Positions 1 to 64,000 of a DNA stretch of 64,000 bases are shown here, in pieces (the first letter of the stretch is position 1; each line of letters begins with the position of its first letter). The stretch spans positions 2,170,001 through 2,234,000 of the forward strand of contig NC_068569.1 of assembly GCF_025698545.1 (NCBI RefSeq), given 5' to 3'. A model generated the notes under the pieces. That model did not search any database and was not told where the DNA came from. It was given only the letters and a program-made list of their open reading frames with translations. The position numbers were made by a program, and so were the translations under genes. The DNA comes from Gossypium raimondii (taxonomy: Eukaryota; Streptophyta; Magnoliopsida; Malvales; Malvaceae).

Positions 1-28
1 CATTTAATTTCCTTGTTTCTTTTGGTAG

Positions 29-4524
<4,496 letters not shown>

Positions 4525-6318
4525 TTGTACTTTGAAAGCTTTACATATAACCTATTCTTGAGAAGGGTGGTGGGTTTTATATTAGTTCATATAAAATCCT
4601 ATGTACCATGACAATTGTATTCAGATCTCATTACTTTATTTATTTGGACAGTTTTGATTTTAATTATGTATTTAGCTATGAATTTATTAATACCTGCAGC
4701 AAGGCCTAATTAACTAATTTATTTACCTATTTAAAACACTAATCGCTTTCAGCTGCTGAAGGATTGTCATGAAATATTATTAATTCACTTCTTTACTCCA
4801 AACCTTAATATTCATGTTAATATCGACTCATATTTAAACTATGTAATTGAATCAATTAGGTACTAAGTTGATAAATTATTAAAATGTACTATATATATAG
4901 AAGCTATATTTTGTGGGAGCATTTTTGTTTTTAGATTTTTATAAGAAATAAATAGAAACTCAATTATGATAAGAGTTGCTAATTTTAAACATTTCAATTA
5001 AATTATCATAATTTTTACATTATTTTTAACAAATAAATTTTTTCAATTACATTGTGAGTGTCATAATACAATATATATTTTATGTCTTGACATTTTTAAG
5101 ATGGAGGTCTTTAATCTTTGAATATTTAAAATCGAGTTTAATGTATGAATTTTTGATTCTAATATGTTTGTACGGCATATATATTTGTATTTCTACGAAT
5201 TATGTTTATAACAATAAAACAAGTCGAATAAATATATTTGAACAAAAAGTCAACAAAACAACAGGAAGTGAATAGTCAGAAATCTGGTGGCGTTCCACCC
5301 AAAATGGAAAGTGGGATGGAATGATAAATCCACTTGTTGGTTAAAAATTGAAGCTAATTGATGAATAATTAAGTGGAATGGAATGATCAAAATTCACCCA
5401 ACCTAACATGGTTGGAGCCTAATCAATTCCCCATTTTGCTATTAATTAATAATACATTATTATTCATCTATTTCCCAGTTGTACACTTATACTGCTCATT
5501 GAATTATCTTGCCCGCTTTATTTAATCCTGTATTTATTTAAAAGTATTTTTATTCATGTTGTTTGGTTTAAGTTAGACGAATTAATAATATTCATAAATA
5601 ATAAAGCAAACAATAAATAAGTACGTACCTTTTTATATATAAAATAAAAAATTTACACAATAAATTTTTTAGATTACACAAGGAGGGTTATATATATATA
5701 TATATTATAGGGTGTAGTAAAAAATAAAAAAATATTTAGATAAAAAATGAGTATTTGGTACACTAGTAGCGTACTTTGTTTATTTCACAAGTAATCTTAA
5801 AAAGTTGGCATGTGTTAATTTTTTTAAAAATATCTATTTTTTAATATTAGACTATATGCCTATAGGACACTTGTTAACCCCTTAGCCCTATTTGTGGGGT
5901 TTAAAAATTTCATTTGCAGTGCACTAAATATTTTTTCCTTATGTAAATTAATTTGACACTTGTCACACGCTCAATCTATTTGTGGAGTACTATAAAAAAC
6001 TTCATTGATAGTATATCAAATAATATAAACATATAAAAAGAAGGGTTAATATTTGACACACTAGTAATATATCTTTTTAATTCTGCAAGCAGTTTTAAAA
6101 AATTGTCATGTGTTCTTTTTTGAGTGTTTTCTTAATATTTTATCATATTTCTTTTGGGCACGTGTCAATCCCTTAACCTTACTTGTGGAGTCTAAAAACT
6201 TAATTGTGTACCGAATCTTTTCCTTAAAACAAATACACAAAACTATATTATTAATATTATAAATTATATAAAATTCAACAGTTCGAAATGATTTATTATA
6301 CCAGTGCTATAAATGAAC

Positions 6319-6349
<31 letters not shown>

Positions 6350-7302
6350 AAATATGAGTAAATTAAATAAACTTTGTTTATGCCGAATTCATTTAATAAA
6401 AAAAACTCAAAAGTTTTGTACATATACACATACCAAATTGGTAATAAATTATTACTCATTCAACTCTACGGGAACAAAACCATAAATCGATAAATCTATT
6501 AAAACTTTGATGTTATAAATCGATAAATCGATATAAAAATGATGGCAAAGAAAAGTAAAGGTAAAAGATACGTATGACTTACCATATGATTTTAAGAAAA
6601 TTGGCTTCCTCGTTTCGGGTTTAAAATATATTTTATAATTTTTTAAATAAAATTATTTATGTTCTTGTTATATTGCTATTTAATTTATTTTCAAAATAAT
6701 AAAAATTTAATAACATATAAATTAAATGTATTTGCATAACCAAATGTAAAAGAGAAGACAAAAACAAAAACAAAATATAATTATCATTGATATTAATTTT
6801 ATAAAATAAACTTACAACCAAAGATGCCAAGATCTTAGGCTCACTCTTTGTAAACCATATATTTTGGTCTAGATTTAAATAAATTTTGGTTTCGCTATAA
6901 TTATTTACAAGTATTTTTATAATTATAATTGTGATTATACGGGTAACATTTAAAAGAAAATCTTTATATATATATTAAATGAAAAATACATTATGTTTAA
7001 TGAGCTAGTAATATTGTAGTGTATTTTTTTATCAGACATAATTAAAATTTTTTGTTAACGGGTAACCACAAATCTCGAATAAAATAAATTCGAAAACCAA
7101 ATTTAATTATTCTAAGAAGGAACAAATAAAGAAGTTGACTTGCTGTAGAATGGATATTTTAATATCTCCAAAAAGGATATTAATGGAGGATATATAATAT
7201 TGTTGAATGAAATGAAGTGGGTGGGCTGTGGTGTGAACCATTTTCAGTTTTGTCTATTAGTATAAGCATGAAAGAGATGGACGTAACTTGGTTCTTATTC
7301 TC
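4525..7302. other. AT-rich spacer between ArgRS and the GH17 cluster
   Basis: No credible gene is seen. The stretch is strongly AT-rich with homopolymers and TA microsatellites (about 5692-5705 and 6319-6342). It is duplicated almost end to end at 20172-22943, which shows that it belongs to the segmental duplication. Short ORFs here are not conserved in frame between the two copies. Confidence 0.8.
5746..6232 (+). repeat. Imperfect direct repeats in the spacer
   Basis: Two diverged units share the same order of words: a 'gacacactagta'-like start, then 'cttaaaaa..tgtcatgtgtt', then 'gacacttgt..aa.ccctta', then 'tttgtggag'. The units start near 5746 and near 6054, with a partial third near 5950. 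The same arrangement recurs in the duplicated spacer around 21345-21800. Origin unknown. Confidence 0.55.
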
Positions 7303-7309
7303 TATAAGA
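7303..7309 (+). promoter_or_regulatory. TATA-like box of the orphan B-type GH17 first exon
   Basis: TATAAGA lies about 57 bases before the ATG at 7366. The same box occurs at 22944-22950 before GH17-B. Assigned by position and conservation only. Confidence 0.55.
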
Positions 7310-7365
7310 AGCAGCTTGGAATCAGATATTTTGGCATTAATTACTAAAAAAATCTTTAATGAAGA

Positions 7366-7420
7366 ATGGCTTCAACATTCAAGCTCGTCTTTGCTGTTCC
7401 TTTGTTGCTCCAGCTTTTAG
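7366..7420 (+). pseudogene. Orphan B-type GH17 signal-peptide exon
   Basis: The 55 bases encode MASTFKLVFAVPLLLQLL plus one base and end in a GT donor. They match the first exon of GH17-B at 23005-23059, with its promoter. Its own catalytic exon is missing: 300 bases downstream the sequence switches to D-type promoter sequence of GH17-A. The donor phase matches the acceptor at 14197, so it could in principle serve as an alternative first exon of GH17-A. Otherwise it is a relic of the exchange that made A. Confidence 0.75.
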
Positions 7421-7787
7421 GTATCTTCTTCTTCTCTACATTATGTGTTGTATTGCTTCTGCAATTAATAATATTAATTAAAACAATGAAGAATGGCTTT
7501 GCTATTCATCTCGGCTTAAGCCTTTGTGTGTGTATATATATATCAGGCTTTAATCTCTGATTTTGAGTCTGCTTGTTTTGTGCTTCATTCTTTTTCTTGT
7601 AGTTAATAGGAAGGTTTAATGGTAGTGACAGATGGTAGCATTGCTGTTACGAAATTTTACTCAAAAACAATCAGAAGAGTGTAAGGTTGGTACACTTGGG
7701 TGTACTATTGATATCAACAATTTAATGTTATACAATTGTGTGGGGGAGAGTTGTGAGGTACCAAAGACGGCATCGACTTTGGTCTTT

Positions 7788-7823
7788 GGTCAATGTTTTA
7801 TGTGACCATTGGTCACTATAAAA
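7788..7823 (+). promoter_or_regulatory. GH17-A core promoter: W-box-like site and TATA box
   Basis: TATAAAA at 7817-7823 lies about 67 bases before the ATG. GGTCAA at 7788-7793 is the complement of a W-box core (TTGACC), which in plants binds WRKY factors. The same arrangement precedes GH17-D. The W-box role is inference. Confidence 0.5.
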
Positions 7824-7889
7824 AGAAGCTTGGATGCCAGTTAGTGTAAAGGAAAGAGCAACATTATTTGGCATCAAATTTTAAAACCG

Positions 7890-10800
7890 ATGGCTTCAAG
7901 ATTTAAGCTTGTTTTTGCACTCTCTTTGTTGCTTCTTCTGTTAGGTATTCTCATATTTTCTTCTCTCTTTTTTTTTTCATAGTATTTATTTCTCAATTGA
8001 TCAATATATTAACTTCATGTTCAAGATTTTGATTTTATGTAATATTTGTGCTTAATTCTTTTGTTGATATGACCTCTATCTAAAAATTTTATTAGATCCT
8101 GTCTCTCTTTTGCTTAATTTTAGGAGCAAAATTTGATTAAGTGGAAAGAGTCAAAGAATAAAGACTGAACCATTTTAGAGTCAATGAACCTAACTCTTCT
8201 ACTTTTCTGTAACACCCTTTACCCGTATTCGACACCGGAATAGTCTACGAGGCATTACTAGAACACATACACTTACAAACATGTTAAACTGAGTTATAAA
8301 ATTTCATTCAAATTTAAACTCTTCAGATTTTAACATGCTTTTATAAATCTTCACATTATAACTTCAAAATACTATATTTGTAACAAATAGGGCTTCTGAG
8401 ACCCAATACATACTTATGTAATCCAATACTTCATTTTCATTTCATTTAATTCACGATTCTCATGTTTACGATTCAATTCAATTTCTTAATACAATATTGT
8501 AACACCCCTTACCCGTATTCGACACCGAAATAGGGTACGAGGCATTACCAGAGTTTACTAATTAATTTTCAGACATTTAATTTTTATCTAGCATTCATAT
8601 TTATAACCCATCAAAATCAAAACATTAATGAGCTAATGTTAACCAATTTAACTTGTACATGCCATTATAACCAGAATCAAATCATCCAAAATTACCGATA
8701 GAACCAATGGATAATGTGATATATCTCCAACAAGCTTCCAATCCAATCGAGCTTCCGATAATTATTTCAAAACATCTAATAATTATACATATTACCAATA
8801 ATAATTCAATTCCAATAATAAAACACACATATATGTATATAATATTCATTACCAAATAGCATTCACTTCAATTAAAATTATACAAAATATAGTTCATATG
8901 AATTTAACCGCTAAATTGCGTAAATACTAAAATTGTGGTTATTTTGAAAAATTTATATTTTCTCAATTTTCACCCAATCATAATCTAAATTAATATTTCA
9001 TTCAATGTACTAATTTAAATAATAAAACAACTCATTTCATATAATTTGGTCACTTTTTGACATTTTTTACAAATTTACCCTTAAAGTTTCACATTTGTTC
9101 AATTTAGTCTCTGAACCTAAAACATGTAAATTGGTCATTTCTAATGAAAACTCATGCTAGTTGAATAATCATATATTTTCCTCCTCCTCCTCTCCATTCC
9201 ACATCCTTAATGTATATAACATGCTTATAGGTAACATTATCTATAATTTCACCATTTACTTATATATTCATTCAAAGCTGTGCACTTGAGTCGTAGTCAC
9301 AAAATTATTTATATCTTGAGCTACAGAACTCAAAATTAAGATCCGTTAATTTTATCTGAAACTAGACTCACATATCTTCTTACCATAAAATTTTTCGAAT
9401 TTTTGGTTTGGCAAATAAGTACATTTTATTCTTTAAAGTCATCCCTATTCTGCTGTCTGACAGTTCCGACCCTTCTTTACTAAAAATTAATTATCTCATC
9501 GTACAGAATTAGAATGATGTTACCATTTATTTCTATTGAAAATAGACTTATTAAGGATTTAAACATATAAATTTAAGCCTCTAATTAATTTTCTCCAATT
9601 TTGATGATTTTCCAAAGTCAGTACAGGGAACCCGAAATCATTCTGACCTTGTCTCACAAAATCTATTATATCTTATAATCTAAAATTCCATTGCTTACAC
9701 TGTTTCTTCTATGAGAAACTAGACTCAATAAGTTTTAATTTAATATTTTTTCACCCTCTAATTCAATTTATACAATTTTTGATAGATTTTCAAAATCAGA
9801 CTACTGCTGCTGTCTCAAAACTGTTTTAGTGTAAAATGTTGATAACTAAATTTATAACACTTTCCTTTCCTTTCTCTTCAATATTTTCCATCACTTTCTC
9901 TTATTTCCTTTAATAACATAACAAGAATATAGAACCTTATATAATGAAACTCTTCCTTAACATTAATTTTCTACTTTTCAATAATATCAAACTCAAAAGT
10001 ATATAAAAATCTTGATGTTCTTACCTTATGCCATTGATTTCAATCTTTAACTTGAATTTTCTCCCTCCTCTAGCTTCTATTTCTTGAATCTAACTTGATA
10101 TTCTAGCTCCCCATAGTCTCCCTGTTATCTTTCTCTCTTGATGGATATGGAAATTCTTTTAATTTCTAAGTGAAAATGGTGAATTTTTGGTAAAAGGACC
10201 AAATTGTAAAGAAAAGAAAGTTTCTCTCTTTCTTTTCTCTTCATACGTTAGTTGCATGGGGAAAAAGATGATTCTTCATCTTTTCTTCCATATATATATA
10301 TACTAAACAAATTACTAATAAAATAATAAAATATCATTTAAAATCTAATTAAAATATTAATTAATAAACTAATATTTATTTATTTAATCTAAAATATCTC
10401 CAACATATCATTATTTTCTAGATTTCTCTTTCTTCTAATTGACCATTTTTCCCTTTAGATCTTTTAAAATTCCATCCTTGAGTCATCACTTAATTCGGTA
10501 AAATTATAATTTAGTCCCTCATGATTCTTCATCTATTCAATTTGGTCCCAATTCATCCATTTTCCTTAGTTTCTAGATTATTCTACCCTTAAAATATTTA
10601 AAATATTGGTCCTTCAAATTTTTCATATTTACACTTTAACCCCTAAACTTTTGAGTATTTACTCTTGGGTAACAAAACTTTTCCCACTTTTGCAATTTAA
10701 TCTTTTCTTGAATTAATACGTCATAATATATTTCCCAATGTTGACATAAATCAATTACCCTTTTATCACTTTATTTCCTTATTTTTCCATATCAGGGATA

Positions 10801-13800
10801 TTATCTTACTTTCTCACTGTAGAAATTTTCGGGATATTACAATTTCATAGCTAGTTAACCCTTCTAGCTTCTAGAATTCAAAATCTAAATTTTATACAAA
10901 TAGGTTCTTTCCTTAATTAATCACTAAATCGATAAAATTTTCATATCAGTATTTTCATGCAACCTTCCTATCATAATGCAACCCATGTCATAATTTTAAA
11001 ATAATTTTTTTCATCGGATTTGTGGTTCTGAAACCACTGTTCCAACTAGACCTAAAATCGGGCTGTTACAAATATACATTTCAATACTACAATAATTCAT
11101 TTAATTCAAATCATATCATTTGCAATTTCCATTTAATTCACGTACAGTTCAATTTCATTAAGTTCAATACTAATACATATTTATCGTTTAACGTCCCCTT
11201 TTTGCGTCATTTTACACTTCAAGCATGAACTTAGTATTTCGTTTCATTCACTCCCGTTTCCTATGCATATCACACAAGATATAAACATTACACTCAACCA
11301 TAGTCGCAAGCTAATCTTCTTGAAGACTAACCACATGACAAACCATTTTAATAAAGATTACAAACTTTAAACCTTACCACCCTTTTATGATCACAATCAA
11401 ATTTCCATCTAGACATTTACCATCACATTGCATAATTTTATAAATTTAATGTGGCATAATCTAGCCACAACTTGGCCAAAGCCTAAGCATACACACCAAA
11501 CATACTAGCCAAATTAATAAACATATAGTATAAGCATTATAAGCATCATTTCTATTTCAGCATCTATCAATTATAATCGAGCATATGACCAATTATACTC
11601 AAATCATTCATATATTTCCCAATTTTCCTCCTCCTCCTCTCCATTCCACATCCTTAGTGTGTATAACACACTTAAACAACATTAACTATAATTTTCACTA
11701 TTCACTCACATGTATATTCAAAGCTATTTATCCGAGTCAGAGTCACTAAATTATTTTTATCTAGAGCTACAGAGCTCTAAATTAAGATCCGTTAATTTTC
11801 CCTAAAACTAGACTCACATATCTTCTTACCATAAAATTTTTAGAATTTTTGGTTTAGTAAAATAGTACAGTTTATTATTTAAAGTTTCCCTATTTTACTG
11901 CTTGACAGTTTTGATCTCTCTTCACTAAAAATTAATTATCTCATTGTATAGAATGTGAATATTATTCTTGCTTGTTTCTCTTGAAAATAGACTCACTGAG
12001 GATTCTAAACATATAAATTTTATCCTGTAATTATTTTTGTACAATTTTAAAAATTTTCCAAAATCAGAACAGGGATTCTAAACTCATTCTGACTCTGTTT
12101 AACTAAACTTCAAATATATCAAAATATATAACTCTTTTGCTTTCTCTGTTTATTTTATGTGAAAATAGACTCATTCAGCTTTGGTTTCATATATTATTCA
12201 GCCTCTAATTCAATTTCCACCATTTTTATGATTTTTAAAATTCACGCAACTTTTGCTGTCTAAACTGTTTTGTTAATAAATGTACTCTTTCATAATTTCA
12301 CTTTTTCACTTTCAATCACAATTCAATTCAAAATTCACTTTTTCATTTCTAAGTCGATATTCAATTCAATTCCATATCTATATTCATTATTCAATTACAC
12401 TTAGTTAATTTCCCGATAAACACTTTGGAACAATAACAATAGATACTCGGTGAATTCAGTACATAGCAACCACCTTATTAATCAATGATGTTCGGTTCAC
12501 ATAATAGCCTGCACATAGTACTACACATGTGACCATTACCATCCGATACATGTAGTAGCCTGCATATAGTACTACACTCGTGATCGAAACTATCCGGTAC
12601 GCATAGTAGCCTGCATATAGTACTACACATGCGACCCATCATTCCGGTACACGTAGTAGCCTGCTAGTACGACACACGTGACCATCGCTTTCACTTTTAC
12701 ATAGTGGCCTACACACAGTTTGTGTCACACATGTGATCATTTTTGTCACTTCATTCGTATCCCTTTTTATTCCGGAGGTTCATTCGGGAATTTCTCTTTT
12801 TCTCACCTTTCTTTTTATCAATCAATTTCAATTTCTCGTCTTTCTTAATTTATAAAAATACATTTTGCTTATATAACATTCACACTATTCATTCCAGTCA
12901 AAAAATCATACTTTGGAAAAATTACGTTTTGCCCCTAAACTTTTGCATATTTTCACTTTTGCCCCAAAGCTTGGAAATTAAACATCATCCCTTATTCTTA
13001 TGTTTTATAACATGCTGAACATTTTTACCTTCTATGGTAACATCAAATTCCCACTCTAACACTTACTTATGAACATTAGGTATTTTTACCGATTATGTCG
13101 TTTAACTCGTTTTCACTTAAAATCGCCTAGCAAAGGTTGTTTAACATAATTTCAAACTTCATATTTTACCATAAAACATCAAAATAAACACATTTCACTT
13201 ATGAGTATTTTTCCAAATATGAACCCTAACATGAATTAATGGTAGAATAAACTAAATTGAGCTACGGGGACTATAAACATAAAAAAAATTAAAAACGGGG
13301 TTAGAACGGACTTACAATCGAGCTTGGAAGCTTGAAAACCCTAACCATGGCTTCCCCCTTGCTAAATTCGGCCTTATGGAGAAGATGGACAAAAATTGGC
13401 TTTTAATTTTGTTTTTAATTCGTTTTAATAACTAAATGACCAAAATGCCCTTAATGAAAAACTTTAGAAACATGCCTAACCATGTTTATTTTTTTCCACC
13501 AACTTAACCAATGGTCTAATTCCCTATAAAGACCTCCAATTTAAAATTTCATAACAATCGGACACCTCTAACATATAGAACACAACTTTTGCAGTGCCCA
13601 AACGTCAAAATTTTTGAAGGAAATTTTTACGAAATCATTTTGTGAAATCGTAGACCATAAAAATATAATAAAAATAAATTTTTTCTCGTCAAATTTGTTG
13701 TCCCGAAACCACTATTCCGACTGGCCCCAAATTTGGGCTGTTACATTTTCTACATACGCCACACAAATAAACAAAACAATATAATATTGGGAGGTCATTG

Positions 13801-16175
13801 GTCAATCATCAATGTGCCTTAAAGGAGGAGGATATTTTGGCAGTAGCTATTGGATTTCATAAACAATGGCCGTCCATGGCTTCAGATTCAAGCTTTTAGC
13901 CATCTTTTCTTCTTTTCATATTTGCTTAGACCATTGTATTTTCCAAGCTTTTAATATCTGATTTTGAGAAAACAATCTCAGCTCTTCCGAGTACTCTGCT
14001 TGTGTTGTGTGCTTTCATTCTTTTCCCTCTTTCTTATAATAACAGATGGGATATATGTAAATTTTCAAAATGTCTGAATCGTTTCATTTATCAGATATCT
14101 CAATATATATATATATATATATTATTTAAATTCGTATTAATATTTGTAGAATATCTGAATTTAAATCAAATATCAAAGTTCAATTTCGATGGGCAGATTT
14201 TTGTTGGGGAAACAAAGTTGGAGTTGACTATGGAATGGATGCTGATTATCTTCCATCCCCTGAAAAAGTAGCACAATTGGTTCGAAATCACAACATTCAG
14301 TACCTTAGGATTTATAATTACAGACCCGAAGTGTTGCGGGCGTTTTCAAACACCGGTATTGAACTTATGGTGGGAGTTCCTAATGCAGACTTATCACAAT
14401 TCCAGTCCCAACCATATGTAGATTCCTGGCTGAGGACTAGCATCCTCCCGTACCGCGAAGCCACAAAGATCACCCACATCACCGTAGGTGTTGAAGTGAC
14501 TAATAGCCCAGATAATGCCGCCAACTTGGTTGTGCGCGCCATGAGAAATGTCGTCTCTGCATTGAAATCGGCCAACCTGCAAGGTAAAATCAAGGTTTCA
14601 ACTCCACTCTCCTTCGGGGTTTTATCCAAATCCTACCCACCTTCCGAAGGGGCATTTAACAGTGGCTATGAATATGTCTTGAGACCTTTGTTGGACTTCC
14701 TAGAAGAGAACCAATCACCTTTTATGGTCAATTTATATCCTTTTTACGCTATTGAAGATTCTTCTTTGGATGCTGTTCTGTTTAAGTCACCCTCTCCCAT
14801 TTTCGTAGATCAGAATACCGGTCTTAGTTACAAGAACATTTTTGATGCTCAGCTAGACGCTGTTTTTTACGCCATTGCCAATCTGAATTTCAGAACAACT
14901 AGGAACACATTTGATGCTCAGCCAGATACTGTTCATTTTACCTTGGCCGATACTGATTTGATAATAAGTGACATTATTGCTGCGGAAACCGGCTGGCCTA
15001 CACGTGGTTCTAGGCGACCACATGCAAGTACTCACAATGCCAAGACTTATAACTATTCTGCTAGTCTTGACAGTGTAGACGACTACGCTAACATTGACAA
15101 TGCCCAGACTTACAACACCAACTTAATTAGTCATGTTATGGGTGGCTCCGGGACGCCTGCTAGGCCTGGTGCAAACCTAGATGTGTACATTTTCTCCTTG
15201 TTTAATGAGAACCTGAAGCAAGGACCGGAAACAGAGAGAAACTTTGGTTTATTTTATCCCGACATGACGAGTGTTTATAACCTGGTCTTCCCTGGAAAAG
15301 GAACCGGAAGAAGCTGGTGCGTTGCTTCTAGACAGGCTTCAAATTCGGCTTTACAGAATGCGCTAGATTGGGCTTGTGGTCCGGGAAAGGCGGATTGCTC
15401 CGCCCTTCAGCCTGACCAGCAATGTTTTGAACCAAATAATCTAGTTTCTCATGCCTCTTTTGCATTCAACAATTACTACCAGAAAAACGGGCTCACTGAT
15501 CAAGCATGCCGTTTTGGAGGAACTGGGATCGTAGTCTATAACGACCCTAGTAAGTCAATTACTTTATGCAGAATTTGATCACAATATTGCATGATATCTC
15601 AACTCTAAAAATCTAAAAAACTATTTTCCATTATTTGTGCAGGCTATGGTAATTGCATCTATAATGGTAAGTACAGATTCTTAAACATCTCATGTACCAT
15701 ACCTATTTTTCTTTTGCCCCCCCACTTTCTATTTTTGCATATTTGATATCATTAGAGAAACTGGGATTTTTTTATTTTCACAGTAAAAAGTAGGGATCCG
15801 AATGGAAGAACTTGGTGCGTTGCTACTAGTCAGGCTTCTAGGTCGAATTTACAGAATGCATTAGATTGGGCATGCGGTCCTGGAAAAGCTGATTGTTCGG
15901 AAATTCAGCCTAACCAGAGATGTTTTCAGCCTGATACTCTACTTGCTCATGCCTCTTTCGCCTTCAACAATTACTACCGGAAAAATGGTGCTACAGATGC
16001 TTCCTGCAGTTTCCGTGGAAATGCAATCAAAGTTGATCGGGATCCTAGTAAGTCTCTTGTTTGACCCTTCCATTTAACTCATCTGATTTTCCAAACTGCA
16101 AACAGTTATATATCTATCTAATTTATTTGTGCAGGCTATGGTAATTGCATCTATCACTGTAAGTACAAATTCTGA
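7890..16175 (+). CDS. GH17-A: secreted glucan endo-1,3-beta-glucosidase-like protein with two X8 domains (chimeric)
   Basis: Family role: hydrolysis of beta-1,3-glucan (callose) in the apoplast. Exons 7890-7944, 14197-15549, 15643-15666, 15784-16047 and 16135-16175 give 578 aa, all introns phase-consistent. Exon 1 encodes a hydrophobic signal peptide. The GH17 barrel begins VGVDYGMDAD (residue 26). The acid/base region reads VGVEV (Glu118; Asn replaced by Val) and the nucleophile region AAETGWPTRG (Glu282). Residues 232-254 and 255-277 are a tandem duplication. Two X8/CBM43 modules follow (about 390-477 and 485-570), with the usual six Cys in the first. There is no C-terminal GPI signal. The 5' two thirds match GH17-D and the rest matches GH17-B. 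Substitutions at conserved places (VVRAMRN, AAETGW) suggest relaxed constraint. Intron 1 holds nested LTR elements. If the third intron-proximal donor at 15550 is not used, translation stops at 15578 and the last X8 Cys is lost. Confidence 0.85.
8498..11070. mobile_element. LTR-type insertion (inner, nested, probably a solo LTR)
   Basis: The element starts TGTAACACCCC at 8498, ends GGGCTGTTACA at 11070, and is flanked by AATAT at 8493-8497 and 11071-11075. It lies inside the outer element. Its interior is related to the outer one: for example, the run of CTCC near 9180 and the following 400 bases are mirrored at 11625-12010. No gag or pol reading frame is visible. Confidence 0.82.
12491..12740 (+). 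repeat. About 50-bp tandem repeats inside the outer LTR element
   Basis: Four to five units start near 12491, 12541, 12593, 12642 and, weakly, 12690. Each contains a 'GTAGCCTGC' word followed by 'TAGTACTACAC' and 'GTGA(C/T)C'. Such arrays are common in the U3 part of plant LTRs; the function here is unknown. Confidence 0.75.
13866..13899 (+). pseudogene. Relict GH17 first-exon fragment inside GH17-A intron 1
   Basis: An ATG followed by a shortened signal-exon-like sequence (MAVHGFRFKLL) sits after promoter-like sequence about 330 bases before exon 2. Equivalent fragments occur at 34536-34571 (D) and 30918-30942 (C). The hydrophobic core is truncated and no GT donor follows directly, so it is probably an ancient decayed copy of exon 1. 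Confidence 0.55.
14835..14972 (+). repeat. In-frame 69-bp tandem duplication within the GH17-A coding exon
   Basis: Positions 14835-14903 and 14904-14972 encode diverged 23-residue copies beginning NIFDAQLDAV and NTFDAQPDTV. GH17-D has the same duplication at 35508-35576 and 35577-35645. GH17-B and GH17-C have a single copy, so it arose in the A/D lineage. Confidence 0.88.
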
Positions 16176-17217
16176 AACATCCCATGTTCCATACACTGTC
16201 TATTGTTAATATTATCATTACACGCTGATTCCGTTTTTTTCGATTTGTACAGAAGAGGACTTATCATAAGAATAAAGTAGTTGTGATTATCGTGGGCGAC
16301 CGCATGAGCTAAGCTAATGTTACCAGCGTATAATTATTGCGATTATCACATGATTACCAAAACTGCAGCTTGTAATACGACTACCATTGCTACTTCTTTG
16401 TAATGGTTTTCATCAGTGAATCTATCAAAAATAACGTTTACGGTTAAAAAATAGGGAATAGGATCGATCTCATAAGGATTTTAGATTGCCCTTGTTTGAA
16501 TTTTTCATAACCAGAACATTTCGTGAACAGTTTAGTGCACACAACTCTTGCTCTCTTGGGTAAAATAAGTAAAAGGATTAAAGTAATATAAAATTAAATA
16601 AATTAAAATCAAACATCAATAAAATAGTAAATAAAAACCCATGGTACTGTTCCCAACACCTCACCAAAGATTATTTTTGAAATGACATAAAAAATAATAA
16701 TATGAGATGGTCTTATCTATTTTTTAAACCGAAAAAAAATAATATTCAAATGAAAAGAATTTAACTGTAATTTCAGATCTCCCAACTCAAATCCCAAAAT
16801 TTAGTCAACTTTTAACTGAAAATAGTTTAATTGCTGATATATAGTAAAAAAATTAACAAAAAAAATTAAGAAGAAATAAAGCTAAAATAATAAAAAGAAA
16901 GAAACGGCAAGTAAGCGCAAGCTACAATTGAAAAGCAAAAACCTCTTCCCCCAAAAAACAAAAGCAAGAAAAAATGCACCCTTTGTTTCTTCAATTTCCA
17001 GTATTTATGCTGAAAACTGATACATAGTATTTACTCCTATACAAAACTTTAAAGATAAAGTTTATCTAAATAAAATATAAGGAATAAAACTTAATCCTAA
17101 TTAAATTCTTAATAAATATTTTTACAGATATTATTTAAATAAAAATAATAAAAATAAATATTATATAAAATAATCTCAAATCTTTCATGTGACTTCATAT
17201 TTTCACTTGTTCCCGAC
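15183..17217 (+). repeat. Near-identical 3' block shared by GH17-A and GH17-B
   Basis: This block matches 25537-27595 with only a few substitutions and small indels. The part inside exon 2 (15183-15549 against 25537-25903) is identical by eye. Upstream of 15183, A follows GH17-D instead. The block includes the last part of the barrel, both X8 modules and about 1 kb of 3' flank. Confidence 0.92.
16176..17217. other. GH17-A 3' flank
   Basis: No gene is seen. A possible extra splice acceptor at about 16252-16253 would only add a stop codon. The tail from about 16418 is AT-rich sequence of unknown origin that also follows GH17-B (26799-27595). It ends abruptly at CCGAC, where the truncated ArgRS copy begins. 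Confidence 0.7.
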
Positions 17218-17283
17218 ATTTTGACTCTCTCTCTCTTGATGTACTTGTATTCATTTAGACTTATCTCTTTGTGCTCATTTAAG

Positions 17284-20171
17284 GGTGGAGAAGAAAAGTG
17301 TCGCAGGGCATGGGCACAAATATGTGAAATCAGCCGGACTGAATTTCATAAGGTCTATCAACGACTTGGATTTCATTTAGAGGAAAAAGTAAGTAATGTC
17401 AAATGTCAACCTCTATGTATTGTTATATTTTGGTCAGCTTAGTTAATTTTCAGGTGCACTTCTACATAAAAACTTCTCTATGACATTCAGGGATCATTGC
17501 AAAACTCCTTTTTTTTATGATTTACTTCGATTTTTTCTTTATATCTTGGACCTATTTATATAATTATCTTTAATCTTGTACAAACCGTAAATATTGTGTT
17601 TATTGATTTTAACATTTATATAATTGACAGAGGTCTTGCTTATGTGCAATTGTACACCATCATGCTACTTTGACATATTCCACCAAGCTAGTCAAGTTTT
17701 CTACAACCTCATTTTAGAATGTTTTGTCCCTAGTGCAAATGGTGCTCCTGATTGACCTATTTATGATTATTTCCTTGTTGACAGGGAGAGAGCTTTTATA
17801 ATCCTTATATTCCTGGGGTTATAGAAGGGTTGACCAAACAAGGATTAGTTGAGGAAAGTCAGGGAGCTCGTGTGATCTTTATTGAAGGCATTAATATACC
17901 TCTTATTGTTGTGAAGAGTGATGGTGGTTTCAACTATGCATCAACTGACCTGGCTGCTCTTTGGTAAGTTTTCTTCCGTTATTTGATGTTACGAGCCTGT
18001 AGTTTTTGTTTGGCATTCCTTGCCAAATGTCAGAATTATGTGCCAGCCAAGTGAATTACTGAAATTACCCTGGCTAGAATTACAAAAGTGGTTCTTGGTT
18101 CGAAATTTCTTGAGCGTTTAAACTTTAGATGATATATTGTTTATTGTTTCCTTTTTCATGTTGATCTCATTGGGTACTCTGTTAGGCCAATTTGTTTTGA
18201 TAATTGTACTTTTTTACTAATTATGGAGCAATCTTACTGCGTTGACATGGAACATGTTAGTCTAGCATAGGAATTAATTAGCTTCCTTATCGATCTTTTT
18301 AGTTTCAATTTTGTAGGTATCGCCTCAATGAAGAGAAAGCTGAGTGGATTATATATGTTACTGATGTAGGCCAACAACAGCATTTTGATATGGTGTTCAA
18401 AGTATTTTCTCGAAGTTGTTTCTTGAATTCTGTTGTGTAATATTTTAAAACCCTTTGTTAATCTTATTCAACTTACTGGGACTATATTGATGTTTGTGAA
18501 TACCATTATAATGATCATAAAGAGTTATTCCGGCTTTTGACATCTAGTCTTTTGCTGTATATTCTGAAACTATTTTGGTTATTTTTCAGGCTGCCAAACG
18601 TGCAGGGTGGCTTCCTCAAGGTGATAATTATCCCAAAGCTAGCCATGTTGGTTTTGGACTTGTTCTTGGAGAAGATGGCAAGCGTTTTCGAACCCGTAAC
18701 ACTGAAGTAGTTCGTTTAGTTGATCTACTTGATGAAGCCAAGAACCGAAGTAAAGCAGCACTTATCGAGCGTGGTATGATATTGAACCTTATCTCTGTTG
18801 TTACAAATGTTTTTCAGCTCTTTTTAACTACCTTATGTTTGTCAGTCTATTAGTGATGTATTTGTTACTGCAAGTTCTTTCGGTTGTTAAATTGTGTAGC
18901 CTTTGAACTTTTCAACCTCTTGTATCTGAAATTGTTACTTTGTGTGCCAATCAGGTAAGGGTGAAGAATGGACCGAGGAGGAGATTGAGAGTACTGCTGA
19001 TGCAGTTGGTTATGGTGCTGTAAAGTAAGCTACTTATTATTATATCAAGTTATTTATGTAATCTAATTAGTATTGCTATGTTCTTCTCAGTAGTTCTTGT
19101 ACTATTTTGTTTACTTTTTAATATTCATTAAATCTGATTGCAGGTATGCTGACTTGAAGAACAACAGATTGACCAATTATACATTCAATTTTGACCAGAT
19201 GCTTAACGATAAGGTGCCTAATAGTTTTTTATTTAGACTGCAAATATTGTGGAACTGGTTTCATCATTTTGGCCTGTAGTGAACTTTTTATGATGAAAGT
19301 TTCCCATGTTTCTTCTGCTGCTTCTGATTGTAGTTTTCTGCTTCTAAATTTTTTTAATGGCAGGGCAACACTGCTGTTTATTTGCTATATGCTCATGCTC
19401 GAATATGTTCAATCATCAGGAGATCTGGTAAAGATGTGGAGGAGCTAAAGAATGTAAGTTCCCCCTCAATCTGAAGAAGTACCGTTGTAAATCTTTTAGT
19501 TGCCTTTTTATGTATTGACATTAGTATGCTGTTATTAGGCTAAGTAGAACAACTCTTTTGTATCAGATTCAATAGCTGCAACTTTTACCCATTATCTCTT
19601 TGTTTTTAATAGAAGGGGACATTAGTATTGGAGCATAAGGATGAGCGCGATTTGGGCTCCATTTGCTGCAGTTTGCTGAGGTAAGAACTTAAGGAAAAAA
19701 AAGAACAATCTATTTATTGTTTCTTGACTTAGGCTCGGTCTGACAAATTTTTATCTTGCTTTGAGGTTGTTGAGGAGGCTTGTACCAATTTGTTACCGAA
19801 TGTTGTGTGTGACTACCTCTATAGTTTATCCGAAATCTTCTCCAAATTTTACAGCAACCCTGAGTGCAAGGTATGATCAACGATCTAATTATATGGTTTC
19901 TTGGTAAAATAAACCTTGTTATTGCTCGTCACCTTGCCCTCACAAGGCCGTTCACCTAGTGTTGAAACTAGGAAAGTTCTAATGGCGGAGTGATTCTAGG
20001 TAAAAGATGTTGCAATGAAACTTTGAGATGACATGTGGCATATATTGATGAAATGAGCAGGTTATCGGGTCAGATAAGGAAACAAGTAGACTACTATTAT
20101 GTGAAGCAACTGCAGTGGTTATGAGAAAATACTTCAATCTCCTGGGAATCACACCTATTTACAAGATATGA
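17284..20171 (+). pseudogene. Truncated and frameshifted ArgRS copy
   Basis: Ten exon equivalents are present: 17284-17388, 17785-17963, 18317-18401, 18590-18773, 18955-19024, 19144-19213, 19364-19453, 19613-19680, 19766-19870, 20061-20171. All exons upstream of the duplication edge are absent, including the one with the HVGH motif. In the exon at 19613-19680 a G is missing from the GATTTGGGG run near 19650-19657, so that exon is 68 rather than 69 nt and the frame shifts. Most other codons are conserved (differences such as GGEEKC for GGDEKY), which fits a recent duplication. It cannot encode an active synthetase; transcription from upstream sequence remains possible. Confidence 0.93.
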
Positions 20172-22943
20172 TTGTACTTTGAAAGCTTTACATATAACCT
20201 ATTCTTGAGAAGGGTGGGTTATATATTAGTTCATATAAAATCCTATGTACCGCGATAATTGTATTCAGATCTCATTACTTTATTTATTTGGACAGTTTTG
20301 ATTGTACTTATGTGTTTTAGCTATGAATTTATTCATACCTGCAGCAATGTCTAATTAACTAATTTATCTACCTATTTGAAACACTAATTGCTTTCAGCTG
20401 CTGAAGGATTGTCATGAAATATTATTACTCTACTTCTTTTACTCCAAACCTTAATATTCATGTTAATATCTACTCATATTTATATTATGTAATTGAAATT
20501 GATAAATTATTGAAATGTCCTATATATATGGTAGCTATATTTTGTGGGAGCATTTTGTTTTTAGATTTTTATAAGAAATAAATAGAAACTCAATTATGAT
20601 AAGAGGTGTTAATTTTAAACATTTTAATTAAATTATCATAATTTTATATTATTTTTAACAAATAATTTTTTTCAGTTACATTGTGAGTGTCATAATACAA
20701 TATATATTTTATGTCTTGACATTTTTAAGATGGAGGTCTTTAATATTTGAATATTTAAAATCGAGTTTAATGTAAAATTTATGTTTGTACGACATATATT
20801 TGTAATTCTACGAATTATATTTATAAGACAATAAAACAAGTCGAATAAATATATTTGAACAAAAAGTCAACAAAACAACAGGAAGTGACTAGTCAGAAAT
20901 CTGGTGGCGTTCCACCCAAAATTGAAAGTGGTATGGAATGATAAATCCACTTGTTGGTTAAAAATTGAAGCTAGTTGATGAATAATTAAGTGGAATGGAA
21001 TGATCAAAACTCACCCAACCTAACATGGTTGGATCCTAATCAATTCCCCATTTTGCTATTAATTAATAATAATACATGATTATTCATTTATTTCCCAGCT
21101 GTACACTTATACTGCTCATTGAGTTATCTTGCCCGCTTTATTTAATCCAAATTATGTCTGTTGTTTGGTTTAAGTTAGATGAATTAATAATATTCATAAA
21201 TAATAAAGCAAACAATAAATAAGTACGTACCTTATTACACAATAAAAATTTTTAGATTACACAAGCAGGTTAAGGGTTTGCTATATATATATATTATAGG
21301 GTGTAGTAAAAAATAAAAAAATAATTTAGATAAAAGAGTGAGTATTTGGTACACTAGTAGCCTACTTTGTTTATTCCACAAGTAATCTTAAAAATTGGCA
21401 TGTGTCAATTTTTTTAAATGTCTATTTTTAATATTATACTATACTCTTATAGGACACTTGTTAGCCCTTAACCCTATTTGTGGGGCCTAAAATTCCATTT
21501 GTAGTGTACTAAATATTTTTCCTTATGTAAATTAATTTGACACTTGTTATACACTCAACCCATTTGTGGAGTACTATAAAAAACTTCATTGATAGTGTAT
21601 CAAATAATATAAATATATAAAAGAAGGGTTAGTATTTGACACACTCTTTTTAATTCTACAAACAATCTTAAAAATTGTCATGTGTTCTTTTTAAGTGTTT
21701 TCTTAATATTTTATTATATTTCTTTATGACACTTGTCAATCTTCTAACTTTACTTGTGGAGTTTAAAAACTTAATTGATGGTGTGCGAATTTTTCCTTAA
21801 AACAAATACACAAAACTATATTATTAATATTATTAAATATATAAAATTGAACAGTTTGAAATGATTTATTATACCAATGATATAAATGAACATAAATAAT
21901 ATTTTTTTACAAAATATAAGTAAATTGAATAAACTTTGTTTATGTAGAATTCATTTAATAAATAAAACTCAAGGTTTTGTACATATACACATATTTAATT
22001 TAATAAACAAATAAGAGTAATAAATTATTATTCAAATGCTTTATTCATTTACGAGACTAAATTCAACCATAAATCGATAAATCGATACAAATATGATGGC
22101 AAAGGAAAGTAGAGGTAAAAGACACTTATGACTTACCATATGATTTTAAGAAAACTGGCTTCCTCGTTTCGGTTTTAAAATATATTTTATAATTTTTAAA
22201 TAAAATTAATTATGTTCTTGTTATATTGCTATTTAATTTATTCAATTCTTTATTTTTATTTTCAAAATAATAAAATTTAATAACATATCAATTAAATGTA
22301 TTTGCATAACAAAATGTAAAAGAGAAGACAAAACAAAAACAAAATATAATTATCATTGATATTAATTTTATAAAAATAAACTTACAACCAAGGATGCCTT
22401 AATGGATATCAAGATCTCGGCTCACTCTTTGTAAACCGTATATTTTGATCTAGATTTAAATAAATTTTGGTTGTCAAATGATAAGTTTCGGTTCTAATTA
22501 TTTGAAAGTATTTTTGTAATTATAATTGTGATTACACCGCTAACATTTAAAAAGAAAACCCTTACATATATTAATTGAAAAATACATTAAGTTTAATGAG
22601 CTAGTAATATTGTAGTGTATTTTTTTTTGACAGACATAATTAAAAAATTACCATATGTCTCATTTTTTGTTAGTGAGATAACCACAAATCCCGAACATGG
22701 GCTTGAAGAATACCAAAATAAATTTGGAAAAACCAAATTTAATTATCCTAAGAAGGAAGCAAATAAAGAAGTTGAGTTGATGTAGAATGGATATTTTAAT
22801 ATCTCCAAAAAGGATATTAATGGAGGATATTGTTGAATGAAATGAAGTGGGTGGGCCGTGGTGTGAACCATTTTCAATTTTGTTTAGTAGTATAAGCATG
22901 AAATAGATGGACGTAGTTTCCTCTCAACTTGGTTCTTTTTCTC
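20172..22943. other. Second copy of the AT-rich spacer
   Basis: This is the paralog of 4525-7302, with indels. No gene is seen. The short minus-strand reading frame at 22660-22899 is not supported by the other copy. Confidence 0.8.
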
Positions 22944-22950
22944 TATAAGA
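22944..22950 (+). promoter_or_regulatory. GH17-B TATA-like box
   Basis: TATAAGA lies about 55 bases upstream of the ATG at 23005, in the same place as in the orphan copy at 7303-7309. Confidence 0.55.
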
Positions 22951-23004
22951 AGCAGCTTGGAATCAGATATTGGCATTAATTACTAAAAAAATCTTTAATG
23001 AAGA

Positions 23005-26000
23005 ATGGCTTCAACATTCAAGCTCGTCTTTGCTGTTCCTTTGTTGCTTCAGCTTTTAGGTATCTTCTTCTTCTTCTCTACATTATGTGTTGTATTGCTT
23101 TGCTATTCATCTCGGCTTACGCCTTTGTGTATATATATATCAGGCTTTAATCTCTGATTTTGAGTCTGCTTGTTTTGTGCTTCATTCTTTTTCTTGTAGT
23201 TAATAGGAAGGTTTAATGGTAGTAACAGATGGTAGCATTGTTGTTAACGAAATTTTATTCAAAAACAATCAGAAGAGTGTAAGGTTGGGTACACTTAGAT
23301 GTGTATTATTGATGTCAACAATTTTCTCTTGTTTTTAGGAGTTATTATTATTATTATTTAAGAAATAACTTAATATATTTATATATATATGAAACAAAGA
23401 AGTAAGAGAAGATGGTGAAAATGTTAGACTAATGATAGTTGAGAAAAATAGTCAAAATGTTTAAGTAAACAATCAACACCATGAATCATAAACATGGAGG
23501 GTCTCAAGCCAGACTTATCAATTAAAATTCTCTTTACTATTGTGAACTAAATAAAATGCATTAAAAACAAATTTGTAAATTTATATTCAATATTAATTCC
23601 GGCAGCTCAATTTTATGATTGTAGCATTGTTGTTTGTAAAAATTGAATTGAATATATAATATATTTTAAAGGGTTGGTACATAAATTTCATGTACCATCG
23701 ATGAATAATAACATAACACATTATCATTAAATGAAACAAAAATAATGGAGGACTTATAAAATGTACACTAATAACTTTATTTATATAATTAAATAATAAT
23801 TAATTATAAATAAACCCTAAACTTGAGACCTTCCACCTTAAACTCGAGACCGAGACCTTACACTATAAACCAACCTAAATTTGAGAGTTATTGATATTTA
23901 TTTATAATAGTTACGATTAATTATGTTTAAATTAAATTATTAATATTTATTTATAAGTCTTCTCTATATTTTTTATTTAATTTAATGATGATGTGTCATA
24001 CTATTATTCATTGATGGTGCAGAAAATTTATGCACCGACAATGCATCAAATATTACTCCTATTTAAAAGTGTAAAATATAATTTAAAGAATTTTAAACTT
24101 AACCGAGATTGAAATATAAAAATATGATTAAATTAGAAAAGTAACATACAAATAACATAATTGAAATATTCACAAAAATGCATAATTTTTTTGAAAAATT
24201 TTGCTATTAGTCATTGTGTTATACTGAAAATTATTGATTTAATCCATCTATTTTATTTTGATTTTAAAAAATATATTTACTTCTTCAATTTTGAAATTTC
24301 AAACTTAATTATAGCTGTTAAATGCTATATGTTCCAAAAAAATATAAAAAAATGAAATGATTAAATTAAAATTTACACATAGAATTTAACATTTTTTTTG
24401 TTGGCTCTTGTTACTTCCTATCAAAGGGGAATAAGCAAAGAATTTCGTTCGCCATATTTGAGTGAGATTATTGATGTAAGAAGCAGTGATGACGATGATA
24501 AGCCAATTGCTTACTATACTTTTCCATTTCATTGCAGAAAAGAAATGCAGTATTTTTGTTTTTGCCTTAGGAAAATACGTGCTAATCGTGTTGTTTCATC
24601 TTTATTTCTACTGACAACTTAAAAACCGGTCAATTTCGCTGTCCAGATTTCTGTAGGGGAGGTAAAGTTGGAGTTGACTACGGAACGGATGCTAATAATC
24701 TCCCATCACCTGATCAAGTATCAGATTTGGTTAAAAAACACAACATTCAATACCTCAGGATTTATGATTCTGATCCCAAAGTGCTGAAATCCTTGTCAAA
24801 CACTGACATTGAACTTATAGTAGGAGTTCATAATGATGACTTATCCAAATTCCAGTTCCAATCTTATGTAGATTCCTGGGTGAAGAACAGCATCCTCCCA
24901 TACTACCCCGCTACAAAGATCACCGACATTTCTGTAGGTGTTGAAGTGACTGATAGCCCAGATGCCGCCAACTTAGCTGTGCCCGCCATGAGAAATGTCG
25001 TTTCAGCGTTGAAAAAGGTTGGCCTGCAGGATTGGATCAAGGTTTCAACTCCACTCTCCTTTGGGGTTTTATCCAAATCCTACCCACCTTCCGATGGGGC
25101 ATTTGACGGTAGCCATGATAATGTCTTGGGACCTTTGTTGGACTTCCTGGAAGAGAACCAATCACCGTTTATGGTCAATTTATATCCTTTTTACGCTATT
25201 GGAGATTCTTCTTTGGATGCTGTTCTGTTTAAGTCACCCTCTACGATTTTCGTAGATCAGAATACCGGTCTTAGTTACAAGAACATTTTTGATGCTCAAC
25301 TAGATGCTGTTCATTTCGCTTTGGCCAAACGGAAATCCAGAAGCATACCGATTATTGTTACGGAAACCGGCTGGCCTACGAGAGGTTCAGGAAGACATAG
25401 GTTAGCGATGGCTAGTCTTGACAATGATGACGACTCCTACGCTAGTATTGACAATGCCCAGACTTACAACACCAATTTAATTCGTCATGTTACGGATGGC
25501 TCTGGTACGCCTGCTAGGCCTGATGAAGAGCTAGTTGTGTACATTTTCTCCTTGTTTAATGAGAACCTGAAGCAAGGACCGGAAACAGAGAGAAACTTTG
25601 GTTTATTTTATCCCGACATGACGAGTGTTTATAACCTGGTCTTCCCTGGAAAAGGAACCGGAAGAAGCTGGTGCGTTGCTTCTAGACAGGCTTCAAATTC
25701 GGCTTTACAGAATGCGCTAGATTGGGCTTGTGGTCCGGGAAAGGCGGATTGCTCCGCCCTTCAGCCTGACCAGCAATGTTTTGAACCAAATAATCTAGTT
25801 TCTCATGCCTCTTTTGCATTCAACAATTACTACCAGAAAAACGGGCTCACTGATCAAGCATGCCGTTTTGGAGGAACTGGGATCGTAGTCTATAACGACC
25901 CTAGTAAGTCAATTACTTTATGCAGAATTTGATCACAATATTGCATGATTTCCCAACTCTAAAAATCTAAAAAACTATTTTCCATTATTTGTGCAGGCTA

Positions 26001-26544
26001 TGGTAATTGCATCTATAATGGTAAGTACAGATTCTTAAACATCTCATGTACCATACCTATTTTTCTTTTGCCCCCCCCCCCCCCCGCCCCACTTTCTATT
26101 TTTGCATATTTGATGTCGTTAGAGAAACTGGGATTTTTTTTTATTTTCACAGTAAAAAGTAGGGATCCGAAAGGAAGAACTTGGTGCGTTGCTTCTAGTC
26201 AGGCTCCTAGGTCGAATTTACAGAATGCATTAGATTGGGCATGCGGTCCTGGAAAAGCTGATTGTTCGGAAATTCAGCCTAACCAGAAATGTTTTCAGCC
26301 AGATACTCTACTTGCTCATGCCTCTTTCGCCTTCAACAATTACTACCAGAAAAATGGTGCTACTGATGCTTCCTGCAGTTTCCGTGGAAATGCAATCAAA
26401 GTTGATAAGGATCCTAGTAAGTCTCTTGTTTGACCCTTCAATTTAACTCATCTGATTTTCCAAACTGCAAACAGTTATATATCTATTTAATTTATTTGTG
26501 CAGGCTATGGTAATTGCTTCTATCACTGTAAGTACAAATTCTGA
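23005..26544 (+). CDS. GH17-B: secreted glucan endo-1,3-beta-glucosidase-like protein with two X8 domains
   Basis: Exons 23005-23059, 24647-25903, 25997-26020, 26153-26416 and 26504-26544 encode 546 aa. Exon 1 gives the signal peptide MASTFKLVFAVPLLLQLL. The mature GH17 domain starts near FCRGGKVGVDYG. The acid/base Glu118 lies in VGVEV, where family members normally have VGNEV. The nucleophile Glu259 lies in VTETGWPTRG. Unlike A and D, there is no 23-residue duplication, so the barrel has about normal spacing (141 residues between the two Glu). Two X8/CBM43 beta-1,3-glucan-binding modules follow (first Trp at residue 360), separated by the linker VKSRDPKGRT. There is no GPI signal, so a soluble cell-wall protein is likely. 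It is the most regular copy of the cluster. Intron 1 (23060-24646) differs from that of A and D. Intron 3 carries an expanded poly-C tract at 26071-26090. Confidence 0.87.
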
Positions 26545-27595
26545 AACATCCCATGTTCCATACACTGTCTTGTCGCCCTTTCTATTGTTAATATTATCAT
26601 TACACGCTGATTCCCTTTTTTTTGGATTTGTACAGAAGAGGACGTATCATAAGAATAAAGTAGTTGTTGTGATTATCGTGGGCGACCGCATGAGCTAAGC
26701 TAATGTTACCAACGTATAATTATTGCGATTATCACATGATTACCAAAACTGCAGCTTGTAATACGACTACCATTGCTACTTCTTTGTAATGGTTTTCATC
26801 AGTGAATCTATCAAAAACAACTTTTACAGTAAAAAAATAGAGAGTAGGATGATCTCACAAATATTTTAGTTTGCCCTTGTTTGAATTTTTTCAGAACATT
26901 TCGTGAACAGTTTAGTGCACACAACTCTTGCTCTCTTGGGTAAAATAAGTAAAAGGATTAAAGTAATATAAAATTAAATAAATTAAAATCAAACATCAGT
27001 AAAATAGTAAATAAAAACCCATGGTACTGTTCCCAACACCTCACCAAAGATTATTTTTGAAATGACATAAAAAATAATAATATGAGATGATCTTATCTAT
27101 TTTTAAACCGAAAAAATAATATTCAAATGAAAAGAATTTAACTGTAATTTCAGATCTCCCAACTCAAATCCCAAAATTTAGTCAACTTTTAACTGAAAAT
27201 AGTTTAATTGCTGATATATAGTAAAAAAATTAACAAAAAAAATTAAGAAGAAATAAAGCTAAAATAATAAAAAGAAAGAAAACGGCAAGTAAGCGCAAGC
27301 TACAATTGAAAAGCAAAAACCTCTTCCCCCAAAAAACAAAAGCAAGAAAAAATGCACCCTTTGTTTCTTCAATTTCCAGTATTTATGCTGAAAATTGATA
27401 CATAGTATTTACTGCTATACAAAACTTTAAAGATAAAGTTTATCTAAATAAAATATAAGGAATAAAACTTAATCCTAATTAAATTCTTAATAAATATTTT
27501 TACAGATATTATTTAAATAAAAATAATAAAAATAAATATTATATAAAATAATCTCAAATCTTTCATGTGACTTCATATTTTCACTTGTTCCCGAC
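25537..27595 (+). repeat. Near-identical 3' block, GH17-B copy
   Basis: This is the partner of 15183-17217. It ends at CCGAC (27595), directly against the TGTAACACCCC edge of the next repeat element. The stretch 26545-27595 contains no gene. Confidence 0.9.
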
Positions 27596-29680
27596 TGTAA
27601 CACCCCAATCGCCGGGTTTAAGTTACAATATGTTACATTCGTTTCTGGAACAATTACAATTAAAGCACGGACAATTCATGGTAGTCAATAATAAAAATTC
27701 AGTTAAAACATACATTTGACATGAAATAAAGTCAATCATAGGTCTTATACAATCTTACGTAAGTTATAGAGTTGACCCGAGCTAAAATCATAGGATCAAC
27801 GTCGAGACGACGATGAACAATTTGTCACACATCATGACGTCAAGCCACTTGATGTTGCAACGTCACTCACTGTAATGGCCTCGTCGAGACAACGAGTCTC
27901 TCGTAGCACTTTGACCCTATAAGTCATTCCTCATCGTAACGATGTTTGAATGATGTCACGACCACACAAGCTATTTTGGCCAAAATGTACCAATTAATAC
28001 CTATTGCTAACCTTTTCACAACCTTATATCATTTATACCCAAAACAATCCCTCTTAACCTGTATTAAACATCACAAGACATGCAAAACATAGTAGAAATG
28101 CAACAACTGAAGTGGTTCGAATTATAGAAATACAAACCATAAACTTTGAGCTATTTGTGAACGACTTTAACTTTTCCTCTCCCTTTCGAGGATTTCGGTT
28201 CGACGTTAGCTACAGATTAATATAAACACATAATACCATCAATATACGACCAAATTCACAATCAATTGTCATTTTATACAATCTTTGCATTTTATTTAAT
28301 TTAGTCCGTAAAATCGGGACTAACATAACTTCCAATTTAAAACTCCAAATTAAAATCCGATTTCACTATAATCCATTTGGGACCTCCTATTTCTTATTTC
28401 TATAGTAAATTTTACAATTTATTTAGTTTAGTCCCTAACATACTAAATTATCAATTAATTTTACAATTTATTCTTTTTCACTATTAAGCTTAAGATTTAT
28501 TAATTTAACACCTAAAACTTTCAATTCTCAACTATAGCAACTTTCAAAATTTTAATAGTTTTACGAATCGAAATATAAATTAACTAGATTAAACTTCTAA
28601 TATCTCAAAAATAAAAAATTATAAGAAAAAGACTGGATTGTATTAACGATTAAAGCTTCCTAAGATTGAAACCGTGAAGAAATATAGGTAAACTAGAGAA
28701 AACTTATGAAGAAAACTGTTTTCAATTTAATTCTTTCTTTTTACTTAGTTCAATACAACGTCAAATGAATATATTTATAGGAAGAAAATAACTTCCTTGC
28801 GTAACAAATTAGCTAACAACTCAGCAGACCCTAACTACCTCTCTAACAGATACTATCTTTAACATGCATCCATCTTCTCTACTGAAACAACCCGAAGAAA
28901 ATTTCTAAACCGAGTGAAACACAAAACAGAGAGTGGTTTAGTTAAAACATCAGCAACTTGATCGGACGCAGGAACTTCCCCGACCAAAAGAGAACCATTG
29001 GCAACCTTTTCACGAACAAAGAATAGATCTAACTCCACATGTTTAAATTTGGAGTGTAACACAGGATTGGTAGCAACAGCTACTGGAGCTATCACACCAA
29101 ATATTGGGCTGAGTAGTCAACCCAATATGTAACTCCTGAAGTAACGAAAGTATCCACAAAACATCACTAGTGACAGCAGCCAAACTTCGGTATTCAGCTT
29201 CAGCTGTAGACCGAGATACCACCTACTGTTTCTTAGAAGACCATGACACAGGGTTGGACCCAAAAAATACACAATATCTTGAAGTAGACCGCCGATCATC
29301 AAAATTCAACCCCCAGTTTGCATCCGAAAAACCAACTAGAGACAAAGAAATCTTTAACAAACCGTTATGGCCGAAACTTCTCTTTTCTTTTGTCAAATTC
29401 AGTTGCACGAGGAAGAAGGAAGAAATGCCTTGTCTTTCCTTCCACCACACTTTTATCGTACATTATTTTATTTTTATTACAAGTTTTATAAATTTTATAA
29501 CATATTTCCTTATATAATTATATAGCCACCGTACACTTTAATTCTTAAGTGGTATAATTTTCACTTTAGTCCTTAGTTCATGTAACTATGTAAATATTTA
29601 AGAAACATATTTACGAATTTAGTTTACGAAAATGAGATCCCGAAATCATATTTTTCGATACTACTGACTTTTAGATCGAT
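27596..29680. mobile_element. LTR-like repeat downstream of GH17-B, interrupted by a copia fragment
   Basis: The left edge is TGTAACACCCC, as in the elements of the GH17-A intron. The interior is non-coding and LTR-like. The right edge is uncertain: a decayed terminus-like stretch ends near 29672 (GATACA), and GH17 3'-flank sequence shared with C and D resumes by about 29810. No matching target duplication of CCGAC was found on the right side. Confidence 0.6.
28844..29400 (-). mobile_element. Degenerate Ty1/copia pol (RNase H) fragment
   Basis: On the minus strand the sequence reads a copia RNase H region in order: [26 protein letters not shown], a stop, then VSRSTAEAEYRSLAAV, IWCDSS, a frame change, and NPVLHSKFKHVELD through ADVLTKPLS. 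A premature stop and at least one frameshift show that it is dead. Beyond it on the minus strand, a TGTTAG start at about 28849 followed by a TATA-like stretch looks like the beginning of its 3' LTR. Reverse transcriptase, integrase and gag are absent. Confidence 0.85.
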
Positions 29681-29809
29681 ACATTCACTGCACTTACATA
29701 AAAATTAGGCAATAAACACCAAATTTAGTAGCTTTGTGTCTAAAATTTTTATCAAAATAAAGCACATAAATCTGTCAATTTGGCACAATATCGAATTTTT
29801 TAGTCTCTT

Positions 29810-30435
29810 TTTTGTCCAAAGCTAAGCAACGTGTTAGATGTATCATCTGGAAAGTAGTTGACAAGTTTGAAACATATATATTGAAAGTTGCTTCTAATTT
29901 TTGTTTGGTGATCATTAATGCTTTATGAGACACTGAATAATTATGAGAATGTATGATATATATATTGTCTATCTTATATTACGTTTTACTCAAGCTAGTT
30001 AAAATGCCAATGGTTCCTTTCTTATCCGAATTTGTGTTACTAGGATCTGAATATGCATGTTGGTAGTAGAAGGATCTGCACTTGACCAAGCGTAGCTCGC
30101 AAGATGTAGTCTCCAAGAAAGTTTAAACCCATGATTACTTGACGTGACCACGTAATTTTTCATATCAAAATATTCATGTCGACTTCGAGACCCTTCAACC
30201 TTCTCTCTTGAGGCTCCGGTCTAAGTTCAACTTTTATGATCCAGAGTCAATATATTCCTCTCTTTATACATACACAAGTTGATGAAACAATTTAATGTAA
30301 TACAATTACGTGGGGGAAGCAATGCGAAGTATCAAATACTTCATCGACCTTGGTCTTTGGTCTTTGGTCGTTGTATCTAAAAATCAATTTATTTTATGTG
30401 GCCATGAATTTCCCATCTAGAGGCTAGCTTTTCTC
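29810..30435. other. GH17 3'-flank remnant and GH17-C upstream region
   Basis: Sequence from about 29810 resembles the 3' flanks of GH17-C (from about 33178) and GH17-D (from about 36600), so it is the displaced original 3' flank of GH17-B. It is followed by GH17-type promoter sequence with a repeated TTTGGTC word near 30351-30370. No reading frame is supported. Confidence 0.65.
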
Positions 30436-30442
30436 TATAAGA
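30436..30442 (+). promoter_or_regulatory. TATA-like box of GH17-C
   Basis: TATAAGA lies about 52 bases upstream of the ATG at 30494, at the same relative place as in the other copies. Confidence 0.45.
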
Positions 30443-30493
30443 AAAAGCTTGGAAGAACATTATTTGGCAATAACTAATAAATTTTCATGAACA

Positions 30494-32860
30494 ATGGCTT
30501 CGGGATTCAAGCTTGCGTTTGCACTCTCTCTGCTGCTTCAACTGTTAGGCATGTCTTCTTTTCTGCAATTAATATCTGAATTGGCAAATATGCTATTGTG
30601 ATCTAGTGGGTGATTTTAAATTCATTGGCACCATGTTTAGGATTCTAACTTTACGTATAAACTTAATACAAACTTAATATATATATATATATGTGTTATA
30701 AAATATTTATATTAATTCATTAGTTGATACCTCTTAAATGAACACAGAGAGAAGAAAGACTCAACCCATTTAAGGGTCAATGTAATGAACCCAACTCTTA
30801 CTCCTTTTCTACAACGCCACACAAGTAAACGAAACAATTTAATATTGTGAGGTCTTTGGTCAATGTACCTTTAACAAAGAAGATATTTTTGGCAGTAGCT
30901 ATTAGATTTCATAAACAATGGCTTCAGGATTCAAATTTTTAGGCATCTTTTCTTCTCTTCATCGTGTTTGATTCTGGAATTAATACTACACTCACTTAAC
31001 ACTGCTTCAGTTTCTGCTTTATTTTCTTTCCCATAACCCATTTGTTTCAGCTTTTCTCTATTCATCTTTGCTTAGGCTATTTGCATTTTTCAGGCTTTTA
31101 ATCTTTGATTTTGAGTAAAAAAAGCTCAGCTTTTCACAGCACTCTGCTTGTCTTGTGCTATCATTCCATAAGCGTTGTTGTTTTCCAAGACTTGAATTGA
31201 ACAAAAACAATGTATTTAAAAGTGTGATGAGAAATGTTACAAGAATTCTATGAAAAAGTAGTGTGGGAATTGAGATATACAAAAATATATTGATTAAAAT
31301 AATGCAATATTCATTTTGTCCCCCAAGGAAAAAACCAACTAAATCACGAAAACTTGTTAAAACCTTTTCTTTTTCCTCTAAATACTATGTTTTGGCCGTG
31401 GAAAATACATGTTAAACGTGTTTTTCCCATATGTGTTACACGAGAAATTTTTACTACTTCATCTTCCGCTCTATCTTTTAACTAATGAAGAGGTTGCTCA
31501 ATTTCATGGGCAGATTTCTGTAGGGGAAGCTAAGTTGGAGTTGCCTATGGAAGGAATGCTAATAATCTTCCACAACCTGATCGAGTAGCACAATTGGTTG
31601 AAAAACAAAATATTCAGTACCTCAGGATTTCTGATTCCGATCCCTAAGTGTTGAAGGCCTTTTCAAACGCTAGCATTGAACTTATGGTGGGAGTTCGTAA
31701 TGCAGACTTATCAGCATTCCAGTCCCAATCTTAAGTAGATTCCTGGCTAAGGAATAGCATCCTCCCATACTACCCAGCCACAAATATCACCCACATTACT
31801 GTTGGTGTTGGAATGGTTGATAGCCTGGACGATGCCGCCAACTTGGTTGTACCCGCCATGAGAAATGTCGTTTCCGCATTGAAAACAGCTAACCTGCAAG
31901 ATAGGATCAAGGTTTCAACTCCACTCTCCTCTGCAGTCTTATCCCAATCGTACCCCCCTTCCGAAGGGGCATTTAGCAGTAGCTATGAAAATGTCTTGCG
32001 ACCTTTGTTGGATTTCCTGGAAGAGAACAAATCACCTTTTATGGTCGATTTATATCCTTTTTACGCTAGGAATGGAGATTCTTCTTTGGATTATGTTCTG
32101 TTTAAGTCAACCTCTTCGATTTTCGTAGACCCAAATACCGGTTTAAGTTACAATAACATTTTTTATGCTCAGCTAGATGTTTTTCATTTTGCTTTGGCCC
32201 ATCGGAATTTTAGCAGAATGAAGATTATTGTTACAGAAACTGGCTGGCCTACGAGAGGTTCACCCTATGCTAGTATTGACAATGCCCAGGACTTACAACA
32301 CCAACTTAATTCGTCATGTTATGGATGGCCCTGGTACGCCTGGTTGGCCTCATGAAGAGCTAGTTGTGTACATTTTCTCCTTGTTTAATGAGAACCTAAA
32401 GCAAGGAAACAGAGAGAAACTTTGGCATATTTTATCCGGACATGGCGAGTGTATATAACCTGGGCTTTCCTGACGAAGGAGGAAGAAGCTGGTGCATTGC
32501 TTCTAGCCAGGCTTTGGATTCGGATTTACAGTATTTGCTAATTTGGGTTTGCATTCTGGGAAAAGCGACTTGTTCGGCAATTCAGCCAGGCCAGCAATGT
32601 TTTGAACCAGATACCCTATTTTCTCATACCTCTTTCGCCTTCAACAATTACTACCAGAAAAATGGGGCCACCGATGATGCATGCAATTTTGGAGGAACTG
32701 GGATCAAAGTTTATACGGACCCTAGTAATTCAATTACATTATGCAAAATTTAATAACAAAATTGCATGATTTCTCAAGGCTAAAAAACTTTCCATTATCT
32801 GTTACATTTATTTGTGCAGGCTATGGTAAATGCATCTATCACTGTAAGTATAAATTCTGA
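30494..32860 (+). pseudogene. GH17-C: broken GH17-X8 glucanase-like copy
   Basis: Exon 1 (30494-30548) is intact but is followed by GC instead of a GT donor. The catalytic exon starts at 31514 and has in-frame stops at 31531-31533, 31645-31647 and 31732-31734. It also has an extra G near 32288 and a 5-base loss near 32406, both shifting the frame. The acid/base Glu is lost (VGVGM for VGVEV), while the nucleophile motif VTETGWPTRG remains. One X8 module follows, and the last small exon is 32820-32860, ending like the terminal exon of A and B. The second X8 exon is absent. The decay is old compared with the A/B duplication. Confidence 0.93.
30918..30942 (+). pseudogene. Relict first-exon fragment in GH17-C intron
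   Basis: An ATG with MASGFKFL-like coding resembles a truncated signal exon. It is homologous to fragments at 13866 and 34536. Confidence 0.5.
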
Positions 32861-34045
32861 AACATCCTATGTACCCTACACGTTGTCTTATCGCCCTTTC
32901 TATTGTTATATTTCATCATTACATGCTGCTTCCGTTTTTTCGATTTGTACAGAAGAGGAGGTATCATGAGAATAAAGTAGTTGTTGTGATTATTGTGGAC
33001 GAGTGCATGAGCTAAGCTAATGTTACCAACGTTCAATTGTTGTGATTATCATGCTGGACTACCAAATTAAACTGCAGCATGTAATACGACTACCGTTGCT
33101 GCTGCTACTTCTTTTCTCAATACGGTCTGAGGTGTGCACATGGATATTGCTAGCTAGTTTCTTAGTGATGGTTTTTTAGTTTCTCAAGCTGGGCAACTCG
33201 TTAGATGGATCATCTGGAAGATAGTTGACTAGTTTTAAACATATATGAAGGTTGCCTCTAGTTTTTGTTTGGTCTTCAATAATGCATGTATGTGGTAGAA
33301 TATATACACTAGTATGCTCAACTTTTTTTGATTTGTTTCATGTTTTTGACAATTCTTCAAATTTTGGTTAAGGAGATTTTACAATCGGATAGATATGTTT
33401 TTAAAATTGTTGTTTAATTTTATTCTTTTTGATCAAGACTGTTATACTTTCTACTGAAAAAATATATTAATTATTTTTTTATTAAATTTGAAAACTCAAT
33501 CATTTTGAGTTGAGTCGAACAACACTTTAATTTTTAAAGATAAATATCAAAACTATATATTAACTCGATTCAATGTGTAATATGTCATACATGAACATTG
33601 ATTTCGTCATTACTAATATTATTGAATCTGCAGTTTACTCTCATATACTGCAGAACAAGCAATTATATTAATCCAATATGAAAATAAATGTATGTACTCA
33701 TTTCTTTAAATGTATACCATTGAATTACAATAAAATTTTCATATATACATATGAACTACAAATCAAGTTTCATGTATATAATTGTATAGAATCAAAATTT
33801 TAATTTGATATTTATTTTATTTTTAATTTTAATTTCAAAAAAACTTCATAAAATAAAGACAATATAGTGATTATAAAGTCAATATCCCTATTTTCCCTCC
33901 TTTTATACGTACACAAGTGGATGAAACAATTTAATGTTATACAAGTGGAGGAGAGTTGTGAGGTATCAAAGACGGCATCGACTTTGGTCTTTGGTCAATG
34001 CTTTATGTGACCATTGGATTTCCAATCTGGTGGCTAGTTTTTCGC
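32861..34045. other. Spacer between GH17-C and GH17-D
   Basis: This spacer contains the GH17 3' flank (similar to 29810 and 36600), an AT-rich stretch, and from about 33925 the D-type promoter that is copied in front of GH17-A. No gene is seen. Confidence 0.7.
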
Positions 34046-34052
34046 TATAAAA
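34046..34052 (+). promoter_or_regulatory. GH17-D TATA box
   Basis: TATAAAA lies about 73 bases before the ATG. A GGTCAA (W-box complement) lies upstream near 33992, as in GH17-A. Confidence 0.55.
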
Positions 34053-34124
34053 AGAAGCTTGGATGCCACTGCCAGTTAGTGTAAAGGAATGAACAACATT
34101 ATTTGGCATCAATTTTTAAAATCG

Positions 34125-36350
34125 ATGGCTTCAAGATTTAAGCTTGTTTCTGCACTCTCTTTGTTGCTTCTTCTGTTAGGTATTCTCATATTTTCTTTTC
34201 TCTTTTTTTTCATAGTATTTATTTCTCAATTGGTCAATATATTAACGTCATGTTCAAGATTTTAATTATATGTAATATTTGTGCTTAATTCTTTTGTTGG
34301 TATGACCTCTATCTAAAAATTTTATTAGATCCTGTCTCTCTTTTGCTTAATTTTAGGAGCAAAATTTGATTAAGTGGAAAGAGTCAAAGAATACAGACTG
34401 AACCATTTTAGAGTCAATGAACCTAATTACACACAAGTAAACGAAACAATATAATATTGTGAGGTCATTGGTCAATCATCAATGTGCCTTAAAGAAGGAA
34501 GATAGTTTGGCGGTAGCTATTGGATTTCATACACAATGGGCCGTCCATGGCTTCAAGATTCAAGCTTTTAGCCATCTTTTCTTCTATTCATATTTGCTTA
34601 GACCATTCTATTTTCCAGGCTTTTAATCTCTGGTTTTGAGTAAACAATCTCAGCTTTTCTGAGTACTCTGCTTGTGTTGTGTCCTTTCATTCTTTTCCCT
34701 CTTTCTTATAATAACAGATGGGATATATGTAAATTTTCAAAATGTCTGAATCGTTTCATTTATCAGATATCTCAATATATATATAATTATTTTATTATGT
34801 AAATTCGTATTAATATTTGTAGAATATCTGAATTTAAATCAAATATCAAAATTCAATTTCGATGGGCAGATTTTTGTAGGGGAAGCAACGTTGGAGTTGA
34901 CTATGGAATGGATGCTGATAACCTTCCATCCCCTGATCAAGTAGCACAATTGGTTCGAAATCACAACATTCAGTACCTTAGGATTTATAATTACAGACCC
35001 GAAGTGTTGAAGGCCTTTTCAAACACCGGTATTGAACTTATGGTGGGAGTTCCTAATGCAGACTTATCACAATTCCAGTCCCAACCATATGTAGATTCCT
35101 GGCTGAGGACTAGCATCCTCCCGTACTACCCAGCCACAAAGATCACCCACATTACTGTAGGTGTTGAAGTGACTAATTACCCAGATAATACCGCCAACTT
35201 GGTTGTGCCCGCCATGAGAAATGTCGTCTCAGCATTGAAATCGGCCAACCTGCAAGGTAAAATCAAGGTTTCAACTCCACTCTCCTTTGGGGTTTTATCC
35301 AAATCCTTCCCACCTTCCGAAGGGGCATTTAACAGTGGCTATGAAAATGTCTTGAGACTTTTGTTGGACTTCCTAGAAGAGAACCAATCACCTTTTATGG
35401 TCAATTTATATCCTATTTACGCTATTGGAGCTTCTTCTTTGGATGCTGTTCTGTTTAAGTCACCCTCTACGATTTTCGTAGATCAGCATACCGGTCTTAG
35501 TTACAAGAACATTTTTGATGCTCAGCTAGACGCTGTTTTTTACGCCATTGCCAATCGGAATTTCAGAACAACTAGGAACACATTTGATGCTCAGCCAGAT
35601 ACTGTTCATTTTACCTTGGCCAATACGAATTCGAGAATAAACGACATTATTGTTACGGAAACCGGCTGGCCTACACATGGTTCTAGGCCACCACATGCTA
35701 GTACTCACAATGCCAAGACTTATAACTATGGTGCTAGTCTTGACAGTGTCGACGACTACGCTAACATTGACAATGCCCAGACTTACAACACCAACTTAAT
35801 TAGTCATGTTATGGGTGGCTCCGGTACGCCTGCTATGCCTGGTGCAAACCTAGATGTGTACATTTTTTCCTTGTTTAATGAGAACCTGAAGCAAGGACCG
35901 GAAATAGAGAGAAACTTTGGTTTATTTGATCCCGAAATGAGGAGTGTATATAACCTGAACTTTCCTGGAAAAGGAACCGGAAAAAGCTGGTGCATTGCTT
36001 CTAGCCAGGCTTCAAATTCGGCTTTACAGAATGCGCTAGATTGGGCTTGCGGTCAGGGAAAAGCAGATTGTTCGGCAATTCAGCCTGGCCAGCGATGTTT
36101 TCAGCCAGATACCCTAGTTTCTCATGCCTCTTTTGCATTCAACAATTACTACCAGAAAAATGGGGCCACCGATGATGCATGCAGTTTTGGAGGAACTGGG
36201 ATCAAAGTTTCTACGGACCCTAGTAAGTCCATTACTTTATGCAGAAATTTGGTCAAAAGATTGAGCTATTTCTCAAAGTCTAAAAAACTAATTTCCATGA
36301 TCTTTTTTTTCATTATTTGTGCAGGCTATGGAAACTGCATTTATAACTGA
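34125..36350 (+). CDS. GH17-D: secreted glucan endo-1,3-beta-glucosidase-like protein with one X8 domain
   Basis: Exons 34125-34179, 34870-36222 and 36325-36350 encode 477 aa. The signal peptide is MASRFKLVSALSLLLLLL, then FCRGSNVGVDYG opens the GH17 barrel. The acid/base Glu118 is in VGVEV (Asn to Val) and the nucleophile Glu282 in VTETGWPTHG. Residues 232-254 and 255-277 are a 23-residue tandem duplication shared with A. A single X8/CBM43 module ends GYGNCIYN. There is no GPI tail. If the intron at 36223-36324 is retained, the frame stays open to the same stop at 36350, giving a 511-aa form with an inserted segment before the last X8 Cys. The gene is open throughout and may be expressed; catalytic competence is doubtful. 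Confidence 0.87.
34536..34571 (+). pseudogene. Relict first-exon fragment in GH17-D intron
   Basis: This fragment is homologous to 13866-13899. A one-base difference (ATGGGCC) changes its frame relative to that copy, which supports the view that it is not used for coding. Confidence 0.5.
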
Positions 36351-37257
36351 AAGTACAAATTCTGAAACATGCTATTTAGCATACCCTTCGTTTTATCTCC
36401 CTTTCTATTGTTATATTTCATCATTACATGCTTCCCTTAACTTGATCCCTGTCTTTCGATTCATAAAAAAGAGGATACATCAAGAAAAAAAAGAAATGAT
36501 TGTTGTAACCATCATGCAGGATTACCAAAACTGCAGCCAGTAGGACGACTGCCATTACTACAACTTTCTAGGTTTTTTTAGTTTTAATGTCTTCGTTAAA
36601 ACCAGGGCAATGTGAAACTTATGAGAAGGTAGCCTCTGGTTTTTGTTTTGTATTTGATAGAGCTAATAAGGGCACTGAATAATGAGAATGCATGGTGTCC
36701 ATTGCTCTCCTATCCTGTTTTATTCATGCAAGTTGAAGGCCAAGGGTTCCTTTCTCAATCCAATATTCCTCATTTAAAACTCGGCAAATTCTTCAATAAT
36801 GACCACCAACTTTGCAGTTGGCAGGCCAAGCAGACAGTATCAACAACCAGGTCATTGCTGATAGCTTTTTTGCACCTTGCAAGACTCTAGATGCGTGAAC
36901 CAATGTTCCATTTGTTGCATGTCTTAATGCTTTTTAGCAAATAAGATTAGACAAAAAGCTTCGAATTGATTTGCCAAATCAACTAGAACAATTCATAGTA
37001 AATTTTAGACAAAGTACCTCACTCCATAATCTTGACAATACCATCCATCAAACAAGCACAGAAACAAAGCAAGAGGATCACAAGCATTATCACCATTACA
37101 AACACCAAGCCTATTGTTTCTGGAAAAGGCTCCCCACGACTTTAATACTAGTAATACTATTATTTAATTGCAGCCAACCATTACAAGAGGTGGTGGTAGA
37201 TGCACTTTTGTATAGAAGAAGCCAGGAAGAATTGCAACAATTAAGGTTACACGGTGA
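36351..37257. other. Intergenic region between GH17-D and profilin 1 (convergent)
   Basis: The region holds the GH17-D 3' flank and presumably the 3' UTR of profilin 1. Open frames at 36648-36890 and 36971-37282 lack any recognisable domain, and the second runs into the antisense of a profilin exon. Confidence 0.7.
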
Positions 37258-38664
37258 TCAAAGACCCTGGTCTATGAGATAATCACCAAGCCTTTCCACA
37301 ATCATGTTGCACTGGCCTGGAGTCATTGGCTCGTCATAGATCCCAATGATCAAGGCCAGGTTGGTCTTTTTAACAGTAACACCTCCAGGGCCCTGAAATT
37401 AAAAATGACAAAAGGCTCAGAGTACAACCATGACATAAAACCAAAAGTATGAAGGTGGCTGAAACGTTATGCGGTAGCAGCTATATGTCTCTCCTTCCTT
37501 TCCTTCCTCAAGGTGTCTCTCTCAGGGTTCAAGGGCACAAGCTAAACAGCTGCATAGAAAAATGTAACAGCAAAAGGCAATTGCAAACCAAATAGATATG
37601 CGACCACAATATCAATTTACCTAGTTTTGAATGGCTAATCAACAATAGTATCACTTCACAATGTGCTCAGGTGTTCTGTGCTTGAAAACCTATTTGCAAT
37701 GTAGGTTTTTCCTTTTCTTTTTCTTTTTTTTTTTTTAGCTATCCAACTAAAAACTACACTTGGAACATGTAAGAAATCCATTTGCATTAAACAAAATGTA
37801 AGAAATCTATTTGTATTAAACAAAATGTAAGAATGCATGTGAGCATGAGATTTTTCAGTGTCATAAACAAAATAAAATTTGGAACAAATGGACAGCATCA
37901 CCTTTTTCCCTCGAATAACAGCTCCGGGTTCACCTTGGATCACCATGTATTTTGTGCCACCAAGGTACAATCCAGTCGGAGCAAGCGATCCAGGTTCAGC
38001 AAAGTCATTCATGATGCCAGTGATTTCTTCTGGCTTGAACTGAAATTAACATAGAACCAAAGAAACAATGATTGGCAGAAATTATGGTCATTTGCTAATT
38101 TCACTTTCATTGTCTTTAGCAGAAAATTTCACTCTTATTTTGTTTATCATGATTGCTAAAATTATGGTCATTTGCAGAGATCCATTTACAAAGCTTAATT
38201 CATTTTACTCAAATGATGATTAATACTTATAAAACTAACAAACAGCAACAAACCCAGAAATCATACTTTAAGGAATTTTCGAATTTCCACGCATGAAAAA
38301 AGAAGAATCTTTCAATATCCCCATAATAGATAAACAAATAAATCATATAAAAAAGCGACAATTTTATTTTCAGCAAAGAGCGAACAAAAATCAATCCTTA
38401 GGAGCAAATCAGATCAGCTTATAAATCATGCAAAAAGAGATTTCGAGCATTAAGAATCAGATCTCCTTCCTCAAAACCATTTTGGAAACCTTCAAGTTAA
38501 ATGAGAAATCAAAAGGAGTTTAAAAAGTAGAAGAAAACAACCTGAGGGAAATTGGAGCTCTGGGCCCAAACGCTGCCGTCTTGGCCAATGATAGCGGCGG
38601 CAGAGAGATGGTTGCCCTCGATATCACACATCAAGTGATCATCGACATACGCTTGCCACGACAT
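37258..38664 (-). CDS. Profilin 1 (131 aa)
   Basis: Binds monomeric actin, poly-proline ligands and phosphoinositides, and tunes actin polymerisation in the cytoplasm. The three minus-strand exons are 38542-38664 (41 codons), 37902-38039 (46) and 37258-37392 (44 plus stop). The N-terminus [17 protein letters not shown] and the C-terminus [12 protein letters not shown] are the standard plant profilin ends, including the conserved Trp3. The central [20 protein letters not shown] and the segment [19 protein letters not shown] also fit. Exon number, exon sizes and total length are typical of plant profilins. A paralog follows about 2.8 kb upstream on the same strand. Plant profilins of this type are known pan-allergens. 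Confidence 0.97.
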
Positions 38665-41419
38665 CTTCTCTCAATTGTTTTACTTAAAGTTTTTTCCTTG
38701 TTTGATGAAGTTTTCTTCTGTAATGAAGAGCAAGAAAGTATTTGACTCAAGCTGCGCTAAGGCAGAGAGACACGGGGATATAGCGTTAAAACAACGAGAT
38801 CTGCTACAGTGATTTTTAATTATTTTTCAAATTATTTAATATGGAAATTATTACGGTTGAAATTGGCTGATTTTGTTAACAACTAATTTCAATTTTAAAA
38901 ACATTTATTACCTCCAACTCATAGGACTTTTGTTTTTAATAATGTAACTAAAAAAGGGGAGAGACTATTTTTTGCCATTTTTAAAAAAATATTTAGTTAT
39001 TTATTCTTTTGGAAAACCCAAAAGCAAGTGGAAACTTGAAAGAGTTGTGGCAAACAAAACAGCTAAGCTTCTTTATAACAAGGCAAATTTGTTAAAGGAA
39101 AAAGAGAATCGAGCTTTAGGTATACATATTTTCTAAAAAAAATAAATTATTTATTTTCGAATTTCAATTTCTCCAGAATAATTGAGTTTTGAATCCCTTA
39201 TTTTCTTTCTTGTTTGAGTTGTGGTTTTTATATTTTTTTTGAAAATGTTAATATTTCCAGGGACAGATCTAGCGTCAGTGTCCAACAGATAGATAGATCA
39301 TAAGATTGGTTATATTTGGTTGAATTTCACACCCAATGCATGGCCCATGTAGTTATCAACTTGCTTTGCAATTCTTCTGGTTATGGGGTCCATTCATTTC
39401 TATTTCTAGAAAATGAAATCCAATTTATACCGCACCATCCCTTCATTTTACACCTATAAAGGCCAGTTTTCAAAATGTACAGCTCTAACGAACAAGGAAT
39501 AAAACTTGTAATCAGATTTATAATGAAGTTTTGATTAAAATATGTGCATGAATAAATATTTAATGCATATTTTGTTGTTTTTTTTTGGAAAAGTATATTC
39601 ATATTAATAAATAAAACCAAATTTCGAGCTAATTAAAAAATTATTTTAGGTTTAAATCAATTTTAAAAATTTAAGTTCAAACTTATTTAAGCTCAAAATA
39701 ATTCAAATTTTAAAACAACTCGATCTAAACTTTCTTGATACACCTCTATATTTAAGTACATAGCTGAATTGGTACTACTGAATTATGGAAATGATTAAAA
39801 ACTTTTTCTTTTCTAAAAGGTAATAAATATTAGGACAATAATTTTTTTTACATTTTATATAAAATTTATAAGAAAAACTAAACCTCAAATAAATCTAAAA
39901 AATGTCTTTTGATAATTGAATCCAAGACATTAAGCTTCCAAAACTATAATTTTATCATTTTAATCACACCTCTTCCTCTTCATCGTCATCATGGTCATAT
40001 ACTTTTATAAAAATACTATTTACATAATTTTTTTTTTTGCATTTACATTTATTTCATCTTTGTTATTAAATATTAGTTGTTGTTCGGGCTTTGATTTTTA
40101 GTGGTAAAATTTAAATTTAAATATTACATTTTACTTAATATATGTATTGTAAAAAGAGATATAACTTAGCTTAGGTATTTTTTAAATTAAGTTTACATAA
40201 ATTTTTATAATTAAAGCTGCATACTATTTGAATTGTGAACCCAAATATTATAAGATTGATGCTAATTATAAAAATACAAAAAAAATTTCTTACACTATAT
40301 CATGGAGTATGATACCATTTAAGAGAATGCGGTTAGACACAAAGCATCATAGATAACTCGCGAACTCTTTAATTTGAGACATATGCTTCGAAATGTGGTT
40401 GAGAAACATTTGTTGCTCCAAACAAATATTTTTCATATTAACTTCACCTTAGTAATGGCATTTTGCATTTTTTATAACTTGAATTATAGGTGAAATTGAG
40501 ACAATCCATACTTCAAAGGGTAAATGGAAGTTAATGATGCAAATTTAAATTCTAAGAAAGTTAAGTTGATGGTAGTGAATTAAGTCCTGCAGGTAAGTAG
40601 CCAGCCTTGATGCTTTTATTTATTTTTAATAAGGATAATGTATTTAAATATATTTTAAAAAACAAATAAAAAATCATAAAATTTTCATTTTATAAAATAT
40701 AATTAAATAAATTCTAAAAATTATTTGATAATATTTAAATTTTCAAAACAGATTCAAGGATTGAGAAATATACTATAAAGATATAAAAAGATTAAAAATA
40801 GGCTGGAAATGTATTCCTAGCCACCAATATCTATAATATCAGTTAACTGAATCCTGATATATAGGGAGTGAAAGGAAAGTTATCATGATATTTTCTGAAG
40901 TGATCCAAATCCAGATATTCTCGGAAATTAGAAGTCAAAACGTGGAACAGACTATAAAAATAAAGAAAAAAAACATTGATATTGAGGGGGAAGAAATGGT
41001 GATCAAGGAACCTGAAATCTGATACTCTCATGGGGCATATTCTTTTTTTTCTTCCGAACAACATAGGGGAATATTCAAAAAAGTTCAAACGTTCTTTATA
41101 TATATATAGTGGCATCAAATAGTGCCACCCAAAAGGAAAAAAATAAAACCAAAAACAAAAACCCCGCAATCACTGATGGCTGATGGGGGATTATAAATAC
41201 AAACAGAACCCAAGAACGAAAAATTAAGAAAACAAAACAAACGGATATGGTGAAAAGAAAACAACTCAGATCAACCCAAGTCCAAATGCCAGTCAAACCA
41301 TCTTATCAAACCGTCAATGGAAGAAAACGCAAAATTACTCGGAATCCAAGACTTAAAAAAGAAGAAACAAAAACATATGGGGGAATTAAGGCATTGAATA
41401 TGAAAAGCTAGGTGGTCGA
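38665..41419. other. Spacer between the two profilin genes
   Basis: AT-rich sequence with no gene seen. It must contain the promoter of profilin 1 (near 38665 and above) and the 3' UTR of profilin 2. Minus-strand open frames around 40843-41474 overlap the profilin 2 3' end and have low-complexity, Phe-rich translations. Confidence 0.75.
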
Positions 41420-42003
41420 CTACAGGCCCTGTTCTGCAAGATAATCGCCCAACCTCTCCACAACCATGTTGCATTGCCCCGGAGTCACTGGTTCTTCATA
41501 TATCCCAAACACAAGTGCTTGTGCTGTTTTCTTAATAGTCACCCCTCCAGATCCCTGCCCACATCATATGTTAAAACACACACAGTTTTTTGAGATTTTT
41601 TGTAGTATAATATATTAAAGCTAGCATGCATGTATATATAATCACCTTTTTTCCACGAATGACAGCACCAGGCTCACCCTGAATGACCATAAACTTTGCG
41701 CCACCAAGGTGCAAGCCTGTGGGGGCAAGGTGGCCTGGTTCGTCGAAATCTTTCATGATGTCAGTGATCTCCTTGGGCTGACACTGCAATCGAAACCAAA
41801 GGAAAACTTAAACCAGATAACGATGATGATGATCTAAGATGGGGAATAAATAATGAAAGAGTAGTGAGCATGACCTTGGGGAAGTTAGAGCTCTGAGCCC
41901 AGATACTGCCATCGTGACCAACGATAGCAGCGGCAGAAAGGTGATGACCAGTGCCATCGATGTCACACATCAAGTGCTCATCAACGTAGGTTTGCCACGA
42001 CAT
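41420..42003 (-). CDS. Profilin 2 (133 aa)
   Basis: Same actin-monomer-binding role as its neighbour. The exons are 41875-42003 (43 codons), 41646-41783 (46) and 41420-41554 (44 plus stop). The start [17 protein letters not shown], the middle [19 protein letters not shown] and the end [12 protein letters not shown] are canonical. Compared with profilin 1 it has two extra residues in the variable loop (DGTGHH versus EGNH), and its introns are much shorter (about 91 bases each). A purine-rich plus-strand tract at about 42055-42130 gives a pyrimidine-rich 5' leader on the coding strand. The two genes form a head-to-tail tandem pair and may differ in tissue expression, as plant profilin classes do; that is inference. 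Confidence 0.97.
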
Positions 42004-45000
42004 GGTTAGGTATGTTAATAAGGTGGTTTTATTAGCAAGGGTGAAAGGGTATTGGGAAAGAGGAATATGAGAGGAAAGGGGGAGAAGGGTAATGGTGAAT
42101 GGGGAAGGGAAGGGGGGAGGAGGGAGACGATAAATAAGGAAGCGAAGATAGGTGGAAGGGCATTGAAAAAGCTGATTTGATGATTTCTAAACCGTCCATT
42201 TTGCTTATTTTCATTACTACCAGTCACGTCCGCCTTTATTTTAGCAACCCATATAAGCCCCCATAGACCCTTCCCAAGTTCCCCACACTTTTTTTTGCCC
42301 TTTATTTTTCCTTTTCTCTCTCACTCTTCACGTGTCTTATTGCCCACATTCTTTTCTTCTATTTTTACGTTTACGTCGGAAAATTTGGTCAGAGTTGACT
42401 AAATTATTAATAAATTTATATTTTGAATATTAAATTTTAAAAATTTTAAAAATAGTGATTAAATTATTTGAAAGTTTTCATTTAAGTTAATGGTATATTA
42501 ATTTTTTTTTAAAAAAGCTTGGCTAGCAAGCTCCAAGCATCAATTGGGTGATTGGTATGATGGATTAATACCCATCGATGAGTAGAAGAACATGTTTTTA
42601 AATCCAAGTCAATCTAACAATTAATATCAAAGATTGGAAAATAGAGTTTTTTAGATTTTAGTTCGCAAATTCATGATATTCAAAATTATTTTATTGAAAA
42701 AAAATTGAATTGTAAAAGAAAAGGAGAATGAAAACTTTTTATTAGTACAGTGGTACAAATAGAGAATATCATAAAATATCGATTTTAACAAATTCAATGA
42801 CTTAAATAAAAATTTTGAATAGTTCAATGACCATTTCATATCTTTTGAAGTTGAATGACCAAAACTTAAACTTATTAATAATTTAATAATTTGGAGTGAA
42901 ATTCACCATACTAGACTACCTTGCATTTAGTACATGGATGATAAATTAATCCTTTATCTCGTATATGTATATATGCATATAAAAGTTTTAAATTATTGGT
43001 GGTTTTAAATTTTGATGAAAGTGTTTTCCTGGGAATATGTAGTTGTTTTCTATTTAAAAATTGTAAATATTTTAGGATGTAGTTTCTATAAGAAAACTGA
43101 TTAAGTTTTTCAAAGATATATTATATAAAATATTTAAAAGATAATAATATTTGTGATTTTTTTCGATGTTATAAGTAGATAGTTAAGATAAATATAGAAG
43201 ATAGACTAAAGATAATAGATAAATTTGATTGCTTTTTTTAAGCAATAAATTTGATTATTATCATTTAAATTAGATTTTATTTTTAAAATATTTTTATATA
43301 AGCTTGTGTGGGTGTTAGATTGACACTAACTCGATAACCATTTTTAAAAATATTAAAGAATTACATCCGTCTCACATAATAATAGTTTGTTATTTGCATA
43401 AATAATAATAATAATAGGATATTTCCTACCTTATGAGATTTAGATTTAATTATGTGTGAATTTTATTTAAATTTTAGTCCGTTATATTTTGTATAAAACT
43501 ATATGTAATTATAATATATTATTTATGTTTGGTTTCAACTTATTGAAATGATTGTAAGATTTAAAAAGGTGTCGCGAAAAAAGAAAAGTTTTCAAAAAAG
43601 TGATCCATCGTTAAAAGGTGTAGACCAAACTTGATTGGAAATTTGCCCTGTGAAAATGAAGTTAGAAAATATGAGCATGTTATGAGAGAATTATCCTGTG
43701 ATTGACTAAAAAGAATTTCACCTAATAAATAGAGTTTTTGTTTGGTATTTAAATGATATCCATTCAAATTTTATATTTATTTATTTATATTGTACTTGAT
43801 GAGTATTTGTTCTACTGTGCCCCTTAATTCATTCACATATATATATATAATATACGATTCACTGATGTGACGTGTTAGAGGTAATTAGGTGTAATGCGTG
43901 ATGACATGTAACTCCCTTAAGGGTTACATGTGTCTTAAATATTCTTAAAAAAAAGTAAAACCATAAAAATAACGAGCGAATTCTTCAAATTGGTAGCGGA
44001 GAGCCAACATATCAAGCATTTTATATTATTTGTATAACAATATTGATTAAAAAAAACTAAATATGATATTTATAAACAAAATGGGATCTCACCATTTATA
44101 TGGAGAATCAAAACTTTAAACATAAAAGATCTACCCTTGCTTCTTCCACTCGAGTACTTGTCAAGGTAAAATGACAAAAATGTTCTTTGAGTTTTGTGTG
44201 ATTCCTTTTTAGAAGTTTTGATTTTGTTGCGCAGGGTTTTTATTTTATTTTATTTTTGAGTGAAAGAGATTTTCTGCATTGATTGTTTTCGAATTTGAAT
44301 CAAAGGAAATGTTTTTTTTTTTTTAATTCTTAAATGTTGTGCTTGTCGATCTTTCATTTTGTTTTATTTATGATTTTCACTACTGTAATGATTTTTATTT
44401 ATAAATTGCGGTTCATGAATGCATATATTTATTTTATATTAAATTATTATAATTGTTTGGATATATAATATAACAGTATAAAATATAAAATGGTACTGAT
44501 TCAATAATGTTATTAATAGTTTATAAAATTGAATCAAATCAAAATTTTGTATATAAAATTACATAAAATTAAAATTTATTAGATAAAAATTCATATATAA
44601 TTTTGATAATTACCCTATTTGGAGTCCTTGGTCTCCTTTTGCTCGGGCTTACTGTTTAATTTCTATAGAATGAAATGATCAGTTGCAAAAAAAAAAAAAT
44701 CTACCCATGCTTGGATATTACAAATTATACCCAGAACTAGTTATATTTAAGCCCAAAGCAAAGCAAGGTCCAAAAGCCCAAATAATAGAAAAACTTAGTT
44801 GCTACTATGTCCAAGAGCCCAAAAGTAAGTTGTTTCTTGTTTGTTACCACAACTGGAGGCAGACATAATTTAAGCATACAAACCCTAGAGATAAAAGGCC
44901 TGAAACCTTTTTTACTCTCAACTCAGTTGCTAGTTAGGCTAAAATCTGATGCCACTCAGGTCACCATTGCACGAGTATGAGCCTAAGCTCCAACACCACA

Positions 45001-45025
45001 AATATTATTTCATACATAAAAGCCG

Positions 45026-45276
45026 CATTTAGTAACTGAGAAAAGATTGTATGAAATTGTGATTCTATGTCATTCTTATCACTTTTCAATAACAGAATGA
45101 TAAATTAGATTTTTTTTCTCCTAATTTTTAGCATTTTTAGTTGGATTTAAATTATTTTTAAGAGGAAAAAACTGAAAATCTGATTTGTCATTCTACTATT
45201 AGAAAAAGATAAGAATGACTTGAAATCACAGTTTTATACAATTTTTTCTCTTAGTAACTTGAGTTTCTAAATAACC
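45026..45276. mobile_element. MITE-like fold-back element
   Basis: The arm at about 45026-45114 is the imperfect reverse complement of about 45174-45276, over roughly 85-100 bases, separated by about 60 bases. It has no coding capacity and could form a long hairpin. The size and structure fit a miniature inverted-repeat transposable element. The ends and target duplication are not resolved, so the superfamily is unknown. Confidence 0.72.
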
Positions 45277-45363
45277 AACCGAGAAAAAGATAAGAGTGAC
45301 GTAAAATCATAGTTTCATACAATTTTTTCTCTTAGTAACTTGAGTTTCTAAATAACCAACCGA
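45202..45363 (+). repeat. 81-bp tandem duplication of the MITE right arm
   Basis: Positions 45202-45282 and 45283-45363 repeat with a few substitutions (for example AAGAATGACT versus AAGAGTGACG). The right inverted-repeat arm is therefore present twice. Confidence 0.88.
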
Positions 45364-48300
45364 GAAATTAGGAACAGATAAAAGTCTACCATCAATAAAA
45401 GCGAACAGAATTGACTATTTTCGATGTATTATAGCTTTCTATTTGACTATTCCTATGGTGAAATAATGAAAGCTTGACCTCGTTAAGCAACTAATCGAAG
45501 CAATTATGATTTGTAATTTCGACACTTGATCTTTCACTTTTTGCCATGTTTTTTTTCCTTAAAGTAACACAAGTCATTCATAAACAGATTTTCTTTTTTC
45601 TTTTTTTTTTCACTATTTTCTTCACTTTGTATGCCCTACATGTTTATAAGATTAAGACCGCAACATTCGTTGAACCAAATTATGATTATAACAGCCCGGC
45701 ATGGAGAGTTCTTAAGAGAGAATCCCCTCATCTTTGTTTTTAATAAAAAAGCAGCATAATTTATGTTTTGCCTTAACAATAAAATAAAAACAGAGAACCA
45801 ACCCTTAAGATCATGATTATCAGTATAATTGACTGTGGTAGGTCCAATATTTAAAGAGGGACCCTTCTCTTTGTTGCACGAAATCAGACTATAAGATACT
45901 ACCCAATTCACCACTTGCCTGTCTGCCAACTCCTTGTTTTGCTTCATAGCTGGTATCATCATGTTAATAATGCTTTACCATTGCTTTTTCCCTCGTCGGG
46001 TTGCGATTTTTATGGACGTAGAGAACGACCAAACACGACGACCGGAGAAGAGAGGCATAGACCCATAATACAGATCAAATTAAAACAACTTTTGCACAAG
46101 ATTTCCTGCTTTCTCTCTCCAATCTTCCTATGGGTCCAGACAGCTAATTGGTTTAACAAAATAAAAATATAAAAGAAAATTTGGGAAGACAAAGTATATT
46201 GTCTTGATGTGAAGCTTGACAACGTTAAAAAAAAAACCCATTGATGTTGCACACATGTAATGTCCTATATCTTCTTCAATACTTTGCATATTTTAATGAA
46301 CAGTTGACAATTTTTTTCACTCTCTGCAATATTTTCTAATGCGTTCGTTTTACTTCGATAGGTTAAAGATAAGACCTACTAGTACAAAAATTATTAATTT
46401 ATTGATGACTTTTCTTAATGTGTACCTACTGGATCAAATATAAACCGACCCTTATAATTATGAGGTAAAATTCTTGTATAATTTGACAGTTGATAAGACT
46501 TGAACAGATTGAAAACAAATAATCAAGAATAAAATAACTGGTGCATTGATGATAACATGAAAAGTTAACTGATAGAAGTTATTTTTCTTTGAGTTAGATA
46601 TAGATAGCACTAGTCCAAGTATTAATCTATTTTCTCGAGAAAAAGGGAAGGGAAAGTGGTAGAAGAAACAGTGAAAGTAACGACCTAGGTAGGGGCAACT
46701 GGGCCATGGATAATAATCCTTTCATTAATTCTCTAGTCTACTATTTTCGTTCAAGTTATGAAAAGATATATCCCCTTTAATTTGGTCCCTCATCAAACGA
46801 GCAATAGTCCACACAAACTCCCAAGTAATAACCAATCCTATCGTGCCATGTCATCTTGCCACGCATGCATGACACCCACGTGACCCACCATTTCCCTCTA
46901 TCAAGTCTCAACCCAAATTCTACAATATGAATCTCACCCATTTTCAACTAGACTCTTGAAACATCGATAAATAAGGAAAAATGCAAAAAAAAATAAAAAT
47001 AAAAAGGTTATCATTTCTAAATTAAATTGAGGATGGACCAATATGAAAGCATATATAGCGTAATAACGAAACAAAGATGATTTGGGGGGGGGGGGGGATG
47101 AAAAGAGTTAATAAAGAAGCAATGGGGATTGGGGGGATGCTCATGCTAGGCCTTCACGCTTGCCTCCCACATACACCGTAATGGAACAAATAGTTGGGTG
47201 TCGGTCTTAGATTATGGAAGAAAAAAAATAAAAGGTAAAAATAAAAGGGATAAGGTTTGAAAAAGAAGCAAAAAGGACAGGTGAAATAATGGGTAAATAA
47301 TCATGTTGGGATTACCAAAAGACTGGGGTTCCATGAAAGGTGGGAAAAAAACAAAAGGGTAAAAGTGAAGATTGCATGGCATTTGATCCAAGACTTTGGG
47401 TCATTATATTTTGGTGTTTTTGTGGTTGAAATTTTCATATAAAAAACAATACCAGCGAAAGCTTAATGTATATTATATTATGTTGTCACAAAGTTCATCG
47501 TAATTAACTCATTTTGATAATAATTAGAATATCGTTATTTTACCATTTAAATTATATTATTTTAAAAATATTTTTATATCTTTTATATTAAAACTAAAAA
47601 TAAACAAATTTAAACATAAAATATTATGATTTTGAATATTTTAAAACTTATCATTTTAACAAAAATCTCATTTATTTTTTATAAATTTATTTTATTTCAA
47701 TCATACCATGATTCTTAATAAATACAGTTGGATTAGATAGCCTTGTTTGTTTTAATAAAATTCAACAATGCATTATCAGCTTAAATCAAATCAATGGATC
47801 AAAAGTCGCATTGATAAATCATTCAAAAATAATTTTCTTAATATACTTTTGCGAATGTTAATAGTTTTCAAGACAGTATTGGGTGAATTGAGTCACACGT
47901 CACAGCTCACAACGAAGTGAAGATTTTTTATTTTAAAAAAATGATCTAATTTTTCTACGATCACTTCCATTGATTTATTAAAAGAAAAAAGATTAATGGC
48001 TATGATTGAAACATATCAAATATCAGAATCTGTTGTTTTCTGTTCGTCGTTTATTAACCTGTCCATAATCAACGTGAATTTTTTTTTTGGAGTATGGGTT
48101 CGGTGCATCAACAGCTAGAAAATATAACAATATATGAAACAAATGGTTTTGACTTACAAAACATTTTAGTTGCAAATGTTTTCTCTCTTTTTTAATAGCT
48201 TATCCACTAAGAAAACCTTGAAAAATATAAATAAATATATGGTAAAAAGACAAAACAAGTTGAAAATTATAAATAAAATAAAATTCTGTTAGCGCCGTCA

Positions 48301-49361
48301 TAAGAAAACGGCGAGAATGGAAATAAGGAGACGGGCGCGAATACCACGTCAACAATCCGTGAGATGCTGACAGTATTTGGAAGGAATGGAAAAGAAAATT
48401 CCGTGAGTGAGGGTCAGATCACCAACACACACACCAAATCAAAAGTCCAGCTAGGCAGAGCCTTCCAATTTTGCCAGCCTTAACCCAGCTGTGATGGGCC
48501 CCTTCTTTTTTTCTCCTCGATATTAAAACTCCTTTTCTCCTCAATTTATCATCTCTTTCTTTTTCTGATATCATTTTCATTTAATTTTGCCAACTGGTGC
48601 TTCAAAAACACTCCTTAAAGTTAATTTCAAGAATTTAATGTACTGGAAATTCAACATTAGTCTCTTATCAATACTCATTAATGAATTTTTTAAGGAGTTA
48701 TTGATGATATAAATAAAATAGAACATTATTTTTAATGAATATTAGAATGATAAATTTTGGTATTGATCAACATTTATTTAAAAATATTTTTTTATAAATT
48801 TTATAAAAAATTCGATAATTTGTTTTTACTCAGGGATGTATTTTTACTTAGTAAAAATTCTAGAATTTATGTGAGTAGACTATCAATCATACATCCTTGC
48901 TTTGCCCACTTGTGGATTAGTTGCAACAATTTAATTCACGTAATTCATAATGGTGAAACATAATTATTTCTTTATCTAAAAGTACCAATAAACTTCCTAA
49001 TTCGCGGGTCAAATCACAGTCCAAATCGTCGAGAAAATCAACCAAATTCCTTTTATCGCTTTTTTTTTCCCCGCGAGAACAAACAAACTAAAGCCGACCA
49101 ATACAAAGCCCCAAAAACCACCAAACATGCTACAATGTCTATAACAAAACACTGAAAGTTGCTAAAGAGACAGACAAGAGGAAGTGAAAAACATTAGAGG
49201 AGGTTTTGCTGTAGAGCCGACTTCCAGACTTTTCACAGTTCAGCCCATAAGCTTAGATGTTTACGAAGCTCTTCACTGTCTACGGCGTTCATTTCGAGCT
49301 ACCTTTGTTCTTTTAAACCAAAGTCCCACCCAAAATTCTCTTCAATCACTTGTTTTGTACG

Positions 49362-51496
49362 ATGGATCCATGCCCATTTGTTCGTTTAATCGTCGAATCA
49401 TTGGCTTTGAAACTCCCACAAGCCACCAAACCAGCCGGTTCCGGCGTTTACCCCACGACGACGCCGTGTTTTTGCAAATTGAGACTCAAAAACTTCCCCT
49501 CTCAAACAGCTTTGTTGCCTCTCAGCAGCAGCTCCGGTGATTCCCCTCCTGAATCCTCCACTTCGGCCGCCGGTTTCCACCTCGATGCTCTGACTCTCCG
49601 GCGTTTATCCGGCAAGCCTGTCACGCTACGTATCGAAGTCTACACTGGGCGGATGGGCCACACGTGCGGCGTCAGCAGTGGGAAGCTGGTGGGTCGGGTT
49701 CAGGTCACCCTCGACTTGGGTGTGTCACAAGCCACGCCTTCCGTGTTCCAAAATGGGTGGATGAAACTGGGTAACGAACCGGAAAAGCCAACCGCTAAGC
49801 TCCACTTAACGGTCAAGTCTGAACCAGATCCCCGGTTCGTTTTCCAATTCGGCGGTGAACCGGAATGTAGCCCCGTCGTGTTTCAAATTCAAGGCAACAT
49901 TAGACAACCCGTCTTCAGCTGCAAATTTAGCGCCGATCGTTCAAGATCTCGGTAACTTCCTCCGTTTCCTTTTTCATTTTTCAATACGGTTCATTTCAGT
50001 GAGTTTCACACTTCCATTGCCATGGAGTTGGGTCTCCGTTACTGTTAGCCATCTGTGATTGTCGCTTCTGCTTTAGTAATTGTAGCAATAATTTGCACGA
50101 ACATGTCCAAGTTACCCAACAACACTAGTTTACAGCACCTTATCTAATTTTCCTTGTTTTTTTTCGGGTCTTTAAAGATTTAACATGAAAATTAATAGAT
50201 CAACGCCAAATTGTTGATGGAAAAGTCTGTCTTCTTCCATCTGAGTACAGGTTGGCTCTGGCATTATCCATTTTTGAAATATTGGCTTTAATTGAAACTT
50301 TAATGAATGGAATTTCATGGAAATGAAAAGAACCTTAGATTAGTTGACCTGACCTGACCTGACCTGACCTTTAGCATTCAAACAAAAGGTACAGAATCTG
50401 ATAAGGTTTTGCTTTGGTATGAATATCACAGCCAAAATGGGCATTTCTGGGCTAATTACATGTTTGATCTCTCCTTTGTCACTGCTTGTTTCTTTATGAC
50501 AGCATTTCTGGGCTAATTTACATGTTCAACTATCAATGCAGTTATCATATTCCCTTGAAGAACTCTGTGTCAACTTTCAATTTTATTAGAAAACTGTCTG
50601 CCTGAGAATAAAATCTCTTTTTAATGATACTTGAAAGTAAAATAATAGTGTGCTAGTTGATGTCAAACGGACAATTCCCTTCCATATCTCCCTAACTGTC
50701 ACCTTTGGTTCTCTCCCATGTGCTCAAATATTTGATTGGCAGTTTTTATTTTCCCATTTGATGGAATCATGTTTAGTTTAATTAGATTTTCTTTTTCAAA
50801 TTTAATTTTTTATACGATTGTTTGACCAGATCTCTACCGCCAGATTTTAGCAACAAGAATAGAGGATGGATGAGAACATTTTCAGGTGAAAAGGAAAGGC
50901 AAGGAAGGGAGAGGAAGGGGTGGATGATAATGATACATGATCTATCAGGCTCTCCTGTTGCAGCTGCTTCAATGATCACTCCATTTGTACCCTCTCCGGG
51001 GTCGGACCGTGTTTCCAGATCGAACCCTGGTGCATGGCTAATTCTCCGCCCAAACGGCTTCTCCGTCAGCAGCTGGAAACCATGGGGTCGTCTAGAGGCA
51101 TGGCGTGAACGAGGCCCTATCGATGGCTTAGGCTACAAGTTTGAACTTGTCACTGAAAATGGCCCTAACAATGGAATCCCAATTGCTGAAGCTACAATGA
51201 GTATCAAAAAGGGTGGCCAATTTTGTATAGATAGGAGAGTATCAAGAGACCCCTCAGCATTGAGTTTAAGGTCACCGGTTAAAGGATTCGTGATGGGTGC
51301 CACCGTCGAAGGCGAAGGAAAAGTTAGCAAACCAGTGGTACAAGTTGGGATGCAACATGTGACATGTATGGCTGATGCTGCACTGTTTATCGCACTATCA
51401 GCTGCCATTGATCTTAGCATGGATGCTTGCCAACTTTTCTCACGTAAACTCAGGAAGGAGCTTTGCCATGATCATGAACATGATTCTTTCTCTTAA
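49362..51496 (+). CDS. DUF1005 family protein (418 aa)
   Basis: Two exons, 49362-49951 and 50830-51496, joined in phase 2 (ending RSRS|R.SLPPDF). The start MDPCPFVRL is the hallmark N-terminus of plant DUF1005 proteins, so the ATG at 49362 is preferred. Conserved blocks visible are PCFCKLRL near residue 40, VYTGRMG, DLSGSPVAAASMITPFVPS, GAWLILRP, WKPWGRLEAWRERG, GYKFELV and a C-terminal QHVTCMADAALFIALSAAIDLSMDAC. The family includes an abiotic-stress-linked member in Arabidopsis (ASG1); the biochemical role is unknown. Exon 1 is notably GC-richer than its surroundings. The intron holds a five-unit TGACC repeat at 50345-50369. The gene is complete with no defects. Confidence 0.93.
50345..50369 (+). 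repeat. (TGACC)5 microsatellite in the DUF1005 intron
   Basis: Five uninterrupted 5-base units; likely polymorphic. Confidence 0.9.
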
Positions 51497-51637
51497 AAAA
51501 CCCCTAATTCACTACAAATTTCCCTTCTTTTCAGTCCTTAATTATTTACTTTTTTCCCCTCATATATATTTTTTTATTCAAAGCTTTTTCTTTTGTATGA
51601 GGGTGTGCCTGTTGATCATCTGAGTTTTTTATCTTTT

Positions 51638-51669
<32 letters not shown>

Positions 51670-54084
51670 TTCAACACAAAATACAGGGAACATTTCTTTG
51701 ATTTGTTGTTGGGTTCATACCTTACAGACCTGAAATTGTATAGATAAAAAAGAATTCAATTGTTTCATTGTTTTGTTCATGCTTTTTACCTTTTCATTCC
51801 TTACTTCCATCGAACAGCTTTTATCTTTATGAACTATTGAATCTACTTTATGGCTAATTCAAGTTTCTATTTTGTACTTCAAGCCTTCACTTTTATTTTG
51901 TGTACCCTCGGCTCTCCATTATCATGATCCCCTTTCTCTCATTCTTATCATTGTGTTTCTAAGGCTTCTTAAATACATCAATTAATTGCATTTACTTTAC
52001 GTTGTTTGAAATATATAATTAATGTATAAATATTAGGCTTAATCAGTATCTAAATTTTTTTTAATGTGATATTTGTGTCTTTTTGTTCAACCTGGTATCA
52101 ATGTATAACAAAAATGTATATAATTTGGAATCAAAAGTTAATTATGTTAACTTTTTAATATTTAATTTGAGTTTTAGAATTAATGATATTAATAATTAAC
52201 TTTCATCGAATCAATCCTAAAACTGGAAAATATCTCATCTATTTGATTATATTTAACCAACTAAACACAATTAACATGATGAATAATTAAACCCTAAAAA
52301 TATTGTTAAAGTATTTATACAGCAACGAGAAACACGGTGAATGTACAATAAGTAATAGGCTATTGTGCAAAAGAAACTGGGCTAGAGGCTTGGGCCGAAT
52401 GATTGATAAGAAAGACTAAGGTTGGAAAAGGGAGCAGCTTTTTTGTAGAATATTTTGTTGTTTGGTTATAAATTCGCAGAACGATCCTCGAAAGTTTTGA
52501 AAAACAAAGTTGATTTGTCAATTTATAGTTTTAATAAGAACATTTTGCATCAGCAAAGTAACAGCTATAAAACTAAACAAATCCCATGAACACCTGTTAT
52601 GCGAGTACAAGGTGAAGCTAAAATATTGCTTCAGGATCAGAAACGAATTACAAGTTGTAAGGACTGAAAGCATAATTTAACAAATTTTAAGGGAGGAGAT
52701 GTATTAGTATTGGAGCCAAAGCCCCCACACTAATCCCTTGTCTACACTCCAAATTCAAATAATCCATTTCGATCATCTTCGAACTGACCAATTGACTATT
52801 AACATCCAAGTGTTCCCAAAAAAAGCTTTGGCGGATGAACACCAATACGGTGTGAAGTTATGTTTCGCTTCTCCCACTTTCTCCCTCACTTTCCTCTTTG
52901 GTTTTTCCCCTTTTCATTTTTTACTTTTTTAAACTATCTAGTGAAAAAACAGTCACTGTCACTGTGCTTTCCCCAAAAGTTGTAGCCAGATTTAGTATTT
53001 AATTAATTTGGTTTTCAAGAGGTTGGTTCATTTAGAGATTAGCAATGGATGCGCAAAATTAAGGGTTGAATAAAGTGATTTTGATACTACTGGTTTAGCA
53101 GCCAATGCGATTTCTAATTTGGTTTTCTTTCATCTTTATAATTAAATTATGTTGCTCGGCAACTTATGTCGTCATTATAGTATGGGTTGTAATGCGAAAG
53201 TGACATTATTTACTATTTTTCTCTAAAAGAAAAGAATAGGACTGAGAGTTCTTATAAGCTTCATGTGACTCCACTGTAACTTGATGTGCTATCTGTTTGT
53301 TCTTTTAAGGATAAGGTTAATCTAGTAGTTGACAACATGAGCCCACATTAATCTACATTTGGCAATTGTAATCCAGTGTGGGACTCCCCATGCTTTTCTT
53401 TTTGCGGATCAATTATGATTAGATATTCACCAAAACAAAACCATAATTACAAATGATTTTACCTACCATTGCTTAAACGGCAAACAATCCCCCAAGAAAA
53501 AAAAACAAAAAGACAATCTGGGCCTTTTTCTAAGCAAACAATGCAATGTGTGTGTTTTCTTAAAGAAAATTCAAAGTAGTTATTATGCAATAATCTTGTT
53601 TAACATTTTATATTCAATAACTTATATATTTCCATACATATTATTTTATCAACCAAGTCATAAAATTTAGCAGTCTAAAATGTGTTCCTAAGACTATAGG
53701 CCCATTGGGTATGGGAGTTTGGAGCATTTAGATTCACAAGCGAGCCTAACTGCAGTTGCACAGAAAATCAGAATACGGCAAATGAGACGGACAAGAAATG
53801 AGACAAACGAAATACTGTCTTTTTAATCGGATTTTTTTTCCTTTTTCATTTGGATAGTCAAGATCCGATTATACAAGTATTTCAGTTCTACCTGAATATT
53901 CTATTTATAATCTTTACAATCCCTTTCTGGCTTTCTCAATTACCTCAGCATATCTTACCCATTCAAAGACATATAATATCATATAACAAAGATGTGACTG
54001 AAATCCATGAAGAAACGAATGGGACAATTTGATAACCATCACCAACCTGTTGTGGAACGACAGTAACTTGGTTTGTAATGAGAT
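51497..54084. other. Intergenic region after the DUF1005 gene
   Basis: It begins with the DUF1005 3' UTR, which contains a (GT)n run at about 51644-51669. The remainder is AT-rich without a supported gene. The open frames at 52738-52932 and 53850-54032 have no recognisable domain. Confidence 0.75.
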
Positions 54085-55329
54085 TCATGGAGATGATGAT
54101 GAGGTTAGATTAGCCTCCAAGTTCCCTAGCAATGTCCCGCAAACAAGAGGCTGTGCCGAAGGAATTCTCAGACAACTCAGCCCACTTCCTGGGATTCCAG
54201 AGCACTCTGGTTGTGGTCTTTGCATGTCTCTACCAGGGATGCAATTGAGGGAGAAATCAAAACCGCCATTTCTGATGAATAATTTGGAGCATTCTTGGCT
54301 GAACCCAGAGAAGAAATTGTAGGCAACTGTCAAATTCATGAGGCTCCTTAAGGAACAAACCAAGTCAGGTAGCTCACCAGATAACTGGTTGTGTGCCAAA
54401 TTGAGAACCTCAATGTCATTTAGGCAAGATACTGTGTCTGGCAAATGACCCATCAGCGAGTTGTGGCTCACATCGAAGACTTGCATCTCTGAGAAAAGCC
54501 CAATTCCTTCTGGAATACAACCTGTTAACTTGTTGTTAAGAAGCAAAATCTCCTTCAATTTTGAACTCAAGAGGCCAAAACTAGATGGGATGTTCCCACT
54601 GAATTTGTTGTTAGCCAAGTTTATCACAGAAGCTGGTGAATTTCCCAGATTTTGAGGGATTTCACCCTCGAATTGGTTGTCGTTGAGGAAGATTGCATCG
54701 AGTCCTTTGTTGAATAGATCTTGAGGGACAGGACCCGAGAAGCTGTTGAACCTAAGGTCCAAATAAACAAGATTTGGCATGTATAAAGTGACTGTAGGGA
54801 AAGGACCTGACAAACGATTGTTACTGAGATCCAACTCTTGAAGTGATGAAAGTTCTCTGAAACTGTCGGGAACTGTGCCTGAGAACCTGTTGCTGTTAAG
54901 GTGAAGGATCGAAATATCAGTGAGAACAGAGAGTTCACTAACTAGAGTGCCTAGTAGATTTGCATGGTTGAGATCTATGCCAGCAACGAATGGTTCAGAA
55001 GCCACACCACCTTGGGGATCTGCACAAAACACCCCTTTATAAGAACACACATCTGAGCCAACCCAAGTCTCCAAAATCCGCATTGGGTCATCAGCGATTG
55101 CAGACTTCCATGCTTGGAGAGCAGTGTAAGCACTGCTCAGCTTTGACACTGAAGGGACTGAAGGAGTTGGGGTGTTGCTGCCGATTCCTCCACCAATCCA
55201 AACACCTCCGCCACCAACACCCCCTGCATTACCGATGCCAATGCCAACACCACCGCCCACAGCGATGGCCGCTTCATTTGGAATTATCTGCCAAAGTATA
55301 AAAGCCAGGAGGAGCCAGCTCTTCCCCAT
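54085..55329 (-). CDS. Secreted leucine-rich repeat protein, At4g06744/LRX-like (414 aa)
   Basis: A single-exon gene read on the minus strand. A signal peptide (MGKSWLLLAFILWQII...) is followed by a Gly-rich stretch at about residues 25-50 (GGGVGIGIG, GGVGGGGVWIGGG) and an LRR N-cap region with WVGSDVCSYKGVFC. About nine to ten plant extracellular LRRs follow (for example LHLNSNRFSGTVP, LDLSNNRLSGPFP, LNLAHNQLSGELP), then a Cys-containing cap (SLNCIPG, QPEC). There is no transmembrane helix, kinase, or C-terminal Ser-Pro extensin repeat, so it matches the LRR part of leucine-rich repeat extensins without the extensin tail. Likely located in the cell wall; LRX LRR domains bind RALF peptides, but this is not shown for this subgroup. 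Confidence 0.93.
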   Translation of the reverse strand: MGKSWLLLAFILWQIIPNEAAIAVGGGVGIGIGNAGGVGGGGVWIGGGIGSNTPTPSVPSVSKLSSAYTALQAWKSAIADDPMRILETWVGSDVCSYKGVFCADPQGGVASEPFVAGIDLNHANLLGTLVSELSVLTDISILHLNSNRFSGTVPDSFRELSSLQELDLSNNRLSGPFPTVTLYMPNLVYLDLRFNSFSGPVPQDLFNKGLDAIFLNDNQFEGEIPQNLGNSPASVINLANNKFSGNIPSSFGLLSSKLKEILLLNNKLTGCIPEGIGLFSEMQVFDVSHNSLMGHLPDTVSCLNDIEVLNLAHNQLSGELPDLVCSLRSLMNLTVAYNFFSGFSQECSKLFIRNGGFDFSLNCIPGRDMQRPQPECSGIPGSGLSCLRIPSAQPLVCGTLLGNLEANLTSSSSP

Positions 55330-58300
55330 TTTTCAATGTTGAAGACACCTAGATGGGGTTAGTTTGCTTGTATGGTTGTGCAAAAATGAGGCTTTTCTGC
55401 AATCTGCATTGATGATAGGACATTGTGGGGCTTATTGCTCTTCAATGCTTTCTTTTTTAAACAGTTTTGGGCTTTTATGATCATTGCATGACTCAACTCT
55501 GTATGCAAATATTGACTTCATATTACGGTGCCCTTGGAGAAAAATAATTGCTTATTATTGCGTAATCTAATTACTAAATTTGTAAGAAAAGAAAATAATC
55601 ATACCCCAAATAAAGGGTCACTACTATCAACTAGAATAGGGCGTTATTAGGTTACAAATGCACGGGAATAATGGGATCTCAATTTAGTGGGATGGTGATT
55701 TTCATACTTAGGCCTCAAATAGGAACTTAGAAAGTGTTAAGTGAAGCTTACGAAAGTGACTTTGCAGTATATAAGATGAGCAAAATTGGCCAATCAACAA
55801 CAGACAGTGGCTTAAATTTGGTTTTATAACATATATCTGTTCAATCTCCAACCTCCAAACCTTCCTCTCATAAAGAAGCAACAAAGATCATAGCATTATC
55901 CCCAACAACATTAAGGAGCATTGATTGTGTGATGTGATGTGAGTGATTTATAAATAAATTTATCTAACACTGTTAAACAACTTAAAGCCCAATGTCTTTT
56001 ACCGATCATTTAACATCGAGACAGATTCAAGGAACGAACACCGGTCTTTTGCTCCTTTTTTGGTGCCCTATCAATCGGGCCCTGCTAGCTTTTAAATGAG
56101 CCTTGACGATGGTTCACCCAACAAATCTTTTCATGTTTATGGTACAGCACGAACCATTCTTTCATCTGTTAAAGTGAGTTATCGTGCAATGTTCCCTTCC
56201 CTGTCTGGTGGGTGGGAGTATGGTACATATAAAGCTCGTAATCATCTAAAGGGAGAAGAAACATGAGAATTTCATGTGAATGAGTAAAGTAAAAGCGCAT
56301 GCAACTTCATTTCAGTATTGGATGGCAGCTAAGCTTCCATGGTCAGTCTTTTACGCATTCACAGAGCAAAAGAAGGGGACCAATATCGTATTTCCTTTAG
56401 TCAACAATCACACTCTGAGTGGCAATCCTGCTAAGTACTTTTCGATCGTTACTATACTTTGAATATATATATATATATTATCATTGTAGGGTTTGGACCC
56501 ATGTTATCTAAGTAACAAATTGAAGTTTTAACCACTACTTTAAGAAAATCTTCAAATTTAATCTCATTGATGTTAAAAGTATCATGGAAGTTTTGTACCA
56601 AAATTAAATTATATTTTATCTACTTTACTAAAAAATAGACAAATTAATCCATTTACGGTAGATTAAAACCAAATTAGTTATATCCATTAAATATCATATC
56701 CTTTTTTATTGTTAAAAACTAAAGTAGTCAACAAAATAAGTAGATGCTACGTATATTTCTTACTAACGATATATGAACCAGTGTTTAAATATTAGAAACA
56801 GATATAACTTTTAATAGAAAGATGAATTTACTTTTTTTGATTTAACATACATGAATTAATTTGTCCAGGATTTTTAAAAAATGAACAAATTACAATCTTA
56901 ATACAAAGATTTCCATTTTGTTTCGCTTTGTAACCTTGACGTGGACGAATAAAGATGTGGTTAAGAGAATATAGTTAATTTTGGATTTTGCATTGCAAGT
57001 TCAGTAGGGCAATTTATAGGTTACTAGAAATCTGACAAATACAATTCAAGGGGTTTCCTTGTCGCGTTGCAATCAACCTGTTTGAAGCATCTATGTCATG
57101 GGTTATGTGAAAGACAAGGCATCAGTTGAATTTTCATTTATGACAACGTATCTAAATTGTTATCTCAAAGAAGAAGAACAAAACACGTATAAAAATGTTG
57201 ATGTCCTGCTATATAGAAGATGACTGCATCACTGAAACTGCATAATTTTGACCCGGAACTCTGGGCCATGATTGAGAAGAGGCCTGAACTAGTCTAATGG
57301 GCCACTTCCTGCTTGAAAATTTACTCCTCCTAAGCTTCCTATTGGCTTAGACAATTGGGTGTTAAATAAAGGATTCAATTTCATACTCCTACCACTTGAC
57401 TCGGCCGAAATGCTCCATTTCAATATAATAAAATCTAGGTTTTGCTTTTGTATAAATTTTGATTGGTATCGGTTATATTGATGCATATTAAAAGATTAAC
57501 GTCCGTATGGCTTAAAATATGATGTATTGATTAATATGAAAGAATGAATTATTTTGTATGTATGTTTTTATGGAACTTAATTTTACGTGCACAGGATAAT
57601 CTTATTTAATGTATAGGATTATAATTTATATTGTTTATTTTAAATTTATTGAATAATTTATTGTTATATTTTTTGCATAATAAAACTTTACATAAACATT
57701 TTTAAGGTATATGTATTGTATTAAAATATACGGAATTTAGATTAATAACCAAAATATTATAAAATTTTACATTAACAGTTGTGTCATTGTCACTTTACTC
57801 TTTTAATTGGTCATGGACACTAACCCAAAGTTTTAATCTTTTGTTGACCTTGTGCCGTGGTTCGCATGTTGAGATCGTGGGTGACAATTGAGAGGGCTAA
57901 CGAGGGCCAAAACCTTGACCGAGTCACTAGAGGGGCATTGTAGAAATCAGAGGTTTAGGCCTTCTTCAACAAGGATGGCAAAGCTCCTAGAGCTGGGAGA
58001 AGTCTTAAGAAGCATTAAGGAGGGTTTCAAACATCAGGGTAGCACTCAAGACCCACTAAAACCAAGCAAGCCTACAAGTACCACCGTGGCAAGGAGAACA
58101 GACTTGCCAAGGCATCAAAACCAAGCCAACAAGGTCTAGACACGTGCAAAAGGCTCTAGAATCATATGGAGCACGCGAGAATTGTCTAGAGTGCAAGAGA
58201 ATGGCTTGGGACATATAAGAACCGAGACAGATGAACCTAAAACTGTCCAAAATTACCTAGAACAACTTGATACGCAGGAGAATGGCTTAGAAAAGCCTTA

Positions 58301-59523
58301 AACCGCCTTTGACTAAGGTTTAACTGCCTTAGAAGATACTTCGAGATTAGAAATGATCTTAGCCCTCCATTAGTGTCAATATTAATAGTCGGATCAACAT
58401 GGGTTGTCTATAAGCATCCAAGTGAGATTAAGTGCTTAAGAAACTTAGACATGCTTGACTATATAGTAGGAGTTCCCTTGTAAAGTTTTCTTTGTAAATA
58501 CGGTCTAATATACTATCATAGCTTTCTCCTTAGGTCCTATCTCAGCCAATGATACTTGCCCTTAATTCATCACCCATAGTGAAAAAAAAAAAAAGCGAGA
58601 ATTTTACAAAACAATAAAGAAAATATTGAGTAACGTATAATCATAGTAACTATATAAAATTAAGAAAAATAAATAAAGGAAATGAAAATTCTAACATAAT
58701 ACCATGAAAGAAAAGGTGATAGATCAAACATTTGGAACTATAAAACCAAATTCATATGAAAATATTGACAAACCCAAATAAAGAACACAGAATCAGGAGT
58801 TAAAAAGCATTGAAGGTTATTATAATGTAATTTTATTTGTTGAAAAAAAATACTGACAATTACAAACATTATAATATTCTTGTAATTTTGTGATTAAGCA
58901 GACAATTATCCATCTTAATATTCAGCTTACTCTCTCTTCTATCTTTTTCTGTTCCATTTATTTATTGAATTATTACAAATCATCTTGTTGACAAACTTTT
59001 AACTAATAACATATATTTATAGCTCAGTTAATAAAATTGGGGAATCAAAATATTTTTTAATTTTAATTTTGAGAAAATATCCAAAAATAACATAATTAAA
59101 AAAATCCATTAGGGTATTGTTTTGTCACTATCTAACTAATAAATAACTAATAATCCTTAAAGAAAATATAGAAAGCTAAATTTAGAAGCATAATCAGAAG
59201 ATCATATGCAAATAAAGGGTACTACTGTAAATTAAAAGAACTACAAGTGCTTTTATAATTGAAATCTTCTGTATCCGTACTTATGTTCCCAATAATCGAA
59301 ATAAAGTACTGTAACAATTTAATCTTTTATTATTATTATTATTCGTATCAAAGTGAGATCCACGCTCTCTCGTATCCTATCTTTTCCGATTGCCTCGTAA
59401 ATCCTTCAGATCTTTTTTAGGTTTCTAATTTTCCAATTCCATGCATAATTTCTGAATTCTTCGAAACTATCTTCATTTCCTTCTGTGGAAGTAAAAGAAA
59501 ATCCAATTCTTGGTTATCGTGAG
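55330..59523. other. Intergenic region between the LRR gene and the PTPMT1-like gene
   Basis: It contains the LRR gene promoter (near 55330-55800), AT-rich DNA, and a GC-richer stretch at about 57840-58560 ending just before a poly-A run (58581-58594). That stretch could be a retroposed or LTR fragment, but no domain was recognised in it. No gene is supported. Confidence 0.7.
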
Positions 59524-61173
59524 ATGAAGATCGAGGAGTTGGATGAAGTGGAGAATGATCGGCGAAACGACGGCGTTAAGCAGCTACAGATAGTTAGAGT
59601 CGACGACGCGAAGAGAGTTCTAGTCGGAGCAGGTGCTCGGATCCTGTTTTACCCGACCCTTTTATACAATGTTTTCAGAAACAAAATCCAATCTGAATTC
59701 AGATGGTGGGACGAAGTTGACCAGGTTTCTTTTTTTTCTTTCTTTAATCTTATCCTTAATTTCCCCTCTTCATCTATCATTTCTTTTCTTTATTAACCCC
59801 AAATCAGTATTCATCCCCTTTGGTGGTCGATTAAAAACTGTGACTTTCAGACAGCAAAAACGGATCCTTTACTTGTGCTCTGTTCTACCGATGATAGTTT
59901 TTTTTAACGATTCTTTTTTTTATTAAATTTCAGTTTCTTTTGCTGGGGGCGGTTCCGTTTCCCAAGGACGTTCGACGGTTGAAGCAATTGGGCGTTGGTG
60001 GGGTGATCACTCTGAATGAACCTTTTGAAACTCTGGTTTCCACTTCTTTATATCGTGTAAGTTTTTTCTTAGATTGTTACCATGTTTTTTTATTAAACTA
60101 ACGATTTAAAAAGGTTTTCTATTTTCTTGGGTATTGATGTTTAATTTTATTGGTTTATGCTTTTATTGCAGGCTCATGGAATTGATCACCTAGTAATTCC
60201 AACGAGAGATTATTTATTTGCTCCTTCAATTTCAGATATAAGCAAAGCTGTGGCTTTCATTCATAGTGAGTAGATAATTCTTTTAACAATCTCTGAATCT
60301 GTTAACCACAGTAGCCGTCTCATTCGATTTGGTCCCCTCTCCCCCTCCATTTTTGGCTGTAGAGAATGCATGTTGCTGTAGAACCACCTACGTTCATTGC
60401 AAAGCTGGACGAGGAAGAAGCACCACCGTTGTGCTTTGCTATTTGGTATTTTTTTACTAACTATTGTTCAGTAACCTCTGACGTTAGCCCCAGATTTGAT
60501 TTTAATTTATACGAGTGAATTTGTCTTAAATTCTGCAGGTAGAGCATAAGCAGATGACACCTGCAGGCGCCCTCGAATATGTTCAGTCTCGAAGACCTCG
60601 AGTTTTGCTTGCTCCCTCACAATGGAAAGTAAGTTTGATGGTGTTATTTTGTGCCCCACATAGTAGGAAGAAAACGAAGTTGATGATATGATACTAATGG
60701 CTCTGTTTGTGTTGGTCAGTTTTAGTTTTAGATTATGCATGAATTGCTGTGTGCACAGAAAAAAAAAGGACAAGGTTTTATGAGCATTATGAATGGCCTG
60801 TTAATAGTTACTCTATATTTCCGGATAGAATTCATTACCTGTCACAAGCATGAATGAGTTGTGTTTCTTCCCGTTTGTTTATTTCTTGCTTGTAAATGGT
60901 TTGGAGCAGGCAGTTATGGAGTATAGCAGGCACCGACAGCCAACACACTCCCCAACAGCAGATGCAGTTATGATTACAAAAGAAGATCTTGAAGGCTATC
61001 ATAATACTTTTGATAATATTACTGGCAAGGAGCTTGTGGTTATGCCCAGAATGGTGAGAGCCAGGCCCATGATAGCTAGACTATCCAAACTATCATGCCT
61101 TTTTGCATCGTTGAAAGTTTCCGGTGTTTCTGGACCTGTGAATGGGAGGCTAAGTGAAACACGTGCTTGCTGA
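59524..61173 (+). CDS. PTPMT1-like dual-specificity phosphatase (phosphatidylglycerophosphate phosphatase family)
   Basis: Exons 59524-59724, 59934-60056, 60172-60265, 60363-60445, 60539-60628 and 60910-61173 encode 284 aa. The P-loop HCKAGRGRS at residues 151-159 is the CX5R signature, with catalytic Cys152 and Arg158. Upstream, GGVITLNEPFE (around residues 90-100) and IPTRDYLFAPS carry the general-acid Asp region typical of PTPMT1/PGP phosphatases. Family members dephosphorylate phosphatidylglycerophosphate, a step in making phosphatidylglycerol and cardiolipin, in mitochondria or other membranes. The basic C-terminal extension with ARLSKLSCLFASLK is typical of plant members. The first in-frame ATG is at 59524; upstream codons in frame lack an ATG. 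All introns have GT/AG borders, and no defect was found. Confidence 0.95.
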
Positions 61174-64000
61174 GTTTGCTGCTCCTTCAACAGCCATTGT
61201 GGATGTTGCTTGTATAGAAAATGCAAATAAGTATAGGTTGTAAAGGTCTTATAAAAATCTCTTTTCCAGTAAGTGTGTATGGAAGAAACAGAAGGAAAAC
61301 TATAAAAACAAAGAAAGCTAGAAGAGTTTCTCTTCAATGATAATAGATGTGTATAAGATGAGTATCCTTTATACAATCAACTGTACTATTTCATATATCC
61401 ATGAATCTATCTTTGACTCAATTGTGAAAAGCATACGCTTCACTTTGTAGCACGGTTTGCCCTATATGAAGTAGCTTAATCCCCTGTTTTAAGCCATCTG
61501 GATTCAAGCCTGTATTTCCGAACAGGTCTCCAAATGGGTAAGCTATATTGTATTGTTCAGTACCTTGGAATCAGCCAAACCTTATCCCATTTTGATGTGA
61601 TGGCCATTGTTGTTGTCAAAGAGATGAAATTTCCAGGCTGAAGTTTTGGAAACTTGCTCCAAAAGCCAAGATTCTTTGCACCAATCAGTCCTAGCAACAG
61701 CAATAGTTTGGAAAGGATTTGTACGGAGATTAACAACAAGACAAGATATTTACAGGTCCAAGGCCCCGCGCAAAAAAACAAATTCAATTGATGCTGACTA
61801 ATTATTTCAAGCGTTGGTCCTTGTCTAACCACCAATAAAGAGAACCTTGTAATCCAACCCTATTTCCCTGTCTTATAAGATCAGGAACCTTCATCATGGT
61901 CAGATTCTGGATAGGAAACTACTCTAAAGGGTATAGAATACTACAAACATTGCTTGATAATTCCTTGTATGCACTGCACTTTTATTAAAGACTTATTCCC
62001 AAAGTCTCATTTTGATACTGATCATTCATCAATGGAGTTCAATATTCATAAAATTTGCATACATTTCAACTGCGATTCAACAGATGCCGGCATGTTTTTT
62101 TTTTTCAAGTACTAACTACTGTATCCATTTCAATCTTACCCAAACCTTATCTTCATCTCGCAGTTAATATTATAATCAGAGCTTTATGTCTTAATCTAAA
62201 CAAATTGGATTAATTTTAACAGTCCTCCCTAAACCCTCATTAGTGGCTGCTTATTTTTAAACTGTTCATATAAATATTAAGAAAGAAAATGGGCTTATAT
62301 AGAAGTAGCCATCCCAAATGTTCCTTTCACCTTTTGTTGCGCCAATCACTTTCTCTTTAAAATCTGATAGAGGCTGATGACAATGGCATGGGTTACATCA
62401 TTGATCATGTAGCATAAAGCTTTTGTTTTGCATTATTATATAATTTGTTGGATTGTTCATCTATGCATGAAATGCCCACTAGTCTTTCCTAACTACAACC
62501 AATTAGGTACATTTTAACAGGAAAGAGTCTTAACTGCTACGCACAACCGCCTGCACCTCTCCCATTGAGTAGTTTATTGCGACAGTGCGCCAAAATAGAC
62601 TTATATATGTCAGAGTACAAATCAAAAGGTTACAAAAAGGAAGGTTACTTTAGTGCCCTTCACCCTCTTCAAGAAAACACAAAACATTAGCTATCAAACT
62701 TGAACTACGAGACCGTTACTAGTACAGGCATGCAAGTGATCGATCGAGAACAGCTTAAAGTATTCATAAAGATAGTTTTTTTTTTTTTTCTAAAAACAGT
62801 GACCATATATTGGCAAAATGTACATATTTGAAACTTCAGACTAGGAATACATAAATATTTGTTTCAAAAAAGCTTAGTAAGCAGAGATCAGTGGGTGCTG
62901 GTTTACTATATCTAAAAAGAAGCTGTTGGCCTAGCCTTGGCCTCGACATTGCTGTTGAAGAATAAATAAAAGTTGGGCATTGCTTTGCCCATGTTGTTAT
63001 ATTCCTTATCGCACTACACAATTCTACCTGCAACTTCTTTATGGGACCAAATCTCTGCAAACCCCAAAACCCTAACACTGCTAATACACTTCTTTCTATT
63101 CCCTTTTAAAAGCAAACCCAAATCTCCCCATAAAGCTAAAGAAATTGAATATCAGCTTTTTAGGTTGAACAAGACATTTCATTCACTTTTATTTGGATTG
63201 CATGTGGAAAGAGACATATTTCCTCTTTTCTCACTCTATTATTTATAACCCACCACCCCCACCATCCCTACTAGGATTTTCCTCTTTTTCTTTAAAACAT
63301 AAAACATGTATTATATATATACCAACCTTAAGCATCTCTACACCCCATTTCTTTCACATGTATTTGATTAGCAGATATATATTCAATGCGGGGAAGTATA
63401 TATATGATGGTGGAAAATACAATGGATATATATGTAGTAAGTAGACAAATGTAGAGATTACATTATATGCTAAAATGACAAGAAAAAAGAAATTTTTTTT
63501 TTCCAATAAGTTATGAGAGAATGGGTCGTTCCAAAGCATGCATAAAAGGTTATTCTTGTCTGCTCATATATACCCTTGTTTCCAGTGCTTTAATTATTCC
63601 TTTCAGAAACTACGATGAAGCTGCCTTGCTCTATATCTTCTATTTAGCTTTATTTCATGCACGTCCCCTGAAAGCTAAAAAAGCTAACATGCACGTTACT
63701 CTCTCTCTTTCTCTCTGTGTCACTTTGTTTCTTTGCCTTTGTGGATTTGAATTGTGTGGGAGATAAGTTCATTTAATTTGCTATCTGTATAATAATATAA
63801 AGCAGTAAAGAAGTTTCCCAATTAACCTAATAAAATTCTGCTTTTAAAATGTGGTTTCTGCTGCTATACTGTAGAAAGATTCCAATATTCCAAATTAGAA
63901 AAAGGAAAAATAAATACAAAACAAAAACTAATGAAACCCCACTTCCTTTTGATATAATCTAAATGCAAACAACCAAACAAAACTCCTTTATTAGGAGGAT
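61174..64000. other. 3' flank of the PTPMT1-like gene and intergenic DNA to window end
   Basis: No supported gene on either strand. Reading frames at 61557-61835, 62836-63248 and 63193-63766 are low complexity or lack domains. Several TA-rich runs (for example 63312-63322) occur. Confidence 0.75.

Follow-up and report, generated by a model that had tools for sequence, protein, structure and literature searches.

The window, a stretch of 64,000 nucleotides from Gossypium raimondii (C5:2170001-2234000), contains four GH17 copies, A, B, C and D, all on the plus strand (Table 1). BLAST pairs place GH17-A in unit 1 and GH17-B in unit 2 of a tandem repeat, so that A and B lie within one tandem duplication. 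An arginyl-tRNA-synthetase-like gene spans the left edge of unit 1. Among the five frames scanned there with Pfam, tRNA-synt_1d scores above the cut-off in three (335-616, 2044-2226 and 2834-3136) and just under it in a fourth (1448-1705), and it is absent from frame 762-1097. Because the left edge of unit 1 cuts this gene, the matching part of unit 2 (17220-19346) should hold only its truncated later part. Another TGTAACACCC sequence begins at 27596, exactly where the tail of B ceases to match the tail of A; an insertion may therefore hide the true right end of unit 2.

A, B and D all have open frames in our hand-made models. The A model consists of a signal-peptide-like first exon, a GH17 domain and two X8 domains (578 aa), and the B model has the same layout. 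Pfam finds Glyco_hydro_17 and X8 above the cut-off in all three products, in agreement with these domains. The second X8 domain is encoded by exon 4 of A and by 26153-26416 in B, whereas the D model has a single X8. The 4.3 kb examined of the paralogues from C6 and C8 likewise contain one X8 each, so within this group the additional domain appears to be new in the B tail.

Intron 1 of A carries an insertion that interrupts the D-type stretch, is absent from D and C, and went unmentioned in the earlier, sequence-only reading of this DNA. The insertion and the smaller element nested in it both have TG...CA ends and a 5-bp target duplication, as is typical of LTR retroelements, and the longest open frame overlapping the insertion spans 93 aa. 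The similar stretches 9175-9827 and 11622-12271 (80%) were considered as an LTR pair, but we now read the insert as two related elements, one nested in the other, each of which has a target duplication of its own. They are possibly solo LTRs of one family.

Table 1. Features of the GH17 array, with positions counted from the first base of the window
Feature	Position	Strand	Description
Tandem unit 1	1466-17217	+	BLAST pairs; partner is unit 2 (17220-27595); contains GH17-A
B-type first exon of A, MASTFKLVFAVPLLLQLL	7366-7420	+	open, with intact donor; TATAAG at 7303
Left junction AACAATTT	7716-7723	+	common to the B intron (23317-23324) and the D promoter region (33925-33932)
D-type tract	7724-15181	+	1915 bp without the insertion and one target-duplication copy; promoter region, exon 1, intron 1 and 985 bp of exon 2
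D-type first exon of A, MASRFKLVFALSLLLLLL	7890-7944	+	TATAAA at 7817
Insertion in intron 1 of A	8208-13745	.	5538 bp; termini TGTAACA...TGTTACA; target duplication TTTTC at 8203-8207 and 13746-13750
Nested related element	8498-11070	.	2573 bp, inside 8208-13745; own target duplication AATAT
Exon 2 of A	14197-15549	+	GH17 catalytic domain, D-type up to codon 347 and B-type from 351 on; first X8 domain
Right switch interval	15182-15193	+	12 bases; last D-type site 15181, first B-type site 15194
A-B identical run	15182-15595	+	0/414 differences; probably a recent conversion tract
Exon 3 of A	15643-15666	+	hand-made model
Exon 4 of A	15784-16047	+	second X8 domain, B-type; absent from D model
Last coding exon of A	16135-16175	+	hand-made model; stop at 16175 if no further splice
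GH17-B	23005-26544	+	hand-made model; exons 23005-23059, 24647-25903, 25997-26020, 26153-26416, 26504-26544; GH17-X8-X8, 546 aa
GH17-C	31498-33100	+	decayed; 206 aa is the longest open frame listed
GH17-D	34125-36350	+	hand-made model; exons 34125-34179, 34870-36222, 36325-36350; GH17-X8, 477 aa; donor type

The two edges of GH17-A

At the level of sequence, GH17-A is confirmed as a mosaic, with a B-type start, a D-type middle and a B-type end. On the left, A had been proposed to follow B up to 7723 and to become D-type from the 8-base word AACAATTT, and this is what the alignments give. The 200 bases left of the word (7516-7715) reach a local alignment score of 162.5 against B and of 8.5 against D, the latter below the best of 300 shuffles (14.5). 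Right of the word the preference is reversed: the score is 133.5 for 7724-7923 against D and 7.5 for 7724-7889 against B, where the best of 300 shuffles gives 13.0. The word stands at all three positions at which it had been reported, in A, B and upstream of D. Taken alone it is common in the window, where it occurs at eight places on the plus strand, the others being 27816, 30286, 30833, 48925 and 59313. Yet random point pairs drawn from the same two stretches share at least 8 junction bases in only 0.055% of 2,000,000 draws, which, together with the abrupt change of score, supports the proposed microhomology.

Promoter sequence upstream of the word is common to C and D and absent from A (score 19.5; best of 300 shuffles, 11.0). 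The word thus lies inside a natural D-type promoter region of which A has a cut version, and D is on the donor side; A is the recipient, since a B-type first exon remains in it. The donor types B and D both still stand in the array, as after a non-reciprocal transfer. Two queries of the plant's own 751-Mb genome, in which the best candidates were scored (6 of 6 and 5 of 5), returned no other D-type copy, no closer donor than D among these candidates, and no reciprocal product.

On the right, the return to B-type sequence, earlier placed at about 15183, falls in the 12 bases of the switch interval (codons 347-351, directly before the stretch FNENLK). The stretch 14196-15703 offers 209 informative sites, all ungapped in A, B and D and with A agreeing with B or with D. 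The 134 sites up to 15181 are D-like in 120 cases and B-like in 14; from 15194 onwards 74 of 75 are B-like, with a single D-like site at 15599. None of 2000 permutations attains the chi-square of this split. When three topologies are compared, the C6 and C8 paralogues serving as outgroups, the best tree joins A with D left of the switch (delta lnL 78) and A with B right of it (delta lnL 57). Sites, permutations and trees all show a significant change of the closest relative along the gene, and they bear out a homologous switch inside exon 2, for which a conversion or crossover had been suggested. An ectopic gene conversion has both of its ends resolved within homology; this is so for the right end of the tract and not for the left, where only 8 bases are shared, and we therefore favour end-joining or template switching on that side.

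A separate observation concerns the neighbouring copies. Right of the switch, D groups with C (support 95; 31514-32720 and 34870-36222), and left of it no such grouping is seen, so that D or C may be mosaic too.

The sequence after the switch had been called identical to GH17-B. This is true of 15182-15595, but the next stretch (15596-17217) has 38 A-B differences at 1613 ungapped sites (2.4%). Over the D-type tract, 87 of 1878 sites distinguish A from D (4.6%, gap columns excluded). The lack of differences in the identical run departs from the A-D comparison (Fisher p = 3e-8) as well as from the A-B comparison beyond the run (p = 3e-4), and simulations yield an identical run of at least 414 bases in 0.11% of cases with 47 evenly spread events and in 0.62% with 38 substitutions alone. 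The counts of 0/414 and 87/1878 differences make the right edge much more recent than the transfer from D to A. A later A-B conversion probably reset it, what is seen now being the end of that conversion tract, and the original edge could have lain anywhere from 15182 to about 15599; local constraint could have lengthened the run. A single template switch that made both edges is rejected, because the edges differ in age.

It is also conceivable, though quite improbable in our judgement, that the transfer originally ended at the present switch and that chance or constraint kept the 414 bases identical, an idea compatible with either of the two histories discussed below. The run consists mostly of coding sequence, and substitutions alone do produce such a run in the small fraction of simulations given above. 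However, B and D differ at many sites within it, A and B are not identical in the nearby second X8 exon, and the value of 0/414 lies so far under that of the A-D tract that the run could be as old as the transfer only if it were constrained.

Order of events and competing explanations

The relative age of duplication and transfer is not settled, because the divergence between A and B is patchy and the patches point in different directions. Along the left flank, the divergence of unit 1 from unit 2 ranges from 1.7% to 11.4%, the upper value including one badly aligned patch. In 5800-7080, A and B differ at 67 of 821 sites when 6400-6599 is left out, against 31 of 763 noncoding sites between A and D (p = 8e-4); with the patch included, the count is 112 of 982 (p = 1e-8). 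The former figure speaks for a split of this part of the flank before the split of A from D, and so for a duplication that preceded the transfer. Within the patch, the units differ at 39 of 79 sites in 6400-6499, although the flank is otherwise alignable, which may reflect a misalignment or a replaced piece. The A-D tract, with 87/1878, is in turn more diverged than the nearest A-B flanks (59/2193, p = 9e-4), and A-D noncoding sites are more diverged than the A-B tail in 15596-17217 (33/1518, p = 0.015). Taken alone, these two comparisons point to an earlier split of the D-type middle than of the flanks. Two further parts, 4600-5799 (51/991, p = 0.31) and 7081-7715 (13/409, p = 0.52), show no difference from A-D. 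We are inclined to place the duplication first, then the transfer, and the retouching by B last.

Together, the data suggest a model in which a B-type gene of unit 1 was overwritten by a tract from an ancestor of D and later retouched by B, and we would put its probability at about 60%. GH17-A would at first have been a B-type GH17 gene, namely the copy in unit 1. In an ancestral repair event, about 1.9 kb from the ancestor of GH17-D would have been copied over about 2.2 kb of that gene. The incoming piece would have been joined on the left within the B-type intron 1 through the 8 bases of AACAATTT, and resolved on the right by homology within exon 2, somewhere between 15182 and about 15599. 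A later exchange of a short stretch (15182-15595) between B and A would have produced the present right edge, and the nested retroelement-like insertions, absent from D, would have entered the new intron 1.

A different history, which we consider possible if unlikely, builds the chimera by deletion and crossing-over. A deletion at the microhomology would fuse intron 1 of B to the promoter of D with the loss of about 10.6 kb, a homologous crossover in exon 2 would restore the B tail, and an unequal crossover would bring the chimeric gene to lie ahead of an intact B unit. With its copies arranged as B-C-D, the array has the right geometry for this, and the greater divergence of A from D than of A from B in the nearest flanks and the right tail is what one would expect if the chimera predated the duplication. 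Nevertheless, it takes three events where the overwriting model takes one transfer, and the older A-B split in part of the left flank (67/821 against 31/763) is at odds with it.

Near-identical tandem copies are prone to assembly errors, and short-read polishing could have generated the 414 identical bases, so that an artefact joining B and D reads has to be considered as well. We hold it to be very improbable and have set such a mis-join aside, since the D-type middle (4.6%) and the B-type tail (2.4%, beyond the run) each have private differences; A, moreover, carries its own 5.5-kb insertion with a target duplication.

First exons, products and comparison with known systems

GH17-A had been described as a gene with a D promoter and a B carbohydrate-binding tail. 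It does have a D-type promoter region and a B-type tail, but a B-type promoter region and a B first exon are retained upstream; this is the orphan exon that had been noted at 7366. The B-type and the D-type first exon are both open and join exon 2 of A in the same splice phase, so that on the sequence A has two usable first exons and may be transcribed from either promoter region. Its retained second promoter region and first exon, the unequal ages of its edges, the second X8 domain and the nested insertion are new beyond the sequence-only reading.

First-exon-like ATGGCTTC copies occur in intron 1 of C (30918), D (34547) and A (13876). The copy in C clearly resembles the main first exon and promoter region (score 31.0; best shuffle, 13.5); the resemblance is weaker for the copy in D (19.0; best shuffle, 13.0) and marginal for that in A (14.5; best shuffle, 13.0). 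One may speculate that the array gains regulation by stacking modules of promoter plus first exon, with capture at microhomologies as a recurrent route by which expression of the cluster is rewired. The idea draws on the two intact, phase-matched first exons of A in front of one chimeric GH17-X8-X8 body and on the decayed first-exon-like copy in its intron, and we regard it as doubtful.

If spliced as modelled, the product of A would combine a mostly D-type catalytic domain, whose last part is B-type, with two B-type X8 glucan-binding domains. The two glutamates that we take to be catalytic are present in A, B and D, in the motifs VGVEV and ETGW; only the first of them falls within the alignments to 6jms and 2cyg. 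A and D differ from B by in-frame insertions before and after the second. Both solved chains shown have VGNE where A, B and D have VGVE, and the asparagine before the proton-donor glutamate presumably has a role in GH17 enzymes; the C6 and C8 paralogues have Leu at this position. Left of the switch, A and D are separated by a dN of 0.0485 and a dS of 0.0547 (dN/dS about 0.9). Polarisation with B, over codons ungapped in all three genes, places 19 nonsynonymous and 6 synonymous changes on the A branch and 14 and 1 on the D branch, with 1 synonymous change unplaced. The changes look nearly neutral, which makes the function of A doubtful.

GH17-A is a plant gene built from two neighbours and resolved to the base, with one edge at a microhomology and one that probably stems from a later homologous exchange. 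Its position would come out wrong in a gene tree of entire GH17 coding sequences, and as a putative two-promoter chimera the gene lends itself to a test of expression. The locus did not turn up in the literature searched, which included the accessible parts of PMC3449122, PMC4033164 and PMC12540407. The search likewise found no paper on "two X8 domains" with glucanase, nor on gene conversion of tandem GH17/X8 domain genes.

In their combination of GH17 and X8, as seen by Pfam, A, B and D resemble the plant GH17 beta-1,3-glucanases with a C-terminal X8 (CBM43), and the eight solved chains matched include beta-1,3-glucanases, the pollen allergen CJP38 and a 1,3-1,4-beta-glucanase. Unlike plant GH17-X8 enzymes, they have Val for Asn before the first catalytic glutamate. 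More than one X8 is already allowed for, since GH17 types with "one or more X8 domains" are defined in the part of PMC4033164 available to us. Chimeric or mosaic duplicates in tandem arrays are attributed to ectopic gene conversion and non-allelic homologous recombination (PMC3449122, as far as its text was accessible). As in the mosaic tandem duplicates described there, one paralogue, GH17-A, derives from two neighbouring paralogues with sharp switches between them; it departs from what we saw of those cases in having one edge at a microhomology and not in homology, and in the unequal age of its two edges. In kind, the mosaic is ordinary reshuffling within a tandem array, by a mechanism of a known sort.
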